From: Rhodospirillales bacterium
GTDB lineage: Bacteria > Pseudomonadota > Alphaproteobacteria > ATCC43930 > CGMCC-115725
Direction of reading: 5' to 3'
NCBI GenBank assembly: GCA_028288725.1
Contig: JAQGIC010000136.1
Coordinates: 28,086-92,085, forward strand
DNA length: 64,000 bases
Both the position numbers and the translations under genes were made by a program. The notes under the pieces are model-generated. The model ran no database searches. It was not told where the DNA came from and saw only the letters and a program-made list of their open reading frames with translations. Numbering within the stretch: position 1 is the stretch's first letter; every line of letters begins with the position of its first letter. Shown here piece after piece: positions 1 through 64,000 of this stretch.

Positions 1-670
1 CGGCGGCGCCGTCGGTGATCACGACCAGCAGCGCGCCCTCGTCCAGCCGGCGCGTCGCCCAGACCGCCGGATCGGTATCCGGCCCATAGGCGGTCGCGAG
101 GTCTTCCCGGCTCAGCTTGATGATCGCGGCCGCTCGGGCGAAGCGGGCGAAACGCTGCCGCCAGGCATCCGGATCGCCGACCAGGCTCGGCCGCAGATTG
201 GGATCCAGACTGACCACCAGCCGGGAGGATTCGCGCTCCGCGAACGCCAGCAGGGTGGATCCGACCGGTTCGATCGCGAGCGTGTAGGAGCCGAGCGCGA
301 TCGCCGCGACCGCCGGGTCGGGCGGAGGCAGATCGGCGCCGACCAGGTCGCGCTCGGCGCAATCATGGGCATGGAAGCCATAGGCGGGTTGCCCCGCGGC
401 GTCGGTCGACACGACGGCCAGCGGGGTCGGTCGCGCACTCCGCTTCAGCAGGGTGGTCCCGATGCCTTCCCGGGCCATGGCCTGGGCCAGAAACATGCCG
501 AACCGGTCGGTCGAGACGCCGCCCAGGAACCCGACCGGCAGGCCGAGCCGGGCGAGGCCGACCGCGACATTGAACAGCGAGCCGCCGGCGAGCGCCCTCG
601 CGGCGAGCGCCGTTCCGTCGGGTTCTCCCACGAACAGATCGATCAGGGCTTCGCCGCAGACGAGGATCAT
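1..670 (-). CDS. PfkB-family carbohydrate kinase (fructokinase-like), 3' end outside window
   Basis: The frame opens with ATG at 668-670 and stays open to the window edge, giving the first 223 residues. It begins MILVCGEALIDLF and has the PfkB N-terminal glycine motif GGSLFNVAVGLARLG near residue 36, then the usual NLRP segment. The C-terminal GAGD catalytic motif would lie beyond base 1. The family phosphorylates free sugars in the cytoplasm. The start lies 7 bp after the stop of the importer ATPase gene, so it is the distal gene of the polyol operon. In the Rhodobacter smo/mtl locus a fructokinase (MtlZ) accompanies the same importer. Substrate (fructose) is inferred from context only. Confidence 0.85.
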   Translation of the reverse strand, partial: MILVCGEALIDLFVGEPDGTALAARALAGGSLFNVAVGLARLGLPVGFLGGVSTDRFGMFLAQAMAREGIGTTLLKRSARPTPLAVVSTDAAGQPAYGFHAHDCAERDLVGADLPPPDPAVAAIALGSYTLAIEPVGSTLLAFAERESSRLVVSLDPNLRPSLVGDPDAWRQRFARFARAAAIIKLSREDLATAYGPDTDPAVWATRRLDEGALLVVITDGAA

Positions 671-677
671 GACCGGT

Positions 678-1781
678 CTAGTGGGTCAGCGGGTGGCGGA
701 CGAGATGAGGCAGCGCCTTCCCCGTCCCGTCGAACACCTGACCGGCGGCCGGATCGACGCCGAGGCGCACCGATTGATGGGGCGCCGTGCCGTCGCTGCC
801 CTCGATCTGCACGATGACCGGTCCGTCCCGGTCCAGATCGACATGGATGAGCGTCAGGCCGCCTAGGCGTTCCACCAGGCGCACGGTGCCCCCCAGCGGG
901 CCTTGGGGATCGAGCCGGAGCGCTTCGGGACGCAGGCCGAGCGTGACCGCGTCTCCGGTACCGACCGTGGCGGTCTCGACGGGAAGGGCCACCCGCGCGC
1001 CGCTGGGCAGGTCGACCGAGAGACCGGTCCCGTCGAGCCCGGTGACACGGCCTTTGAGGAAATTCATGCGCGGCGAGCCGATGAAGCCCGCGACGAACAG
1101 GTTGGCCGGATGGTGGTAGAGCTGCAGCGGCGTGCCGACCTGCTCGATCACGCCGGCCTGCAGCACGACGATCTTGTCGGCCATCGTCATGGCTTCGACC
1201 TGGTCGTGGGTGACATAGATCATCGTCGCGTTCAGCTCTTCATGCAGCCGGGCCAGCTCGATCCGCATCTGGCCGCGCAGCGCCGCATCCAGGTTCGACA
1301 GCGGCTCGTCGAACAGGAAGATCTTGGGGTTGCGCACGATGGCCCGGCCGATCGCGACGCGCTGGCGCTGGCCGCCCGACATCTGTCCGGGCTTGCGGTC
1401 GAGATAGGGCTCCAGCTGCAGGATGCGCGCGGCCTCGGCCACCTTCTTTTCCCGCTCCGCCTTGGGCACGCGGGCGAGGCGCAGCGCGAAGCCCATGTTC
1501 TGGCGCACGGTCATGTGCGGATAGAGCGCATAGGACTGGAACACCATGGCGAGGCCGCGGTCGGCCGGGCCGATGTCGTTCATGCGCTGGCCGTCGATGA
1601 TCAGGTCGCCGCCGCTGATCTCCTCCAGCCCGGCGATCATGCGCAGCAACGTGGACTTGCCGCAGCCGGACGGGCCGACGAACACGACGAACTCGCGGTC
1701 GGCCACTTCCAGGTCGATGTTCTTGATGACCGACAGGCTGCCGTAACTCTTTTGAATCTCGCGCAGGGTAAGCGTCGCCAT
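678..1781 (-). CDS. Polyol/sugar ABC transporter ATP-binding protein (SmoK/UgpC/MalK type)
   Basis: 367 residues, the normal length for a MalK/UgpC-type ATPase. The ABC domain shows Walker [10 protein letters not shown] (about 38-46), signature [13 protein letters not shown] (about 133-145), Walker [14 protein letters not shown] and switch histidine in YVTHDQ, followed by a C-terminal TOBE/OB regulatory domain. It powers uptake through the two permeases encoded just upstream in the transcript (stop of the MalG-type gene 11 bp before this ATG). The neighbouring binding protein points to sorbitol/mannitol-type polyols. One ATPase gene for two permeases implies a homodimer. Confidence 0.95.
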
Positions 1782-1791
1782 GGCAGGTTTC

Positions 1792-2613
1792 CTATTTGAC
1801 CGCGCCGAAGGTCAGGCCGCGCACCAATTGGCGCTGGCTGAGCCAGCCGAAGACGAGGATCGGGGCGACCGCCACCGTGGAGGCGGCCGACAGTTTGGCG
1901 AAGAACAGCCCCTCGGGACTGGAGAAGGAGGCGATGAAGGTGGTGAGCGGGGCCGCCGCCGACGAGGTCAGGTTCAGGCTCCAGAACGCCTCGTTCCAGC
2001 ACAGGATCAGCGACAGGAGGCCGGTCGAGGCGACGCCCGGCAAGGTGAGCGGCAGCAGCAGATACCAGACCTCGCCCCAGGCCTTGGCGCCGTCCATCCG
2101 GCCCGCCTCCAGGATGTCGTTCGGCATTTCCTTGAAGAAGGTGAACAGCATCCAGACCACGATCGGCAGGTTCATCAGCCCGTAGATCAGGATCAAACCG
2201 ATGCGGGTATCGAGCAGGCCGGCGCCGCGGAACAGAAGATAGATCGGCACCAGCACGCCGACCGGCGGCAGCATCTTGGTCGACAGCATCCACAGGAGCG
2301 TGCCGCGCGTGCGGGTCGAGGGATGGAACGCCATGGCATAGGCGCCCGGGATGGCGAAGGCGAGCGCCAGGACCGTGCCGCCGACCGAGACGGCGATGCT
2401 GTTGAACGCGAAGCTGAGATAGTCGGCGCGCGACTGCACCTCGGCGTAGCTTTCCAGCGTCGGGGCGAAGATGAGCTGCGGCGGCGTCGCGATCGCGGCC
2501 CCCTCGGTCTTGAAGCTGGTCAGCACCATCCAGAAGATCGGGAAGAACATCAGGAGCGCGATGCCCCAGCCCAGGACGGCGATCAGCAGTTGGGCGGTCA
2601 GGCTGCTGCGCAT
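1792..2613 (-). CDS. Carbohydrate ABC transporter permease, MalG/SmoG type
   Basis: 273 residues with about six hydrophobic membrane segments, beginning with an N-terminal anchor around residues 10-32. The cytoplasmic EAA loop reads [20 protein letters not shown], matching the binding-protein-dependent permease signature that contacts the ATPase. It forms the translocation pore with the MalF-type partner encoded immediately upstream; 1 bp separates that stop from this ATG, so translation is probably coupled. Family assignment is secure; polyol specificity is inferred from the binding protein. Confidence 0.93.
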
Positions 2614-2614
2614 G

Positions 2615-3559
2615 TCACACCTCCAGCCGGCGCGCGATCGTCCGCACCAGGAAAAACGCGACGATATTGGCGAGCAGGATCGCGATCACGCCGCCGGCCG
2701 AGGCGCCGCCGACGTCGAACTGGATCAGCGCGCGGGCATAGATCAGGAACGCGAGATTGGTCGTGGCGTTGCCCGGCCCGCCCGAGGTCGTGACGAAGAT
2801 CTCGGCGAAGACGGTCAACAGAAAGATCGTCTCGATCATCACGACCACGCTGATCGCCCGTCCCAGATGCGGCAGCGTGATATGGAAGAATTGCGCGATC
2901 GGGCCCGCCCCGTCCATCCGCGCCGCCTCGCGCTGCTCGTGATCCAGCGATTGCACGGCGGTCAGCAGGATCAGCAGCGCGAACGGCAGCCATTCCCACG
3001 ACAGGATGAGGATGACCGATGCCATCGGGTATTCGGCGAACCAGTCGACCGGCTCCAGCCCGACCGAGCGGGCGAGGAACCCCAGCACGCCGTAGATCGG
3101 GTGCATCATCAGGTTCTTCCAAATGAGCGCGCTGACCGTCGGCATGACGAAGAACGGCGCCACGACCAGCAGGCGCGCGATGTTGCGTCCCGGGAACGGC
3201 TGGTCGTACAGCACCGCCAGCAAGGTCCCGAACACGACCGTGATAGCCAAGACCGACCCCAGCAGGATCAGCGTGTTGCCGAGCGACGCCCAGAAATCCG
3301 GGTCCGTGATCAGAAAGCGGTAATTATCGATGCCGGCGAAGCCGGCCCCGGCCGGGTTCAGCAGATTGTAGTACTGGAACGAGAACCACAGGGTCATGAC
3401 CAGCGGCACGATCATCCACAGGAGGAGGACCGCGACGGAGGGGGCGACCAGGATCAGCGTGCCGGGCTTGCGCGCCTGACGCTTGGGCTTGGTGAATTCG
3501 ACGACGACGGAAATGGCGGCAACCCTCCAGAAAAGGGCGCCATGACCCCGAAGGGTCAT
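2615..3559 (-). CDS. Carbohydrate ABC transporter permease, MalF/SmoF type
   Basis: Up to 314 residues, with a first membrane segment near residues 35-55 and an EAA loop (EAARMDGAGPIAQFFHITLP). It is the second half of the polyol importer pore. The start is uncertain: the furthest upstream ATG (3557-3559) lies inside the right arm of a very stable hairpin (3539-3562), which would bury the initiation site. The first ~16 codons do not look like a MalF N-terminus. A good Shine-Dalgarno-like GGAGGG lies just after the hairpin, before codons around 3505-3515, so a non-ATG start there (for example ATT) or an unusual start is possible. The transporter assignment is unaffected. Confidence 0.9.
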   Translation of the reverse strand: MTLRGHGALFWRVAAISVVVEFTKPKRQARKPGTLILVAPSVAVLLLWMIVPLVMTLWFSFQYYNLLNPAGAGFAGIDNYRFLITDPDFWASLGNTLILLGSVLAITVVFGTLLAVLYDQPFPGRNIARLLVVAPFFVMPTVSALIWKNLMMHPIYGVLGFLARSVGLEPVDWFAEYPMASVILILSWEWLPFALLILLTAVQSLDHEQREAARMDGAGPIAQFFHITLPHLGRAISVVVMIETIFLLTVFAEIFVTTSGGPGNATTNLAFLIYARALIQFDVGGASAGGVIAILLANIVAFFLVRTIARRLEV

Positions 3560-3562
3560 GGC
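3539..3562 (-). other. Stable UUCG-tetraloop hairpin between binding-protein and permease genes
   Basis: Perfect 10-bp inverted repeat: GCCATGACCC at 3539-3548 and GGGTCATGGC at 3553-3562. On the transcribed (minus) strand the loop is TTCG closed by C-G, the exceptionally stable C(UUCG)G tetraloop. Only a short T-run follows, so it may act as a partial terminator or an mRNA-stabilising 3' hairpin. Such elements commonly sit after binding-protein genes so that the binding protein is made in excess over the permeases. The role is inferred; the structure is directly visible. Confidence 0.85.
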
Positions 3563-3575
3563 GGCGACAACATGC

Positions 3576-4907
3576 CTATTTCTGGTAGCCGGCCTGCTTG
3601 ACGGCGCGGTCGGTCGCCGATTGCGCCGCCTTCAAGGCGGCGTCGACGGCCATCTGTCCGGTCAGCGTCGCCGCCACCGTCTGGCCGACCTGGGTCCCGA
3701 TGCCCTGGAATTCCGGGATCGCGACAAATTGCGCGCCCAGATAGGGGCGGGGTTCCTTGGTGCTGCCGGTCGGATTGGCCGAATTGATCGCGTTCACGAC
3801 GAAGCCGGCAAACGGCGCCACCTTCTTGTATTCGGGCTGATCATAGGTCGATTGCCGGGTGCCGGGCGGCACCGCGACCCAGCCGTTCTTGTCCGCGACC
3901 AGCTTGATGTAGTCCTTGGACGTCGCCCAGGCGACGAAGCTTTCGGCCGCCGGCTTCTGCTTGGACGAGGCGGGGATGCCCAGGTTCCAGCTCCACAGCC
4001 AGGTCGGCCCTCCGGCATAGTCGCCGACCGGCATCGGCGCGAACCCGACCTTGTCCGAGACCTGGGACTGTTTCTTGTCGTAGAGCATGCCGCTCGCCAC
4101 CGTGGCGTCGATCCACATGGCGCAATGGCCGCCGGCGAACAGCGCGAGATTCTCGTTGAAGCCGTTCGAGGTCGCGCCCGGCGGTCCATCCTGTTTCAGG
4201 ATGTCGCTGTAATAGGTGATGGCCTTGTGCCATTCCGGCGTATCGAGCTTGGCATGCCAGCCCATGTCGAACCATTGGCCGCCGAAGGTGTCGACCAGCG
4301 AGGTGACATAGGCCATGTTCTCGCCCCAGCCCGGCTTGCCGCGCAGACACATGCCGTAGGTCTGGTGGGTCTTGTCGGTCAGCTTGTCGGCGAATTCCCG
4401 GATCTGGGTGTATGTGGGATGATCCGGCATCTTGAGCCCGGCCTTGTCGAACAGATCGGTTCGATAATAGGTCATGGCGCTCTCGGCATAGAACGGCAGG
4501 GCGTAGAGCTTGTCCTGATATGTGAGCGCATCGCGCACCGGCTTCAGCAGGTCGGCCGTGTCGTAGCTTGCCGGCAGATCCTCCATCGGCGCCAGCCAGC
4601 CCTGCTTCGCCCAGATCGGCACTTCGTAATTGCCGACCGTGACGATGTCGAACTGTCCGGCCTTGGTGGCGATATCGGTCGTGACGCGCTGACGCAGCAC
4701 GTTTTCCTCGAGCACGACCCAGCGGAGATGAATGTCGGGATGCTGCTTCTCGAACTCGCTCGAAAGCTTTTGCATCACGACCATGTCGCCATTGTTGACG
4801 GTCGCCACCGTAAGGGTGGCATCGGCGCGGGCGGCACCTGCCGGGATCAACCCGGACATCAGGGCAAGGCTCGCAACGGTCAAGGCGCGTGGGCAATTTC
4901 TGGCCAT
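3576..4907 (-). CDS. Extracellular polyol-binding protein (SmoE-like)
   Basis: 443 residues from the ATG at 4905-4907, which has GGAGGAG 6-8 bases upstream; a longer frame reaches 4973 but would run through the operator. A signal peptide ends around AGAARA, followed by the mature start DATLTVATVNNGDM. The segments EENVLRQRVTTDIATKAGQF and EVPIWAKQGWL are characteristic of the sorbitol/mannitol-binding SmoE family. It captures the polyol in the periplasm and delivers it to the permeases. The first gene of the operon, it is preceded by a 37-bp operator block (4941-4977) and followed by a stabilising hairpin. Confidence 0.93.
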   Translation of the reverse strand: MARNCPRALTVASLALMSGLIPAGAARADATLTVATVNNGDMVVMQKLSSEFEKQHPDIHLRWVVLEENVLRQRVTTDIATKAGQFDIVTVGNYEVPIWAKQGWLAPMEDLPASYDTADLLKPVRDALTYQDKLYALPFYAESAMTYYRTDLFDKAGLKMPDHPTYTQIREFADKLTDKTHQTYGMCLRGKPGWGENMAYVTSLVDTFGGQWFDMGWHAKLDTPEWHKAITYYSDILKQDGPPGATSNGFNENLALFAGGHCAMWIDATVASGMLYDKKQSQVSDKVGFAPMPVGDYAGGPTWLWSWNLGIPASSKQKPAAESFVAWATSKDYIKLVADKNGWVAVPPGTRQSTYDQPEYKKVAPFAGFVVNAINSANPTGSTKEPRPYLGAQFVAIPEFQGIGTQVGQTVAATLTGQMAVDAALKAAQSATDRAVKQAGYQK

Positions 4908-4940
4908 GCACGGCTCCTCCCTATCGATATGCACTCTTTG

Positions 4941-4977
4941 GCGAATTTGAGCATTCGCTCGGTGCATGAGCAATTAC
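4941..4977. promoter_or_regulatory. Operator/promoter block, copy 1, upstream of the polyol-binding protein
   Basis: Contains two direct TGAGCA half-sites (4948-4953 and 4967-4972), 19 bp apart (about two helical turns). 34 of 37 bases are identical to 5557-5593. It lies 33 bp upstream of the binding-protein ATG. The SorC-family regulator at 5631-6644 is the obvious candidate ligand, because SorC proteins bind repeated half-sites on adjacent helical turns. Binding is inferred; the repeat is seen. Confidence 0.7.
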
Positions 4978-4979
4978 TC

Positions 4980-5330
4980 TCAGCTTAGCGTGATGCCGTC
5001 AAGTGCCGTAGCCGGCGATCGGGCGCCGACGGCCTCGCGTCCGAGATGGCTGCCGTAGATCATCAACGCATAGTCGAGCGGGTCGATCCGCGGCAGCGCG
5101 ACCATCGGACAGCTTCCGGCCGCGAGGAGGCTCCGGTCGATCGGTCGTCCCCGTTCGATCGCCCGGCCGATGGCGGCGAATTGGCGTTGATGCTCGGGCG
5201 ACAGAAAATGGTCCGGCAGCAGCAGGTGGCTGACCGCGCGATAGGCCCGATTATCCTCCAGGATGGCGGCGATCAGCTCGCGCTCGGCATCCAGGATGCC
5301 ATAATGTCTCTCATAGTCCAGGCCAGCCAT
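4980..5330 (-). CDS. Stand-alone DnaB N-terminal-domain-like protein
   Basis: 116 residues from the ATG at 5328-5330 (AGGA 8-9 bases upstream). Residues ~14-70 (from DAERELIAAILEDNRAYRAV through PDHFLSPEHQRQFAAIGRAI to ERGRPID) match the helical N-terminal domain of replicative helicase DnaB in both pattern and length. The RecA-like motor domain is entirely absent. In DnaB this domain mediates hexamer assembly and primase/loader contacts; what a free copy does is unknown. It sits between a SorC regulator and the polyol operon on the same strand, with operator copy 1 starting right after its stop. It could be a regulator-like adaptor or a helicase-gene remnant; the frame is intact. Confidence 0.6.
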   Translation of the reverse strand: MAGLDYERHYGILDAERELIAAILEDNRAYRAVSHLLLPDHFLSPEHQRQFAAIGRAIERGRPIDRSLLAAGSCPMVALPRIDPLDYALMIYGSHLGREAVGARSPATALDGITLS

Positions 5331-5398
5331 GACGATCCTCGCGGCTGCTTGTTGTTTCCCGTCGCCCGCGTGGCGGGCGAGCCTGCGCGACCGTTCGA

Positions 5399-5524
5399 TC
5401 AGGAACGGCAGAGGGCACCGGAGCGACGGATTGACGGAGAATGAGCCGGATCGGAGGCGGCGCTGAGACCGGTTGGGTGCGGCTGACCCCGACCGATCGA
5501 CGCATGTGTGCGATACCACGCCAT
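5399..5524 (-). CDS. Short ORF (41 codons) behind a duplicated promoter/RBS, uncertain
   Basis: ATG at 5522-5524 is preceded by GGGGAGGG at the same distance (about 32 bp) from operator copy 2 as the binding-protein ATG is from operator copy 1. The segment from operator to ATG resembles the binding-protein leader throughout. The peptide begins MAWYRTHASIGRGQPHPTG and has no recognisable domain or signal peptide. It may be a leader peptide for the DnaB-N-like gene, a real small protein, or simply what remains after a promoter duplication. Confidence 0.3.
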   Translation of the reverse strand: MAWYRTHASIGRGQPHPTGLSAASDPAHSPSIRRSGALCRS

Positions 5525-5556
5525 GCAGAACCCTCCCCGATGCCTCATACTCTGTT

Positions 5557-5593
5557 GCGAATTTGAGCATTCGCCCGGTACGTGAGCAATTAC
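5557..5593. promoter_or_regulatory. Operator/promoter block, copy 2, downstream of the SorC regulator gene
   Basis: Near-identical to 4941-4977 (three mismatches in 37). TGAGCA half-sites lie at 5564-5569 and 5583-5588 with the same 19-bp phase. It is positioned to drive the short ORF at 5399-5524 and the DnaB-N-like gene on the minus strand. Two copies of one operator suggest that both transcription units answer to the same SorC regulator. Confidence 0.65.
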
Positions 5594-5630
5594 GTCCACC
5601 TTGCCGGTGGCGCGTCAAGCGTCGTCACAA

Positions 5631-6644
5631 TCAGTCCGCGAGAATGGCGGCCGCCGTCGGTTCGTCGGTGATCAAGCCGGACAGCCAGCCGCCCCTGAGC
5701 GCGGCGCGCAGCGCCTCGACCTTGAGGGGACCGGCGGCGACGCCGATCCGCGTCGGATGGGCCGGATCGTCGAGTGGAATCGCCATGACGCGCGCATTGG
5801 TGCCGTGGGCGACGACGCGGCCGTCCCGATCGAGCGCCCGCCCGCAAATTTCGCCGACGGCGCCGAGGGCGACGAGTTCGTCCATCTCGGCGTCGCTGAT
5901 GAAACCATCCTGATGCAGCGGCGCGCCGCGCGCGACGTCGCCGACACCGACGAATTGGGTATGGGCGTTGCGGACCAGATCGTGCAGCAGCCGATAGACG
6001 CGCTGCGCCTGCATCTGCGCCGCCTCCTCGATGCTGTCGGCGACCACGGGCATGGGCATCGGGTGGTATTCGGCACCGGTCAGATCCGACAGGCGCTGGA
6101 CCACCTCATAGGGGCTGGCGCGACCGAGCCGCGTGATGTTGCCGACCAGCGAGACGATGCGGTGCTGGGGACAGGGGGACTGGAAGACCTGGGCCACGGC
6201 ACTGCGGAGCGTGCGGCCGGAACCGATGGCGAGAATGACGGGGTTCGGCTGTGCCAGGACCGCCTCGATCTGTTCGGCAGCACTGACGGCGACATCGGTC
6301 GTTCCCTGGTCCGAATAGGGGACCACGTCGCAGAAGCTCAGCCCATAGCGCAGCAGCAGCTTCTCCGAAAGCTCGGCGCATTCGCTGGCCCGTCGCTCGA
6401 TCCGAAACTGGACCAGGCCGGCCGAGCGCGCGGTTGCGATCAGGCGTTGCGCCATCTGGCGGGAAACGTTCAAGCGCGCGGCGATTTCATCCTGCGTCTT
6501 GTCGCCGACATAGTAGAGCCAGGCGGCGCGCGTCGCCTGGTCCAGCCGCCGTTTGGCCCGATCCGGCTCAAGGCTCGACGCCGGCGCGAGACCGGAGTGG
6601 ATGGGCTTGCTCGCCCCAATGCGCGTTGTCTTCTTGCCTGACAC
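5631..6644 (-). CDS. SorC-family transcriptional regulator
   Basis: 337 residues, typical for the family. An N-terminal winged-helix region at about residues 45-75 contains KTQDEIAARLNVSRQMAQRL, and a C-terminal sugar-phosphate-binding domain contains the IGSGRTLRSAVAQVF segment. SorC/DeoR-like proteins sense phosphorylated sugars and control uptake operons; a SorC-type regulator (SmoC) accompanies the Rhodobacter polyol genes. Two identical operator blocks lie downstream of it, in front of the operon it most likely controls. It is transcribed away from the dehydratase gene at 6906. Confidence 0.9.
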   Translation of the reverse strand: MSGKKTTRIGASKPIHSGLAPASSLEPDRAKRRLDQATRAAWLYYVGDKTQDEIAARLNVSRQMAQRLIATARSAGLVQFRIERRASECAELSEKLLLRYGLSFCDVVPYSDQGTTDVAVSAAEQIEAVLAQPNPVILAIGSGRTLRSAVAQVFQSPCPQHRIVSLVGNITRLGRASPYEVVQRLSDLTGAEYHPMPMPVVADSIEEAAQMQAQRVYRLLHDLVRNAHTQFVGVGDVARGAPLHQDGFISDAEMDELVALGAVGEICGRALDRDGRVVAHGTNARVMAIPLDDPAHPTRIGVAAGPLKVEALRAALRGGWLSGLITDEPTAAAILAD

Positions 6645-6809
6645 GATCGTTCATCGCTGCTGGTGGGAGGCGCCGGAGCGGCGACCGCCTGAGACCTTGA
6701 GTGCGACGAAGCAGACGCGTCAACTCATCTTACGAGCGACGGGTAGCGGTGGCAGGCAAGCTCGGCTTCGCCGAGGCCGCGCCTCCTCGCCTCGAAAGAT
6801 TTAACATAT

Positions 6810-6823
6810 TGTGATATTTCACA
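6810..6823. promoter_or_regulatory. Palindrome TGTGATATTTCACA in divergent promoter region
   Basis: 14-bp near-perfect palindrome (TGTGA-N4-TCACA) in the AT-richest part of the 6645-6905 intergenic region, 82 bp before the dehydratase start. The half-sites look like those of CRP/FNR or GntR proteins, but CRP sites have a 6-bp spacer. A GntR-family operator is therefore more likely, for example for the regulator at 10432-11247. Nothing else notable is seen in this intergenic region. Confidence 0.45.
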
Positions 6824-6905
6824 GCAACGACTAGCCTGTCGGCTCGTGTGCGAGACGCGGACGCAATCCGCGCGCGCCGCCAAGGTGAAACGAGGGAGGG
6901 TGCCG

Positions 6906-8105
6906 GTGAAGATAGTCTCGATCGAGACGTTGCGAACCGCGGAGTTCGCCAATGTCATCTGGGTCCGTGTCCATACCGACAGCGGCCTGATCGGCCTGGG
7001 CGAAACCTTCTACGGCGCCGGCGCCGTCGAGGCCCACATCCACGATACGCTCGCCGGGCGCCTGCTCGGCCGCAACCCGCTGCACATCGAGGCGATCCAT
7101 CGCGACATGCTGAACCTGCCGATGGCACAGTCCAGCACCGGGGTGGAATATCGCGCGGCCTCGGCGGTCGATATCGCGCTCTGGGATCTGTTCGGCAAGG
7201 TGTGCGGGCAGCCGGTGCATCAGATGCTGGGCGGGCTGTGCCGTCCCAAGCAGCGGATCTACAACACCTGCGCCGGCTACGGTTATGTGCGCTCGACCAA
7301 CATCAAGCCGGTTTCCAACTGGAACCAGAGCGAGGTCGCGGGGCCGTACGAGGATCTGAACGGCTTCATGACCCGGGCGGACGCGGTCGCGGAAAGCCTG
7401 CTGGAATCCGGCATCACCGCCATGAAGATCTGGCCGTTCGACCCGGCGGCCATGGAAAACGACGGCATGTCGATCACGCCCACCCAGCTGAAGGCGGCGC
7501 TGGAGCCGTTCGAAAAGATCCGCAAGGCGGTCGGCGACAAGATGGAGATCATGGTCGAGTTCCACTCGCTGTGGAACCTGCCGATGGCGAAGAAGCTGGC
7601 GAAGATCCTCGAGCAATATAACCCGACCTGGTACGAAGATCCGATCCGGATGAATTCGCCGCAGGCGCTGGCGGAATATGCCCGCTCGACCAGCGTGTGG
7701 GTCTGCGCCAGCGAGACGCTGGGCAGCCGCTTTCCCTATAAGGACATGCTGGACCGCGACGCCATGCATGTGGTGATGGCCGACCTGTGCTGGACCGGCG
7801 GCCTGACCGAGGGCCGCAAGATCGCCGCCATGGCCGATACCTACCATCGGCCCTTCGCGCCGCACGATTGCATCGGCCCGGTTGGCTTCATCGCCGGGAT
7901 CCACGCCTCGTTCAGCCAGCCGAACACGCTGATCCAGGAGAGCGTGCGGGCTTTCTACACCGGCTGGTACAAGGAACTCGTCACCATTCTGCCGGTGATC
8001 GAGAACGGCTATGTGCTGCCGATGGAAGCGCCGGGCCTGGGCACCGAGCTGTTGCCGGCCGTGTTCGAACGCTCCGACTTGACCGTCCGCCGGTCGGTGG
8101 TGTGA
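6906..8105 (+). CDS. Mandelate racemase/muconate lactonizing enzyme-family sugar-acid dehydratase
   Basis: 399 residues from GTG at 6906, chosen because GAGGGAGG lies 7 bases upstream; an upstream ATG at 6846 lacks a ribosome site and adds an unnatural extension. Enolase-superfamily features: a capping domain, then a barrel with MKIWPF at strand 2, metal-ligand positions in MVEFH, YEDPIR and CASETLG, and the active-site APHDC histidine-aspartate pair. The family removes water from aldonic or aldaric acids. The exact substrate cannot be read; the SDR and MFS genes directly downstream suggest a hexonate or related acid. Confidence 0.88.
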   Translation: MKIVSIETLRTAEFANVIWVRVHTDSGLIGLGETFYGAGAVEAHIHDTLAGRLLGRNPLHIEAIHRDMLNLPMAQSSTGVEYRAASAVDIALWDLFGKVCGQPVHQMLGGLCRPKQRIYNTCAGYGYVRSTNIKPVSNWNQSEVAGPYEDLNGFMTRADAVAESLLESGITAMKIWPFDPAAMENDGMSITPTQLKAALEPFEKIRKAVGDKMEIMVEFHSLWNLPMAKKLAKILEQYNPTWYEDPIRMNSPQALAEYARSTSVWVCASETLGSRFPYKDMLDRDAMHVVMADLCWTGGLTEGRKIAAMADTYHRPFAPHDCIGPVGFIAGIHASFSQPNTLIQESVRAFYTGWYKELVTILPVIENGYVLPMEAPGLGTELLPAVFERSDLTVRRSVV

Positions 8106-8110
8106 GCACC

Positions 8111-8878
8111 ATGAAGGGGCAGCTGTTCGACCTGGCCGGCCGCACCGCGCTCGTGACCGGCGCGTCGCGCGGTCTCGGCCGCGCCATGGCCGAGGGGCTG
8201 GCCGAGGCCGGCGCCGCCGTGGTGCTGAACGGCGCCGACGGCGATCGCCTGGCCAAGGCGGCGTCCGAGATGCGCGCCGCCGGGTATCGCGTGCATGAGG
8301 CCCGGTTCGACGTGACGAACGAGGCGGAGATCCTTGCCGCCTTCGCGGCCCTCGATGCCGCCGGCATCGCCATCGATATCCTGGTCAACAATGCCGGCAT
8401 CCAGTTCCGCCGTCCCATGGTGGATCTGGACACGGCGGATTGGCGCCGGGTGATCGAGACCAATCTGACCAGCGCCTTCGTGGTCGGGCGCGAGGCCGCC
8501 AAGCGGATGATCCCGCGCGGGGCGGGCAAGATCATCAATATCGGCTCCCTGACCAGCGATCTCGCGCGCGCGACTGTGGCGCCCTATACGGTGGCCAAGG
8601 GCGGCATCAAAATGCTGACCCGCGCCATGACCGCCGAATGGGCGGCGCACGGCATCCAGGCCAACGCGATCGGTCCCGGCTATATGCTGACGGATATGAA
8701 CCAGGCCCTGGTGGACGATCCGGCCTTCAACGCCTGGGTCGTCGGACGCACGCCGTCCCGGCGCTGGGGCAAGCCGGGCGAACTGATCGGGACCGCCGTC
8801 TTCCTGGCCTCCGCGGCGTCCGATTACGTGAACGGCCAGATCATCTATGTTGATGGCGGCATGCTCGCCGTGCTCTGA
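8111..8878 (+). CDS. SDR-family oxidoreductase, gluconate 5-dehydrogenase-like
   Basis: 255 residues. Rossmann motif TGASRGLGRA (about 18-27), NNAG at ~92, and catalytic Ser in GSLTS with YTVAKGG (Tyr/Lys). The C-terminal motif YVNGQIIYVDGGM is typical of the IdnO/gluconate-5-dehydrogenase branch. It oxidises or reduces a secondary alcohol of a sugar acid using NAD(P). ATG follows the dehydratase stop by 5 bp, so the two genes are an operon. Substrate is inferred. Confidence 0.88.
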   Translation: MKGQLFDLAGRTALVTGASRGLGRAMAEGLAEAGAAVVLNGADGDRLAKAASEMRAAGYRVHEARFDVTNEAEILAAFAALDAAGIAIDILVNNAGIQFRRPMVDLDTADWRRVIETNLTSAFVVGREAAKRMIPRGAGKIINIGSLTSDLARATVAPYTVAKGGIKMLTRAMTAEWAAHGIQANAIGPGYMLTDMNQALVDDPAFNAWVVGRTPSRRWGKPGELIGTAVFLASAASDYVNGQIIYVDGGMLAVL

Positions 8879-8883
8879 CGTGG

Positions 8884-8889
8884 TTGACA
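8884..8889 (+). promoter_or_regulatory. Possible -35 element (TTGACA) ahead of the MFS gene
   Basis: A consensus TTGACA directly follows the SDR stop. An A-rich tract follows, and only a weak -10 candidate (TGAAAT, 8911-8916) is found at non-ideal spacing. The 123-bp gap before the transporter gene could hold its own promoter. Low confidence. Confidence 0.25.
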
Positions 8890-9001
8890 GCGCGCACGAA
8901 AAAAACGAAATGAAATAGTCAGAGGATTAGTCGCATCCAACCCGACCCGAGCATTCGACGCGCCGGAGCGGGAAATCAAGAACACGAAGGGGGAGACGTC
9001 G

Positions 9002-10363
9002 ATGTCGATAACTGAGTCGCAGCAGGCGGCCATGAACGGTGCCGTCCGGCATCTCGTGAGCAAATACAATCCGAAGGGCAATCGCGTCGGGTGGCTCATG
9101 ATGTCCTCCATCCTGGTGGAGGCCTGGGACCTTTATTCGATCGCCTTCGTCCTCGTCTTCATCAAGGACCAGTTCCATCCCGATCCGCTGCTGCTGGGCC
9201 TGGCCGCGGCGGGCACCCAGGGCGGTGCGCTGTTCGGCGCCCTGCTGGGCGGCTGGCTGTCCGACAAGATCGGGCGGCGCGTGATGTTCCTGGCGACGAT
9301 GATCATGTTCATCGTGCTGGCCCTGGCTCAGGCATTCGTGACCAGCATCGAATGGCTGGTCGTGATCCGCTTCGCGCTCGGCGTCCCGCTCGGCAGCGAC
9401 ATCTCCAACGGCTACACCTACATCATGGAATCCATGCCCAAGGGCAAGCGCGAGGTCATGGGCAACCGCTGGCAGTTCATGTTCGCCATCGGCGAGGTGA
9501 TGACGCTCGCCGTGATCGCCGTCTTCCTGGTGGCCAATCTCGACCATGAACTGGTCTGGCGCGTCACGCTCGGCCTGGGCGCCGTGCCGGCGCTCATCAT
9601 CCTGCTGATGCGCCACGACCTGCCGGAAACGGCGGTTTGGCTGATCCGCCACGGCCGGTTCCGCGAGGCGAAGCAGGTTTCGATGCAGATGTTCGGCGAC
9701 AATCTGGACATGCTGCCGAACGAGGACGCGATCGTGCCGAAGCCGCGTCCGACCGCCTTCCTGGCCGACATCCGCAAGGATCCGATCCGCTGGCGCGCCA
9801 CGCTCTATGGCTGGATCGCCTGTTTCGCGCAGGGCAGCGAGTTCTCGACCTTCGCGTTCTACCTGCCCGTCCTGTTCGTCATGGTCGGCGTCTCGTCGAT
9901 CCTCGGCATCGATCTCGTCACCATGGCGCTCTACTGCGTCGCCGCGGTTGCCGGCTGGGTCGGGCCGCTGCTGACGCCGAAGATCGGCCAGCGCGGCATC
10001 AGCATCGCCGGCTTCTCGATCGTGCTGGTTTCGCTGCTGGTCGCGGCCGGGGCGCTCTATACCGGTCAGACCGTGATCCTGCCTTTCGCCGCGGCCGCCA
10101 TGCTGTGGGGCCATTATTGGGACGCGTCGAACTGCATGACGATCCCGACGGTGGTCGCCAAGCCGGAATATCGCGGCACGGCCAGCGGCTTTGCCTATAT
10201 GTTCGTGAAGCTGCCGTCGTTCCTGGCGATCTTCCTGTTCCCGACGGTCTTCGCCGCGATCGGCCAGGCCAACGCCACTCTCCTGGTGGCCATCTTCCCG
10301 CTGATCGGGCTGCTGGCCGCGATCTTCATCCTGCCGGAAGTGTACGGGTTCGAGCACGACTGA
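9002..10363 (+). CDS. MFS metabolite transporter
   Basis: 453 residues with about twelve hydrophobic segments. The MFS loop 2-3 signature GGWLSDKIGRRVMF is at about residues 83-96, and a proline/arginine-rich central loop (~210-265) separates two six-helix halves. ATG is preceded by GGGGGAG. The family uses a proton gradient to import organic anions or sugars. Lying between sugar-acid catabolic enzymes and a GntR regulator, it is probably the uptake system for the acid the dehydratase and SDR consume. A strong hairpin terminator follows the gene. Confidence 0.9.
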   Translation: MSITESQQAAMNGAVRHLVSKYNPKGNRVGWLMMSSILVEAWDLYSIAFVLVFIKDQFHPDPLLLGLAAAGTQGGALFGALLGGWLSDKIGRRVMFLATMIMFIVLALAQAFVTSIEWLVVIRFALGVPLGSDISNGYTYIMESMPKGKREVMGNRWQFMFAIGEVMTLAVIAVFLVANLDHELVWRVTLGLGAVPALIILLMRHDLPETAVWLIRHGRFREAKQVSMQMFGDNLDMLPNEDAIVPKPRPTAFLADIRKDPIRWRATLYGWIACFAQGSEFSTFAFYLPVLFVMVGVSSILGIDLVTMALYCVAAVAGWVGPLLTPKIGQRGISIAGFSIVLVSLLVAAGALYTGQTVILPFAAAAMLWGHYWDASNCMTIPTVVAKPEYRGTASGFAYMFVKLPSFLAIFLFPTVFAAIGQANATLLVAIFPLIGLLAAIFILPEVYGFEHD

Positions 10364-10376
10364 CCCGATCGGACCC

Positions 10377-10407
10377 CGCCCCAAGGCGGCCTTGCCTTGG
10401 GGCGTTT
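10377..10407 (+). terminator. Rho-independent terminator after the MFS gene
   Basis: Perfect 11-bp stem CGCCCCAAGGC (10377-10387) / GCCTTGGGGCG (10394-10404) with a 6-base loop, followed by TTT. It is located 14 bp after the transporter stop and before the GntR gene. Confidence 0.8.
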
Positions 10408-10431
10408 CGACCGTCAACAGCGGGAGGCGTC

Positions 10432-11247
10432 GTGACCGAAGGCAAGCGCGTCGGGCGCGGACTGACCAGCGTACCGGCCGCGGACGGGGGAAACCCCGAG
10501 ACCGCGCCGGGGCGCCGGAACCGCATGAACCATTTCGAACTCGCCTACGACAGGATCGAACGCCTGATCGTCACCTGCGTGCTCAAGCCGGGGCAGGTGC
10601 TGTCCCTGCAGGATCTGCAGGATCTGGTCGGTCTGGGGCGCACGCCGGTGCATCAGGCCGTGGCGCGCTTCGCCGCCGACACGCTCATCCATATCCGCCC
10701 GCGCCATGGCCTGCAGATCGCGCCGATCGACCTGGCGCGCGAGCGGATTCTGCTGGCGCTGCGCGCCGATCTCGAACGGTTCGTGATCCGGCTGGCGGCG
10801 GAGCGATCCGGTTCGTCCCACCGCAATCAGATGCTGCATCTGCAGCGGACCTTGCGCGAACGCCGGGATGTCATGGACATCGACGAGTTCAACCTGTTCG
10901 ACCGACGGCTCGACGGGCTGATCCTCGCGGTTGCCGGCGAACCGTTCCTGGAACACGCGCTTCGCCCCCTGCACACCCTGTCGCGGCGCATCGGCTGGAT
11001 CCACCATACGCAGCTCAAGGTGGCCTTGAGCCTGCAGACTGCGATCGACTGCCATCTGGCCGTGCTCGAGGCGGTGGCGAACCGCCATATCGATCGGGCG
11101 ATCGAGAGCTCGGACAAGCTGATCGCGTTCGTCGATAGCATGTTCGACGTCATGGAGCGCGACATCGACCCGTCGCTGCTGGATTGCAGCATCGAGCCCA
11201 TCAGCGCGCTGACGGGCCCGCGCGGGTCGGTCCCGTTCCGCCGCTAG
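10432..11247 (+). CDS. GntR-family transcriptional regulator (FCD-type)
   Basis: 271 residues from GTG at 10432 (GGGAGG 6 bases upstream); an internal ATG at 10525 is an alternative. The winged helix is degenerate but recognisable (LSLQDLQDLVGLGRTPVHQA), followed by an all-helical FCD effector domain. Codons extend to a TAG that is itself the left end of a palindromic repeat. It probably controls the adjacent dehydratase-SDR-MFS genes. A hairpin terminator separates it from the transporter, so it has its own promoter or depends on read-through. Confidence 0.85.
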   Translation: MTEGKRVGRGLTSVPAADGGNPETAPGRRNRMNHFELAYDRIERLIVTCVLKPGQVLSLQDLQDLVGLGRTPVHQAVARFAADTLIHIRPRHGLQIAPIDLARERILLALRADLERFVIRLAAERSGSSHRNQMLHLQRTLRERRDVMDIDEFNLFDRRLDGLILAVAGEPFLEHALRPLHTLSRRIGWIHHTQLKVALSLQTAIDCHLAVLEAVANRHIDRAIESSDKLIAFVDSMFDVMERDIDPSLLDCSIEPISALTGPRGSVPFRR

Positions 11248-11312
11248 CCTGATCCGATCAAACCGGCTCGGTTTGACATGAGGCCGACCCGGCCTCATGT
11301 CATCGCACTTTA
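11245..11312. repeat. Two-hairpin palindromic repeat, copy A (short form); bidirectional terminator
   Basis: Begins TAGCCTGATCCGATCAAA, where the TAG is the stop of the GntR gene, and ends at the TAA stop of the convergent transaminase gene. The second hairpin is a perfect 12-bp stem, GACATGAGGCCG (11275-11286) / CGGCCTCATGTC (11290-11301). The central part found in full copies (GTGAATCAGTCTCTAAATAT) is missing, so this is a short variant. Its position between convergent stops makes it a natural two-way terminator. Confidence 0.85.
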
Positions 11313-12677
11313 GAGAACGGTCGCCGCGGCCTCGTCCAGCGACTTGCTCAACTGCAGCAGGATCTCGTCGATCTGCGCGGCCGTGATGATGAGCGGCGGG
11401 CAGAAGGCGAGCGCGTCGCCCATCGCGCGGGTGATGATGCCGTTCTTCTGCATGATGCCGTTGACCATCGTGCCCAGCTTGCCGACCGGATCGAGGCCCT
11501 TGCGGGTCGCCTTGTCCGCGACCAGTTCGATCGCCGCGATCAGGCCGACGCCGCGGACCTCGCCGATCAGCGGATGGCCGGCCAGCGCGCGCAACCCGTT
11601 CTGCAGCCGGGCGCCCATCTCGGCGGCATGGGCGACCAGCCCGCGTTCCTCGATGATCTTTATGGTCTCCAGCGCCACGGCGGCGGCCACCGGATGGCCG
11701 CCGGCGGTGAAGCCATGGCCGAGCGTGCCGATGCGGCTGCTCTCGTCGGCGATCGGGCCGAACACCTTCTCGTTGATCAGCAGGGCCGAGATCGGCAGGT
11801 AGGACGACGAGATCTGCTTCGACAGCACGATCATGTCCGGCTGCATGTCGAAGGTCGTGCTGCCGAACATGTTTCCGGTCCGGCCGAAACCGCAGATGAC
11901 CTCGTCGGCCACCAGGAGAATGTCGTATTTGCGCAGCACCGCCTGGATCTTCTGCCAATAGGTCCGGGGCGGCACGACGACGCCGCCGGCACCCATCACC
12001 GGCTCGCCGAAGAAGGCGGCGATCGTGTCCGGCCCCTCGGCCAGGATCAGCGCCTCCAGCTCTTCGGCGAGGCGGGTCGCGAAATCCTCCTCGCTCTCGC
12101 CGGGCTTGCCTTCCCTGTAGAAATGCGGCGAGCCGGTGTGGAGCACGTTGGCGATCGGCAGATCGAACGAACGGTGATTGTTCGGCAGGCCGGTCAGGCT
12201 GGCGGACGCGATGGTGACGCCGTGATAGCCGCGCATCCGGCTGATCAGCTTCTTGCGCTGCTGCTGGCCCAGCGAATTCGACCGGTACCAGATCAGCTTC
12301 ATCGCCGTGTCGTTCGCTTCCGAGCCGGAGTTGGTGAAGAACACCTTCGACATCGGCACCGGCGCCATCGTCACCAGCTTCTCGGCCAGATCGATCACGG
12401 GCCCATGCGATTTATGGGTGAAGGAATGATAGTACGGCAGGGTGCTCATCTGCTTGGTGGCGGCGGCGACCAGGCGCTGCTCGCTGAAGCCGAGCGCCAC
12501 GCTCCACAGGCCGGCCATCGCCTCGATATAGCGCTTGCCGTGGATGTCCTCGACATAGACGCCGTCACCTTTGGCGATGACGAGCGGGCCGGTCTGGTCG
12601 TGCTTGCGGGCATCGGTATAGCCATGCAGGTGGTAGGCGATATCCCGGGCTTCGGGCGAATTGGGCTGGGCGGTCAC
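11310..12677 (-). CDS. Class III (omega) aminotransferase
   Basis: 455 residues from GTG at 12675-12677 (AGAGGAG 9 bases upstream); a longer frame reaches back into the preceding gene and is not used. PLP-fold signatures: TNSGSEANDTAMKL, the LVADEVICGFGRTGNMFG block, and the Schiff-base lysine in LSKQISS (about 290). The closest families are omega-amino acid:pyruvate and polyamine transaminases. Last gene of the minus-strand peptide-importer operon. With the HDAC-like amidohydrolase encoded divergently it suggests removal of a primary amine after deacylation. Confidence 0.9.
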   Translation of the reverse strand: MTAQPNSPEARDIAYHLHGYTDARKHDQTGPLVIAKGDGVYVEDIHGKRYIEAMAGLWSVALGFSEQRLVAAATKQMSTLPYYHSFTHKSHGPVIDLAEKLVTMAPVPMSKVFFTNSGSEANDTAMKLIWYRSNSLGQQQRKKLISRMRGYHGVTIASASLTGLPNNHRSFDLPIANVLHTGSPHFYREGKPGESEEDFATRLAEELEALILAEGPDTIAAFFGEPVMGAGGVVVPPRTYWQKIQAVLRKYDILLVADEVICGFGRTGNMFGSTTFDMQPDMIVLSKQISSSYLPISALLINEKVFGPIADESSRIGTLGHGFTAGGHPVAAAVALETIKIIEERGLVAHAAEMGARLQNGLRALAGHPLIGEVRGVGLIAAIELVADKATRKGLDPVGKLGTMVNGIMQKNGIITRAMGDALAFCPPLIITAAQIDEILLQLSKSLDEAAATVL

Positions 12678-12705
12678 AGCTTGGAACTCCTCTGGGGCAG
12701 CAGGC

Positions 12706-13641
12706 TCAATAGCCGCGCTGCCGGTCGATGGCGCCGACGAGCGGCGTGCCGGCGTCGAGCCGGGCGAGATTGGCGAGCAACTGGGTGACGACGACGGTCG
12801 GCCCGGTCCGGGTGGCAATGTGCGGCGTCACGACGATGCGCCGGTCGCGCCAGAACGGATGATCACCCGGCAGCGGCTCCTCGGTAAAGGCATCAAGCGT
12901 GGCGGCGCCCAGTTGGCCACGATCCAGCGCCGCCAGCAAATCCCGATCGACCAGATGGCCGCCCCGGCCGACATTGATCAGATGTGCGCCGGCCGGCAGG
13001 CGGGCGAACAGGTCGGCATTGAGGAAGCCCTGGGTCTCGTCGGTCAAGGGCAGCAGGCAGACGAGACTGTCGGACCGGGCCAGGAAATCGCCCAATTGAC
13101 CCGCGCCGTGATAACCCATGACCCCGGCCGGCAGATCGGGCTTGGGGCCGCGGCTCCAACCCGCGACGTCATAGCCGAGCATGGCCAGCGCGCTCGCCAC
13201 GGCCAGGCCCAGCACGCCCATGCCGGCGATGCCGACGCGATGCAGGCGGGTCGGCACGATCGGGTTTTCCTGCCAGATGCCCTGGGTCTGGCGCGCCAGA
13301 TACTGGTCGAAATGGCGGTGCCGGTGCGTCACCGCCCAGACGACATAGGCGACCATGCCGCTCGCCATGTTGGGATCGATGATCCGGCAGATCGGCACGT
13401 CGGGCGGCACCGTCGGGTCGGCGGTGATGTGATCGACGCCGGCCGCGATCGACTGGACCAGCCGCAGGCGCGGCAGGGCGCCGAACAGGCCGGCGGGCGC
13501 GTGCCAGCACAGCACCGTGTCGGCATGTTCCGGCGCCTCCTGGTGCATGCGGATATCCAGTTCCGGCGCCAGTTTGGCAAAGGTCGGCAGCAGATAGGAC
13601 ATGTCGATCTGCGTGCTGGCCAGCACGATGGTCCTGCTCAT
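12706..13641 (-). CDS. ghrA: Glyoxylate/hydroxypyruvate reductase A-like 2-hydroxyacid dehydrogenase
   Basis: 311 residues, the GhrA length. NAD(P)-binding motif GIAGMGVLGLAVA at about 136-148, INVGRGGHLVD, catalytic Arg in the GRGG region, Glu in FTEEPLP and His in VVTPHIA. It reduces 2-oxoacids to 2-hydroxyacids (or the reverse) in the cytoplasm. The ATG overlaps the stop of the ABC ATPase gene (ATGA). The pairing with a transaminase fits processing of a 2-oxo or 2-hydroxy acid released in the pathway. Symbol given for the family match only. Confidence 0.85.
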   Translation of the reverse strand: MSRTIVLASTQIDMSYLLPTFAKLAPELDIRMHQEAPEHADTVLCWHAPAGLFGALPRLRLVQSIAAGVDHITADPTVPPDVPICRIIDPNMASGMVAYVVWAVTHRHRHFDQYLARQTQGIWQENPIVPTRLHRVGIAGMGVLGLAVASALAMLGYDVAGWSRGPKPDLPAGVMGYHGAGQLGDFLARSDSLVCLLPLTDETQGFLNADLFARLPAGAHLINVGRGGHLVDRDLLAALDRGQLGAATLDAFTEEPLPGDHPFWRDRRIVVTPHIATRTGPTVVVTQLLANLARLDAGTPLVGAIDRQRGY

Positions 13642-15242
13642 GATGCTGATCGCTCCAGCCGCGGCACCGCGGCCATCAATTCACGCGTATAGGCATGGCG
13701 CGGGTCGTGCAGCACTTGGCTCCCCTCGCCATACTCGACCAGCTCGCCCGCGCGCATGACCGCGACCCGGTCGCACATCTGGGCCGCCACGCGCAGGTCG
13801 TGGGTGATGAACAATAGTGCCAAATCGAACTTTTTGCGCACCTGATCGAACAGCTCCAGCACCTGCGCCTGCACCGACACGTCGAGGGCCGAAACGGGCT
13901 CGTCGGCGACCAGCAGTTCCGGCTCCATCGCCAGCGCGCGGGCGATGCCGATGCGCTGGCGCTGCCCGCCGGAGAATTCATGGGGATAGCGCTCGAGCGC
14001 CTCGGGGCCGAGCCCGACCAGCGACAGCAGCTCGACCGCCCGATCGCGGGCCTTTGTCTTGGGGATGCCTTGCATCAGCATGCCGGTCATGATGGCGGAT
14101 CCGACCCGATGGCGCGGGTTGAGCGAGGCATAGGGGTCCTGGAACACCATCTGGATCCGGCCGCGATAGGGCTTCAGGCCCTTCGGCCCGAGCTTGGAGA
14201 TGTCGGTGCCCTCGAACAGGATGCGGCCGGAACTGATCGGGGTCAGGCCGGTGACGCAGCGGCCGATGGTCGATTTGCCCGAGCCGCTTTCGCCGACGAT
14301 GCCCAGGGTCTCGCCCTTGCGCAGGCTCAAGGACACGCCCTTCAGCGCCGCCACCTCGCGTCCGCCGGGCAGGCGATAGGTCTTGGTGACCTGGTCCAGT
14401 TCGAGGAGCGCCGTCGGCGCCATGGCGGGGGCGCGATCGCCGCTCTGGCCGTGCGGGATCGCCGCGATCAGCTTTTGCGTATAGGGATGCTGCGGCCGGT
14501 CCAGCACCGCGCGGGCCGGGCCGCTTTCGACCATCACGCCTTGGCTCATGACCGCGACCCGGTCGGCGATCTCGGCGACCACGCCGAAATCATGGGTGAT
14601 GAACAGCAGCGCCATGCCGCGGCGCCGCTGCAGGTCGCGGATCAGCTTCAGGATCTGCGCCTGGGTCGTGACGTCGAGCGCGGTCGTCGGCTCGTCGGCG
14701 ATCAGCAAGGCCGGTTCGAGCGCCAGCGCCGCCGCGATCATGACGCGCTGACGCTGGCCGCCAGACAGGCGGAACGGATAGCTGTCGGCCAGGCGCACCG
14801 GATCGGGCAAGCCCACATCGGCAAGCGCCGCCAGCACCTTTTCCCGACATTCCCTGCGCCCGATATCCGTGTGGCTGCGATAGACCTCGGCGATCTGGTC
14901 GCCGATGCGCATGATCGGGTTGAGCGCGGTCATCGGCTCCTGAAAGATCATGCCGATGCGCCGGCCGCGCAGCGTCTGCATCTGAAGGTCGCTGAGATCC
15001 AGCAGGTCCTGCCCGTCGAACCGGATGCGGCCGGCGGTCGGTCGCACTTGCGGGCCGGGCAGCAGGCCCATGACCGCATTGGCGATCATCGACTTGCCGG
15101 ACCCGCTTTCGCCGACGATGCACAAGGCCTCGCCGGGGCCAAGCGTCAGGCTGACGCCCGAGACCGCGAGCGGCCGGTCGCCGCCCGGCGGCAGGCAGAT
15201 ATCCAGCCCGTCGATCAGCAGCACGGGATCAGAGGCCGGCAT
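13638..15242 (-). CDS. Peptide-type ABC transporter, fused double ATPase (DppD-DppF)
   Basis: 534 residues containing two complete ABC domains in one chain. Domain 1 has Walker [10 protein letters not shown] and signature [12 protein letters not shown]; domain 2 has GESGSGKST and [12 protein letters not shown]. Each ends in the oligopeptide/dipeptide C-terminal extension. It energises the DppB/DppC-type permease pair encoded upstream; the DppC stop overlaps this start by 14 bp. Fused ATPases are common in importers for peptides, nickel and opine-like compounds. Confidence 0.95.
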
Positions 15243-16080
15243 TGCCGCGTCCCCCGCCCAGTTTGGTGTTGAGCCCGTCGCTCAGGCCCTCGCCGACCAG
15301 ATTGAGCGCCAGCACGGTCATGAGGATGGCGAGGCCGGGAAACACGCTCATCCACCAGGCCTGGCGCAGCACCGTGCGCGCGGCGCCGATCATGAAGCCC
15401 CAGCTCATCAAGTCGGGATCGCCCAGGCCCATGAAGCTGAGGCTCGATTCCAGCAGGATTGCGGTCGCGACCATCAGCGATGCCATGACCACGATCGAGG
15501 AGGCCGCATTGGGCAGCAGTTCGACGAAGATGATGCGTAGGTCCGACTGGCCGTCGAGCCGGGCGGCCTCGACGAAGTCGCGCTGGCGCAAGGTCAGGAA
15601 CTCGCCCCGCACCAGGCGCGCGACCGGCGGCCAGGACACGATGGCGATCGCGGTCACGATCGAGCCGACCGAGGGCTGGAAGATCGCGACCAGCACGATC
15701 GCCAGCGCGAAGCTGGGCACGGTCTGGAACAGCTCGGTAAAGCGCATCAGTGCCGCATCGATCCAGCCGCCGTAGTAGCCGGAGACGGCACCGAGCGTGA
15801 CGCCCAGAACCAAGGCGGCGACGGTCGAGACGAAGCCGATCATCAGCGAAACCCGGGCGCCATAGACCAGCCCGGTGCCGATGTCGCGGCCCAGGGTGTC
15901 GGTGCCGAACAGGGTGTGGGCCAGCTCGAACGGCGGCAGGAACGGCCGCTGCACCATGGCCCAGGGATCGCCGCCGTCGATCAGGGGCGCAAACAGCGCC
16001 AGGCAGAGCACGGCGGCCAGGACCGCGAGCCCGACCAGGGCGCCCTTGTTGCGGCGGAAGCGGCGCCAGAAATCGCGCAT
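15229..16080 (-). CDS. Peptide-type ABC permease, DppC-like
   Basis: 283 residues from the ATG at 16078-16080. A short cytoplasmic N-terminus (MRDFWRRFRRNKGALVG) precedes the first membrane helix, as in DppC/OppC. The EAA loop is EAARLDGQSDLRIIFVELLP. About five to six helices. The start overlaps the stop of the DppB-type gene (TGATG). It forms the importer pore with that partner. Confidence 0.93.
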   Translation of the reverse strand: MRDFWRRFRRNKGALVGLAVLAAVLCLALFAPLIDGGDPWAMVQRPFLPPFELAHTLFGTDTLGRDIGTGLVYGARVSLMIGFVSTVAALVLGVTLGAVSGYYGGWIDAALMRFTELFQTVPSFALAIVLVAIFQPSVGSIVTAIAIVSWPPVARLVRGEFLTLRQRDFVEAARLDGQSDLRIIFVELLPNAASSIVVMASLMVATAILLESSLSFMGLGDPDLMSWGFMIGAARTVLRQAWWMSVFPGLAILMTVLALNLVGEGLSDGLNTKLGGGRGNAGL

Positions 16081-17054
16081 CAGCGGAGCTCGATCCGGGG
16101 ATCGACGATCGTGTAGATCACGTCGGTCAGGACATTGAACAGCACCACCATCGCGGCCGTGAACAGGAACAGGCCCAACAGCAGATTGTAGTCGCGCTGG
16201 AGCAGCGCCTCGAACATCAGCCGGCCGATGCCGGGCCAGGCGAACACCGTTTCGGTCAGGATGGCGCCGCCGACCATCTGGCCGGCCTGGATGCCGGCCA
16301 ATGTGATGATCGGCAGCAGCGCGTTGCGCAGGATATGGACGCGCCAGATCCGTCCGCGCGGCACGCCCTTGGCGCGGGCCGTCTTGACGAAATCCATGCG
16401 CGAGACCTCCAGCATGGATGTCCGGGTCATGCGGGCGTAGATCGCCATGTAGAACAGCGCCAGCGTGACCGCCGGCAGCACCAGATGCTGCGCCACGTCG
16501 ATCGCATGGCCGAGCGGCGACAGGTTCTGTCCGACCGTCGCCATGCCGAAGCCGGGCAGCCAATCGAGCTTGATCGAAAGGATCAGCACGGCCATCAAGG
16601 CGACCCAGAACAACGGTGTCGCGTAGAAGATCAGCGCCACGGTCGTCACCAGGCTGTCGCTCCAGGTGCCGACCCGGCTCGACGACCAGGCGCCCAAGGT
16701 GATGCCCAGCAGCAGCGACAGCACGAAGGCACTGCCGGTCAAGAGCAGCGTCGCCGGGACCCGCTCGGCGATCAGGTCGGCGACCGGCCGCTGCTGGCGA
16801 TAGGATTGGCCGAGGTCGAGCAGCGCCACATGGCCCAGATACAGGCCCAGCTGCTCGATCATGGGCTTGTCCAGGCCGAACTGCTGGCGCAGTTGCGCCA
16901 CGAACTTGGCGTCGCCGGCCCCCGCCTCGCCGGCCATCACGGCCGCCGGATCGCCGGGAGCCGCCCGGATCAGGAAGAAATTGACCACGACTATCAGCAG
17001 CAGGGCCACCAGGCCCTGCGCCAGGCGTCGGGCGGCAAACCGCGTCCGGTTCAC
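16080..17054 (-). CDS. Peptide-type ABC permease, DppB-like
   Basis: 324 residues with an N-terminal helix, the RAAPGDPAAVMAGEAG motif characteristic of DppB/GsiC, and an EAA-type loop (KTARAKGVPRGRIWRVHILR). It ends ...VDPRIELR as DppB proteins do. It is translated after the binding protein (28-bp gap) and before DppC (overlap). Confidence 0.94.
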   Translation of the reverse strand: MNRTRFAARRLAQGLVALLLIVVVNFFLIRAAPGDPAAVMAGEAGAGDAKFVAQLRQQFGLDKPMIEQLGLYLGHVALLDLGQSYRQQRPVADLIAERVPATLLLTGSAFVLSLLLGITLGAWSSSRVGTWSDSLVTTVALIFYATPLFWVALMAVLILSIKLDWLPGFGMATVGQNLSPLGHAIDVAQHLVLPAVTLALFYMAIYARMTRTSMLEVSRMDFVKTARAKGVPRGRIWRVHILRNALLPIITLAGIQAGQMVGGAILTETVFAWPGIGRLMFEALLQRDYNLLLGLFLFTAAMVVLFNVLTDVIYTIVDPRIELR

Positions 17055-17082
17055 GAACGGGCGGCCTCTCGAACCCGACGCC

Positions 17083-18654
17083 TCATGCCTTGGTTACCTT
17101 GGCCCGCGCAAAGCCGTCGTTGAGGCCGATCGCCGAATTGACCAGATTCTGGATGTTGCTGCGGTAGATCGTCGGGAATTCCAGCTCGATCAGCCAAGCG
17201 ACCGGCACCTCGTCGACCAGGATCTTCTGCGCTTCGGTATAGATCGCGCGCCGGCGGGTCGGGTTCGGTTCCTTGGCCCCGCGCTCGAACAGCTCGTCGA
17301 CCTTGGGGTTCGAGTAGCCGGACACATTGTTCCAGGGCGAGCCCTTCTGGATATTCGACGTCGTGTAGTTGCGCTGCACGCCCAGCGCCGGGTCGCCATA
17401 CTGGTACAGATAGGTGAAGGCCAGGTCGTAGTCCCAGTTGTTCAGCTTCTCGTTCCAGCCGGCGACGTCGGTCGCCTGCAGCTCGACCTTGATGCCGACC
17501 TCGGCCAGATTCTGCCGCGCCATCTCGGCGAAGCGCTGCCAGGTCTCGCCATAGGGCAGCGGCAGCAGGCGCAGCGTCTCGCCCTTGTAGCCGGCCTCGG
17601 CCAACAGGGCCTTCGCCTTGGCCTTGTCGTGCGGGTAGGGGGTGACGTCGTCGCTGTGGAAGCGGGTCGTGGTCGAGAACGGGCCGGTCGCGACCTTGCC
17701 GAAGCCGTACCAGGCGACGTTCTTCATCGCCTCGCGGTCGAGCGCGTACATGATCGCCTTGCGCACGCGCACGTCGGCCAGCGGACCGCTGCGGTTGTTC
17801 AGCCACATCCAGCAATGCGGCCCGAAAAATTCCCAGCCCTTGGTCGTGACGTCGGTCTTGGGCAGCGCCTTCAGGCGTTGAATATCGAAATACTCGATCG
17901 TGCCGCCCGGCATGACATCCATCTTGCCGGACTCGTAGGCCGCCGCGCGCGAGGCGGCGTCGGGAATGACGTGGAAATAGATCCCGTCGATCCCGGGAAA
18001 TCCCGCCTCGTGATAGGCCTCGTGCCTGACGAGCTGGATATAGGAGCCCTTGACCCATTCCTTGAACTTGAACGGGCCGGTGCCGATCGGCGTGTTGTTG
18101 GCCGGGTTGGTGCGATAGTCGGTGCCGTCATAGAGATGCTTCGGCACGATCGGCATGGTGCCGACCTCGAACAGGCCGATGAACGGCCCGAACGGGTATT
18201 TCAGCTTGAAGATGACCGTGTCGGCGTCGGGTGCGGTGATGCTGTCGACCGCGACCAGCGAGGAGCGCAGGCGCGCATGGGTCTCGCGCAGCAGCTTGTC
18301 GACGCTGAACACCACATCGTCGGCGCTGAACGGCTTGCCGTCGTGCCAGGTCACGCCAGGCTTCAGCTTGAAGCTGTAGGTCAGCGCATCCTCGCTGATC
18401 GTCCAGGAGGCGGCCAGGCCGGGCATCGGATTGAGCTCGGCGTCGTAGCGCAGCAGCCCCTCGTAGATATTGCCGGCGACCAGCTGGGTCGGGCCGTTCT
18501 GGATGAGTGCCAGCATCAGGCCCGGCGGCTCGGGATTGATCGCGACATTGAGCACGCCGTTGGCGACACCCTGGGAAAAGGCGGTCCAAGGCTGGCCGGC
18601 CGCGATCAAACCGGTCGTGGCGGAGGCGATCTTGATGAAGTCACGACGAAGCAT
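17083..18654 (-). CDS. Family 5 extracellular solute-binding protein (peptide/opine type)
   Basis: 523 residues. The N-terminus LRRDFIKIASATTGLIAAG has a twin-arginine-like motif, suggesting Tat export before periplasmic folding. Typical SBP_bac_5 segments follow: LKPGVTWHDGKPFSADDVVF, the GTGPFKFKEW block, and VRKAIMYALDREA. It sets the specificity of the DppBCDF-type importer. Given the neighbouring amidohydrolase, M20 deacylase and transaminase, the ligand may be an acylated amine or peptide-like molecule rather than a plain dipeptide (inference). Confidence 0.93.
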   Translation of the reverse strand: MLRRDFIKIASATTGLIAAGQPWTAFSQGVANGVLNVAINPEPPGLMLALIQNGPTQLVAGNIYEGLLRYDAELNPMPGLAASWTISEDALTYSFKLKPGVTWHDGKPFSADDVVFSVDKLLRETHARLRSSLVAVDSITAPDADTVIFKLKYPFGPFIGLFEVGTMPIVPKHLYDGTDYRTNPANNTPIGTGPFKFKEWVKGSYIQLVRHEAYHEAGFPGIDGIYFHVIPDAASRAAAYESGKMDVMPGGTIEYFDIQRLKALPKTDVTTKGWEFFGPHCWMWLNNRSGPLADVRVRKAIMYALDREAMKNVAWYGFGKVATGPFSTTTRFHSDDVTPYPHDKAKAKALLAEAGYKGETLRLLPLPYGETWQRFAEMARQNLAEVGIKVELQATDVAGWNEKLNNWDYDLAFTYLYQYGDPALGVQRNYTTSNIQKGSPWNNVSGYSNPKVDELFERGAKEPNPTRRRAIYTEAQKILVDEVPVAWLIELEFPTIYRSNIQNLVNSAIGLNDGFARAKVTKA

Positions 18655-18743
18655 GGTACCCCCTGTTGAGATGGGCCGGTCTTATGTTGTGTTCTTGATG
18701 CCCGCGCGGCCTTGCTGGCCGCTTCGGTGATTTTTGTCGCCCG

Positions 18744-19505
18744 TCAGTCGCGATAGGACCCGGGAACCGGCGGCTCCAGATAGCGCAGCAGCGCCGACCA
18801 TTCGCGCTGGATATGGCCGGTGCGCCGGTTGCTGTCGCCGCCCTCGTATTGGCGCGCGGTTAGTTGGGCGACCTCGGGCTCGACCGGGTTCACGGCCTGG
18901 CCGGTCGATTGGATCGCGACCTGGACGCGGCAGGCGCGCTCCAGATTGTGCATCAGGATGAACGCCTCGGCGACCGAGGCGCCGGCGGTCAAGAGACCGT
19001 GGTTGCGCAGGATCATCGCCTTGGCGGATCCCAGATCGGCGATCAGCCGCGAACGCTCGTCCAGATCGAGCGCGATGCCTTCGTAGCCATGGTAGGCGAT
19101 GCGGTCGTGGAACTGCAGGCTCCACTGATTGCACGGCTGCAGGCCCTCTTTGAGCGACGAGACGGCGACGCCGGCATAGGTGTGGGTATGCAGCACGCAG
19201 GCGGCATCGTGCCGGGCGCTGTGGATCGCGCTGTGAATGGTGAAGCCGGCCGGATTGATATCGTAGGGCGTGTCGTCGACGATGCGGCCCTCCAGGTCGA
19301 CCTTGACCAGCGACGAGGCCGTGATCTCCCGGAACAGCATGCCGTAGGGATTGATCAGAAAATGACCATCGCTGTCCGGCACGCGGGCAGAAATATGGGT
19401 GTAGATGACGTCGTCCATGCCGAAATGGGCGACCAGGCGATAGCAGGCGGCCAGATCCTGGCGGACCGTCCATTCGGCGTCGGGCATGCGGAACGGCTTC
19501 GGCAT
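18744..19505 (-). CDS. Class II aldolase/adducin-family protein
   Basis: 253 residues. Zn-binding histidines are visible in LHTHTYAGVAVSS and LRNHGLLTAG, with an upstream acidic segment as in the fuculose-phosphate aldolase fold. The family includes aldolases and decarboxylases acting on hydroxy-oxo acids. First gene of the minus-strand operon, 89 bp before the binding protein, reading away from a tandem GntR-type operator. The actual reaction is not identifiable. Confidence 0.88.
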   Translation of the reverse strand: MPKPFRMPDAEWTVRQDLAACYRLVAHFGMDDVIYTHISARVPDSDGHFLINPYGMLFREITASSLVKVDLEGRIVDDTPYDINPAGFTIHSAIHSARHDAACVLHTHTYAGVAVSSLKEGLQPCNQWSLQFHDRIAYHGYEGIALDLDERSRLIADLGSAKAMILRNHGLLTAGASVAEAFILMHNLERACRVQVAIQSTGQAVNPVEPEVAQLTARQYEGGDSNRRTGHIQREWSALLRYLEPPVPGSYRD

Positions 19506-19570
19506 GGCGTCACTCTTCCCCGGATTGCCTCATTCGCACTCATACGATCATGGTGCTCAGGGTTCGTCAA

Positions 19571-19594
19571 CTGTCGACAGTCGGCTGTCGACAG
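19571..19594. promoter_or_regulatory. Tandem palindromic operator CTGTCGACAG x2
   Basis: Two identical 10-bp perfect palindromes, 19571-19580 and 19585-19594, separated by TCGG. They lie in the 153-bp divergent promoter region between the aldolase operon and the GntR gene. GntR/FCD regulators typically bind short palindromes centred on GTCGAC- or GTATAC-like cores. This is the likely shared control site for both operons. Confidence 0.75.
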
Positions 19595-19658
19595 CTTATG
19601 GTGCCCTTAGACGGAAAGCGCCGCGCTGCCTAAGATGGTGCCGTCCGATGCATGAGGA

Positions 19659-20378
19659 ATGCCAGGAGCCATGACCCTGTCCGCCACGCCGTTCGTTCCC
19701 GTCGAAGTGCCCGATTTGGTCGATGTGATCGAGGCGGAACTGACCCGCGCGATCGTCGAGGGCAGGCTCCGCCCCGGTGCCCGCGTGGTCGAAGCGGAGA
19801 CGGCGCGGCAGATGGGCGTCAGCCGGGCCCCGGTGCGCGAGGCGGCCCGTCGCATGGAACGGCAGGGGCTGCTGGTGGCGAAGCCGCGCCACGGCTTTTT
19901 CGTGCGCGAGATCACGGTCAAGGAGATCGACGATCTCTACGGCGTCCGCCTGGCGCTGGAGGAATGCGCCGTCGCCGGCGCCTGCGCCAGGATCGACGCC
20001 GCCGGCATCGCCCGGCTGCAGGCGCAGATCGATCTGATGTGCGCCGAGACGCTCGGCCTCACGCCGCCGCAGCGCATCCAGCTCGACCTGCAATTCCACC
20101 TGATGCTGTGCGAGCTGTCGGACAACGAGCGCCTGTTGCGCCTGTTCGCGACGATCGAGACCGAGGTGCGCATGATCATCGCGCTGCTCGACAATCACTA
20201 TCAGGACCCGCTGTTCGTGGCGAAGGCGCATCAACCGATCCTCGACGCGATCATCGCCCAGGACGAGGCCGCGGCCCGCGCGCAGATGCGCGAGCATATC
20301 ACCTCGGCCTGGCATCATGTGCGCGACCTGTTCACCAGCCAGCATCCCCAGCCTTTCCGGGAGAATGAGCCGTCATGA
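19659..20378 (+). CDS. GntR-family transcriptional regulator (FCD)
   Basis: 239 residues from 19659; an ATG at 19671 (235 residues, AGGAG immediately before it) is equally possible. Winged helix: AETARQMGVSRAPVREAARR, then RHGFFV; the C-terminal FCD domain carries metal/effector-ligand Asp and His positions (for example LQFHLMLCELS and AKAHQPILDAI). It is divergent from the aldolase-importer operon and first gene of the amidohydrolase operon, with the tandem operator between. It probably represses both until the substrate or an intermediate binds. Confidence 0.9.
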   Translation: MPGAMTLSATPFVPVEVPDLVDVIEAELTRAIVEGRLRPGARVVEAETARQMGVSRAPVREAARRMERQGLLVAKPRHGFFVREITVKEIDDLYGVRLALEECAVAGACARIDAAGIARLQAQIDLMCAETLGLTPPQRIQLDLQFHLMLCELSDNERLLRLFATIETEVRMIIALLDNHYQDPLFVAKAHQPILDAIIAQDEAAARAQMREHITSAWHHVRDLFTSQHPQPFRENEPS

Positions 20379-21403
20379 AGATCGCCTATAGCGAACGCCA
20401 TCAGCTGCACGACCCGCAATTCTTCCTGGTGCGCGGCCAGCCGCAGCGCAGTGCCGAGCAGCCGGAACGAGCCGTCCGACTGCTGGCGGCGCTCGACCGG
20501 CGCCGCGGCGATATTCACGCGCCGGCCAATTTCGGTCCCGGTCCGCGCGCGGCGATCCATACGCCGGCCTATCTCGACTTTCTGGAGGGTGCCCACGCGG
20601 CCTGGCAGGCCCTGGGCAATGCCTCCGCCGAGGTTCTGCCGAACATGCACCCCCTGCCGGGCCAGCCGGTGACATACCCGGAGGGCATCGTCGGCCGCGC
20701 CGGCTATCACATGGCCGATACCGCCTGCCCGATCGGTGCCGGCACCTGGGCGGCCGCGACGCAAGCCGCCCATACCGCGGTCCAGGCGGCACAATGGGTG
20801 ATGGATGGCGAACGGGCGGCCTATGCGCTATGCCGGCCGCCGGGCCATCACGCCTATGCCGACCGCGCCGGCGGCTTCTGCTTCCTCAATAATTCGGCGA
20901 TCGCCGCCGACTATCTCCGGGCGCGTCACAGCCGCGTGGCGATCCTCGATGTCGACGTGCACCACGGCAACGGCACCCAGGGCATCTTCTACCATCGCCG
21001 CGACGTCTTGACCGTCTCGCTCCATGCCGATCCGCGCGCGTTCTACCCGTTCTTCGTGGGCTATGGCCATGAGCGGGGCGAGGGCGACGGGCTCGGCTAT
21101 AATCTGAACGTGCCGCTGCCCTATGGCACCGGCGACGCGGATTATCTGACCGCGCTCCGCGCGGCCCAGCGCCAGATCGCCGCCTTCGCGCCGGGCGCGC
21201 TGGTCGTCGCCCTGGGGCTCGACGCGTTCGAGGGCGATCCGCTCAAGGGCCTCGCCATCACCACCCCCGGCTTCGCCGCGATCGGTGCCGAGATCGCGCG
21301 GCTGGGCCTGCCGACCGTGTTCGTGCAGGAAGGCGGCTATCTGTCGGACGCGCTCGGCCGGAATCTGGTCAGCGCGCTCGATGGCTTCGAAGGGGCGGTC
21401 TGA
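20375..21403 (+). CDS. Histone deacetylase-family amidohydrolase (acetylpolyamine amidohydrolase-like)
   Basis: 342 residues, the bacterial acetylpolyamine-amidohydrolase length. Class II HDAC active-site motifs are complete: PPGHHA (tandem His), GFCFLNNSAIAA, DVDVHHGNGT (Zn-ligand Asp and His), LGLDAFEGDP (second Zn Asp) and QEGGYL. The family hydrolyses N-acyl groups from amines such as acetylpolyamines. The ATG overlaps the regulator stop (ATGA). Next to an M20 deacylase, a transaminase and an ABC importer, it likely performs an early deacylation. Confidence 0.92.
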   Translation: MKIAYSERHQLHDPQFFLVRGQPQRSAEQPERAVRLLAALDRRRGDIHAPANFGPGPRAAIHTPAYLDFLEGAHAAWQALGNASAEVLPNMHPLPGQPVTYPEGIVGRAGYHMADTACPIGAGTWAAATQAAHTAVQAAQWVMDGERAAYALCRPPGHHAYADRAGGFCFLNNSAIAADYLRARHSRVAILDVDVHHGNGTQGIFYHRRDVLTVSLHADPRAFYPFFVGYGHERGEGDGLGYNLNVPLPYGTGDADYLTALRAAQRQIAAFAPGALVVALGLDAFEGDPLKGLAITTPGFAAIGAEIARLGLPTVFVQEGGYLSDALGRNLVSALDGFEGAV

Positions 21404-22683
21404 TGCCGGACCCGTCGGCCACCGGCCGTATTCTCGCGGCCGTCGATGCCGGCTTCGACGCGCAGGTGGCCTTCACCCAGGATCTCGTCCGCTTCCCGTC
21501 GATCCGCGGGGTCGAGCATCCGGCGCAGGACTTCATGCATGATTCCATGCGGGCGCGCGGCCTGGCGATGGATCGCTGGACCATCGACATCGACGCGATC
21601 AAGCATCATCCGGGCTTCTCGCCGGTCTGCGTCAGCTACGAAAACGCGGTCAATGTGGTCGGGACCTGGCGGCCGGACACGCAGACCGGCCGCTCGCTGA
21701 TCCTGAACGGCCATATCGACGTGGTGCCGACCGGGCCGCTTGAACATTGGACGACGCCGCCGTTCGAACCGCGCATCGCCGATGGCTGGATGTATGGCCG
21801 GGGCTCGGCCGATATGAAGGCGGGCCTGGCTGCGAACCTGTTCGCGTTCGATGCCATTCGTGCCGCGGGCTTCCTGCCGGCGGCGCCGATCTATTTCCAG
21901 TCGGTCGTCGAAGAGGAATGTACCGGCAACGGCGCGCTCGCCTGCCTGGCGCGCGGCTATAGGGCCGATGCCGCGATCATTCCGGAACCGGAGGACGACA
22001 AGCTGGTCCGGGCCAACACCGGCGTGCTCTGGTTCAAGGTGACGGTCGAAGGGCGGCCGACCCATACGCGGGTCATGGGCGAGGGCGCCAATGCCATCGA
22101 TGCCGCCTACCGGGTGATCGGGGCCCTGCGCCAGTTGGAGACCCGCTGGAATTCCGTGCGGGGCGCGCATCGCCATTTCGAGGATCTGGACCACCCGATC
22201 AATCTCAACATCGGTCGGATCGAGGGCGGCGACTGGGCCTCGAGCGTGCCGGCCTGGTGCAGCTTCGAAGCGCGCATCGCGATCTACCCGGGCACGACCG
22301 CCAAGGACGCGGCCGAGGAGATCGAGGCCTGCATCCGCCAGGCGGCCAACAGCGACGCTTTTCTGCGCAACCGGCCGCCGGCGGTGCTGTTCCACGGCTT
22401 CTTCGCCGAGGGCTACGTACTGCCGGAAGGGACGGAGGCCGAGGCCGTGCTCGCCCGCTCCTTCGCCGCGATCCACAACCGGCCGCTCGAAAGCTTCGTT
22501 ACGCCCGGCTATCTCGACGCCCGCGTGTTCATGCTCTATGCCGATACGCCGTGCCTGGTCTATGGCCCCTTGTCCGAGGATATTCACGGCTATGACGAGC
22601 GGGTCAATCTGGACTCCGTCCGTCGCGTGACGAAGACGCTGGCCCTGTTCATCGCCGACTGGTGCGGACTCCATTCGACCTGA
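21403..22683 (+). CDS. M20-family metallo-deacylase (ArgE/DapE-like)
   Basis: 426 residues. Di-zinc peptidase/deacylase signatures: NGHIDVVPTG (first metal His/Asp), the YGRGSADMKAG block (bridging Asp), VVEEECTGNG (catalytic Glu pair), and a central dimerisation/lid domain (about 190-310). It hydrolyses N-acyl amino acids or small peptides. TGATG overlap with the amidohydrolase gene shows translational coupling. Two different amide hydrolases in one operon suggest a substrate with two amide bonds or two acylation states. Confidence 0.93.
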   Translation: MPDPSATGRILAAVDAGFDAQVAFTQDLVRFPSIRGVEHPAQDFMHDSMRARGLAMDRWTIDIDAIKHHPGFSPVCVSYENAVNVVGTWRPDTQTGRSLILNGHIDVVPTGPLEHWTTPPFEPRIADGWMYGRGSADMKAGLAANLFAFDAIRAAGFLPAAPIYFQSVVEEECTGNGALACLARGYRADAAIIPEPEDDKLVRANTGVLWFKVTVEGRPTHTRVMGEGANAIDAAYRVIGALRQLETRWNSVRGAHRHFEDLDHPINLNIGRIEGGDWASSVPAWCSFEARIAIYPGTTAKDAAEEIEACIRQAANSDAFLRNRPPAVLFHGFFAEGYVLPEGTEAEAVLARSFAAIHNRPLESFVTPGYLDARVFMLYADTPCLVYGPLSEDIHGYDERVNLDSVRRVTKTLALFIADWCGLHST

Positions 22684-22723
22684 TAAGCCATCGGGCGTGG
22701 CACGAGATCAGGAAGGATAGCCG

Positions 22724-24337
22724 ATGCGCGACGTCGTCATCGTCGGGGGCGGTCACAACGGCCTGGTGTGCGCGACCTATCTGGCCCGGGCGGGGCTGAC
22801 GGTGACGGTGCTGGAGCGCCGTTCCGTGGTCGGCGGCGCCGCCGTGACCGAGGAGTTCCATCCCGGTTTTCGCAATTCGGTCGCCGCCTACACGGTGTCG
22901 CTGCTCAATCCCAAAATCATCCGGGACCTGGATCTGGCCGGGCATGGCCTCCGGATCGTCGAGCGGGACCTGTCTAATTTCCTGCCGCTGGAAGACGGGC
23001 GCTACCTGAAGATCGGCAACGGCAGGACCTATGAGGAAGTCGCGAAATTCTCCCGCCGCGACGCCGATCGGCTGGCGGCCTATGCCGCCCATCTGGATGC
23101 GGTCGGCGACGTGCTGCGCGACCTGGTGCTGCAGACCCCGCCCAACCTGTCCGGCGGGGGCTGGCTCGCGGCCCTGCCGGAACTGCTCAAGGCCGGCACG
23201 CTCGCGCGCCGGATGGGCCGGCTCGATATCGAGCAGCAGCGCGAACTGCTGGATCTGTTCGCGAAATCGGCCGGTGACTATCTGGACGGTTGGTTCGAAA
23301 GCGATCCGATCAAGGCGGCCTATGGCTTCGACGGCATCGTCGGCAATTTCGCGAGCCCCTATCAGGCCGGTTCGGCCTATGTGCTGCTGCACCATACGTT
23401 CGGCGAGGTCAACGGCAAGAAGGGCGTCTGGGGCCATGCGATCGGCGGCATGGGCGCCATCAGCCAGGCGATTGCCCGCGCGGCCGAAGCCGCCGGCGTC
23501 GAGATCCGGACCGACAGCCCGGTTAGCGAGATCCTGGTCGAGCAGGGCCGCGCGGTCGGCGTCGCGACCACCAGGGGCGACATCGTCCGCGGCACGGCGA
23601 TCGTCTCCAACCTCAATCCCAAGCTGCTCTATCGCGACCTGATCGATCCCGCGGTGCTGCCGCCGGATTTCCTGCGCCGGATCGGCAATTGGCGCTGCGG
23701 CTCCGGCACGTTCCGCATGAACGTCGCCCTGTCGGAACTGCCGGATTTCACAGCCCTGCCCGGACGCGAGCGGGCCGAGCATCATGCCTCCGGCATCATC
23801 ATGGCGCCCAGCCTCGCCTATATGGAGGAGGCCTTTGTCGACGCGCGCCGCGGCGGCTGGTCCAAGAAACCAATCGTCGAACTGCTGATCCCCTCGACGC
23901 TCGACGACAGCCTGGCGCCGCCGGGCGCCCATGTCGCCAGCCTGTTCTGCCAGCATGTGGCGCCGGAGCTGCCCGACGGCGCGTCCTGGGACGATCATCG
24001 CGACACGGTCGCCGATCTGATGATCGAGACGGTCAACGGCTTCGCTCCCAATTTCAAGGCATCCGTCATCGCCCGGCAGATCAACAGCCCGCTCGACCTG
24101 GAGCGGACCTTCGGGCTGATCGGCGGCGACATCTTCCATGGCGCGCTCGATCTCAATCAGATCTTCTCGGCCCGGCCGATGCTGGGCCATGCCGACTATC
24201 GCGGGCCGCTGCCCGGGCTCTACATGTGCGGCGCCGGGACCCACCCGGGTGGCGGCGTCACCGGCGCGCCCGGCCATAACGCGGCGCGGGAGATCCTGAT
24301 CGACTTCCGCAAGCGGCGGCTGCGCCGGGCGCCGTAG
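22724..24337 (+). CDS. FAD-dependent oxidoreductase, phytoene desaturase-like
   Basis: 537 residues. FAD-binding motif VVIVGGGHNGLVCATYLARA at the N-terminus with ER acidic end (LERR), a mid-domain GGMGAISQAIARAA segment and a C-terminal MCGAGTHPGGGVTGAPG motif, all typical of the CrtI-like/PDS amine-oxidase clan. No carotenoid genes are nearby, so a role in oxidising a C-C or C-N bond of the imported compound is more likely. 41 bp after the M20 gene; its TAG stop starts repeat copy B. Confidence 0.88.
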   Translation: MRDVVIVGGGHNGLVCATYLARAGLTVTVLERRSVVGGAAVTEEFHPGFRNSVAAYTVSLLNPKIIRDLDLAGHGLRIVERDLSNFLPLEDGRYLKIGNGRTYEEVAKFSRRDADRLAAYAAHLDAVGDVLRDLVLQTPPNLSGGGWLAALPELLKAGTLARRMGRLDIEQQRELLDLFAKSAGDYLDGWFESDPIKAAYGFDGIVGNFASPYQAGSAYVLLHHTFGEVNGKKGVWGHAIGGMGAISQAIARAAEAAGVEIRTDSPVSEILVEQGRAVGVATTRGDIVRGTAIVSNLNPKLLYRDLIDPAVLPPDFLRRIGNWRCGSGTFRMNVALSELPDFTALPGRERAEHHASGIIMAPSLAYMEEAFVDARRGGWSKKPIVELLIPSTLDDSLAPPGAHVASLFCQHVAPELPDGASWDDHRDTVADLMIETVNGFAPNFKASVIARQINSPLDLERTFGLIGGDIFHGALDLNQIFSARPMLGHADYRGPLPGLYMCGAGTHPGGGVTGAPGHNAAREILIDFRKRRLRRAP

Positions 24338-24400
24338 AGCCTGATCCGATCAAACGGGTCGGTTTGATCGGTGAATCAGTCTCCAAATATTTGGTCTCTA
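24335..24400. repeat. Palindromic repeat copy B (left half of the element)
   Basis: Starts TAGAGCCTGATCCGATCAAA, where the TAG is the stop of the FAD oxidoreductase gene. It continues through a GGTTTGATCGGTGAATCAGT core to CAAATATTTG, then stops; the second hairpin of full copies is missing. It is oriented opposite to copy C on the other side of the ferredoxin gene. Confidence 0.8.
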
Positions 24401-24464
24401 TTTGCAGTGCCGGGCGATTCCATGGCCTATGGGCAGCCTCAATCCCGATCGAGCAGGAGACGAT

Positions 24465-24728
24465 ATGTTCAAGGTTCGCGCCGCCCGCAGCGGCATCGAG
24501 CGCGATGTGCCGGCCGACAGGAGCATCGCCGCCGTGCTGCTGGAAGCGGGCGTGGCGCTCGAACTCTCCTGCGAACAGGGCGTCTGCGGCACCTGCCTGA
24601 CCGATGTGATCGAAGGCACGCCCGAGCACCGGGACATGTATCTGAGCGACGAGGAGAAGCTGGCCAACAAGCAGATGCTGGTCTGCTGCTCCCGCTCGCG
24701 CTCCGCCTTGCTCGTGCTGGATCTCTAG
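24465..24728 (+). CDS. [2Fe-2S] plant-type ferredoxin (VanB C-terminal-domain-like)
   Basis: 87 residues from the ATG at 24465 (GCAGGAGA 7 bases upstream). Cluster ligands appear as CEQGVCGTC followed by a distal Cys in MLVCCS. The arrangement and length match the C-terminal ferredoxin domain of vanillate-demethylase/phthalate-dioxygenase-type reductases, here as a free protein. It could pass electrons to or from the upstream FAD oxidoreductase. The gene is bracketed by inverted copies B and C of the palindromic repeat. Confidence 0.9.
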
Positions 24729-24839
24729 CGCGATGATATGAGGCCTGCTCGGCTCATATCTGAATCGCACTTTAGATCAAATATTTAGAGACTGATTCAC
24801 CGATCAAGCCGAGCCGACATGATCGCATCCGGGCTCTAG
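24726..24839. repeat. Palindromic repeat copy C (full length, reverse orientation)
   Basis: 114 bp. Its TAG start is the ferredoxin stop, and it ends GGGCTCTAG next to the stop of the convergent decaheme gene. Contains GATATGAGGCC...GGCTCATATC and GACTGATTCACCGATCAAGC, the reverse complement of the core of copies E-G. It acts as a spacer/terminator between convergent operons. Confidence 0.85.
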
Positions 24840-24840
24840 T

Positions 24841-27800
24841 TCAGCTGCCGCCCGGTTTGCGCACCAGGTTCTGGTCCGCCGCCGAGGATTTCGCCGGGGC
24901 GGTCGATTTGAAGTCCTGCCGGCGGATCTCGTCGGTCACCGACCAGAGCTTGCCGCCCGGCGTCAGATACATCTTCTGCATTTCGGGCAAGGTGAAGGGG
25001 CGCGAGCCCAAGCGGCCGAACACGGCGATCTGGCCGCCGGTCTCATCGACCGCGCGGTCGCGATCCAGGCCCTTGGACAGCGCCAGCGCCGGGGCATCGG
25101 TCTTGCGCCAGGCGATCAGCTCGGGCTTCGGATCCGGGCTGAAGCCGTAGAAGTTCGGCTGGCTCGAGGGCGAGGTCAGCTGGATCACCTTCAGACCGGC
25201 CGCGCCATCGGCGACATAGGCGAACAGCGAGGCGTTCGTCGTGCCCACCACCACGTCATGGGCATCCTTGATCTGGCCGTCGGCGTTGAACAGCTGATAC
25301 AGCTTCGGCTGCTGCGGCCGCTCGACATCGATGATGGCGATGCCGTCGGCGCCGTCGGCGACATAGGCGAAGGTCCGGGCGACATAGACGCGGGCGGCAT
25401 GGGCCAGCGGCACCCGCGCCGCCGTCAGCTTCGGATGGGCCGGATCGGTCACATCGACGACGCGCAGGCCGCCGGCGTCGGTCACGAACAGATAGCGGAA
25501 CTGCAGCGCCGTCGCCTGGGCGGTCGGCAGGTCGATCACGTTCAGCAGCTTCGGCTGCAGCGGATCATGCATGTCGAGCACGACCACGCCCTTGTCGGCC
25601 GCGATATAGAAGATCGAGCCGGCGATGGTGATGTGCCGGGCACCGTTCAGGACGCCGTTCTCGTTCCAGGTCACGGCGCGCTTCAGGAAATTGTTGCGCG
25701 GCTCGCCGTCGGCGAGCGTATCGACATCGACCGCGATCAGGCCTTCGACCGAATCGGTGACGAAGGCATAGTGATAGATCTCGTCGAAGGCCTGTTCCTG
25801 ATTGTCCTTGCGCATCAGGTCGCCGACATTGCGGGAGGGCGCGATCGACTGGTTGGTCGGCAGCGCCATGCAGGTGGCGTTGGTCGTCGATAGATGGGTG
25901 TCGTGACCCAGTGCCGAGAACGGCGCGGTGATGATGCGCTCCGACACGCCCTTGTTGGCGATGGCCGCGATATCGAACACGCGGAAGCCGTCGCTGCCGG
26001 CAGCGGTATAGAGATATTCACCGCGCATCTGGATGCAGCGGGTGTCGCCGCCCGAATGGCTGTGCGATTCCGGCAGCTCCCGGCCGCGATCCTGGTGGGC
26101 CTTGAAATAATCCGGATAGGCGTAGCGCTGCAGGTAGCTGCCGATGACCGCCTGGGGCTCGTCCCACTCGGTGACCTTGACGCCCTCGACGCCGTCGCCG
26201 GTGCCGACCCAGGCGTTGTAGCCGACGAAATTCGGGAAATTCGTCCCGTACATCAGCAGCTGCGCCATGATCGCGTTGTTGTCGTCCTTGTCGGAGACAT
26301 GGCAATCGGTGCAGGTCTTGGTCTCGGTCGTGCGCTCCGTGTGCGGATAGTGCGGCGCGAAGGCCTGGGACGAGAAGCCGCTGGCCGCGATCGGCGGCTG
26401 CTGCACGTAGATCCGCTCACGGTTGATGTTGGTCGATGACAGGATCAGCGCCGAGGACGAGCGCACCGGCGCGATGATGTTGCCCTTGACCGTGGAATTG
26501 CGGCCCAGGAAGAACATGTCGTCGCGCGCGACCTGGGGATTGTAGGTCGCGTAATTGCGCGTCTCGCCGCCTTCGTAATGCTGCCGCGTGGTCTTCCAGT
26601 TCGCTTCGATCGGCAGATGGCAACCGGAACAGCTGGTGGTCCAGGATGTGTGACAGGTGATGCACATCATCTCGCTGTCTTTATGCGCCAGATCCGCCGA
26701 AGCGACGCCGGGACCCCATTGCATCGTGGTGCCCATGCTCATCAGCTTGGCCCGGGCCGCCTTGGCATTGTAGCGCGGGTTGGCGGGATCGACCGTGTCC
26801 TTGACCAGGCTGACCGCCCATTCCAGGCCGGGATTGACCGCGGAACGCTGGATCAGCTGGTTGCCGCGCCATTCGAACCGCAGCGAGCCGTCCTGGTTGC
26901 GGAGCGTGGTCAGATCGCGCCCGCCCGGCGGTGCGGCGGGGCCGCTGGTGTGCAGCGAGGGATAGGCGCGCGAGGTGCCGTGGCAATCGACGCATTGGAT
27001 TTCGATCGCCGCCGAAGCCTCGCCATAGATCAGCCCGTTGCCATGGCCGTCCTGGGAGAAATGGCAATCGACGCAATGCATGCCCTTGTCCATATGGATC
27101 GAGGACAGATGCACCGCCTTGTCGAATTTCTTCGGATCGTCCTGCGGCACGACCTTGCCGGCCGCATCGAGCAGATTGCCCTTGCGATCCTGCTTGAAAA
27201 TCGCGCGGAAGTTCCAGCCATGGCCGTGATAGTCGGCGAACTGGGTGTTCTTGAGCGTCGGGTTCAGCTCCGAGACATGCTCGAGGAACTCGACATTGGC
27301 CCATTTGCCGCGCGGTGCCGCACCCTCGGGATTGCGATCGTTCACTTCCCGGGTCGTGGCGGCATCGGGATATTGCTGCTTCTCCGGCCACATGCTGGGC
27401 GCGTCGGACTCATAGTCCCACATCGTGTAGCCCATGAAGCTGTTCACGAAGATGTTCGGCTGATGCATGTGGCAGACCATGCATTGGCTGGTCGGCATCG
27501 AGCGGGTGAACTGGTGCTGCAGCGGATGGCCGGACTCGCCCTTGGCGATGGTCGGGTCGACCGTGATCGTCTGGCCCAGGTTGCCGAATTTCGCGTAGGG
27601 GCCGGAATGGGCCGGATCGCGATCGTTGGCATAGATCACGTGACAGCCGGCGCAGCCGGAGCTGCGATAGTCGCCGGGCTGATCGTTCGTGCCCAGAAAC
27701 CACATCATCGGATCGTTGAGGCGGGTCTTGGTGATGTTGATGACCGGCACCGCGATGCGCAGGCCGGTGCCGGGACCGCGGTTGGACTGGTGGAAATCCG

Positions 27801-28650
27801 GCCGGCCATCCTCTTCGACGCGCTGGCTGTCGCCGCTGCTGTTCGGATTGCCGATCTCGGGGAATTCGGTGCTGATGTTGCGTCCGCCGCGCTCGAACAC
27901 GCGGAAGACGTCGCCGGGCGGGATCACTTCCCAGCGCGGCAGCGGCAGCAGCGCCGGCAGCACGCCGCGCTTCAGCATCGCCGCGTCCGGCACGACGGGG
28001 CTATGGATGCTGCCCGCCAGGCCCTCGTGCGTGTAGGCCTCGCCCAGCACGTAATTCTTCAGCGGCACGATGCCGTTGTTGTAGGACGCCCCGCCCCACA
28101 GCATGGCGCCGGTCGCCATCAGCGACCGCTCCGCCGCCTGGATGATGGGCAGATGGCAGGCGCCGCAGGCGTCGCGGTCGACCCGATAGTCGCTGGGATT
28201 GAGGAAGCGGACGAATTCCGGGCTTTCCTCGTTCAAGAGCGTATAGCTGCGCTCCGGCTTCTGGCTCGACGGCCAGCGCCAGGCCTCCTTGTGCTTCGGC
28301 ACGACATGCGCCGTTTCCATCGCCTTGCGATAGGCGGCGTCCGGATTATGCGCGATCGCCGGCGCATGGCCGGTGCCGTCGTCGGCCGGAGGCACCAGCG
28401 CGCCGACATTGGCGAGGCTGCCCGCGGGCCGGAACACCGCGGCATTGCCGCCATGGCAATCGGCGCAGCCGAGGATGACCGCCGGATTGACGTGCATGGA
28501 CGGCGCGTCGGACTTGGTGTGGCAGCTCTCGCAACCGGCGCTCTTGTCGTGGGCCGCCTCGACAGTCTGGACGCGCGGCGCCGGCGGCGCCTCCTCGGCA
28601 AATGCCGGGGCCGCTAGCAGCAGGAACGAGAGCGTCAGCCAAGCGCGCAT
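24841..28650 (-). CDS. Secreted decaheme cytochrome c with C-terminal LVIVD beta-propeller
   Basis: 1269 residues. Signal peptide (cleavage near AFA/EE) without a lipobox. Ten CXXCH heme motifs lie in the first ~760 residues: CESCH, CADCH, CGACH, CAGCH, CMVCH, two CVDCH, CITCH, CSGCH and CTDCH. From about residue 850 onward come repeats of the LVIVD type ([61 protein letters not shown]), expected to form a propeller. Last gene of the seven-gene redox operon, directly after an outer-membrane barrel gene (8-bp gap). A cell-surface terminal electron-transfer or substrate-binding role is inferred. No catalytic CXXCK motif is seen. Confidence 0.9.
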
Positions 28651-28658
28651 GGGCGGGG

Positions 28659-30392
28659 TCAGTACTTCAAGATGATGTTGGTCAGGACGGAATAGTAGAC
28701 CCGGGTCGTCGGTTCGCTGATGTACAGATCCTTGAAGCCCTGCCCCGGCACCAGCATCGCGCCGGACAGGCGCAGCACGACATTCTGGGTATCGAACGGA
28801 CGGTAGGTCACGGCGCTCGACAGGTCCCAGCCGATATCGTCATGGACGCCGGGTTGCTGGCGCAGCACGTTCAGCACGGTGGTATCGTTGAACCAGAGAT
28901 GGTTGGCGTTAAAGCTGACGCGCAGCTCCGGCAGGATGTCGAGGTCGGTGCCGACGCCGAACAGCGTCAGGCCCGGATTGATGAAGTTCGACTGGCCCTC
29001 GTCACCGGACGAGCGCAGCGACGGCAGCACGCCGTTCCGGCTCGACAGGTTGACGCCGCCGCCGCCGATCAGCGGGATCGCCTGCCGGATCCAATAGCTG
29101 GTGTCGGCGCCGGCGATCTGCGGGTTCTCCTGGATCGCGTCGAACCCGGTCTCGGTCTTGCCGTAGGGATCATGGTCGCCCGACGCGTAGAGCGCCGAGG
29201 CGCGCACCCGGATCCAGTCGAAATCGATCGACGGTTCCGCGGCGGCGAAATAGGCCCGGATGTTGGCCTTGCCCTGGCTGAAGGTGTTGTGGCTGTCGTT
29301 GCCGATCACGTAATAGGCCGAGGACGACAGGTTCACCCGGCCGAAATGGCCGTCGTTGTTCAGGCCGAAATAGGTGACGTTGTACTTGTGCGGCCGCTCG
29401 TCGCCGATGGCGGCGGGACGCACCAGAAACCCGTTCTTGTCGTAATAGAACGCCTGCTCGCGGTTCCAGTTATGCACCACGCTGAATTCAGTCGTCATGC
29501 CCTCGACCGGCAGATCCTGCACGAACAGATTGGCCGCCGCCGTATAGTCCCGGCGCAGCGGCTGGCTGAGGTCGTTCAGCCCGCTGTTGGTGTCCTTCTC
29601 GACCCGCTGGATGAATTCGAGATTGTACTGGAAGCGGTTGTTGGCGCGATTGCCGAACAGGCGGGCCGCCAGCTGGTCGTCCTGGAACAGAAAGCCGCGG
29701 AAATCCAGATTGATCGGCTGGATGCCGACCCGGATGGAGTCGAAATCGAAGCGATCGGAGACGTTGCGCAGGTGATAGTCGAGGAAGGCTTCCTGAATGC
29801 CGATGAACGTATCGTTCCGGTTTGTCCCCTTCGACGGATCGGCCCGCAGCAGGCCCAGCTCCTCGACATGGGCGTAGTTATAGTTGATCGCCGGGGTAAA
29901 GCGGAATTCGAACTCCGGCGGCATGAAGGTCGTGTCGCCCTTGGTGATGGACAGGCTGGGCAGCAGCGTCTCGTTCACCACCAGCTGATCGGGCTTGCCG
30001 AACTTGTCGTTCTCGCCGGGGCGCGCCGTGGTCACCGCACCGGACGGCACCGGAAAGGACCGCGGCTCGACCAGCGTGTCCGACAGCACCTCCAACGTAA
30101 CGAACCAGTCGTCGAACACCGGGCGATCGCCCTTGAGCGTGCTCTGGGCGTAGGGGTTGAGCGGATTGTCCTTCACGCCCAGTGTTTCGATGATCCGGTT
30201 TCGATCGGGCAGCGGCAGGATTTCGTAAGTCAGCGACGGCGAGGGCGCCGCGATGGCGCCATTGTCGACCGGAGCAGGCTCGGGTGCCGCCGGCGTGGTC
30301 CCGGGGCGTTGGAATTCCTCCTGCGCCGACGCGACCGTGGGCGCAAGCAGGACGCCAAGCGTCAGCAGGGCGGAACGCAGCCTCAAGCTCAT
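28659..30392 (-). CDS. Outer-membrane beta-barrel protein (porin-like) of redox operon
   Basis: 577 residues from the ATG at 30390-30392, which overlaps the upstream stop (ATGA). Signal peptide ends near TVASAQ. The rest is rich in alternating amphipathic strands with aromatic girdles (FEFRFTPAINYNY, RFQYNLEFIQRV, KYNVTYFGLNNDG, VRVRASALYASGD). The protein ends NIILKY, the aromatic C-terminal signature of BAM-inserted barrels. No TonB box, plug or heme motif. Next to a secreted decaheme cytochrome, it may form the pore of a porin-cytochrome conduit like MtrB/PioB, although no sequence motif proves homology to those. Confidence 0.8.
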   Translation of the reverse strand: MSLRLRSALLTLGVLLAPTVASAQEEFQRPGTTPAAPEPAPVDNGAIAAPSPSLTYEILPLPDRNRIIETLGVKDNPLNPYAQSTLKGDRPVFDDWFVTLEVLSDTLVEPRSFPVPSGAVTTARPGENDKFGKPDQLVVNETLLPSLSITKGDTTFMPPEFEFRFTPAINYNYAHVEELGLLRADPSKGTNRNDTFIGIQEAFLDYHLRNVSDRFDFDSIRVGIQPINLDFRGFLFQDDQLAARLFGNRANNRFQYNLEFIQRVEKDTNSGLNDLSQPLRRDYTAAANLFVQDLPVEGMTTEFSVVHNWNREQAFYYDKNGFLVRPAAIGDERPHKYNVTYFGLNNDGHFGRVNLSSSAYYVIGNDSHNTFSQGKANIRAYFAAAEPSIDFDWIRVRASALYASGDHDPYGKTETGFDAIQENPQIAGADTSYWIRQAIPLIGGGGVNLSSRNGVLPSLRSSGDEGQSNFINPGLTLFGVGTDLDILPELRVSFNANHLWFNDTTVLNVLRQQPGVHDDIGWDLSSAVTYRPFDTQNVVLRLSGAMLVPGQGFKDLYISEPTTRVYYSVLTNIILKY

Positions 30393-32311
30393 TTCCCCGT
30401 GCACAGGTTTTGCACGCTGCTGTTGAGCAACGGCGTGGTCGGGCAGTTGACGTAGATCGGCCGGGCGCCATGGGTGGCGAAAAAGCTGACGCGCGCTTCG
30501 GGCCTGACGTGGCCGAGGCCGTTGCCGAGGTCGATGCCCGCGTTGTAGAGGCCGAGGAAGGCCGTCATGTCGTCCTGGTCGACGCCGTCGCCGGAGACGC
30601 CGACCCCACCGATCAAGGCATTGCCGCGGTAGACCCCGAAGCCGCCGGGGAAGATCTGCAAGCCGTCGGCCAGGATCGGCTGGCCGGACGCCGAATTCGG
30701 GCCTGCGGGCACGATGCCGCGGGTGCAGGCGGCGCCGACGTCGGGTGTGCCGGTCGACAGGAACTGGGCATGCCGGACCAAGTCGCCTTGGATGAGGGCT
30801 TCCTGCAGGCCGTCGGAGAAGGGCGTGTTGGTCGACACCGGCGCGCCGAACGGGCCGTATGGCGTGTTGCCGATGCCGTCGGGATAAGTGTCCCGGGCCA
30901 GGTTGCCGATCGCGCGCGCGCTGAAGCCCAGCGTCCCGTTCATGATGTTCGCGCCGTAGAAGCTTTGGGCCTGCGTCAGATAGCTCGTGAAGCTCGGCAG
31001 CGACAGCACGTCGTGGATATACGGGCCCGACATGAGCAAAGCACTGCGCGCCTTCTGCACAGAGACGTCGATGCCGAAGACCGGTGCGTCCGGATTGGTG
31101 ACGGAACCCAGGATCTCGCCATTGGCATCCACGACCGAGATGGTCACGGCGACCTGGCTGCCCAGCGGATTGCGGATCGCGGCGCGCGCCTTCAGCGTGA
31201 GCTGATAGGCCTCGCGCAGGATCGTGGCGACCTCAAGGGCGGACAGCCCGCCGGGGATGCGGCCCGCGCGGGCCGGATAGCGCACCGAGCCGTCGGCGTT
31301 CACCATCAGTAGCGGGGGTGTCACGGTGCTGTAGGCGCCGGACTGATCGGGCGTCAGGCCCGAGGCCACGGTGCCATGTTCCTGTCCGCCGAGAAAACCC
31401 TGCGATGCGCTGTAGTAGCCGTTGACGCTGACGAGCACGCCCTGGCTCAGCGCCGCCGTCAATGTCGCCTGGGCCGGGTTGCTCAGGATATCCGACGTCA
31501 CCGCATCGGAATAGCGCAGCGTCAGACCGCCGGCCGAGATGCGGTCGGCCCGGATCGACGCCGGCGCGCTGAAGCCGCTCGTGGCTGCGAGCGCGATGAT
31601 TTCATCCGTGCTCTTGTCGACATTGAAGATATTTTCGTCGTCGCCGTAGATGCCGTCGGCGATCACGCCGACGCCGCCGACGTTCTGGCCGTTCTTGTAC
31701 AGTGGGAACCCGCCCGGATCGGCGGAAAGGCCGAAGGGCGAGCGCTTCGGCCCGAGGCTGAGCGCGGTCGGGTCGACGACGACGCTGCGCCGGTTGACGT
31801 CGGAACAGGGCAATTGGCTGAACTGCACGCCATAGAGCGGACCGGACGGAGCGTTCAGCTGACCGGGGTTGAAATGGTCCTGAACGATCTGGCTGGCGGT
31901 CCGGGTCGAAAAGGCGTTGCCGCTCGATGACAGATAGGCGCCGGTGATGGCCTTGGTGATCACGGCGCCGGTATCGATGATCGGCACGCCGTTCAGGCCC
32001 GTGTTCGGGCCGTGGCTGTTCGGCGCGACGAAAACCACGCGCAGGTTCGGAAAGAAGAACGGCAGGTTGGCCCCGTTCATGCGGTAGACCGCGAGCACGT
32101 TGCCGTCACGGTCGACCACGGCGATCGTGGCGGGGGCATTGCGCCGGCTTGCTTCCAGGGCGGCCTGGGCGATGATCTGCTGCACGTCGGTCGGCAGCAG
32201 ATGCTCGGCCCGGGCCGCCGGACCGATCAGCGCGGCGCCGAGGCCGATCATGCCGCAGAACCACGTTGCCCGCGAATGGGTGCGCGTTCGCGAATCAATG
32301 CACCTGGGCAT
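30389..32311 (-). CDS. Secreted double GlcG/HbpS-like (DUF336) heme-binding protein
   Basis: 640 residues from the ATG at 32309-32311, overlapping the FHA-cytochrome stop by 17 bp. A signal peptide ends near GPAARA. Two GlcG/HbpS-type domains follow: the first with TIAVVDRDGNVLAVYRMNG and GGVGVIADGIYGDDE, the second (from ~350) with AVTISVVDANGEILGSV and GGVGVSGDGVDQDDM. HbpS, a member of this family, binds heme and senses redox stress outside the cell. It contains no CXXCH. In this operon it may scavenge, store or chaperone heme for the cytochromes, or sense redox state. Confidence 0.85.
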   Translation of the reverse strand: MPRCIDSRTRTHSRATWFCGMIGLGAALIGPAARAEHLLPTDVQQIIAQAALEASRRNAPATIAVVDRDGNVLAVYRMNGANLPFFFPNLRVVFVAPNSHGPNTGLNGVPIIDTGAVITKAITGAYLSSSGNAFSTRTASQIVQDHFNPGQLNAPSGPLYGVQFSQLPCSDVNRRSVVVDPTALSLGPKRSPFGLSADPGGFPLYKNGQNVGGVGVIADGIYGDDENIFNVDKSTDEIIALAATSGFSAPASIRADRISAGGLTLRYSDAVTSDILSNPAQATLTAALSQGVLVSVNGYYSASQGFLGGQEHGTVASGLTPDQSGAYSTVTPPLLMVNADGSVRYPARAGRIPGGLSALEVATILREAYQLTLKARAAIRNPLGSQVAVTISVVDANGEILGSVTNPDAPVFGIDVSVQKARSALLMSGPYIHDVLSLPSFTSYLTQAQSFYGANIMNGTLGFSARAIGNLARDTYPDGIGNTPYGPFGAPVSTNTPFSDGLQEALIQGDLVRHAQFLSTGTPDVGAACTRGIVPAGPNSASGQPILADGLQIFPGGFGVYRGNALIGGVGVSGDGVDQDDMTAFLGLYNAGIDLGNGLGHVRPEARVSFFATHGARPIYVNCPTTPLLNSSVQNLCTGK

Positions 32312-34040
32312 CGGCTTCCTTCCAGAGGTTTGCGGCGGTCTGGCCCTTCTTCGGGAGCATCGGCATCTCATGTTGATGGAAATCGTGACAGGAGACGCAG
32401 GTCGACGCGACCTTGCCCGTGACAGGCGCTTCGCCGACATGGCAGTTGCGGCAGCTCTCGATGCCGGGCAGCACGACCTGGTCCAGTTGAGCGGTCCGGA
32501 TATCGGCGTGGCAGCCGGCACATTCCATCGTGTCGTGTTTGGCGTGCGTGAAGCGCGCCTTGGGCAGGAAGGTCGGGTTGACGACGACCTGCCGGATCTT
32601 CCAGGCCAGCGGATCGGCGCCGGGGGCCGGCATCTCGAAGGTATGGCAGGTGCCGCAGGCCGCCTTGGCGACCGACGAGGCCATGGCGGCGGCGGCCTGG
32701 CTGCGCGCCATGGCGGCCGGCAGTTCGGCGGGCATCGGCTCCTGGCCGGGCTTCGCGAACAAGGGATCGACCTCGCGGCTGAAACTCTCGCCCGACAGGA
32801 CGGCCTGGGAATAGAAACCCAGAATACGGCTGGCGAGCTCGTCGGGCGCGCCATGCGGCAGTCGCCATTCCGGATGCTTCGGCTCGAACTTCAACGCGTG
32901 GCATCCGGCGCAGTTTTCGGCAAACGTCGGCATCGTCATCCTGCCGCCGCCCCCCGGTTGGGGCTTGTGACATTCGGCACAACCCAACACCTCGGTCTTG
33001 CCCTCGGTATTCTTGATGCCCTCGGGGATCAGATGCTTGCCATGGGTGAAACGCAGGTTGGTCTGGCTGAGGATCGAGACGCCCGCGCCCATGCGCACGC
33101 GCTTGGTCATGCCGGTCGACGCATCGCTGATCACCGTCGGCGCGAATTCGGGATGGGCCGATCCGAAATCGCGGACGTCGGCCAGCGTGGAATTCTGGGC
33201 CGTGCCCTTGATGTTCGCGTGGCAGCCGGCGCAATCGGCCTCGGCGTTGCTGGTCGCCTGGGTGGCGCCCTTGTGCTCGCGATGGCAATTCTCGCAGGAC
33301 TGCTTGGCCAGGTCGACCGCGGGAAAGGCATGGGCGTCGGCATGCTGTCCCGTCGTCTGATGGCAGGACAGACAGGCCTCGTTGCGGACCGAGACGAACG
33401 GCTTCTCATGGCAGAGTGCACAATCCTGGCCGAAGGCGGCATGGGCGTTCGACATATGGCCGACGATCCACAGGCGATCCGGTCGGAAATTCGACGGGGC
33501 CGACCGCGCCGGCGCCATCGACGCCGCCTGGGTCGAAACCGGCTCGGCCGACCGCGGCATGACCGGCGACAGGAGCGGCGCCAGCAGCATGGTCAGCAGG
33601 ACCACGAGCGCGATCGCCCAGGACCAGCGCCGAAGCGGCGGCAACTGATAGCTGAGCGCCTGATCGTAGGCCTTGTAGACTTCGGCTTCCCCCAGCCCAT
33701 CCGCCGGGCCGGCCTCGATCAGCAGGATGGGGCCGGTCTCGCCCGGCGCCAGCAGCGTCAGCGCATGGGCGCCGATGGTCACCTGGTCGCCCGCATGGGC
33801 GAGCGTCGCCGTCTGAACCGTTTGGCCGTTCTGGACCAGGGACGCGCCCTCGATCGCCTCGACCGTGAAGCCGCTTTCCATCGGCCAGACCAGCGCGTGG
33901 CGATAGCGGACCCGGCGATCTGTCAGCCGCACCACGGAGGAGGGCGCGCGGCCGATGGAAAACTCGCCATCGATCGCCAGATCCAGGGAGGGGTCGGCGG
34001 GGGCGCCCTTGCGTGGGCTGAAGCGGATCAACGTCGCCAT
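32295..34040 (-). CDS. FHA domain - transmembrane - decaheme cytochrome fusion
   Basis: 581 residues from the ATG at 34038-34040. Residues ~22-97 form an FHA-like domain: FSIGR (Gly30, Arg31), YRHA (His48) and an NG turn at 71-72; the usual Ser of the S-x-x-H motif is replaced. A single membrane helix follows at ~140-160 (WAIALVVLLTMLLAPLLSPV), then a periplasmic part with ten CXXCH motifs (CALCH, CLSCH, CENCH, CAGCH, CAECH, CAGCH, CGTCH, CAGCH, CRNCH, CVSCH). The topology puts a phosphothreonine-recognition fold in the cytoplasm and ten hemes in the periplasm. It is probably the relay between the membrane cytochrome b and the outer-membrane module. Confidence 0.9.
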   Translation of the reverse strand: MATLIRFSPRKGAPADPSLDLAIDGEFSIGRAPSSVVRLTDRRVRYRHALVWPMESGFTVEAIEGASLVQNGQTVQTATLAHAGDQVTIGAHALTLLAPGETGPILLIEAGPADGLGEAEVYKAYDQALSYQLPPLRRWSWAIALVVLLTMLLAPLLSPVMPRSAEPVSTQAASMAPARSAPSNFRPDRLWIVGHMSNAHAAFGQDCALCHEKPFVSVRNEACLSCHQTTGQHADAHAFPAVDLAKQSCENCHREHKGATQATSNAEADCAGCHANIKGTAQNSTLADVRDFGSAHPEFAPTVISDASTGMTKRVRMGAGVSILSQTNLRFTHGKHLIPEGIKNTEGKTEVLGCAECHKPQPGGGGRMTMPTFAENCAGCHALKFEPKHPEWRLPHGAPDELASRILGFYSQAVLSGESFSREVDPLFAKPGQEPMPAELPAAMARSQAAAAMASSVAKAACGTCHTFEMPAPGADPLAWKIRQVVVNPTFLPKARFTHAKHDTMECAGCHADIRTAQLDQVVLPGIESCRNCHVGEAPVTGKVASTCVSCHDFHQHEMPMLPKKGQTAANLWKEADAQVH

Positions 34041-34044
34041 CGGG

Positions 34045-34914
34045 CTACCAGAAATAGAAGACGGCGAGGACATGGATGCCGAGAGCGACCAGCAATCCGA
34101 CGGTGAGCGGCAGATGGATGACCCGCCAGATCTGCATCAGGACCCGGTAGCGCTGGTCGCGGCGCAGCCGCGCCACGGCAAGCGCCCGGTTGGTCAGCGC
34201 CTGGACCAGCGGCATCACATTGGCCTGGTCTGCGGAATAGGTCTTTCCGACCAGGGCGCGCAACCGGGCGATGGCCGCGCGGGCAGGCGCCTCCAGGGTC
34301 GGGCTCACCCGTTCGCGACTGCTCAGGTCGCGGAACCGAAACGCCGGCAGCGTGCAGGTCGCCTGATAGACCAGCGCCGCCGTCTCGTCATCGAAGCTCA
34401 TCGCCAACTCGCGGCATTCGAAATCGAGCGCCACGATCGCCTCGATCAAGGACTTATACGGCGTGCCGTTTCGATTCTTCGTCATCGCCGCGGGGTAGCG
34501 GCGAAACGCGTAGAGCCCGAAGGCGCCGCTCAGGATGACGACGACCATCAGGCCGTAGGCCAGAGTGTGGACGTTCCAGCCGAACCGAAAGGCGGTATGC
34601 AGCGTCGCCGTCACCACCAGCGCCAGCCCCAGGTAGACATGGGCCGACAACCATTCCTCCAGGAGGAACATCTTCGGTCCATATTGCCGGCGGCGAATAC
34701 CGAACCAGCCGAGCCAGACGATCAGCGCCAGGCCGATCGTTCCCAGCAGATAGCCGACCCAGGTGCCGCCGTTGGCGATGCCGCCCGCCGGCGCATGCAG
34801 CGCGTAGAGCAGGATCGAGACCGCCACCAGCAGCAGCGCGATCTTGCCATAGAGTCCGCGCCGATAGGTCAGGACGGACCGATGGATCTCCGGGGGCGGG
34901 GGGACCGCGGCCAT
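34045..34914 (-). CDS. Diheme cytochrome b-like integral membrane protein
   Basis: 289 residues from the ATG at 34912-34914, overlapping the previous stop (TGATG). Membrane helices at about 23-40, 53-73, 88-108, 115-137 and 264-288, with a ~120-residue hydrophilic segment before the last. Helix 3 has His92 and His106, helix 5 has His267 and His281. Both pairs are 14 residues apart, the classic spacing for two stacked b hemes. It would carry electrons across the inner membrane from the cytoplasmic flavin/iron-sulfur protein to the periplasmic cytochromes. The family is not identified beyond this. Confidence 0.78.
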   Translation of the reverse strand: MAAVPPPPEIHRSVLTYRRGLYGKIALLLVAVSILLYALHAPAGGIANGGTWVGYLLGTIGLALIVWLGWFGIRRRQYGPKMFLLEEWLSAHVYLGLALVVTATLHTAFRFGWNVHTLAYGLMVVVILSGAFGLYAFRRYPAAMTKNRNGTPYKSLIEAIVALDFECRELAMSFDDETAALVYQATCTLPAFRFRDLSSRERVSPTLEAPARAAIARLRALVGKTYSADQANVMPLVQALTNRALAVARLRRDQRYRVLMQIWRVIHLPLTVGLLVALGIHVLAVFYFW

Positions 34915-37343
34915 CACGAGCCGAGCTTGTTGGGCAACTGACCCTCACGGATCAGCGCCATATAGATGTCCGGCGCGGTGCGCGTTGCGGCCCCGGTCGG
35001 ACAGGCGCGCACGCAGGCCGGGCCGCCGCCGACGTCCTTGCACAGGTCGCATTTGAGCGCGAGCTTGCGATGGGGTTCATGGGCCGCTTCGGGCTTGCCC
35101 AGACCCAGCATCGCCGCCAGCCAGCCGACCAGGCCGGTGCTATGGCCCGTGTGATCTTCAAGATAATCCATCTTGATCACGCCATAGGGGCAGTTGTTGG
35201 CGCAGTTCGAACAGCCGATGCAGGTGTCGTTGATGAACACTTCGCCGCTCGAAGACCGGGTGATCGCGTCGACCGGACAGTCGCTCATGCAATGCGGCTG
35301 CTCGCAATGGCGGCAGGCGGTCGGAATATGGATCGACGCGAAAGTGGGGCCGGCCTCGCGGTTGAGACGGGCGACCCCGCCATGGGTGCTGGCGCAGGCC
35401 GTCTCGCAATTGTTGCAACGGGTGCAGAGCGACTCGTCGATCACCAGCGCGTTGGTCGACTCGCCGATGCCCTGGGACACCAGGAACGAGATGGCGCTGC
35501 TTGCGGCCGCCACGTCGGCCGTCTTCTCGGCGCCGATCAGGTCCTGTTTGATCTTGGCGTCGAACTGCGTCTGCATCTGAGCGCGGAAGAGCTCGCGCAG
35601 TTCCGGATGGCGGACCATGAAGGCCGTCATGGCCTCGGCGCTGATGCGCACGACTTCGCTCAGGATGGCGGCGCGGACGGTCGCGGCGCGGCGCGCGTCG
35701 GGATCCAGCAATCCGCGCTCGCCGACCAGGCCGCCGGCCGGGATGTAGTTCAGCGCCTGATGCTTGCCGTCGACGTCGCGGCCGACGGTCGCCGAGCCGG
35801 AGCGGATGATGTAGAGCGCATCGCAATGCTCGCCCTCGGTGATGATCGCTTCGTTCGCCTTGTAGCGCTTCAGCTCCGCGGCGGCGACCAGCTCGGCCAC
35901 TTCCTCGACCGGCAATCCGCGGCCGAGTGCCGTATGGATCAGGCGGCGAACGGTGGTCTCGTCGATGACTTCCTTGACCGCCTCGACCGAGCTGCGCAGA
36001 CGCAGGATGGAGCGCCGGGGCGATTCAACCAGCAGGGTCTCGCCGACAGCCACGACCGTGGCGCTGCGCCGGCGGCCCGAGACCAGACCCAGTTCGCCGA
36101 AGAATTCGCCGGCACCGATATGGACCATCTTGGCCGGGTTCTTGTCGTCGAGCACGACGCCGACCTGGCCCTCGACGATGTTGAACAGCGAACTCGTATA
36201 GTCGCCACGGCGGAAGATGGTGGCGCCGGCTGCGACGCGATGGACCGAGCTGTCCAGCATCATTTCGCGCAACTGCAGCGTGGTGAGGCCGCTCAGCATC
36301 GGCACGGCGGTGCGCAGCGTCTCCAGCGCGCGGCCGACCGGCCAGCCCGGGAAGGCCTGGGAGAAGCGCTGGGTCAGCAGCGGCTCGTCGGCCGGGGCGA
36401 CATCGATGCCGCCCAGGCGCAGCGCCACTTCATGGCCCTGGTTGATCGCCTGCTTGATCAGCGTGTAGCCGGCGAGCGCGCCGATGATATAGAGGCCCTT
36501 GACGTTGGATTCGTAGGTTTCCGACAGCTCCGGCACCGCGGCCGGATCGGCACTCGGAAACACGATGCCGCAGCTTTCGATGAATTTGCGCGGCGGGATG
36601 GCGCCGACGCGGGCGATGACCCGGTCGACCAGCACTTTCACGTCGCCGCTCGGCGTCTGCAGCACGACCCCGTCGTCATCGACCCCGATCGGCATGGAAT
36701 CGTGGAACACCTGGGTCAGGCCCGAGCGGCAGGCGCGCTCGATATCGGCCAGGTTGCCGGGCTTCGCGCGCATGAATTCCGGCGCGCGGTTGATGATGGT
36801 GACTTCGTTATGATCCGCCAGCGCCAGGGCGTTTTCGATACCGGCATCGCCGGCGCCGACGACCATGATCCGTTCGTTATGGTATTCGTCGGGATCGTCG
36901 AGTTGGTATTGCACCCAGGGCCGGTCCTGGCCCGGGACGCCGAGCTGGCGCAGGTTGCCCTGCATGCCGATCGCCAGAATGATCTTCTTGGCGGTGACGA
37001 TCTCGCCGCCCTTGACCTCGATTTTGAAGCCGCCGTCCTGGCCGCCCACGCCGACGACTTCGGCACTATAGCGGACATTGATGCCGACCTCGGCCGCGCG
37101 GTCGTTCCAGATACCGAGGATGCCTTCGCGCACGCCGGCGTCGAAGGCGAGCTCGCTCTGCAGCGGCAGGCGCAGCGGATGCGCCATCACGACCTTGCCC
37201 TTCTGATACTTGAAGATCGTATCGGACAGGTGGGCCGAGCGCTCCAGCAAGATATGCGACAGGCCGTTCCTGGCGCAGGTCACCGCGGCGGAAAGTCCGC
37301 CGGGTCCCGAACCCAGAATGGCGATGTCAAATGCGTCGGTCAT
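34914..37343 (-). CDS. Flavin/NAD(P) oxidoreductase - two cNMP-binding domains - four [4Fe-4S] cluster fusion
   Basis: 809 residues from the ATG at 37341-37343 (ATGA overlap with the upstream stop). Residues 1-310: thioredoxin-reductase-like two-dinucleotide fold with GSGPGG (11-16) and NAD(P) motif GAGDAG (163-168), but without the CXXC disulfide. Residues ~355-450 and ~480-580: two cyclic-nucleotide-binding domains with phosphate cassettes FGELGLVSGRRRSATV and GERGLLDPDARRAATV. Residues 640-782: sixteen cysteines arranged for four [4Fe-4S] clusters (C640-C650, C677-C689, C708-C718, C765-C781), like DmsB/PhsB electron-transfer subunits. No signal peptide, so cytoplasmic. Likely takes electrons from NAD(P)H and passes them to the membrane cytochrome, gated by a cyclic nucleotide. 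Confidence 0.9.
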   Translation of the reverse strand: MTDAFDIAILGSGPGGLSAAVTCARNGLSHILLERSAHLSDTIFKYQKGKVVMAHPLRLPLQSELAFDAGVREGILGIWNDRAAEVGINVRYSAEVVGVGGQDGGFKIEVKGGEIVTAKKIILAIGMQGNLRQLGVPGQDRPWVQYQLDDPDEYHNERIMVVGAGDAGIENALALADHNEVTIINRAPEFMRAKPGNLADIERACRSGLTQVFHDSMPIGVDDDGVVLQTPSGDVKVLVDRVIARVGAIPPRKFIESCGIVFPSADPAAVPELSETYESNVKGLYIIGALAGYTLIKQAINQGHEVALRLGGIDVAPADEPLLTQRFSQAFPGWPVGRALETLRTAVPMLSGLTTLQLREMMLDSSVHRVAAGATIFRRGDYTSSLFNIVEGQVGVVLDDKNPAKMVHIGAGEFFGELGLVSGRRRSATVVAVGETLLVESPRRSILRLRSSVEAVKEVIDETTVRRLIHTALGRGLPVEEVAELVAAAELKRYKANEAIITEGEHCDALYIIRSGSATVGRDVDGKHQALNYIPAGGLVGERGLLDPDARRAATVRAAILSEVVRISAEAMTAFMVRHPELRELFRAQMQTQFDAKIKQDLIGAEKTADVAAASSAISFLVSQGIGESTNALVIDESLCTRCNNCETACASTHGGVARLNREAGPTFASIHIPTACRHCEQPHCMSDCPVDAITRSSSGEVFINDTCIGCSNCANNCPYGVIKMDYLEDHTGHSTGLVGWLAAMLGLGKPEAAHEPHRKLALKCDLCKDVGGGPACVRACPTGAATRTAPDIYMALIREGQLPNKLGS

Positions 37344-38662
37344 GGCAGCGACCGGCCGACCGCGCCGGCGGCGGCAACGAATTTGGCCGGCTGGTAGGCC
37401 TCTTCCTTCTGGGTCGCGGCATAGCATTGGTCGAGCGCGCTCTTCAGCGCCCCGGCCTGCTTGGCATCGATCAGATTATCGGTCTTAAGCGTGTAGATGA
37501 TCGAGGCGAAAGCCATGGTCGCCTGTTCGGCCGCGGCATAGTCGACGTAGTCGCCGGCGGTGCCGCGGGCGACCAGGGCCGCGACCATCGCCTTCATGTC
37601 GTCGCGGGTGAAGTCGTGGGCCGCGAAGGCCTCGGCCAGCTTATGGGCAATCTGGCCGACCGCCGCGGCGTCGGTCCGGGGCACGCCCTTGCCTTCCGAC
37701 AGCGCGCCGTGCAGTGCCAGCACCGCCTTCTCCAGTTCGGCGCCCGCGGCGGGATCGATGCGCGCGGCGATGGCGCGCAGCATGACCGCGTTGGCGTCGT
37801 TCAGATGCGGCAGGCCCGGCCCGAGCCCGCTGCTGGCCCGCTTTTCCCAGCGGAGCGAGCTGGTCGGATGATGGCAGGCGTCGCAATCGAAGAACACCAG
37901 CTCCGGAAACAGGCCGTCGCCCTTGTGCGCCGGATCCTGCAGCGAGGTCGTCAGGGTTTCGAGCGCCACCGCCTGGCCGACCGCCCAGAACTGGACGCCG
38001 GCGGCGACGGTCTTGCGCTTCTTATAGGTCGCATCGATCTGGTAGTGCGCCGGCTCGATCTGGGTGAAGGTCTCCAGCTCGAACGGCATGCGCGGATGTC
38101 CGGCGCCCATGATGCGATGGGTGACGAAGCGCGAGCCCGAGCCGACATGGCACCCGACGCAGAGTTTGGCGCGCGCCAGCGGATCGTCCGTCGGATACAA
38201 CCCGAACTCGCCGACCAGCTGGGCGTGGGGAATCTTGCCGCTCGCGTGTGCGCCCAGCCATTTCTGGCCGGCGCCATGGCAGGCCTCGCAGCCGACGCCA
38301 TCGGAAATCTGGAACTGGACGCCCCGCTGTTCGGCCGGAACATTGTCGGCATGGCAATCGAGGCAGACCTGGGCCTTTTCCGCCGCGGGGATGCCGAGAT
38401 TGCGCGCGATGCGCTTGCCAAGCTCGCCTTGCAGCGCCGTGAAGGCCTTGGCGTGCTTGTCCAGGCGCTGCCAGGTCAGATATTCGTTTTGCAGAACGCC
38501 GGTGTTCTTGACCCCGGCCGTATTGCCGTGGCACGGGCCGCCGGCGCAGGAGGCGACGCCCAGATGCACGTCGGTGGACGGGGGCGTCTGCGCGATCGCC
38601 GGCACCGTCGCCAGCAACAGTGCTGCGACCAGCATCCCCAGAAACGTGCTTGGTCTCTTCAT
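37340..38662 (-). CDS. Periplasmic pentaheme cytochrome c (c554-like)
   Basis: 440 residues with a signal peptide ending near PAIAQ. Heme motifs: an atypical CX4CH (CAGGPCH, about residue 39) and four CXXCH (CLDCH, CEACH, CVGCH, CDACH). The segment GAGHPRMPFELETF resembles the multiheme cytochrome c554 group. The C-terminal third lacks hemes and is helical. First gene of the seven-gene redox operon; its stop overlaps the next ATG. It could be a soluble periplasmic shuttle or an electron entry/exit enzyme. Confidence 0.88.
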   Translation of the reverse strand: MKRPSTFLGMLVAALLLATVPAIAQTPPSTDVHLGVASCAGGPCHGNTAGVKNTGVLQNEYLTWQRLDKHAKAFTALQGELGKRIARNLGIPAAEKAQVCLDCHADNVPAEQRGVQFQISDGVGCEACHGAGQKWLGAHASGKIPHAQLVGEFGLYPTDDPLARAKLCVGCHVGSGSRFVTHRIMGAGHPRMPFELETFTQIEPAHYQIDATYKKRKTVAAGVQFWAVGQAVALETLTTSLQDPAHKGDGLFPELVFFDCDACHHPTSSLRWEKRASSGLGPGLPHLNDANAVMLRAIAARIDPAAGAELEKAVLALHGALSEGKGVPRTDAAAVGQIAHKLAEAFAAHDFTRDDMKAMVAALVARGTAGDYVDYAAAEQATMAFASIIYTLKTDNLIDAKQAGALKSALDQCYAATQKEEAYQPAKFVAAAGAVGRSLP

Positions 38663-39561
38663 CGGCCCCTACCTGTGAAGCGGCGCTCAAGGGAATTACA
38701 CCGGTCCGCGCCGCGCCGATCTCTGTCCGTCTTCCCCCAGAAGACGATCAGCAATCGGGTCCAGAGGGCTGGCGCCGGTCGGACGCTGCCAACTGATTTG
38801 CTGCGCGAACTCATTACCATAACCGGAGCGCGCGATCACTATCTATTGCGTTGATATGCGTCGTAATTTTTATGTATTCGGGCAACGGTGTCCGGCACCG
38901 GCTCGCCTTTAAGTTATTCTCGATCCGTTTGAACGATATATTCGCCGTCAAGGCCGCGCTCTGCGTGGGTGTCTGCGGTAAGGGCGTCCGTTCGCCGCGG
39001 GCTTCGGTTGCATCGAGAAAATTCCATCCAACCGTGCCGGGGGCTTGCCGCCGGTGAGGAGAGGCGAAATTCTCAAGCTTTTATCTCGCCATAATCGTAG
39101 AACGAACCATTCGGCTCTTGACGTGCGGATGCCGGTTCGCGCCAATATCGGCGATTGGCCGCCTGGTACGCGCGATGGAAAATCGGCCGCGATTTTCAGG
39201 CACCTTGGGATGGTTTGCCAAAACGGAACTCATGCGGCGGATGATACCGGTCCGGCAAAAAGCCAGGGCCTAAATCTTCCTAAACCGATGCCTAAATCTT
39301 CCTAATTAATGAGGTCCGCTCCGATGCCGGGCCTACTAAAGAGCAACGATCTATGGCACACGATACGCAAGATATCCGCCAGAGCTCCCGCTCGGTCATA
39401 GCGCCTCGCCGGGGGCGCCCTGAGCGCCGAGTTGGGATCGATGATTTCGGTGTTCCGGCGTAACGACGACCGGAACCGCGCTAACGATGGATGGCGGCTG
39501 TACTGCACATTGACCGGTCGGGTACGCCGCCACGCCGCCCAGGTCCTAGAGGATTGTCGAC
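38663..39561. other. 899-bp intergenic region between the redox operon and the patatin gene
   Basis: No convincing gene in either strand: the short open frames lack ribosome sites and family resemblance. It is less GC-rich around 38840-38945 and must hold the minus-strand promoter of the redox operon and the plus-strand promoter of the patatin gene. Visible structure: a 15-bp direct repeat (39269-39305) and a small palindrome CGGTGTCCGGCACCG at 38886-38900. I could not assign a -10/-35 pair with confidence. Confidence 0.6.
39269..39305. promoter_or_regulatory. 15-bp direct repeat CCTAAATCTTCCTAA x2, 22-bp period
   Basis: Identical copies at 39269-39283 and 39291-39305, starting 22 bp apart (two helical turns). 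The sequence is AT-rich in a GC-rich background, and each copy internally repeats CCTAA. Such phased direct repeats are typical binding sites for response regulators. It lies 257 bp upstream of the patatin gene and 607 bp upstream of the redox operon start. Confidence 0.5.
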
Positions 39562-40629
39562 ATGCAAGGAAACATCGCCGAAACGTCTAAGGGCCGGCAG
39601 AAGAAAAGTGACTCTGCCGTGAAGACCATCAATCTCGCCCTCCAGGGTGGCGGCTCCCACGGCTCCTTTACCTGGGGCGTGCTGGACCGTTTGCTCGAGG
39701 AAGATCGGCTCGCGATCGAAGGCATCACCGCCACCTCGGCGGGCGCCATGAATGCCGCGGTTTACGCCTATGGATTTGCGATCGGCGGCCGCGAGGGCGC
39801 CCGCACGAAACTCGCCGAGTTCTGGAAGCGCGTCAGCGACGCCGCCGCCAAGGGACCGCTGCAGCCGAGCTGGTGGGACAAGAAGACCAAGAACTGGGCG
39901 TTGGAAAATTCGCCCGCCTTCATGATGATGGACATCGTCTCGCGCCTGATGTCGCCCTATGAATTCAATCCGACCAACGCCAATCCGCTGCGCGATTTGC
40001 TCCTGCAGTCCGTCGATTTCGAGGTGCTTCGAAACACGGACTCCCCGCTGAAGCTCTACCTGTCGGCCACCAATGTGCGGACCGGCAAGGTCAAGGTGTT
40101 CGACAAGAAGGAAATGACGGTCGATGCCGTGCTGGCGTCCGCCTGCCTGCCTTTCATGTTCCATGCGGTCGAGATCGATGGCGAGGCTTACTGGGATGGC
40201 GGCTACATGGGCAATCCCGCCCTGTTCCCGCTGATCTATCATTGCGACAGTCCCGATGTCGCGATCGTCCACATCAATCCGCTGGAACGTCCCGAACTGC
40301 CGAAGACGGCACGGGATATTCTGAACCGGATCAATGAGATCAGCTTCAATTCTTCGCTGATGCGCGAAATGCGGGCGATCAGCTTCGTGACCTCGCTCAT
40401 CGACAGCGGCAAGCTCGACGGGGCCGGGATGAAGAACGTCTATGTTCATTCGATTTCCGGCGAAGCGGAACTGCTGAAGGTGGGGGCGACCTCCAAGCTC
40501 AATGCCGACTGGGAATTCCTGACCCATCTGTTCCAAGCTGGCCGCTCCTATGCCGACACGTGGCTCGAGACGAATTGGGAGCATCTCAACGTTCGCTCCA
40601 GCGTCGATATCCACGATCAGTATCTGTAA
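39562..40629 (+). CDS. Patatin-like phospholipase/esterase
   Basis: 355 residues, ATG with GAGGA 8 bases upstream. Oxyanion loop LALQGGGSHGSFTWGVLD (about 26-43), nucleophile elbow ITATSAGAMNAA (catalytic Ser), and catalytic Asp in YWDGGYMGNPALFPL. No signal peptide, so cytoplasmic. Patatins hydrolyse phospholipids; related proteins act on intracellular polyhydroxybutyrate. The two acetoacetate-decarboxylase paralogues downstream make a C4-oxoacid/PHB link worth testing but unproven. A strong hairpin terminator follows. Confidence 0.9.
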   Translation: MQGNIAETSKGRQKKSDSAVKTINLALQGGGSHGSFTWGVLDRLLEEDRLAIEGITATSAGAMNAAVYAYGFAIGGREGARTKLAEFWKRVSDAAAKGPLQPSWWDKKTKNWALENSPAFMMMDIVSRLMSPYEFNPTNANPLRDLLLQSVDFEVLRNTDSPLKLYLSATNVRTGKVKVFDKKEMTVDAVLASACLPFMFHAVEIDGEAYWDGGYMGNPALFPLIYHCDSPDVAIVHINPLERPELPKTARDILNRINEISFNSSLMREMRAISFVTSLIDSGKLDGAGMKNVYVHSISGEAELLKVGATSKLNADWEFLTHLFQAGRSYADTWLETNWEHLNVRSSVDIHDQYL

Positions 40630-40655
40630 ACACTGCGGTCGATCGAGACGAAAGA

Positions 40656-40692
40656 AAGCGGGCTTGAGCGTCGTGACTGCCCAAGCCCGCTT
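40656..40692 (+). terminator. Hairpin terminator after the patatin gene
   Basis: Perfect 11-bp stem AAGCGGGCTTG (40656-40666) / CAAGCCCGCTT (40682-40692) with a 15-base loop, 27 bp after the patatin stop. No long T-run. Confidence 0.7.
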
Positions 40693-40943
40693 ATGATCAG
40701 ACGGTATTTCCAATAAAAGACGGTTTCGTGAAGCCGCGATTGACGGAATGACTGAGTTCGCACCGGTCAAATCGGTACCGGTTCATTTCGTGTACAATAT
40801 TCCGCCTGCGAGATCGCCGAATTGCGGTATGGAGTGTGAAAATCACTTCGGCAAACGCGACCAACGCGCTAATTTGACTGTGCCTGATACGGCCTCTCGC
40901 GCATCCGTGGCAAATGACCAAGAACATTGTCGATCCGGCCTGA

Positions 40944-41075
40944 GTTCCGACGGCAGGAGATGGGCAGACCAAGATTCTCGATGTTAGCCGCTCGACCCTG
41001 GCGGCGGGGTTGGGCCAGTGTCTGTCGGATCATGAGACAGCGCTGGCGACTCGCGTCGACGCCGCCAAAAACTAG
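40944..41075 (+). pseudogene. Possible gene remnant (C-terminal ~43 codons)
   Basis: Within the 505-bp gap 40630-41134, one plus-strand frame is open from 40944 (after TGA) to TAG at 41073-41075, with coding-like codon use: GDGQTKILDVSRSTLAAGLG is readable. It has no start codon or ribosome site. It may be the 3' end of a deleted gene. No family recognised. The rest of the gap contains the terminator and nothing else I can support. Confidence 0.25.
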
Positions 41076-41134
41076 GGGCCCGCACTTTCCACGTGCTGCG
41101 CCATCGTCGATCCCACTTAGCAGGAGGCAAAACG

Positions 41135-41872
41135 ATGAAAGCGGAAGATGTCAGACGAACAGCCTTCTCCATGCCGCGGCACTCTCCCTCTTATCCACCG
41201 GGCCCTTACCGTTACGTCGATCGCGAATATTTGACGATCACCTATCGGACCAGTGCCGAAGCGCTGCGGCGCGTCGTGCCGGAACCGCTCGAGATCGTGG
41301 ATTCGCTGGTGAAGGTCGAATTCGTCAAGATGCCGGATTCGACCGGCTTCGGCGCCTATAATGGCGCGGCCCAGATCATTCCCGTGAAGTTCAAGGGCGA
41401 GGTCGGCGGCTATACGAGGCTGATGTTCCTCGACACCCACCCGCCGATCTCCGGTGGTCGCGAAATCTGGGGCTTTCCGCAGAAGCTCGCCAACCCGTCT
41501 CTGCGCACTGAAACCGACACGTTGGTCGGCAAGCTCGATTTCGGTCCGGTTCGCGTGGCGAGCGGCACCATGGGCTACAAGCATAAGCGGCTCGACGAGA
41601 AGGCTTCGCACGCGACCCTGGACGGGCCGGGCTTCAACTTGAAGATCCTGCCCCATGTCGACGGCCGCCCGCGGATCTGCGAACTGGTCCGGCACACCAA
41701 GGAAAACCTCGTGGTGAAGGGGGCATGGAGCGGGCCTGTCTCGCTCACGCTGCATCCTCATGCGCTCGCCCCCCTCTCCGATCTTCCGGTCCTGGAGATC
41801 GTGGGTGGCATCCATGTCGTCGCCGACTACACGCTCGCGCTGGGCACGGTCGTCTATGATTATCTCGGTTAA
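41135..41872 (+). CDS. Acetoacetate decarboxylase-family protein 1, Schiff-base lysine replaced by Gln
   Basis: 245 residues, ATG with AGGAGG 7 bases upstream. Full-length ADC fold: [52 protein letters not shown] and a C-terminal VVYDYLG. In Clostridium acetobutylicum ADC the catalytic pair is Lys115-Lys116 (PKK). Here the motif is PQK (Gln116-Lys117; codon CAG at 41480-41482), so the lysine that forms the Schiff base is missing. It may bind rather than decarboxylate, or act as a non-catalytic partner of the intact paralogue 11 bp downstream. Confidence 0.9.
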
Positions 41873-41883
41873 GGAGAGTCGTC

Positions 41884-42621
41884 ATGCTAGAGGATGATGT
41901 CCGCAAGAACGCCTACTCCATGCCGCTGGAGAATCCGAGCTATCCGCCGGGCCCCTATCGCTTCGTCAATCGCGAATTCCTGATCGTGACCTATCGGACC
42001 ACGCGGGAAGCGCTCGAGGCGGTGGTACCGGAACCGCTCGAGATCGGCGATCCGATCGTCAAGTATGAATTCATCAAGATGCCGGACTCGACCGGCTTCG
42101 GCGATTATACGGAATCGGGTCAGGTGATCCCGGTGCTCTACAAGGGCAAGCCCGGCGGCTTCGTCCATTCCATGTTTCTGGACGACGATCCGCCGATCGC
42201 CGGTGGTCGCGAGCTGTGGGGCTTTCCCAAGAAGCTGGCGAAGCCGGTCATGAAGGTCGAGGGCGATACGCTGGTCGGTACGCTCGATTTCGGCCCGGCA
42301 CGGGTTGCGACCGCCACGATGGGCTACAAGCACAGGGTCATCCCGGCGGAAAAGGCGCTGCACGCACTGGGCGAGCCGGGCTTTCTCCTGAAGATCCTGC
42401 CCCATGTCGACGGTACGCCGCGTGTCTGCGAACTGGTCCGCTATAACCTGAAAGACATCAATCTCAAGGGTGCGTGGAGCGGGCCCGCGGCGTTGGAGCT
42501 GTTCCACCACGCGTTGGCGCCGGTCGCCGATCTGCCGATCGTGGAGGTGCTGGGGGGCACTCACATCGTCGCCGATCTCACGCTCGATCTGGGCGAGGTC
42601 GTGTACGACTATCTGGCGTAG
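41884..42621 (+). CDS. Acetoacetate decarboxylase-family protein 2 (catalytic lysines intact)
   Basis: 245 residues, same length and alignment as its upstream paralogue, from which it arose by tandem duplication. The active-site motif is GFPKKLAKP with Lys116-Lys117, matching the Schiff-base lysine pair of ADC; also [10 protein letters not shown] and [19 protein letters not shown]. It would decarboxylate acetoacetate or a related 3-oxoacid. It starts 11 bp after the first gene (AAGGAGAGTC ribosome site) and ends at a strong hairpin. Confidence 0.92.
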
Positions 42622-42638
42622 CGAACGCGGGCCGAGGA

Positions 42639-42670
42639 CCTGAGGGCAGGCCGCAAGGTCTGCCCTCAGG
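42639..42670 (+). terminator. Hairpin terminator after the ADC pair
   Basis: Perfect 11-bp stem CCTGAGGGCAG (42639-42649) / CTGCCCTCAGG (42660-42670), 10-base loop. The remaining 42671-42962 contains a small GGTGTT/AACACC hairpin near 42745-42763 and no gene. Confidence 0.7.
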
Positions 42671-42962
42671 CCCGGCGTCACAAGAGACGATCGAAGCCGC
42701 CGCACTCAACAGCGCGTAAGAAAACGCGTGACGGCGGCAGGCGCGGTGTTACAAAAAAACACCGACCAGGCCCGACAGGGACTGCGGGCGCCCAGGATCG
42801 GCAAAACATCCGCTTACAAATTGCTGAGGACTGCTACGGTGGACGCGGGAGCGCGCGTGCCGCGTGGCATCTCGTCTTGTGATATCTCGCCTTGGCAGAA
42901 TTGAAAAGACCCATAACGGTCTGAACTGCGTAAAGCCCTAGGAACATTGAGGGGAAAGTTAA

Positions 42963-44531
42963 ATGAACGCTGTCGATCTCGGTAATTTTATAGAATTTCT
43001 CGTTTTCGGCATCGGCATTATTTCCGGCATCATCGCTTTATTCTGCGTCTTCCTGCGGCTACAAACGAAGAAAATGCCGACGATCCTGTTCGGATCGAGC
43101 AGTTCCGTTTGGTTTCTGTCGGCGGGATTTCTTTCCAATCAATTGTTTACGACACTGCTGTTCCCGGATTCGATCGGGCGGTTGTCGCCTGGGCTTCAGG
43201 TCGGGGTCGGCGACATCTTCGTGTCGCTCGCCTGCCTGTTCCTCGCCTTCACGCTGAACGCGATCCTGAAGCGCTTCGTCTGGTACGGCAGCCTCAGTGA
43301 GGGAACCCAATCCCGCGTTCCCAACATCCTGATCGCGCTGATCCGGCTCGCCATCTATGCCGGCGCGCTGATGGTGATCTTCTCGCTGGTGTTCCATCGC
43401 GACGTCACGGCGATCGCCGCGACGTCGGGCGTGGTCGCGATCGTGCTGGGCTATTCCCTGCAGCCGACCTTGTCCGAGATCTTCGCCGGCCTGGCCTTGA
43501 ACCTGTCCCATGCGTTCAGGATCGGCGACAGCGTCCAGCATGACGGCGTCTGGGGCATTATCCAGGAGGCCAATTGGCGCTCGGTCAGCATGCGCACATA
43601 CGAAGGCACGCTCGTCGTCGTTCCGAACACCAAGATGGCCACGACCAGGCTGACCAATCTGGATCTGCCGAACCACAATATGCGGCACCATATCCGTTTC
43701 ATCGTCGATATCGATGTTCCGCCCGGCCGCGTGCAATCCGTGGCGCTCGCCGCGATGAATGCCTTGCCGCATGTCCTGAAGTCGCCGCCGGCGATGCTGC
43801 TGTTCAAGGACATGACGGATCAGGGCGTCGCTTATGAAGCGATCTTTTGGCATTTCAATCCGAACGTCTACATTCTGCGCCGCGATGAAGTCGGCGTGGC
43901 GCTCTGGTACGCCTTTCGCCGGGCCGGCATTCCCTTCTCCGTGCTGCGCCACAATCTGGCGACCCATGCCGACGCGCGCCCGAACGTACCGCCGTTCGAC
44001 GTGAACCAATATCGCCGGCGGCTCAGCGAAGTCCTGCACCAGTCGCCGCTGTTCCAGTGCTTCCAGGACGATGCCATCGAACAGCTGGTCGAGCACCATC
44101 GGCAGCTGGTCTATGGCCCGATGGAGATGGTCGTCCGCCAGGACGATGCCGGCACCTCGATGTTCGTCATCCTGGACGGCGCCGTGACGGTGCTGCACGA
44201 GACCGCGGACGGGAGCGAGCGTGAGGTCGCGACGCTCGGGACCGGCGAGAGCTTCGGCCATATGTCGCTGATGACGGGTGCCACGCGCAGCGCCACCGTC
44301 CGCGCGGTCGGACATCTCGTGCTGGCCGAGATCGAAAAGGATGCGATCGGCGCATTGCTGGGGGCCAATCCCGCCGCGGTGGAAATCATCGCTCAGGAAA
44401 TCATGCGCCTCGATGCCGCCAATATGCGGCTGAGGGAACTCGAGCAGGCCGCCTCGACCGAGGGCGGGCAGCCGGGACCGCTCGGCAGCATCGCCAAACT
44501 GATGCGCGGCTTCTTCCTGTTGGGCGGTTAG
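42963..44531 (+). CDS. MscS-family channel with C-terminal cyclic-nucleotide-binding domain
   Basis: 522 residues. Four N-terminal membrane segments (about 10-30, 40-65, 75-100, 120-145), then the MscS pore helix/beta domain (TSGVVAIVLGYSLQPTLSEIFAGL, then DGVWGIIQEANWRSVSMRT and VVPNTKM). Residues ~360-480 form a cNMP-binding domain with the cassette FGHMSLMTGATRSATV; the Glu that normally contacts the ribose is His, while the phosphate-binding Arg is kept. Proteins of this build are known as bacterial cyclic-nucleotide-gated channels. Ligand and gating are inferred. Confidence 0.92.
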   Translation: MNAVDLGNFIEFLVFGIGIISGIIALFCVFLRLQTKKMPTILFGSSSSVWFLSAGFLSNQLFTTLLFPDSIGRLSPGLQVGVGDIFVSLACLFLAFTLNAILKRFVWYGSLSEGTQSRVPNILIALIRLAIYAGALMVIFSLVFHRDVTAIAATSGVVAIVLGYSLQPTLSEIFAGLALNLSHAFRIGDSVQHDGVWGIIQEANWRSVSMRTYEGTLVVVPNTKMATTRLTNLDLPNHNMRHHIRFIVDIDVPPGRVQSVALAAMNALPHVLKSPPAMLLFKDMTDQGVAYEAIFWHFNPNVYILRRDEVGVALWYAFRRAGIPFSVLRHNLATHADARPNVPPFDVNQYRRRLSEVLHQSPLFQCFQDDAIEQLVEHHRQLVYGPMEMVVRQDDAGTSMFVILDGAVTVLHETADGSEREVATLGTGESFGHMSLMTGATRSATVRAVGHLVLAEIEKDAIGALLGANPAAVEIIAQEIMRLDAANMRLRELEQAASTEGGQPGPLGSIAKLMRGFFLLGG

Positions 44532-44553
44532 GGCCGCCGACCGTCGACCGCGG

Positions 44554-46143
44554 TTACCGGAGTTTCGCCAATCTCTGCCGGATCGATTTCCGCTCGTCGC
44601 CGTCCGGCAGACGAGCGGCCAGACGGGTCCAATAGGTCCGCGCCCGGTGGGCGTCGCCGCGCTGCTCGGCGGCCAGACCCAGATACCAGAGCGCATCCGG
44701 CTGATCGGCGTCGATCGCGTTGATCTGGGTCATGATCTCGACGAATTCGGGCGGCAGCTTCTCGTTCTGAATCGCCTTGGACAAGCCGTCGGAATAGGCG
44801 ACCAACAGCGCCTCGGTGCCCGGCAGCTTCTGGTTGGCCCGCTTCAGCGTCGCCATCGCGTCCGGCTCGCGACCGAGACCGCGATAGGTCCGCGCCAGAT
44901 CGAGCCAGCCTTGGACATCGCTGGGCTGGGTCTCAAGGCGTGCCGCGAGGGTCCGGGCCTTGGCTTCGAGCGGGTTGCCGGTCGGCGCTGCCGGGGCTGC
45001 GGCGAGCGGAGCGGCCGCGACGGGTCCGCTGCCGGCGGCATGGGCGCGGGCGTCGGCTGCCTTGTCTTTTTCCCCCAACACGTCGTAGGCGGTCGCGAGG
45101 CGCGCCCAGCCGGCCGTGTCCGACGAATCGGCCTCCAGCCGGGCGGCCAGGCCGGCGACCATGCCCCGGATCATGGTCTCGCGGTCGCCGGGCGCCATCT
45201 GCGCCGCGGCCGCCATCTGATCGGCCGAGGGTCCGCGCGGGGCGGCGGCTGGGGGCGGGACCGGCAGGGCCGGTGCCGTCGCCGTCTGGACGGGCGCGGT
45301 GCCGGCATCATGGATGCCCAATTCGTCGAGCGCATCGACGACCATGGACCGCCAGTTGGCATCGGCCGGCGCGTCGGCCAGCAGCTTTTGCAGCCGATCG
45401 ATGGCCTCGTCGTTCCGACCGGCCTGGGCCGACTGGGCGGCGAGATAGAAACGCGCCCGCGGATCGTCGCCGGCCTGTTTGAATTCCGCCGCGGCGGCCT
45501 CGGTCACCATGCCTTCGGCGCCGAGCGCCAGCGTCTCGCCTCGCTGGGCGTGCAGGCTCGGCTCGTTCGGTACGAGCGCGATCGCCTTGGCGAAGGCGTC
45601 GGCCGCGTCGCCATAGCGATCGAGCGCCGCATAGGTCCGGCCGAGCAGGACCCAGCCGTTGGCGTCCTGGGGATCGCGGGCCAGCCGTTCGGCCAGTTGG
45701 GTGGCGGAAACCGCCAGTTGGGCGCTGGTATGCGGCGATGCCGGCTCACCGCCGGCCGCCATTGCCGGCTGCGGTGCGAGCGCGGTCGGCTGGCCCAGCG
45801 TCAAATAGAGCGACAGGGTTGCGACCGGCACGACCAGCGCCAGACCGGCGATGGCGGCGCGGCGCCCGCGCCGGGTCGTCTCGACCGGGGTTGTCGCCGC
45901 CGCCTGGGCCTCGAACCGCAGGGCGCGCCGCGCGATCTCCGCCCGCGCGTCCTCGGCCGCGGCCTCATCCAGCAGGCCGGCGGCCAGATCCGCCGCGATT
46001 TCCGACTGCTGGCGCTGATAGACGGCAAGATCGGGCGAGGGGCCCTGCAGGGCGACCGAGCGTCGAAGGAACGGCCGCATCAGGCCGGCGAGCGAGCCGA
46101 TCAGCAGCACGGCGAGCAAGCACCAGAAAACGGCGGTCATCAT
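44554..46143 (-). CDS. ccmI: Cytochrome c maturation protein CcmI (NrfG-like TPR)
   Basis: 529 residues. Two N-terminal membrane helices (about 5-22 and ~100-122) flank a cytoplasmic loop with a heptad-like segment. The long periplasmic part carries TPR repeats (AERLARDPQDANGWVLLGRT, ARTLAARLETQPSDVQGWLD). CcmI presents apocytochrome c to the CcmF/CcmH heme lyase. ATG overlaps the ccmH stop (ATGA). Last gene of ccmF-ccmH-ccmI. Confidence 0.9.
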   Translation of the reverse strand: MMTAVFWCLLAVLLIGSLAGLMRPFLRRSVALQGPSPDLAVYQRQQSEIAADLAAGLLDEAAAEDARAEIARRALRFEAQAAATTPVETTRRGRRAAIAGLALVVPVATLSLYLTLGQPTALAPQPAMAAGGEPASPHTSAQLAVSATQLAERLARDPQDANGWVLLGRTYAALDRYGDAADAFAKAIALVPNEPSLHAQRGETLALGAEGMVTEAAAAEFKQAGDDPRARFYLAAQSAQAGRNDEAIDRLQKLLADAPADANWRSMVVDALDELGIHDAGTAPVQTATAPALPVPPPAAAPRGPSADQMAAAAQMAPGDRETMIRGMVAGLAARLEADSSDTAGWARLATAYDVLGEKDKAADARAHAAGSGPVAAAPLAAAPAAPTGNPLEAKARTLAARLETQPSDVQGWLDLARTYRGLGREPDAMATLKRANQKLPGTEALLVAYSDGLSKAIQNEKLPPEFVEIMTQINAIDADQPDALWYLGLAAEQRGDAHRARTYWTRLAARLPDGDERKSIRQRLAKLR

Positions 46144-46610
46144 TGTCCTTCGAGCAACTGCTGGGCCCGGAGCCGCTCGTCGGCGGACAGCGGCATGGCC
46201 TGCGGCCGGATGCGCCGGTGCCTCAACCGCCAACCGACCATGCCGGCCGCGAGGATCAGCAGGCCCGGCGGCGTGAACCACAGCAGATAGGTGAGCGGTT
46301 CCACCCGCGGCTTCAGCAAAATGAACTCGCCGTAGCGCGCCGTCATATAGGCGAGCGCCTGGGCGTCCGTATCGCCGGCCGACAGGCGTTCGCGCAGGAT
46401 GACCCGCAGATCATGGGCCAGGCTGGCGGTCGATTCGTCGATCGAGGTGTTGAGGCAGACCATGCAGCGCAACTCCGCGCCCAGCGTGCGGGCGCGGGCC
46501 TCCAACGCCGGATCGGCCAGGCGTTCCTGCGGCTCGACCGCATGGGCCGGCAGCGCGGACATCAGCGCCAGCATCAGGCCGAGGATCCAGGGGCGGGCAG
46601 TGCTGCTCAT
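46140..46610 (-). CDS. ccmH: Cytochrome c maturation protein CcmH (NrfF-like)
   Basis: 156 residues with a signal peptide (ending near PAHA), the redox motif LRCMVCLNTSIDES (consensus LRCxxC, reducing apocytochrome cysteines), and one C-terminal membrane helix (about 103-124, LLWFTPPGLLILAAGMVGW). Start and stop overlap both neighbours by ATGA, so translation is coupled. In a standard ccm operon ccmG/dsbE would sit before this gene; here it does not. Confidence 0.93.
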   Translation of the reverse strand: MSSTARPWILGLMLALMSALPAHAVEPQERLADPALEARARTLGAELRCMVCLNTSIDESTASLAHDLRVILRERLSAGDTDAQALAYMTARYGEFILLKPRVEPLTYLLWFTPPGLLILAAGMVGWRLRHRRIRPQAMPLSADERLRAQQLLEGQ

Positions 46611-48580
46611 GGCTTCACCGTCGCAGGATCGGTCGCCGGGACCGTCCGGCGCGCGACCCTGCGCTCGACGAGCGCGATCATGCCGCCCAGTGCCGCCAGG
46701 ATCGCGCCGAACCAGATCCAGGGCACCAGCGGATTGAAATAGAGCCGCACGACCCAGCCGCCCTTGGTATCGGGATCGCCGAGCGCGGCATAGAAATCGG
46801 CGAAGCCATTGGTCGAAATGGCGGTGTTCGTCGTCTGGCTGCCGGCAACCGGGTAGAACCGGCGCTCGGGCGCCATGCTCCGGATCGTGCCGTCGGGCCC
46901 GGTCAGCTGCAGGCGCGCCCGCTGCCATTGGAAATTGTCGGTCTGGCCCTCGGTCACCTCCATGAGCGTGACCGTGCGGCCGGCGAAGGCGAGCGACTGG
47001 CCCGGCACCATGACCTCGAGCGATTCCTCGCGCCAGGCGGTCGAGACCGCGATGCCGGCGACCAGGATGCCGACGCCGAAATGGGCGAGCGAGCCGCCGA
47101 TCAGCCGGCGCGGCAGCTGCCGCAGCCGGCGCAGGCCGGCGATCATGCCGCCGTCGCGGAACCGGCAGCGCCAGGCGACGTCGGTCAGCACGCCGACGAC
47201 GGCCCAGGCGGCGAGCGCCAGCCCCCCATAGGCGAAGATCGGCGCCAGGGGGGCGACGGCAAGGGCCGCCAGCGGAACGATCACCGCGGCGACGGCCGCC
47301 GGGATCAGCCGGCGCAGCGTGGCACCGAGGTCGCCCCGCCGCCAGGACATCATCGGTGCCAGGACCATCATCGCCACGGCGGGCGCCATGATCGGCAGGA
47401 AGGTCGCATTGAAGAATTGCGGGCCGACGGAGAGCCGGGCACCGGTCGCGATTTCGGCGAACAGCGGATAGAAGGTGCCGAGGAAGACGGTCGCCATGCC
47501 GATCGAGAACAGCAGGTTGTTCACCACCAGCGCGCCCTCGCGGCTGACCGGATCGAACCCGGTCCCCGGCAGCAGCCGGGGCACGCGCCAGGCATAGAGC
47601 GCGAGCGCCGCGCCGATGATCAGCACCAGCAGCAGCAGCACGAACTCGCCGCGCGCCGGATCGAGCGCGAAGGCATGGACCGAGGTCAAGACGCCGGAGC
47701 GCACCAGGAACGTGCCGACCAGGCTCATGCCGAAGGTCAGGATGGCGAGCAGGATGGTCCAGCGCGTCATGCCCTCGCGCTTTTCCAGCACGGCGACCGA
47801 ATGCAGCAGCGCCGTGCCGAGCAGCCAGGGCATGAAGGACGCGTTCTCGACCGGATCCCAAACCCACCAGCCGCCCCAACCCAGCACGTAATAGGCCCAC
47901 CAGCTGCCCATCGCGATGCCGATGGTCAGGCCACACCAGGCGAGCAGGGCCCAGCGCCGGACCCAGCGCGCCCAGGCGGCGTCGATCCGGCCCTCCAGCA
48001 GGACCGCGATCGCGAAGGAATAGGTGATGGAGAATCCGACATAGCCGAAATAGAGGAACGGCGGGTGGAACGCCAGACCCGGATCCTGCAGCAGCGGATT
48101 GAGATCGTTGCCGTCGGCCGGCGGCGGAAAGATCCGCAGGAACGGGTTGGAGGTCAGCACGACGAACAGCAGCAGACCGAAGCCCAGCAGGCCCTGTACC
48201 GCCAGCACCCGCGCCCGCAAGCTCGCCGGCAATTCGCGGCCGAGGGCGGCCACCAGCGCGCCATAGAGGCCGAGCATGAAGACCCAGAGCAGCATCGAGC
48301 CTTCGTGGCTGCCCCAGACGCCGCTGATCTTGTAGAGCATCGGCTTGGCCGTATGGGAATTCTGCACCACGTTCAGGACCGAGAAGTCGGACGTGACATG
48401 CAGATACATGAAGCTGCCGAAGGCGGCGGCCAGCGCCGCGAACTGGACCAGGGCCGCATGGCGCGCGAAATCGATCGCGGCCGCGTCGCGCCGGGCGGTC
48501 CCGATCAGCGGCACGACGCCCTGCAACGCCGAGACCACCAGCGCCAGGATCAGCGAGAAATGACCGAATTCAGCGATCAT
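46607..48580 (-). CDS. ccmF: Cytochrome c heme lyase subunit CcmF (NrfE-like)
   Basis: 657 residues from the ATG at 48578-48580, with about 15 membrane helices. The WWD heme-handling signature WGGWWVWDPVENASFMPWL is at about residues 226-244, with conserved flanking histidines. CcmF attaches heme to CXXCH cysteines in the periplasm. It is directly followed by ccmH, without ccmG, as in the nrfEFG set. The nearest multiheme cytochromes are the 25-heme operon 6 kb away. Confidence 0.93.
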   Translation of the reverse strand: MIAEFGHFSLILALVVSALQGVVPLIGTARRDAAAIDFARHAALVQFAALAAAFGSFMYLHVTSDFSVLNVVQNSHTAKPMLYKISGVWGSHEGSMLLWVFMLGLYGALVAALGRELPASLRARVLAVQGLLGFGLLLFVVLTSNPFLRIFPPPADGNDLNPLLQDPGLAFHPPFLYFGYVGFSITYSFAIAVLLEGRIDAAWARWVRRWALLAWCGLTIGIAMGSWWAYYVLGWGGWWVWDPVENASFMPWLLGTALLHSVAVLEKREGMTRWTILLAILTFGMSLVGTFLVRSGVLTSVHAFALDPARGEFVLLLLVLIIGAALALYAWRVPRLLPGTGFDPVSREGALVVNNLLFSIGMATVFLGTFYPLFAEIATGARLSVGPQFFNATFLPIMAPAVAMMVLAPMMSWRRGDLGATLRRLIPAAVAAVIVPLAALAVAPLAPIFAYGGLALAAWAVVGVLTDVAWRCRFRDGGMIAGLRRLRQLPRRLIGGSLAHFGVGILVAGIAVSTAWREESLEVMVPGQSLAFAGRTVTLMEVTEGQTDNFQWQRARLQLTGPDGTIRSMAPERRFYPVAGSQTTNTAISTNGFADFYAALGDPDTKGGWVVRLYFNPLVPWIWFGAILAALGGMIALVERRVARRTVPATDPATVKP

Positions 48581-48942
48581 GGGACATGCCTCTCCCGCCA
48601 CGTCCGAGAAGGAGAGCCGGCGATGTTTTGAGCGGATGGGTCGTCATTTTTTATGAAAATACTCGCGCAAGACGGAGCCGTGACGATCGAAATCCGCTAT
48701 GGCCGCCGAGCGGCCGGAAATCGCATGTCCCGCCTTGAGATTTACCGCGAATACATCAGGCGAGGAAAGGCCCTTTGCGGTTTCCCCAACCGAATACAAA
48801 GTCCCCGTGGCGGCAAACAGGCGTTCGACAAAAATGTCAATTGCGAGCCTTTGGCAATGCCCGTGATCGGGTGCGATCTTGTGCGCGTTGACATGCGCAT
48901 GATGCATCCCATATTCTTCGTGCACAAGTATGGAGATCCAGG
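48581..48942. other. Intergenic region between ccmF and ccdAB
   Basis: 362 bp, clearly less GC-rich than the surroundings, bounded by divergent genes. It holds the ccmF ribosome site (GGGAGAGG near 48590) and the ccdAB promoter (48888-48917). Open frames on both strands (for example 48644-48925 minus) lack a recognisable family and I do not call them. The base composition change suggests that ccdAB and this flank were acquired together. Confidence 0.55.
48888..48917 (+). promoter_or_regulatory. ccdAB promoter with flanking inverted repeat
   Basis: TTGACA (48888-48893), 18-bp spacer, TATTCT (48912-48917), 25 bp before the ccdA ATG. An inverted repeat CTTGTGC (48878-48884) / GCACAAG (48922-48928) brackets it. 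CcdA-CcdB complexes autorepress by binding the promoter, so this is a plausible operator. Confidence 0.6.
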
Positions 48943-49191
48943 ATGCCGACCAATCGATATCAACTTGATGGTCCTAAGAAGGCAGCCAATCTCTCGCTTA
49001 ACGAAGAGTTGCTCGTCGAAGCGAAGGCGCGTGGGATCAACCTGTCCAAAGCTGCGGAACGGGGGCTATCCGAGGTAATTGCCGAGCATCAGGCCGCCGA
49101 GTGGCTCGCCGAGAATAAGGCAGCCCTCGAAAGCTCAAATGAGTACGTAGAGAAACATGGTCTGCCGCTCGCCCGTTACAGGCAGTTCTGA
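48943..49191 (+). CDS. ccdA: CcdA-type antitoxin
   Basis: 82 residues. The N-terminal half (ANLSLNEELLVEAKARGINL) is the ribbon-helix-helix DNA-binding part; the C-terminal AAEWLAENKAALESSNEYVE matches the CcdB-binding tail of CcdA. The stop TGA is directly followed by the toxin ATG. It neutralises CcdB and autoregulates the pair. Confidence 0.93.
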   Translation: MPTNRYQLDGPKKAANLSLNEELLVEAKARGINLSKAAERGLSEVIAEHQAAEWLAENKAALESSNEYVEKHGLPLARYRQF

Positions 49192-49491
49192 ATGGCGCGG
49201 TTTGACGTCTATCGCAATCCAGATGGTGCCGGATATCTTTTGAACATCCAGGCCGATCTGCTGAGCCACTTGAATACGCGGGCCGTAGTGCCGCTTCTCC
49301 CGCCAGACAGAGCGCCAAAACCGGCGAGACGGCTCAATCCCGAGTTCGAAATCGGCGGCGAAAACATCGTCATGGTTACGCAGTTTATCGCAGCGGTTCC
49401 GACATCGGATTTACCGGTCACGATTACAAATCTCGCACATCGAAGCAATGAGATCGTCAATGCATTGGATATGTTGATTTCGGGCTTCTAG
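49192..49491 (+). CDS. ccdB: CcdB-type gyrase-poisoning toxin
   Basis: 99 residues, family length. Begins MARFDVYRNPDGAGYLLNIQ and includes LNTRAVVPLLPPDRAP and the C-terminal EIVNALDMLISGF; in CcdB the last Trp-Gly-Ile residues contact GyrA, and here the ending is SGF, a common variant. Coupled to ccdA without a gap. Chromosomal copies often act as integration or addiction modules. Confidence 0.93.
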   Translation: MARFDVYRNPDGAGYLLNIQADLLSHLNTRAVVPLLPPDRAPKPARRLNPEFEIGGENIVMVTQFIAAVPTSDLPVTITNLAHRSNEIVNALDMLISGF

Positions 49492-49605
49492 AGACAACCT
49501 CTGGACATCGGGGCCGGGTAAGTCGAGTTTCAGGATCGAACCTCTTCGGCCACGCCAACATGTTTTTGCAACGCCGAGGCCGTTTCTAACGCGCGGAGCA
49601 GCGGC

Positions 49606-49845
49606 TCAGCCGGTTCCTGCATCCAGCGCCAAAGCGGTGGCCAAGTCGGCGGGCTCGATCGCCACGGCGGCCCGGTGCGGCAGCAGGATCACGGTCGCGA
49701 CACGCTGCCAGACCGGAAACGAGACGCTTTGCAGCAACTCCTCCTCCGCCTCGACGACATAAGTGCCGGGCGGCTGCAGGTCCTCGACGCCGGGCAGCCG
49801 AAAGGCCCGGGTGAAGGTGACCCGCGTGCTGGTGGTTCGGTTCAT
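49606..49845 (-). CDS. Hypothetical 79-residue protein downstream of groEL
   Basis: Begins MNRTTSTRVTFTRAFRLPGV, with AGGAG 6 bases before ATG. Predicted small beta-rich domain (LQPPGTYVVEAEEELLQSVS), no membrane segment or cysteine. Same strand as groESL, 56 bp after groEL, separated by a strong hairpin. It resembles small conserved hypothetical proteins encoded with chaperonins or stress genes, but I do not recognise the family. Confidence 0.6.
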   Translation of the reverse strand: MNRTTSTRVTFTRAFRLPGVEDLQPPGTYVVEAEEELLQSVSFPVWQRVATVILLPHRAAVAIEPADLATALALDAGTG

Positions 49846-49859
49846 GACGGCTCCTGGTG

Positions 49860-49885
49860 CCGGACGGGGCGCGCGCCCCGTCCGG
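49860..49885 (-). terminator. Hairpin between groEL and the small downstream gene
   Basis: Perfect 11-bp stem CCGGACGGGGC (49860-49870) / GCCCCGTCCGG (49875-49885), loop GCGC, 17 bp after the groEL stop. Located just upstream of the next gene's ribosome site, so it would lower expression of that gene. Confidence 0.7.
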
Positions 49886-49901
49886 GTCGGATAGGAGGGC
49901 T

Positions 49902-51542
<1,641 letters not shown>

Positions 51543-51545
51543 TCA

Positions 51546-51660
51546 TAGAGCGCGATGACATCAGGCCGACCGGCCTGCCGTCGGAATCGCCCTCCAAATT
51601 TTAAGATCAGAGACTGATTCACCGATCAAACCCGAACGGGTTTGCTCGGATCAGGCTCTA
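51546..51660. repeat. Palindromic repeat copy D, between groES and groEL (reverse orientation)
   Basis: Contains AGAGACTGATTCACCGATCA and the hairpin GATCAAACCCG/CGGGTTTG...GATC, ending CGGATCAGGCTCTA. It is the most diverged full-length copy (left hairpin ACATCAGGCCGACCGGCCTG). It lies inside the groESL transcription unit, 5-6 bp from the groES stop. Confidence 0.8.
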
Positions 51661-51665
51661 TGCGT

Positions 51666-51980
51666 TCAAGCGGCTTTGACGAGGGGCGGGGCGCCCTCGA
51701 TCACGCCCAGCAGGTCGGCCTCTTTCATGATCAGCAGCTCTTCGCCGTCGATCTTGATTTCGGTGCCGGACCATTTGCCGAACAGCACGCGGTCGCCGGC
51801 CTCGACGGCCAGGGCGACGATGATGCCCTGTTCATTGCGGGCACCGGCGCCGACGGCGATGATCTCGCCCTCCATCGGCTTTTCCTGGACCGTGTCCGGG
51901 ATGATGATGCCGCCGGCGGATTTCTCGAGCGGCGTGATGCGGCGAACCACGACGCGATCGTGGAGAGGACGGAATTTCAT
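51666..51980 (-). CDS. groS: Co-chaperonin GroES
   Basis: 104 residues from [12 protein letters not shown] (ATG 51978-51980); a longer frame to 52073 is rejected because GroES starts here. GroES signatures: [20 protein letters not shown], the mobile loop, and [20 protein letters not shown]. It caps the GroEL cavity. Upstream of groEL in the same direction, as usual, but the 135-bp gap carries repeat copy D. Confidence 0.97.
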
Positions 51981-52115
51981 AAGGCTGGGCTCCAACGGGA
52001 GCCGGCGTGAGCGGCCGGTATCGGGCCGCTTCGGAAGTCGGTCTGTTTCACGCTCGGCCCCGAGCAGCATCATAGAGCCGTGGCGTCGTGGCGGGGTAGG
52101 TTCGGAAACTACTTA

Positions 52116-52162
52116 GAGCGCCTGTCGTTCGAATGGATCGTTCGAACGACAGGAAATCGCTC
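52116..52162. repeat. Second palindrome type upstream of groES
   Basis: Perfect 13-bp stem CCTGTCGTTCGAA (52121-52133) / TTCGAACGACAGG (52141-52153), loop 7, with GAGCG (52116-52120) and CGCTC (52158-52162) as outer arms. It shares the GAGCG/CGCTC ends of the main repeat family but has a different stem, so it is a related subfamily, 20 bp from copy E. Confidence 0.7.
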
Positions 52163-52181
52163 CAGATCAATGGCCGGTGGC

Positions 52182-52294
52182 TAGAGCCTGATCCGATCAA
52201 ACCAACTCGGTTTGATCGGTGAATCAGTCTCTAAATATTTGATTTAGAGCGCGATGATATGAGGCCGAGCAGGCCTCATATCATCGCGCTCTAG
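52182..52294. repeat. Palindromic repeat copy E (full length, best consensus)
   Basis: 113 bp. Hairpin 1: GATCAAACC/GGTTTGATC type stem; core GTGAATCAGTCTCTAAATAT; hairpin 2: GATGATATGAGGCC / GGCCTCATATCATC, perfect 14-bp stem. Ends GCGCTCTAG, whose CTA is the stop codon of the doxX-like gene on the minus strand. Confidence 0.9.
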
Positions 52295-52722
52295 TCGCGG
52301 CCGCGCGCCATCGCCTGCACCGAATAGGCCCCGGGCCCGAACGCGGCGATCAGCGCGAAGCCGCCGATGATGCCCAGGTTCTTCAGGAAATTGAGCGTCT
52401 GCGGCACGACGGCCGCCTCGGACGCCGCCCAGAATTGATGGAACATCAGCGTCGCGGCGATGACATAGAGGATCATCACGACCGCCGTCAGCCGCGGCCA
52501 GAGCCCGATCAGGAACAGCGTGACGACGCCCAATTCGACCGCGACCGCGCCCGACAGCAGCACGGTCCCCAGCATCCCGTCGCCACCCGGCAGCTTTGTC
52601 GCGGTCGCCGCGAAATTCGTGACCTTGAGGATTCCGCTGTAATAAAACAGCGGCACGAGCAGGATGCGTGCCAGCAGCAGGGCCTTGTTCTGGAACGAGA
52701 CGGCGTCGCTGTCCTTGGACAT
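52291..52722 (-). CDS. DoxX-family membrane protein
   Basis: 143 residues with four membrane helices (about 15-32, 52-72, 77-96, 112-130). Characteristic N-terminal LLLARILLVPLFYYSGILKV. DoxX proteins are inner-membrane components of redox or detoxification systems of poorly defined function. It follows the decarboxylase gene on the same strand (114-bp gap) and may share its promoter. Confidence 0.88.
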   Translation of the reverse strand: MSKDSDAVSFQNKALLLARILLVPLFYYSGILKVTNFAATATKLPGGDGMLGTVLLSGAVAVELGVVTLFLIGLWPRLTAVVMILYVIAATLMFHQFWAASEAAVVPQTLNFLKNLGIIGGFALIAAFGPGAYSVQAMARGRD

Positions 52723-52836
52723 GTGAAATTTCCCCTGTCGCCCGGATTTGTTTTTCGGTGCGTTTTTGCCCGATGGCTTCTCGCCGGGTCTGTCGATTTT
52801 TCTACACTGAAGACGGCGCCGGAATCCAGCTGTCCC

Positions 52837-53814
52837 TCAGCCGAGCTTGAACAGCGACCAGGCGTTGGCGCGGCCGATCTTGTAGCGGTCGTTCTCGGCG
52901 ATCGCGGTCGTGTCGAACCAGGTGGACGCGTGATCGATATTCTCGAACGGCCAGTCGGCCGAGAACAGGATGCGGTCGGCGCCGATCTCCAGCATCGCGT
53001 CGATCAGGGTCTGGGTACGGAAATTGCCGGACGCGGTGATGTAGAAATTTTCCCGGAAATATTCCGCGATCTTGCGCTTGGCCGGATAGCGGTTCTGGAC
53101 CGCCATCCATTTGTTGTGATTATCGACCCGCCACATCGAATAGGGCAGGCCTTCGCCCATATGGCCGATGATGATCTGCAGCTTCGGGTGGGCATCGAAC
53201 AGACCGGATCCCATCAGCCGCAGCGCATGCACCGCGGTTTCCTGGCCGAAGGCCCAGGTCGGGCCCATCAGCCAGCGGTGGGTTTCGTAGATCGCGGCAT
53301 CCTTGGCCAGCGGGTTGCGCGGATGCAGATAGAACGGCACGCCCAGCCGCTCGACCTCGGCCCAGAATGGCCGGAACGCCGGCACGTCGTAATAGACCGC
53401 ATGGTCATGGTCGGCGACCTGGGTGAAGCCGTTGACGAGCGCGCCCTTGAAGCCCAGCTCCTCGACGCAGCGGTTCAACTCCCTGGCCGCGGCGTCCGGG
53501 TCCTGCATCGGCAGGGCCGCCAGACCCTGGAACCGGTCCGGACGTCGCCGCACCTGTTCGGCCAGGAAGTCGTTGGCGCGCTGGCTGAGGCCGATGGCAC
53601 TGTCATGCTGGCGCAGCGCCTGGACGGCCGGGGCATTCAGCGACAGCAGCATCATCTCGATGCCGTGCGCATCCATCTCGCGCAGGCGCCGATCCTGGAT
53701 GTCGAGCAGGCGAGCCTTCAGTTCCGGCCAATCGCTCTCCGGCGAAAAGCCGGCACTGTCCTGAACGGTTTCATCGAGCGCGAAATGCTCCTCGAGCGCG
53801 ACCTTGCCCTGCAT
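52837..53814 (-). CDS. Amidohydrolase-family decarboxylase, gamma-resorcylate (2,6-dihydroxybenzoate) type
   Basis: 325 residues. Begins MQGKVALEEHFALDETVQDS with Glu8 and His10 as metal ligands; then FYLHPRNP (His ligand), IIGHMGEGLPYSMWR, and FSADWPFENIDHAS (catalytic Asp). These segments are nearly diagnostic of gamma-resorcylate decarboxylase (GraD/Rdc), which reversibly converts 2,6-dihydroxybenzoate to resorcinol. No resorcinol hydroxylase or ring-cleavage gene is nearby, so a related non-oxidative decarboxylation is possible. Upstream lie repeat copies F and G and a long inverted repeat that may be its operator. Confidence 0.88.
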   Translation of the reverse strand: MQGKVALEEHFALDETVQDSAGFSPESDWPELKARLLDIQDRRLREMDAHGIEMMLLSLNAPAVQALRQHDSAIGLSQRANDFLAEQVRRRPDRFQGLAALPMQDPDAAARELNRCVEELGFKGALVNGFTQVADHDHAVYYDVPAFRPFWAEVERLGVPFYLHPRNPLAKDAAIYETHRWLMGPTWAFGQETAVHALRLMGSGLFDAHPKLQIIIGHMGEGLPYSMWRVDNHNKWMAVQNRYPAKRKIAEYFRENFYITASGNFRTQTLIDAMLEIGADRILFSADWPFENIDHASTWFDTTAIAENDRYKIGRANAWSLFKLG

Positions 53815-53831
53815 CTTCGACGTCCTTCCAC

Positions 53832-53945
53832 AGAGCCTGATCCGATCGAACCGGCTCGGGTTTGATGGGTGAATCAGTCTCTAAACATATGAATTAGAAT
53901 GCGATTCAGACATGAGACCGGTTGGCCACATGTCACCGCGCTCTA
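53832..53945. repeat. Palindromic repeat copy F (full length)
   Basis: Starts AGAGCCTGATCCGATC, contains GTGAATCAGTCTCTAAACAT, ends CCGCGCTCTA. The second hairpin (ACATGAGACCGGTTGGCCACATGT) is partly degenerate. Located directly upstream of the decarboxylase gene. Confidence 0.8.
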
Positions 53946-53979
53946 ACGCGGATTGTTGCGCGATTCAGGCTCCAGGGGA

Positions 53980-54018
53980 GGATTGTTGTCAATGAGAACG
54001 TTGCATTGACAACAATCC
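53980..54018. promoter_or_regulatory. Long perfect inverted repeat, candidate MarR operator
   Basis: 14-bp perfect arms GGATTGTTGTCAAT (53980-53993) and ATTGACAACAATCC (54005-54018) around an 11-bp centre containing AACGTT. It sits between repeat copies F and G, upstream of the decarboxylase gene and downstream of the marR gene. TTGTNNN/NNNACAA palindromes are typical MarR targets. Confidence 0.6.
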
Positions 54019-54021
54019 GAC

Positions 54022-54136
54022 TAGAGCCTGATCCGATCAAGCCTGCTTGGCTTGATCGGTGAAGCAGTCTCTAAATATTTGATTTAAGGGCGATTCAGAT
54101 ATGAGGCCGAGCAGGCTTGATCGGATCAGGCTCTAG
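54022..54136. repeat. Palindromic repeat copy G (rearranged right end)
   Basis: 115 bp, starting TAGAGCCTGATCCGATCAAG and ending GATCGGATCAGGCTCTAG, so both ends are the same hairpin-1 sequence in opposite orientation. The right end appears to be a recombined copy of the left. Its final CTA is the stop codon of the marR gene. Confidence 0.85.
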
Positions 54137-54717
54137 GGCGATGCCGCCGGCCGTCGGACGGCCCTGGGACGTCGCCGGGGCGTCACGGTCGCGGCGTCCC
54201 GCGCATCCAGTTCGTCCTCCAACCGGTCGACATTGCGATAGATCCGGTTCAGCACCGTCTTCAGCGCCTCGATCTCGGTCGCGGAGAAATCGCCGGCGGC
54301 GACCTGCTCGTAATGGGCGGCGCGCGGGGCCAAGCGGGCGACCAGGGCCTTGCCGGCGTCGGTCAGGCCGACGTGCAGGCTGCGCTGGTCGCTCTCGGGC
54401 CGGACGCGTGTCACCAGCCCATCGCGCTGCATGGCGGCGACCAGACGCGACAGGGTCGACATCTCCATCACCGTCAGGACCGCCAGATCGCCCAGGCGCC
54501 GGACCCCGTTCTCCTCCGCCAGGAACGCCAGCACCCGGTACATCGGCAGGGTCAGTTCGTCGCGCTTGAGCTCGCGGGCGAACAGCTCGCCCATGCGCAC
54601 GCCCAAGCGGGCCAGCAGATAGGGCAGCGAATGGGATGGACGATACAAGGTGGAAGCGCTCCGGGTTCGACGAACCGACCCGAGGATACTTCCACCCTGC
54701 AACAATTGTATCGACAA
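54133..54717 (-). CDS. MarR-family transcriptional regulator
   Basis: Up to 194 residues. Core winged helix: LPMYRVLAFLAEENGVRRLG, then the recognition helix MEMSTLSRLVAAMQRDGLV and wing RVRPESDQRSLHVGLTDAG. The start is uncertain: the furthest ATG (54717) gives an unusual N-terminus, while a TTG at about 54645 (LYRPSHSLPYLLARLG) fits better. An inverted repeat (CGATACAA 54644-54651 / TTGTATCG near 54708-54715) surrounds the start region. C-terminal tail is Arg/Pro-rich. MarR genes accompany gamma-resorcylate decarboxylase in known clusters. Confidence 0.88.
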   Translation of the reverse strand: MSIQLLQGGSILGSVRRTRSASTLYRPSHSLPYLLARLGVRMGELFARELKRDELTLPMYRVLAFLAEENGVRRLGDLAVLTVMEMSTLSRLVAAMQRDGLVTRVRPESDQRSLHVGLTDAGKALVARLAPRAAHYEQVAAGDFSATEIEALKTVLNRIYRNVDRLEDELDARDAATVTPRRRPRAVRRPAASP

Positions 54718-54730
54718 ATGTTCCCGCGGC

Positions 54731-55351
54731 TCAGGCGGCGAAGCCCTCGTCCGTCAGGGCTTTCCTGACGCTCGGTCGTGCCCGCATCGCGGCATAGTGC
54801 CGGGTGCAATTCGCCGGCAGCTCCAGCTTCAGCCGCTCCCGCGCCCAGAACTCGGTATAGAACAGGGCGGCATCCGCGATCGAAAAGCCGCCCAGCAGAA
54901 AGTCTTTGCCCTCGAGCGCCTTGTCCATCAGGCGGAAGGCGGCGGTGACGATCTCCCGGCCACGCGCCTTGACCGCGTCCTGATCGGCCGGGTTCGCGCT
55001 GAAATTCTCCGGGCGAAACAGCCGGGCGAAGCCCTGCATATGCTGGGTGGCGACGACATAATCCATCGCTTCGAGCGCCCGAACCTGTCCTTCGATATCC
55101 GCCGGCAGCAGCTTCGCGTCCGGGTTGGTCCGGGCGAGCCAGGTGGCGATCGCCGGAAACTCGGTCAGGACCGAACCGTCGTCGCGCTCCAGCGTCGGGA
55201 CCTTGGATTTGGGATTGATCGCCTTATAGGCGTCGGAATATTGCTCCTTGCTCGCGAAATCGATCTTGTGCAGATCGTAGGGCTTGCCGATCTCCTCCAG
55301 GATCACGTGAATGCCGATCGCGCAGGTGCCGGGGCCGTAGAAGAGCTTCAT
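54731..55351 (-). CDS. Glutathione S-transferase family protein
   Basis: 206 residues from MKLFYGPGTCAIGIHVILEE (ATG 55349-55351). Thioredoxin-like N-domain with Cys10 in place of the beta-class catalytic cysteine, SKVPTLERDDGSVLTEFPAI (glutathione-binding cis-Pro and Glu/Ser), then an all-helical domain with FLLGGFSIADAALF. Typical beta-class bacterial GST. Same strand as the marR gene (13-bp gap), so possibly one unit with detoxification of aromatic compounds. Confidence 0.9.
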   Translation of the reverse strand: MKLFYGPGTCAIGIHVILEEIGKPYDLHKIDFASKEQYSDAYKAINPKSKVPTLERDDGSVLTEFPAIATWLARTNPDAKLLPADIEGQVRALEAMDYVVATQHMQGFARLFRPENFSANPADQDAVKARGREIVTAAFRLMDKALEGKDFLLGGFSIADAALFYTEFWARERLKLELPANCTRHYAAMRARPSVRKALTDEGFAA

Positions 55352-55431
55352 CGTTGTTGCCTCGATGTTTGTGGGGGCGCCGACGGAGATTAGCGCCGAT
55401 CGGAGGGCGCGGCCAAGCCGGTGCGGGTGCG

Positions 55432-56025
55432 TCACACCGGCGGGTAATACTGCGGCGCCTCGCGGCGATCGGCCATGCCATAGTCCCGAATGACGCGGAC
55501 CTGGCGGTGCCGCAGCCTGTCGCCCGGCGGTGCCGGGACTGCGTCCCGCCAGGCGGCGAGCAGCAGGCGCTTGCCCGGGCTGGAGAGACTCTCGAACAGT
55601 TCCTGATCGATCAGCCCCGGTCCGGCCGGCGGCGTCCCGTCGATCGAACCTTCGCTGATGGTCACGCGCTTGGCCGCGCCGACCTCGGTCTCATCGAGCC
55701 GCTGGTCCTGTAGTTGCTGGCCCTCGGGGATATGCGTGTCGGCGACGATTTCGCCGACGCGCAGGTGATAATCCTCGAACAGCTCGAACCGGCCTTTTTC
55801 CTGAACCTGATGGTGCAGGGCGAGCGTGCGCCAGCGGATCACCGCCTTCTCGTCGCGCCAGGTCGAGAGCGACAGCAGGCGACCCTCGGTGCGCCGACTG
55901 GCGAAGCGTTCATTGTCGATGAACCCGTCGACCCGCTCGAGCTCCGGCTTCAGCAGCTTGGCGAGGTCGAGATATTCATTCCAGCGCTCGGCCCTGGGTT
56001 GGACCTCGAAAATGACGGCGAACAT
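55432..56025 (-). CDS. ABM-domain (antibiotic biosynthesis monooxygenase-like) protein
   Basis: 197 residues. The N-terminal ~100 residues are an ABM ferredoxin-like domain (MFAVIFEVQPRAERWNEYLD, then GRLLSLSTWRDEKAVIRWRT with a conserved His pair region LALHHQVQ). The C-terminal half repeats a weaker ABM-like unit (LIDQELFESLSSPGKRLLLA, RVIRDYGMADRREAPQYYPP). Such proteins bind heme or small aromatics, or act as cofactor-free monooxygenases. Function here unknown. Confidence 0.8.
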   Translation of the reverse strand: MFAVIFEVQPRAERWNEYLDLAKLLKPELERVDGFIDNERFASRRTEGRLLSLSTWRDEKAVIRWRTLALHHQVQEKGRFELFEDYHLRVGEIVADTHIPEGQQLQDQRLDETEVGAAKRVTISEGSIDGTPPAGPGLIDQELFESLSSPGKRLLLAAWRDAVPAPPGDRLRHRQVRVIRDYGMADRREAPQYYPPV

Positions 56026-56052
56026 GGGCTGTCTCCAATCTGTCCCGGGCTT

Positions 56053-56173
56053 TCAGGCGGCGGCCGACACCGTGTCGCGCATCGAGAGGAACGCCTCCGT
56101 CTCGCGGTCGCGCGTCCTGGTCGGTGCAGAGACTGTCCCACTCGCCCCGGATGGGTGGCTGTTGCGGCAGCAT
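56053..56173 (-). pseudogene. Small frameshifted ORF (about 40 codons) before the ABM gene
   Basis: ATG at 56171-56173 is preceded by a strong AAAAAGGAG site. The frame reads MLPQQPPIRGEWDSLCTDQD, then after one surplus base near 56117 continues DRETEAFLSMRDTVSAAA to TGA at 56053-56055, 27 bp before the ABM start. Good ribosome site and coding-like halves suggest a small gene disabled by a 1-base insertion, or a sequencing error. No family recognised. Confidence 0.35.
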
Positions 56174-56228
56174 GGAAAAGCTCCTTTTTACCTGTTTAGT
56201 TTCCCCTTTGCATCGTGCCGCCGGCACG

Positions 56229-56269
56229 CCTGTCGAACCGGATCGCTTCGCCCGCGGCCGAAGCATTCG
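56229..56269. repeat. Short dispersed repeat, copy 1, downstream of RidA gene
   Basis: CTGTCGAACCGGATCGCTTC continuing GCCCGCGGCCGAAGCATTCG. Nearly identical to 56760-56794 on the other side of the ridA gene. Confidence 0.65.
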
Positions 56270-56291
56270 CCTGGAACGCGGATCTCCGACG

Positions 56292-56708
56292 TCACGGCAC
56301 AGCGGTCTCGCCGATGGCGGCGACGCAATCGATCTCGATGTCGAACGGTCCGAACCATGCGGGCACGGTGATGAAGATGCGTGCCGGCGGATCGATCGGA
56401 AAATAGCGGGCATAGATCGCGTTGATCCGGGCGAAATGCTCGACGCTGGTACAATAGACGGTGCATTTCAGCACGTTGCGCAGGCTGGTGCCCGCCGTCT
56501 CCAGGCACAGCCGCATCTGATCCAGCACGATCTCGGTCTGGCGCTCGATCGGCATCGGCCGGATCTCGCCGGTCTCCGGGTCGAACGGCGGCAGGCCCGA
56601 GACATAGACGGTCTCGCCGGCGCGGGTCACGGGCGAGACCGGCGCCTGCCGCTGTTCCAGATATGTGGAGAAGGGTTCGACGCGGATGGCTTGGCGCTGG
56701 GCGCGCAT
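56292..56708 (-). CDS. RidA/YjgF-family protein
   Basis: 138 residues, family length. Begins with a short extension, then [37 protein letters not shown], and the substrate-binding arginine in PPARIFI with DIEIDCVAA at the C-terminus. Canonical RidA hydrolyses reactive enamine/imine intermediates released by PLP enzymes; the Arg is kept here. Upstream of the ABM gene on the same strand and next to sugar-acid genes. Flanked on both sides by a short repeat. Confidence 0.9.
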
Positions 56709-56749
56709 GGGGAGATTCCTTTCAGTGAGGCTCCCCGTTCAATCGGCCG

Positions 56750-56794
56750 TTCGGCGGCGGCTGTCGAACCCGATCGCTTCGCCCGCCGCCGAAC
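56750..56794. repeat. Short dispersed repeat, copy 2, upstream of RidA gene
   Basis: Perfect 11-bp arms TTCGGCGGCGG (56750-56760) / CCGCCGCCGAA (56783-56793) around CTGTCGAACCCGATCGCTTC. Same core as copy 1. It lies between the ridA start and the aldolase stop and could form a terminator-like hairpin. Confidence 0.7.
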
Positions 56795-56808
56795 TATGCT
56801 CGGACCGA

Positions 56809-57735
56809 TCAGAACTTCGCCCGGGTGTCGAAGCGGGCGATGCGCGACAGCAGGTAGTCCACCTCGGTCTTGGCCTTGGCGCTCAAGGCCGGGCCGGGCT
56901 TGCGCTGGGCGTCGGACGCGATGGCGCCGCGCTTCTGCAGCACGTATTTGCGCACGGCGAGGCCGACGCCCTGCTGCTGCTCGTAGCGAACGAGCGGCAG
57001 ATGGGCGTCGAACAGATCATGGGCGGCGTCGCGCCGACCGTCCTTTTGCAGCCGCACGACATCGACCAGCATGTCGGGAAAGGCATAGCCGGTCATGGCG
57101 CCGTCGGCGCCGCGCTCCAACTCGAAATCCAGGAACAGGCCGCCGTTGCCGCACAGGATCGAGATCGGCTTCAGCGAGCCGTCCTTCTGGAAGCCGCGCA
57201 AGGTCGAGATCTTTTCCAGTCCCGGCCAATCCTCATGCTTCAGCATCACGCAGGAAGCATGGTCCTGCACGATCTGGCGGATGACCTTGGGCGTCATGAT
57301 CACGGTGAGCGTCAGCGGATAATCCTGGATCACGAACGGAATATCGCTGCCGATCGCTTCGACCGCCTGGGCGTAGTAGGTCACGATCTGGTCGTCGGTC
57401 CGGAGCGACGGCGGCGGCGCGATCATCACGCCCGCGGCTCCCAGATCCATGGCGCCGCGGGCGAGCTGGCGCATGGCGGCGAAGCCCGGCGCCGACACGC
57501 CGACGATCACCGGCACTTTCGTCCGGTTCACCACCTGGCGGGTGATGCCCAGCGCCTCTTCCATATCCAGCTTGGGCGCTTCGCCCATGATGCCGAGGAT
57601 GGTCAGGCCCGTGGCGCCGCATTCGATATAGAAATCGGTCATGCGATCGACCGAGGCGGTGTCGACCCTGCCATCCGGATGGAACGGCGTTACCGCGATG
57701 GGGTAGACGCCCTGGGCGGTCTCGTCGAGGCGCAT
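56809..57735 (-). CDS. DapA-family (dihydrodipicolinate synthase/KDG aldolase-like) lyase
   Basis: 308 residues from the ATG at 57733-57735 (GGAG upstream); a longer frame into the neighbouring gene is rejected. TIM-barrel class I aldolase with GIMGEAPKL (GTTGE loop), Tyr in IQDYPLT, and Schiff-base Lys in CVMLKHED. The family cleaves 2-oxo acids to pyruvate or condenses pyruvate. Next to an IlvD/Edd dehydratase it probably cleaves or dehydrates a 2-keto-3-deoxy sugar acid. 14 bp after the GntR gene. Confidence 0.9.
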   Translation of the reverse strand: MRLDETAQGVYPIAVTPFHPDGRVDTASVDRMTDFYIECGATGLTILGIMGEAPKLDMEEALGITRQVVNRTKVPVIVGVSAPGFAAMRQLARGAMDLGAAGVMIAPPPSLRTDDQIVTYYAQAVEAIGSDIPFVIQDYPLTLTVIMTPKVIRQIVQDHASCVMLKHEDWPGLEKISTLRGFQKDGSLKPISILCGNGGLFLDFELERGADGAMTGYAFPDMLVDVVRLQKDGRRDAAHDLFDAHLPLVRYEQQQGVGLAVRKYVLQKRGAIASDAQRKPGPALSAKAKTEVDYLLSRIARFDTRAKF

Positions 57736-57749
57736 GGGAATTCTCCTGT

Positions 57750-58451
57750 TCAATTCGTTCGGTCGGGACGCTCGAGCGGCGTGATGCGGGCGAGATAGTC
57801 GGTCTTGCTGATCTGCATATGTTCGACACAAAGCTGGGCCAGTGCCCAGCTGTCACGACCGCGCAGCAGCTCAATCATCATGTCATGCTGCCGGCGCGAG
57901 ATCTTGAGCCCGGCCGGGTCCGCCAGGTTCTTGGCGCGCATCGGCAGGGTCAGGCCCATGTAGTCCTGAAGTGCCTGCACCAGATAGGGGTTCCGGCAGG
58001 CCTGGAACAGCGCGATGTGAAAGGCGTCGTTCGTCTCGTGGATGCCGCGCAGGTCGCCGTCGTCGGCATGGCGGCAATAGCACGCCTGGATCGCGCTCAG
58101 CCGCTCGATCAGCGCCGCCGACGCCGGCAGCGGGATCATCAGCGCCGCCTGCCGGGTCAGCAGCTCGCGCACCTCGTAGATCTGTCGCACTTGCTCGGCC
58201 GAATAGGAGGTGACGGTGGCCCCGATGTTCTTTTCGCGGCGGACGACGCCGGTCCGTTCCAGCTGCACCAGCGCCTGGCGAATGAAATGCCGGGTGGCGC
58301 CGTAGCGCGCCATCAGCGCATCCTCGACCAGCCGGGAGCCGGGGGCGAACCGGCCGAAGATGATGTCTTCCTCGAGCTGCTTCAGAATCTCTTCCTGCTC
58401 GTCGCGGCGGCTTCGCGGCGGTCCGTCGGCAGTGGCGGGACATGCGGTCAT
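57750..58451 (-). CDS. GntR-family transcriptional regulator (FCD)
   Basis: 233 residues. Winged helix: LVEDALMARYGATRHFIRQA, LVQLERTGVVRREKNIGATV. FCD domain with Asp/His ligand region (NDAFHIALFQACRN) and RQHDMMIELLRG. Divergent from the dehydratase gene; the intergenic inverted repeat 58526-58589 is its likely operator. Operon with the DapA-family gene. Probably repressor of both transcription units. Confidence 0.9.
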   Translation of the reverse strand: MTACPATADGPPRSRRDEQEEILKQLEEDIIFGRFAPGSRLVEDALMARYGATRHFIRQALVQLERTGVVRREKNIGATVTSYSAEQVRQIYEVRELLTRQAALMIPLPASAALIERLSAIQACYCRHADDGDLRGIHETNDAFHIALFQACRNPYLVQALQDYMGLTLPMRAKNLADPAGLKISRRQHDMMIELLRGRDSWALAQLCVEHMQISKTDYLARITPLERPDRTN

Positions 58452-58525
58452 CCGGTCGAACCTTGCGGCCCCATGTTGCCCTCGCCGATTTCCTGACGGG
58501 CGGAATCACCGCATGGCCCACCTGG

Positions 58526-58589
58526 ATTGTCAATAATCTATCGGATTTCGACGCGAGATTCGGCGGGAATGCCGCGTATAATTGACAAT
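58526..58589. promoter_or_regulatory. Paired operator half-sites ATTGTCAAT / ATTGACAAT
   Basis: ATTGTCAATAAT at 58526-58537 and its near-perfect reverse complement ATAATTGACAAT at 58578-58589 (11 of 12), 40 bp apart, in the 190-bp divergent promoter between the GntR gene and the dehydratase gene. Each half contains a TTGTCAA-type core as in GntR/FCD operators. The spacing could allow DNA looping or control of two promoters. Confidence 0.65.
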
Positions 58590-58641
58590 GAAGCGGGTGA
58601 ACCTATGGTGAATGGTGTCGGTGGGACGAGGGAGGCCAAGG

Positions 58642-60348
58642 ATGGCAAAGGGACTGCGCAAGGGATTGACGAGCTACGGCGATGCGGGCTTCTCGCTGTT
58701 CCTGCGCAAGGCGTTCATCAAGGCCATGGGCTATTCCGACGACGCGCTGGAGCGCCCGATCGTCGGCATCACCAATACCTACAGCGACTACAACCCCTGC
58801 CACGGCAACGTACCGGTGCTGATCGAGGCGGTGAAGCGCGGCGTCATGCTGGCCGGCGGCATGCCGATGGTGTTTCCGACCATCTCGATCCACGAAAGCT
58901 TCGCGCACCCGACATCGATGTATCTGCGCAATCTGATGGCGATGGATACCGAGGAGATGCTGCGCGCCCAGCCGATGGACGCGATCGTGGTCATCGGCGG
59001 CTGCGACAAGACCTTGCCGGCCCAGATCATGGGCGCGGTCAGCGTCGATCTGCCGACCATCGTCGTGCCGGTCGGCCCGATGGTGGTCGGCCATCACAAG
59101 GGCGAGGTGCTGGGCGCCTGCACCGATTGCCGGCGGCTGTGGAGCGCGCACCGCGCCGGTGAGATCGATGAGGCCGAGATCGAAGTGGTGAACGAGCGGC
59201 TCGCCCCCTCGGTCGGCACCTGCATGGTCATGGGCACGGCCAGCACCATGGCCTGCGTGTCGGAGGCGCTGGGCCTGTCGCTGCCGATGAGCGCCACCAT
59301 TCCCGCCCCCCATGCCGAACGCGTGCGCCTGGCCGAGGCGAGCGGCAAGCGCGCCGCCGAGATGGCAATCGCCGGCAGCCCGCGGCCGAGCGAGATCCTG
59401 ACCCCGGCGGCCTTCCGCAACGCTGCGATCGTGATGCAGGCGATCGGCGGCTCGACCAATGGCTTGATCCATCTGACCGCGATCGCGAACCGGACCGAGC
59501 ATGCGCTCGACCTGGCCGAATTCGACCAGATCGGCCGCGACGTGCCGGTGCTGGTCGATCTGAAGCCGTCGGGCGAGCATTACATGGAGCATTTCCATCA
59601 TGCCGGCGGGCTGCCGCGCCTGCTGATGCAGCTGGGCGATCTGATCGATCGGACCGCGCTCACCGTCGGCGGCAGCACGCTCGGCGAGATCGCGGCCAGG
59701 GCCGAGATCGTGCCGGGCCAGGACGTGATCCGATCGGTCGAAGATCCGATCAAGCCCGAAGGCTCCATGGCCGTGCTCTACGGCAACCTCGCGCCCCGCG
59801 GCGCGCTGATCAAGCATGCCGCCGCCTCGTCCCGCCTGTTGCAGCACACCGGCCGCGCCGTGGTTTTCGAGTCCGTCGAGGATATGGCCGCGCGCATCGA
59901 CGCGCCCGATCTGGATGTCGGGCCCGACGATGTGCTGGTGCTGCGCAACACCGGCCCGCGGGGTGCGCCCGGCATGCCGGAGGCGGGCTATCTGCCCATC
60001 CCGAAAAAGCTCGGCCGCCAGGGCGTCAAGGACATGGTGCGCATCTCCGACGCGCGCATGAGCGGAACGGCATTCGGCACGATCGTGCTGCATATCACGC
60101 CGGAATCCGCCGTCGGCGGGCCGCTGGCGCTGGTCCGGAACGGCGACATGATCCGCCTCGACACCACCGCCCGGCGCATCGATCTGCTGGTCGACGACGC
60201 CGAACTGGAGCGGCGCCGCGCGGCCCTGCCCGTGGTGCCGCCGCCGGCCTGGACCCGGCGCGGCTATGCCCGGTTGTTCTATAAAAGCATCCTGCAGGCG
60301 GACGAGGGCTGCGACTTCGACTTCCTGGTCGGCTCGGACGAGCTTTAG
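58642..60348 (+). CDS. IlvD/Edd-family sugar-acid dehydratase
   Basis: 568 residues from ATG 58642 (GGGAGG 8 bases upstream). Iron-sulfur ligand cysteines in DYNPCHGN, VIGGCDKTLPAQIMG and GTCMVMGTASTMAC; C-terminal ISDARMSGTAFGT motif. Length and the GCDKT/ARMSG motifs match the arabonate/xylonate/gluconate dehydratase branch rather than the biosynthetic IlvD. It converts an aldonate to 2-keto-3-deoxyaldonate, which the DapA-family enzyme could then process. Controlled by the divergent GntR. Confidence 0.93.
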   Translation: MAKGLRKGLTSYGDAGFSLFLRKAFIKAMGYSDDALERPIVGITNTYSDYNPCHGNVPVLIEAVKRGVMLAGGMPMVFPTISIHESFAHPTSMYLRNLMAMDTEEMLRAQPMDAIVVIGGCDKTLPAQIMGAVSVDLPTIVVPVGPMVVGHHKGEVLGACTDCRRLWSAHRAGEIDEAEIEVVNERLAPSVGTCMVMGTASTMACVSEALGLSLPMSATIPAPHAERVRLAEASGKRAAEMAIAGSPRPSEILTPAAFRNAAIVMQAIGGSTNGLIHLTAIANRTEHALDLAEFDQIGRDVPVLVDLKPSGEHYMEHFHHAGGLPRLLMQLGDLIDRTALTVGGSTLGEIAARAEIVPGQDVIRSVEDPIKPEGSMAVLYGNLAPRGALIKHAAASSRLLQHTGRAVVFESVEDMAARIDAPDLDVGPDDVLVLRNTGPRGAPGMPEAGYLPIPKKLGRQGVKDMVRISDARMSGTAFGTIVLHITPESAVGGPLALVRNGDMIRLDTTARRIDLLVDDAELERRRAALPVVPPPAWTRRGYARLFYKSILQADEGCDFDFLVGSDEL

Positions 60349-60354
60349 GGTCGC

Positions 60355-61060
60355 ATGCGAGAGGGCAAGATCGACACGGCCTTGAAAATCCGCCCAGCCA
60401 CTCGCAACGACGCAATGGAGATCATGCTCGCACGCCGGAGGCCATTTTCTCGAAGGCCGTGAGGCACTAAGTCGCCTTGGCCGCGTGGTCGGAACGGACA
60501 CGACATATCGTCACGCGCGGATCGAGCGAGAAATTTCCGATACCGGCTTTGTCGTTCTTGTTGCCGAGGCCGGAGGCGAGATTGTCGGCTTCGCGATGGC
60601 GGTCCCGGCCCGGCATGATTTGCGGGTGCTCTACGTCAAGCCCAACCCGATCGGTCGTGTCGGACAGACCCTTCTTGCCGAACTCGAGACTCTCGTCTTC
60701 GAAACGACCGAATTTCTAGTCTGCGATGCCTCGCTTAACGCTGCAGGCTTTTATGCTGCGAACGGCTATGTGGAGGAATGCTGGAAAGACCATGTGTCGA
60801 TTCCCGACGGCGTGGTTTCCCGCGTGGTCCAGATGAAGAAGCATCGTCCACGAGCCCAAGCAGATTTTGCTTGGCCATGCTCCGCGGCAAAACCCCACCC
60901 AACCCTCCCCCGCCTTGCGGGAGAGGGCTCGTTTTCTCCCTCTCACTCGTGGGAGAGGGCCCAGGGTGAGGGTGCATCCGTGGCACGATCAACGAATATC
61001 TGCCCAGTCCTTCGCTACCCCGGCGCCCCGTCGATCGTCAGGATCGTGCCCGTCGTATAG
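60355..61060 (+). pseudogene. GNAT acetyltransferase, frameshifted and extended into a repeat
   Basis: ATG at 60355 opens MREGKIDTALKIRPATRNDA, a GNAT N-terminus, but meets TGA about 80 bases on. One base out of phase the reading continues as HFLEGREALSRLGRVVGTDT and then the acetyl-CoA-binding motif LYVKPNPIGRVGQTLLAELE and AAGFYAANGYVEE, to MKK at about 60842. The shift is near 60430-60440. After that the frame runs into an intergenic repeat and overlaps the 3' end of the convergent SDR gene. A GTG at 60485 could express a truncated product, but it lacks the first strand/helix. Confidence 0.7.
60889..60975. repeat. CCCTCNCCC-type intergenic repeat
   Basis: Two hairpin units, CTCCCCCGCC/TTGCGGGAGAGGG (about 60905-60927) and CCCTCTCACT/CGTGGGAGAGGG (about 60938-60959), followed by CAGGGTGAGGG. 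This resembles the high-copy ACCCTCTCCC...GGGAGAGGG repeats of many proteobacterial chromosomes. A small CCAAGCA/TGCTTGG hairpin (60856-60874) precedes it. It replaces the natural 3' end of the GNAT gene. Confidence 0.75.
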
Positions 61061-61776
61061 CCCGACCGGTCCGACGCCAGGAACGCGACCGCGTTGGCGA
61101 TCTCTTCCGGGTGGGCCGGGCGACCGAAGGCCATGGGTTTGTAGAACTCCTGCCAGCGCGTCTCGTCGCCGAACTCGCGCACCGCGCGGGCGCGCAGCAG
61201 CATCTCGATGCGGCCGGTCGCGACCGGACCCGGGTTGATGCCGACGACGCGCATGCCGTCGGCCTTGGCCTGCTTGCCCAGCGCCTTGGTGAAGGCCATC
61301 AGCGCCGCATTGCCGGCGACGCCGGCGATATAATTCGGATCGAAGCTTTCACCGGCCGACCCGATGACATTGACCACGATGCCCCGGCGTTGTTTCAGGA
61401 TCGCATAGAGCGCGCGGGTCAGGCTGATGAAGCCGAAGATCTTCAGATCCCAGGCGGCGCGCCAGGTGTCGTTGTCGACGCTCAGCAGATTGCCGGGCGG
61501 GATCGCGCCGGCATTGTTGACCAGGATGTCGAGCGCGCCGGCCTCGGCCGCGACCCGTTCCACCTCGGCCTGGGACGCGAGGTCGGCCGCGATGGTCTGG
61601 ACCGAGACCTGCCGGCGAGTGCGGACGGCATCGGCGGCGGCGGCCAGATTGGCCGGATCGCGCGCGACCAGGACCAGATCGCAGCCTTCCTCGGCCAAGA
61701 GCAGGGCCGTGGCCCGGCCGATGCCCTTGGACGCGCCGGTGATCAACACGCGCTTGCCGGATAGATGCAGGTCCAT
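61015..61776 (-). CDS. SDR-family oxidoreductase
   Basis: 253 residues from the ATG at 61774-61776. TGASKGIGRA (13-22), NNAGA (~88), VIGSAGE with catalytic Ser; the position normally YxxxK reads NYIAGVAGNAAL, so the usual Tyr-x-x-x-Lys is not in standard form (Asn-Tyr-Ile-Ala-Gly). C-terminal SGYTTGTILTIDGAPG. This atypical catalytic site occurs in a subgroup of SDRs of unknown substrate. Between UxuA and the GNAT pseudogene; probably a sugar-acid or alcohol dehydrogenase. Confidence 0.8.
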   Translation of the reverse strand: MDLHLSGKRVLITGASKGIGRATALLLAEEGCDLVLVARDPANLAAAADAVRTRRQVSVQTIAADLASQAEVERVAAEAGALDILVNNAGAIPPGNLLSVDNDTWRAAWDLKIFGFISLTRALYAILKQRRGIVVNVIGSAGESFDPNYIAGVAGNAALMAFTKALGKQAKADGMRVVGINPGPVATGRIEMLLRARAVREFGDETRWQEFYKPMAFGRPAHPEEIANAVAFLASDRSGYTTGTILTIDGAPG

Positions 61777-61872
61777 GATGGTCTCCGATCGCCGGGGCTC
61801 GCCCGTGCCCGCGGCTGCTGCCTGGACGGCAGCGCCGAAGCGCGCCGCAGCCCAGGCTACCCGCAAGCGTCG

Positions 61873-63060
61873 CTAGACCGGAAGCTTCTTCATGGCCGCG
61901 ACCGCGGTCATAACGCCGCGGATTTCGGCCAGGCCTTTCAGGCGGCCGACCAGCGGATAGCCCGGATGGGTTTTGCGGCCGTCGTCGTCCAGCAGCTCAT
62001 GGCCGTGGTCCGGGCGGAACGGAATGCGCCAATGGGTATTCTTGCCGTCCTGACGGCGCTTCTGTTCCTCCAGCAGCAGGGTCACGACCGCGACCATGTC
62101 GACGTCGCCGCCCAGATGGTCCGCCTCCATGAACGATCCGTCCGGCTCCTTCGCCACATTGCGCAGATGGGCGAAATGGATGCGGTCGGCGAAGCGGCGG
62201 GCAATCTTGGGCAGATCGTTCGAGGGACCGGCGCCCAGCGAGCCGGTGCAGAGCGTCAGGCCATTGGCGATGGAGGGGACCGCGGCCAGAATGAAACCGA
62301 TATCCTCCTCGGTCGAGACGATGCGCGGCAGGCCGAAGATCGGCCGCGGCGGATCGTCCGGATGGACGCCCATGCGGACGCCGACTTCCTCGGCCGTCGG
62401 GATCACTTCCTTGAGGAACCGGGCGAAGTTGGCCCGCAGGTCGGCGACGGTGACGTCGCCATAGGTCTCCAGCACGCGCTTCAGGCCGGGTACGTCATAG
62501 CGATCATAGGCGCCGGGCAGGCCCGACATGATGCAGGCGAGCAGCTTGTCCTTGTCGGCTTCGGACGCCGCCTCGAACCAGGCGCGCGCCTTGGCGAGCA
62601 CGTCCGGCGAATGCTCGGCCTCAGCACCCGGCCGCTCCAGCATGTAGCAGTCGAACGCCGCATATTCGAACGCGTTGAAGCGCAAGGCCGTGCCGCCGGT
62701 CGCCAGCGGATAGGCCAGCTGCGTGCGGGTCCAATCCAGGATCGGCATGAAATTATAGCAGACCGTCCGCACGTCGCAGGCGGCGAGGTTGCGCAGCGTC
62801 TGGCGGTAATTCTCGAACAGCGGGGCGAGATCGCCCGCGCCCAGCTTGATCGGTTCGGCGACCGGCACGCTTTCGACCACGCTCCAGCGCAGGCCCGCGG
62901 CCTCGATCATGTCCTTGCGCTTTTGGATCTCGTCCAGGCTCCACACCACGCCATAGGGGATGTGGTGCAGCGCCGTCACGATGCCCGTGGCCCCGGTCTG
63001 GCGGATCTGGGAGAGGGTGATCGCGTCCTCGGGACCGAACCACCGCCATGTCTGTTCCAA
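61873..63060 (-). CDS. uxuA: Mannonate dehydratase UxuA
   Basis: 395 residues, matching UxuA. Begins MEQTWRWFGPEDAITLSQIR, with VCYNFMPILDWTRT, MGVHPDDPP, FCTG-equivalent TLCTGSLGAG, IHFAHLRNV and the C-terminal PFRPDHGHELLDDDGRKTHP segment, all diagnostic. It dehydrates D-mannonate to 2-keto-3-deoxy-D-gluconate in hexuronate catabolism. 12 bp after the GntR gene, which probably controls it. Confidence 0.96.
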   Translation of the reverse strand: MEQTWRWFGPEDAITLSQIRQTGATGIVTALHHIPYGVVWSLDEIQKRKDMIEAAGLRWSVVESVPVAEPIKLGAGDLAPLFENYRQTLRNLAACDVRTVCYNFMPILDWTRTQLAYPLATGGTALRFNAFEYAAFDCYMLERPGAEAEHSPDVLAKARAWFEAASEADKDKLLACIMSGLPGAYDRYDVPGLKRVLETYGDVTVADLRANFARFLKEVIPTAEEVGVRMGVHPDDPPRPIFGLPRIVSTEEDIGFILAAVPSIANGLTLCTGSLGAGPSNDLPKIARRFADRIHFAHLRNVAKEPDGSFMEADHLGGDVDMVAVVTLLLEEQKRRQDGKNTHWRIPFRPDHGHELLDDDGRKTHPGYPLVGRLKGLAEIRGVMTAVAAMKKLPV

Positions 63061-63072
63061 GCCTAAAACTCC

Positions 63073-63789
63073 TTAAGATGGGTCTGGCGCCGGTGCTCGG
63101 ATCATCGGCGCCTCGGAAATGCTGTCCAGCCGCAACAGGCTGATCGTGGAAAAGACCTCGCGCAGATGGCCGCGCATCGCGGACTCGGCACCGTCGGCGT
63201 CCTGGTCGGTCACCGCGGCCAGAATGGCGCGATGCTGCTCGATCAGATGCGGCATATGGCCGTCGAGCGGCAGGCTCAGCCGGCGAACCCGGTCCATATG
63301 GACCTTGCTGCGGTGGATCAGGCGCCAGACGTCGGGCCAGCCGGCGATGGCGCAGAAATTCTCGTGCAGCGCTTCGTCCAGCATATGGAACTGCTCCGCG
63401 TCATCCTCGGCCGCCGCCTGCTCCTGGCGCTGCAGCAGCGAGCGCAGGCCCGACAGGGCGCGTTTGTCGGCGCGGGCCGCGACCCGGCGGATGATGCCGC
63501 ATTCCAGGCGCTCGCGCACGAACTGCGCCTCTTCCAGCTGGGTCAGGCTGATCTGGGTGACGAAGCTGCCGGACTGCGGATATATGGCGACCAGACCATC
63601 CTGGGCCAGGCGCAGCAACGCCTCGCGCAGCGGCGTGCGCCCGACGACCAGACGCAGGGTCAGCTCCGGTTCCGACAGGCGCGTGCCGGGCGGCATCTCG
63701 CCACGCACGATCATCGCGCGCAGCGTGTCATACGCCTGCTCGGACAAGGTCGTGCGGGATCGGGAGAGGGCGGCCATGGCGAGAGACAT
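63073..63789 (-). CDS. GntR-family transcriptional regulator (FCD), uronate-type
   Basis: 238 residues. Winged helix: LSEPELTLRLVVGRTPLREALLRL, wing AIYPQSGSFVTQI. FCD domain with ligand positions (MLDEALHENFC, LIEQHRAILAAV). Precedes uxuA on the same strand. A palindrome ACTAATATATCAGT directly abuts the start codon (63790-63803), implying autoregulation; start may instead be the ATG at 63775-63777. Confidence 0.9.
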   Translation of the reverse strand: MSLAMAALSRSRTTLSEQAYDTLRAMIVRGEMPPGTRLSEPELTLRLVVGRTPLREALLRLAQDGLVAIYPQSGSFVTQISLTQLEEAQFVRERLECGIIRRVAARADKRALSGLRSLLQRQEQAAAEDDAEQFHMLDEALHENFCAIAGWPDVWRLIHRSKVHMDRVRRLSLPLDGHMPHLIEQHRAILAAVTDQDADGAESAMRGHLREVFSTISLLRLDSISEAPMIRAPAPDPS

Positions 63790-63803
63790 ACTAATATATC
63801 AGT
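63790..63803. promoter_or_regulatory. Palindrome ACTAATATATCAGT next to the GntR start
   Basis: 14-bp palindrome with 12 matching positions centred on ATATAT. It lies immediately upstream of the ATG at 63787-63789, where a ribosome site would be, in an AT-rich patch. ACTNATATATNAGT-like sites fit FCD GntR regulators. Occupancy would block initiation on a leaderless or short-leader transcript. Confidence 0.6.
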
Positions 63804-63874
63804 CGCCACGGAGGAAGGGCTAAGACAACAAATATCGTCATCCGCCTGTCCGGGCGTGACGGAGAGTTGGGGTC

Positions 63875-64000
63875 CTACTGCCCCAGCTCGTCCTGCTGGT
63901 AGATCCGGATGATCTCCTCGAAGCTCGCATCGGCCTTGAAGCCCAGGGCCAGCGCCCGCTTCGGATCGAAGTTGCGCGACCAGCCGTCGACGATCGCGCG
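63875..64000 (-). CDS. C-terminal end of a NAD-dependent epimerase/dehydrogenase, DenD-like (partial)
   Basis: Forty-one codons to TAG at 63875-63877, running off the window edge. Reads AIVDGWSRNFDPKRALALGF, then KADASFEEIIRIYQQDELG. This ending (GW...FD..RA..LGF.AD.sf..II) is typical of D-erythronate dehydrogenase DenD and related extended SDRs. Same strand as the GntR-uxuA-SDR genes, so probably part of that sugar-acid cluster. Confidence 0.75.
   Translation of the reverse strand, partial: RAIVDGWSRNFDPKRALALGFKADASFEEIIRIYQQDELGQ

What the first reader, a model, noticed from the sequence alone, without database searches (positions are those of the whole stretch)
24841..38662. Seven-gene coupled operon for a possible new NAD(P)H-to-outer-membrane electron conduit
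Seen: seven minus-strand genes linked by overlaps or gaps of at most 8 bp encode (in order) a pentaheme cytochrome, a flavin/NAD(P)-2xcNMP-4x[4Fe-4S] fusion, a diheme cytochrome b, an FHA-TM-decaheme protein, a double GlcG/HbpS protein, an outer-membrane barrel, and a decaheme-LVIVD protein: 25 c-heme motifs in all. Known: porin-cytochrome conduits (Mtr, Pio, Pcc) combine a barrel with periplasmic and surface multiheme cytochromes. Inference: this is a complete chain from cytoplasm to surface with built-in cyclic-nucleotide and FHA input. I know no named system with this set. Direction (export to solids, or uptake from donors) is open.
Basis: partly seen in the sequence, partly recalled or inferred. 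Interest (0 to 1): 0.95.

Follow-up and report, generated by a model that had tools for sequence, protein, structure and literature searches.

The report
Widespread NADPH-fed outer-membrane electron chain
Seven linked genes that many Proteobacteria keep together encode a flavin/iron-sulfur protein, a membrane cytochrome, three cytochromes with 25 heme-attachment motifs and a predicted outer-membrane barrel, which would likely carry electrons from NADPH inside the cell to its outer membrane under predicted cyclic-nucleotide control, a respiratory side-path that our literature searches did not find described.

Summary
Seven minus-strand genes lie at 24841-38662, with 24 CXXCH and one CX4CH motif. 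They form one evolutionary unit. Of 31 relatives with at least 9 kb on both sides of the LVIVD gene, 22 have all seven; the barrel is in 31. Heme numbers are nearly invariant. In 398 evenly drawn Pseudomonadota genomes, all 11 with the LVIVD cytochrome have the barrel and the fusion protein, in three cases far apart or on another contig. The set splits into an inner-membrane module (fusion, cytochrome b, FHA-decaheme) and an outer-membrane module (HbpS, barrel, LVIVD-decaheme). Two genomes of one genus fuse the first two proteins. Cyclase, phosphodiesterase-like or PP2C/FHA genes lie near some copies. The barrel is predicted to be an 18-strand AlgE-like protein, not MtrB/PioB, so electron passage through the outer membrane is not shown. 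Best reading: NADPH-driven electron export; main rival: a periplasmic reductase served by a solute pore. No description was found in our searches.

The parts
37340..38662 (-). g1: predicted periplasmic pentaheme cytochrome (4 CXXCH + 1 CX4CH), Cytochrome_C554 domain, signal-peptide-like N-terminus
   Evidence: hydrophobic segment 6-24; motif set identical in 52 of 52 full-length orthologs
34914..37343 (-). g2: flavin/NAD(P) reductase (YpdA/TrxR-like, without CXXC in the flavin domain) - two cNMP-binding domains - four [4Fe-4S] sites
   Evidence: 16 Cys invariant in 59 of 59; cNMP pocket residues E417 58/59, R426 59/59, E542 50/59, R552 59/59
34045..34917 (-). g3: membrane diheme cytochrome b, two HX13H stretches
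   Evidence: H93, H107, H268, H282 (and H117) invariant in 55 of 55; weak Ni_hydr_CYTB match; naturally fused to g2 in L108 and L109
32295..34040 (-). g4: N-terminal FHA domain - one TM helix - decaheme cytochrome (predicted FHA in, hemes out)
   Evidence: 10 CXXCH in 47 of 48 and ten further His conserved in at least 94% of 48 orthologs
30389..32311 (-). g5: HbpS/GlcG-like protein; start uncertain (ATG 32311 or 32251); signal-peptide-like N-terminus here, lipobox in about half of orthologs
   Evidence: HbpS-like 80.1 bits, 3 stretches; lipobox pattern followed by Gly/Ser in 33 of 61 orthologs
28659..30392 (-). g6: predicted 18-strand outer-membrane barrel with a long conserved loop at mature residues 380-450
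24841..28650 (-). g7: decaheme cytochrome with C-terminal LVIVD beta-propeller, signal-peptide-like N-terminus, no lipobox
   Evidence: lowest best-segment identity 61% among the 80 best loci

Best explanation
The seven genes encode a two-module electron chain that is predicted to take electrons from cytoplasmic NADPH, pass them across the inner membrane through a diheme cytochrome b to multiheme cytochromes, and would likely deliver them to an acceptor at or outside the outer membrane, gated by a cyclic nucleotide (likewise predicted). Inner-membrane module: g2 would oxidise NADPH at its flavin and feed four 4Fe-4S clusters; g3 would carry one heme near each membrane face (from its four invariant His and the positive-inside pattern); g4 is predicted to be an inner-membrane decaheme whose FHA domain faces the cytoplasm. 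Periplasm: g1 would shuttle electrons. Outer-membrane module: g7 with barrel g6 and g5 would make the last step. Shown by sequence: gene set, motifs, co-conservation, separability of the two modules, natural g2-g3 fusion, and signalling genes near some copies. Inferred: NADPH rather than NADH (R186, conserved in 57 of 59, and R192, in 48 of 59, resemble the recalled thioredoxin-reductase motif); flow outwards; gating by cNMP; final acceptor. Export is favoured because moving electrons from the inner to the outer face is driven by both redox potential and membrane potential, whereas NADP+ reduction by this route would be uphill on both counts for any but a very low-potential donor.
For: Linkage: 22 of 31 fully covered loci (from the 80 best g7 loci) hold all seven genes; g6 31, g5, g3 and g4 30 each, g2 29, g1 24. 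Co-occurrence in the same 398 genomes, host included: g7 in 11 (E up to 1e-50), g6 in 12 (1e-20), g2 in 15 (1e-60); all g7 and g6 genomes have g2 (Fisher p 1e-18 to 1e-20; genomes are related, so p is nominal). In G305 and G440 g2 is over 600 kb from g7 and in G487 on another contig, yet kept. Fusion: g2+g3 in one ORF of about 1120 aa in G128 and G245, both of one genus. Cofactor residues invariant; g4 has ten motifs and ten further conserved His, as an all-bis-His wire needs. Intact cNMP pockets. Signalling neighbours: SpdA/CpdA-like gene in 9 of 93 examined sequences, within 260 bp of the g4 match in six and 3.4-6.9 kb away in three; cyclase match in 5 of 93, CHASE2-cyclase by Pfam in the three tested; PP2C in 10 of 83 loci, nine of them with an FHA gene. 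ccmI-like genes in 9 (L043 query) or 11 (L048 query) of 83 and a ccmF/ccmI set in the window.
Against: The barrel model is 18-stranded and closest to the alginate exporter AlgE and OprD-type porins; 22 of 59 members weakly match DESULF_POR1, 'outer membrane homotrimeric porin' (best E 1.2e-6). No MtrB/PioB match in the family or the genome. g7 has no clear lipobox and its heme part modelled badly (mean pLDDT 64.9), so its contact with the barrel is untested. g7 is the best conserved of the seven in the loci used (median 65% against 31-54% for the others; but these loci were chosen by g7 similarity), whereas multiheme cytochromes of Geobacter and Shewanella are reported to mutate fast (PMC12977616, abstract); that fits an enzyme with a fixed substrate better than a promiscuous surface wire. 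L087, with at least 9 kb on both sides, has only g5-g6-g7. Three of 15 g2 genomes lack g6 and g7 matches, one of them 76% complete. FHA core residues are not strictly kept (R31 42/48, H48 31/48). The phosphodiesterase-like proteins fall below both NCBIfam cut-offs. No control was run for how often signalling genes lie near random loci.
Confidence: 0.58

Rival explanations
1. Periplasmic reductase system: g7 is an NAD(P)H-driven multiheme reductase for a specific soluble substrate, g6 is a solute porin that lets the substrate in, and nothing crosses the outer membrane as electrons.
For: AlgE/OprD-type 18-strand fold and weak porin HMM matches in 22 of 59; no lipobox on g7 in nearly all orthologs; g7 the most conserved protein in loci chosen by g7; weak similarity to cytochromes of the selenite/tellurite reduction operon (ExtM 58.6 bits against a cut-off of 800).
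Against: g7 has fifteen conserved non-motif His in 48 rows, enough for bis-His ligation of all ten hemes, and the window copy has no CXXCK motif; g5 has a lipobox pattern in 33 of 61 orthologs, as expected for an outer-membrane complex; PMC6148476 assigns 18 transmembrane domains to ExtB, part of a conduit needed for electrode growth (passages read).
Confidence: 0.27
2. Electron uptake: an external donor feeds g7, g1, g4, g3 and finally NAD(P)+ or the quinone pool.
For: Multiheme conduits can run either way; PioAB and Mto systems take electrons up (starts of abstracts seen in the listings).
Against: The N-side flavin/Fe-S end has no ion-pumping partner in the operon, so NAD(P)+ reduction would be uphill in redox and in membrane potential unless the donor is very low-potential (inference).
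Confidence: 0.07
3. g3 is a quinone-reactive cytochrome b and g4-g7 are fed from the quinol pool; g2 only adds or withdraws electrons.
For: g3 matches Ni_hydr_CYTB weakly; the three families of inner-membrane entry cytochromes of bacterial EET known in 2018 (CymA, CbcL/MtrH/MtoC, ImcH) are quinol oxidases or quinone reductases (PMC6295460, abstract).
Against: g2 and g3 are fused in two genomes of one genus and adjacent in the window, and the His pairs fit a straight transmembrane route; no quinone site was tested.
Confidence: 0.08

Closest known systems
MtrCAB / PioAB / MtoAB porin-cytochrome conduits
   Same: barrel plus decaheme cytochrome encoded side by side
   Different: barrel not of the MtrB/PioB family and 18 rather than 28 strands (28 predicted for MtrB in PMC5971433, passages read); no lipidated surface cytochrome recognised; inner-membrane feed is an NAD(P)-type flavoprotein
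Geobacter Ext conduits (extABCD, extHIJKL)
   Same: 18 transmembrane domains in ExtB; ExtH is a non-cytochrome lipoprotein beside a barrel and a pentaheme (PMC6148476, passages read), compare g5-g6-g1; weak ExtM/ExtN/ExtO similarity of g7
   Different: no match over any NCBIfam Ext cut-off among those listed; g7 carries an LVIVD propeller; inner-membrane module differs
CymA, CbcL/MtrH/MtoC, ImcH inner-membrane entry points
   Same: membrane-bound cytochromes that feed periplasmic multiheme cytochromes; CbcL-type proteins also pair a cytochrome b with multihemes (recalled)
   Different: those families use the quinone/quinol pool (PMC6295460, abstract); here the partner is an NAD(P)-binding flavin/Fe-S protein with cNMP domains
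NADPH oxidases / ferric reductases
   Same: NAD(P)H, flavin and two b hemes stacked across a membrane with paired His about 13 residues apart (family features recalled)
   Different: g3 had only Ni_hydr_CYTB and DUF3300 in Pfam at E up to 1, no ferric-reductase family; acceptor would be a decaheme cytochrome, with Fe-S clusters in between
AlgE alginate exporter
   Different: 13% identity; Alginate_exp Pfam reached by only 4 of 59 members at E up to 1 and not by the window copy; no alginate gene among the seven

Membership tests
MtrCAB/PioAB porin-cytochrome conduit | barrel of the MtrB/PioB family (TIGR03509) | tested here: not met
   no match in any of 59 g6 members at E up to 0.1 nor in the host genome at E up to 10
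MtrCAB/PioAB porin-cytochrome conduit | DmsE/MtrA-type decaheme (TIGR03508, cut-off 192.2) | tested here: not met
   g4 25.0 bits, g1 21.9 bits, g7 not listed at E up to 0.1
MtrCAB/PioAB porin-cytochrome conduit | OmcA/MtrC-type surface cytochrome (TIGR03507, cut-off 209.3) | tested here: not met
   g1 15.6 and g4 13.5 bits, g7 not listed at E up to 0.1
Outer-membrane electron conduit in the sense of PMC6148476 | (i) multiheme periplasmic c-type cytochrome | tested here: met
   g1 and g7 have 5 and 10 heme motifs and signal-peptide-like N-termini (read by eye, no predictor run); location itself not tested
Outer-membrane electron conduit in the sense of PMC6148476 | (ii) integral outer-membrane protein with transmembrane beta-strands | tested here: met
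   predicted only: 18-strand barrel model, pLDDT 85.2
Outer-membrane electron conduit in the sense of PMC6148476 | (iii) outer-membrane lipoprotein with a redox cofactor | tested here: inconclusive
   g5 has a lipobox pattern in 33 of 61 orthologs but not in the window copy; whether it holds heme is unknown
ExtM / ExtN / ExtO (selenite/tellurite operon) | score above the NCBIfam cut-offs | tested here: not met
   g7: 58.6 of 800, 22.8 of 200 and 23.3 of 200 bits
CymA (NapC/NirT) entry cytochrome | Cytochrom_NNT domain PF03264 | tested here: not met
   g4 not listed at E up to 1; g1 10.8 bits against 24.1
AlgE alginate exporter | PF13372 Alginate_exp | tested here: inconclusive
   window none; 4 of 59 members, best E 1.1e-6; fold similar
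YpdA/Bdr or thioredoxin reductase | redox-active Cys in the flavin domain | tested here: not met
   no Cys of the window g2 in residues 1-639 is conserved, best C258 at 54%; TIGR04018 131.3 bits against 339.9

The most novel reading that the evidence does not exclude
An ancient, common and so far undescribed extracellular electron-export system of Proteobacteria, many of them presumed aerobes (recalled), that bypasses the quinone pool: NADPH is oxidised directly, a cAMP-class nucleotide and phospho-threonine signals open or close the flow, and a propeller-bearing decaheme at an AlgE-like barrel hands electrons to the outside, a bacterial counterpart of an NADPH oxidase that reaches through two membranes.
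Probability: 0.35. Interest if true: 0.93.

Novelty: new variant of a known kind. Interest (0 to 1): 0.8.

Why it matters
The inner-membrane entry cytochromes of bacterial extracellular electron transfer known in 2018 were all quinol oxidases or quinone reductases (PMC6295460, abstract). A direct nucleotide-fed, nucleotide-gated route would be a different way to dump or donate reducing power. Records titled as strains of Duganella, Steroidobacter, Limnobacter, Parahaliea and Oceanibacterium carry it, so the idea can be tested now.

Tried and rejected
MtrB/PioB barrel: no match. In the structural lists no MtrB chain appeared among the rows shown; that absence is not evidence.

g7 as a member of a solved family: profile against the PDB gave 0 hits at E up to 0.1. 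Its AlphaFold model is confident mainly in the propeller, and Foldseek's listed rows were mostly propeller proteins, so nothing is claimed for the heme domain.

T2SS export of g7: GspF-like genes lie in 8 of 83 loci and the host has a GspD over cut-off, but GspF-type proteins are widespread and matches go down to 33%; kept as a lead only.

g7 lipobox: the first pattern flagged none of the N-termini printed (copies with over 90% coverage); a looser pattern on upstream-extended translations hit 6 of 80, three inside hydrophobic cores and three in stretches that look non-coding (my reading); a partial copy in L020 shows a possible FTAC box. Not used as evidence for lipidation.

G246 lacked g7; its contig ends about 330 bases after the g6 match, so this is probably a cut, not a loss. 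In L110 g3 was not detected between g2 and g4 (an 895-bp stretch); L106 showed g2 alone. g1 was not found in 7 of 31 fully covered loci, L087 among them, and may lie farther away or be diverged.

My working note said the phosphodiesterase-like gene is next to g4 in nine loci; the check shows this for six only, the other three lie 3.4-6.9 kb away.

Spread: a g7 tree puts the alphaproteobacterial rows on one side of a branch (support 99) with 6 class-label changes in all, least possible 2 (labels taken by me from record titles, 8 of 80 rows without one), so mostly old and vertical with some mixing.

Selection: the 80 loci are the best-scoring of 589, so linkage and identity figures lean towards close relatives.

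Literature: searches listed no paper whose title or abstract start describes this gene set (open-licence library; listings only, except passages of PMC9226611, PMC5971433 and PMC6148476 and abstracts of PMC12977616 and PMC6295460). PMC9226611 (Thioclava, passages) reports no protein with more than 8 heme motifs, so it is not this system.
Full report
OBSERVATION. Pfam confirms every domain named except the barrel, which has no Pfam match, and the cytochrome b, which matches Ni_hydr_CYTB below cut-off. The 25 heme motifs are 24 CXXCH plus one CX4CH in g1; shuffled sequences never reach more than one CXXCH.

ONE UNIT. tblastn of the seven proteins in these 80, many of them contig ends, found g7 in 80, g6 in 75, g2 in 62, g5 in 62, g1 in 59, g4 in 59 and g3 in 57. 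In the 31 with at least 9 kb on both sides of g7: g6 31, g5 30, g3 30, g4 30, g2 29, g1 24, all seven in 22; exceptions include L087 with only g5-g6-g7 and L059 without g5. Where at least 1.6 kb precedes g7, g6 is found in 66 of 66. Gene orders differ, so the association has survived rearrangement. The same draw of 398 genomes, host included, was searched three times: g7 in 11, g6 in 12, g2 in 15, nested within each other; three g2 genomes have no g6 or g7 match. In G305 and G440 the g2 gene is over 600 kb from g7, in G487 on another contig. Among 119 genomes of family f14, 41 have g7, so the trait is patchy. Among 99 genomes (host and 98 relatives), 8 matched g7, host included, G064 only at 26-29% and G049 by pieces.

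ANATOMY. g2: a YpdA/thioredoxin-reductase-like flavin and NAD(P) domain without CXXC, two cNMP domains with conserved Glu and Arg of the phosphate-binding cassette (cassette recalled), and 16 invariant Cys. g3: histidine pairs H93/H107 and H268/H282, each 14 residues apart; hydropathy shows four clear helices, and the H93-H107 stretch lies between two of them but did not pass the threshold; basic flanks put H93 and H268 on the cytoplasmic side (inference). g4: FHA, one TM helix, ten heme motifs and ten other His conserved at 90% or more. g1: five motifs and six other conserved His. g7: ten motifs and fifteen other conserved His. g5: lipobox pattern followed by Gly/Ser in 33 of 61 orthologs, not in the window copy. 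g6: 18 strands, short turns on one side and long loops on the other, and a conserved loop at 380-450 (strand count is mine from the listed elements, leaving out the 3-residue strand 299-301).

TWO MODULES. g2 to g4 occur as a separate block in f14 genomes (g3 undetected in one) and without g5-g7 nearby in G099, G128 and G245; in the last two, of one genus, g2 and g3 are one polypeptide. This supports direct electron transfer between them and suggests that the inner module can serve other partners.

REGULATION. A calcineurin-like phosphoesterase, best matching SpdA (139.5 of 400 bits) and CpdA (84 of 225), was found in 9 of 93 examined sequences: within 260 bp of the g4 match in L080, L082, L099 and L110-L112, and 3.4-6.9 kb away in L084, L091 and L093. 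L094, of the same arrangement, has none. A cyclase match was found in 5 of 93 (L043, L084, L091, L093, L106; the L091 and L106 matches are partial); CHASE2-cyclase was confirmed by Pfam in the three tested, L043, L084 and L093. The host itself has 8 cyclase-domain places, none on the window's contig. PP2C occurs in 10 of 83 loci, after g1 in those whose maps I read; the two FHA-protein queries matched 10 and 11 of 83, nine in PP2C loci each time, and one of the others is g4's own FHA (Pfam on examples). No random-locus control was run and the loci within each clade are related, so these counts are suggestive, not statistical proof.

MECHANISM AND DIRECTION. The simplest chain is NADPH, FAD, 4x[4Fe-4S], heme b (inner face), heme b (outer face), g4, g1, g7 at the barrel. 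Export is favoured thermodynamically; this is inference. The final acceptor is unknown. Known conduits differ in barrel family and in feed (PMC6295460 abstract; PMC6148476 and PMC5971433 passages). An 18-domain barrel has a precedent in ExtB (PMC6148476), so the strand count does not exclude a conduit.

AGAINST. The barrel resembles solute/polysaccharide pores; g7 is better conserved than the other six (median 65% against 31-54%, in loci chosen by g7), unlike what is reported for Geobacter and Shewanella multihemes (PMC12977616 abstract); g7 localisation is unknown. I therefore give 0.58 to export towards the outer membrane or beyond and 0.27 to a periplasmic reductase.

NOVELTY. New variant of a known kind: envelope-spanning electron export, but with an inner-membrane module not matching the recognised families tested. 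No description was found in ten literature searches of an open-licence library (calls listed under Tried and rejected).

Noticed in passing
window 44554-48601 (-): A second cytochrome c maturation set (ccmF/NrfE-type 46607-48601 and ccmI 44554-46281 over cut-off, ccmH/NrfF-like 46140-46619 below it) lies 6-10 kb upstream of the operon; the host has another, apparently fuller ccm locus (L114, genes named by eye, its ccmF 53% identical). It may be a dedicated heme lyase for the CX4CH motif of g1.
   Followed up: partly
window 42963-44531 (+): MscS-type channel fused to a cyclic-nucleotide-binding domain (matches below NCBIfam cut-offs), between the ccm set and the operon.
   Followed up: no
L042:5148-6080 and 14 other loci: Protein with a signal-like N-terminus and a C-terminal biotinyl/lipoyl-like domain between g4 and g5, matched in 15 of 83 loci; role unknown.
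   Followed up: partly
L108, L109: A small gene with one CXXCH precedes the g2-g3 fusion and a nine-CXXCH g4, without g5-g7 in the stretch: possibly another output for the inner-membrane module.
   Followed up: no
L113:7209-9557: A 783-aa protein with twelve CXXCH, 25-33% identical to parts of the heme region of g7, beside ccm-like genes; a distant relative without propeller match.
   Followed up: no
window 39562-40629 (+): Patatin-like protein (label recalled) with weak similarity to CBASS phospholipases (28.3 bits against a cut-off of 200); probably ordinary.
   Followed up: no
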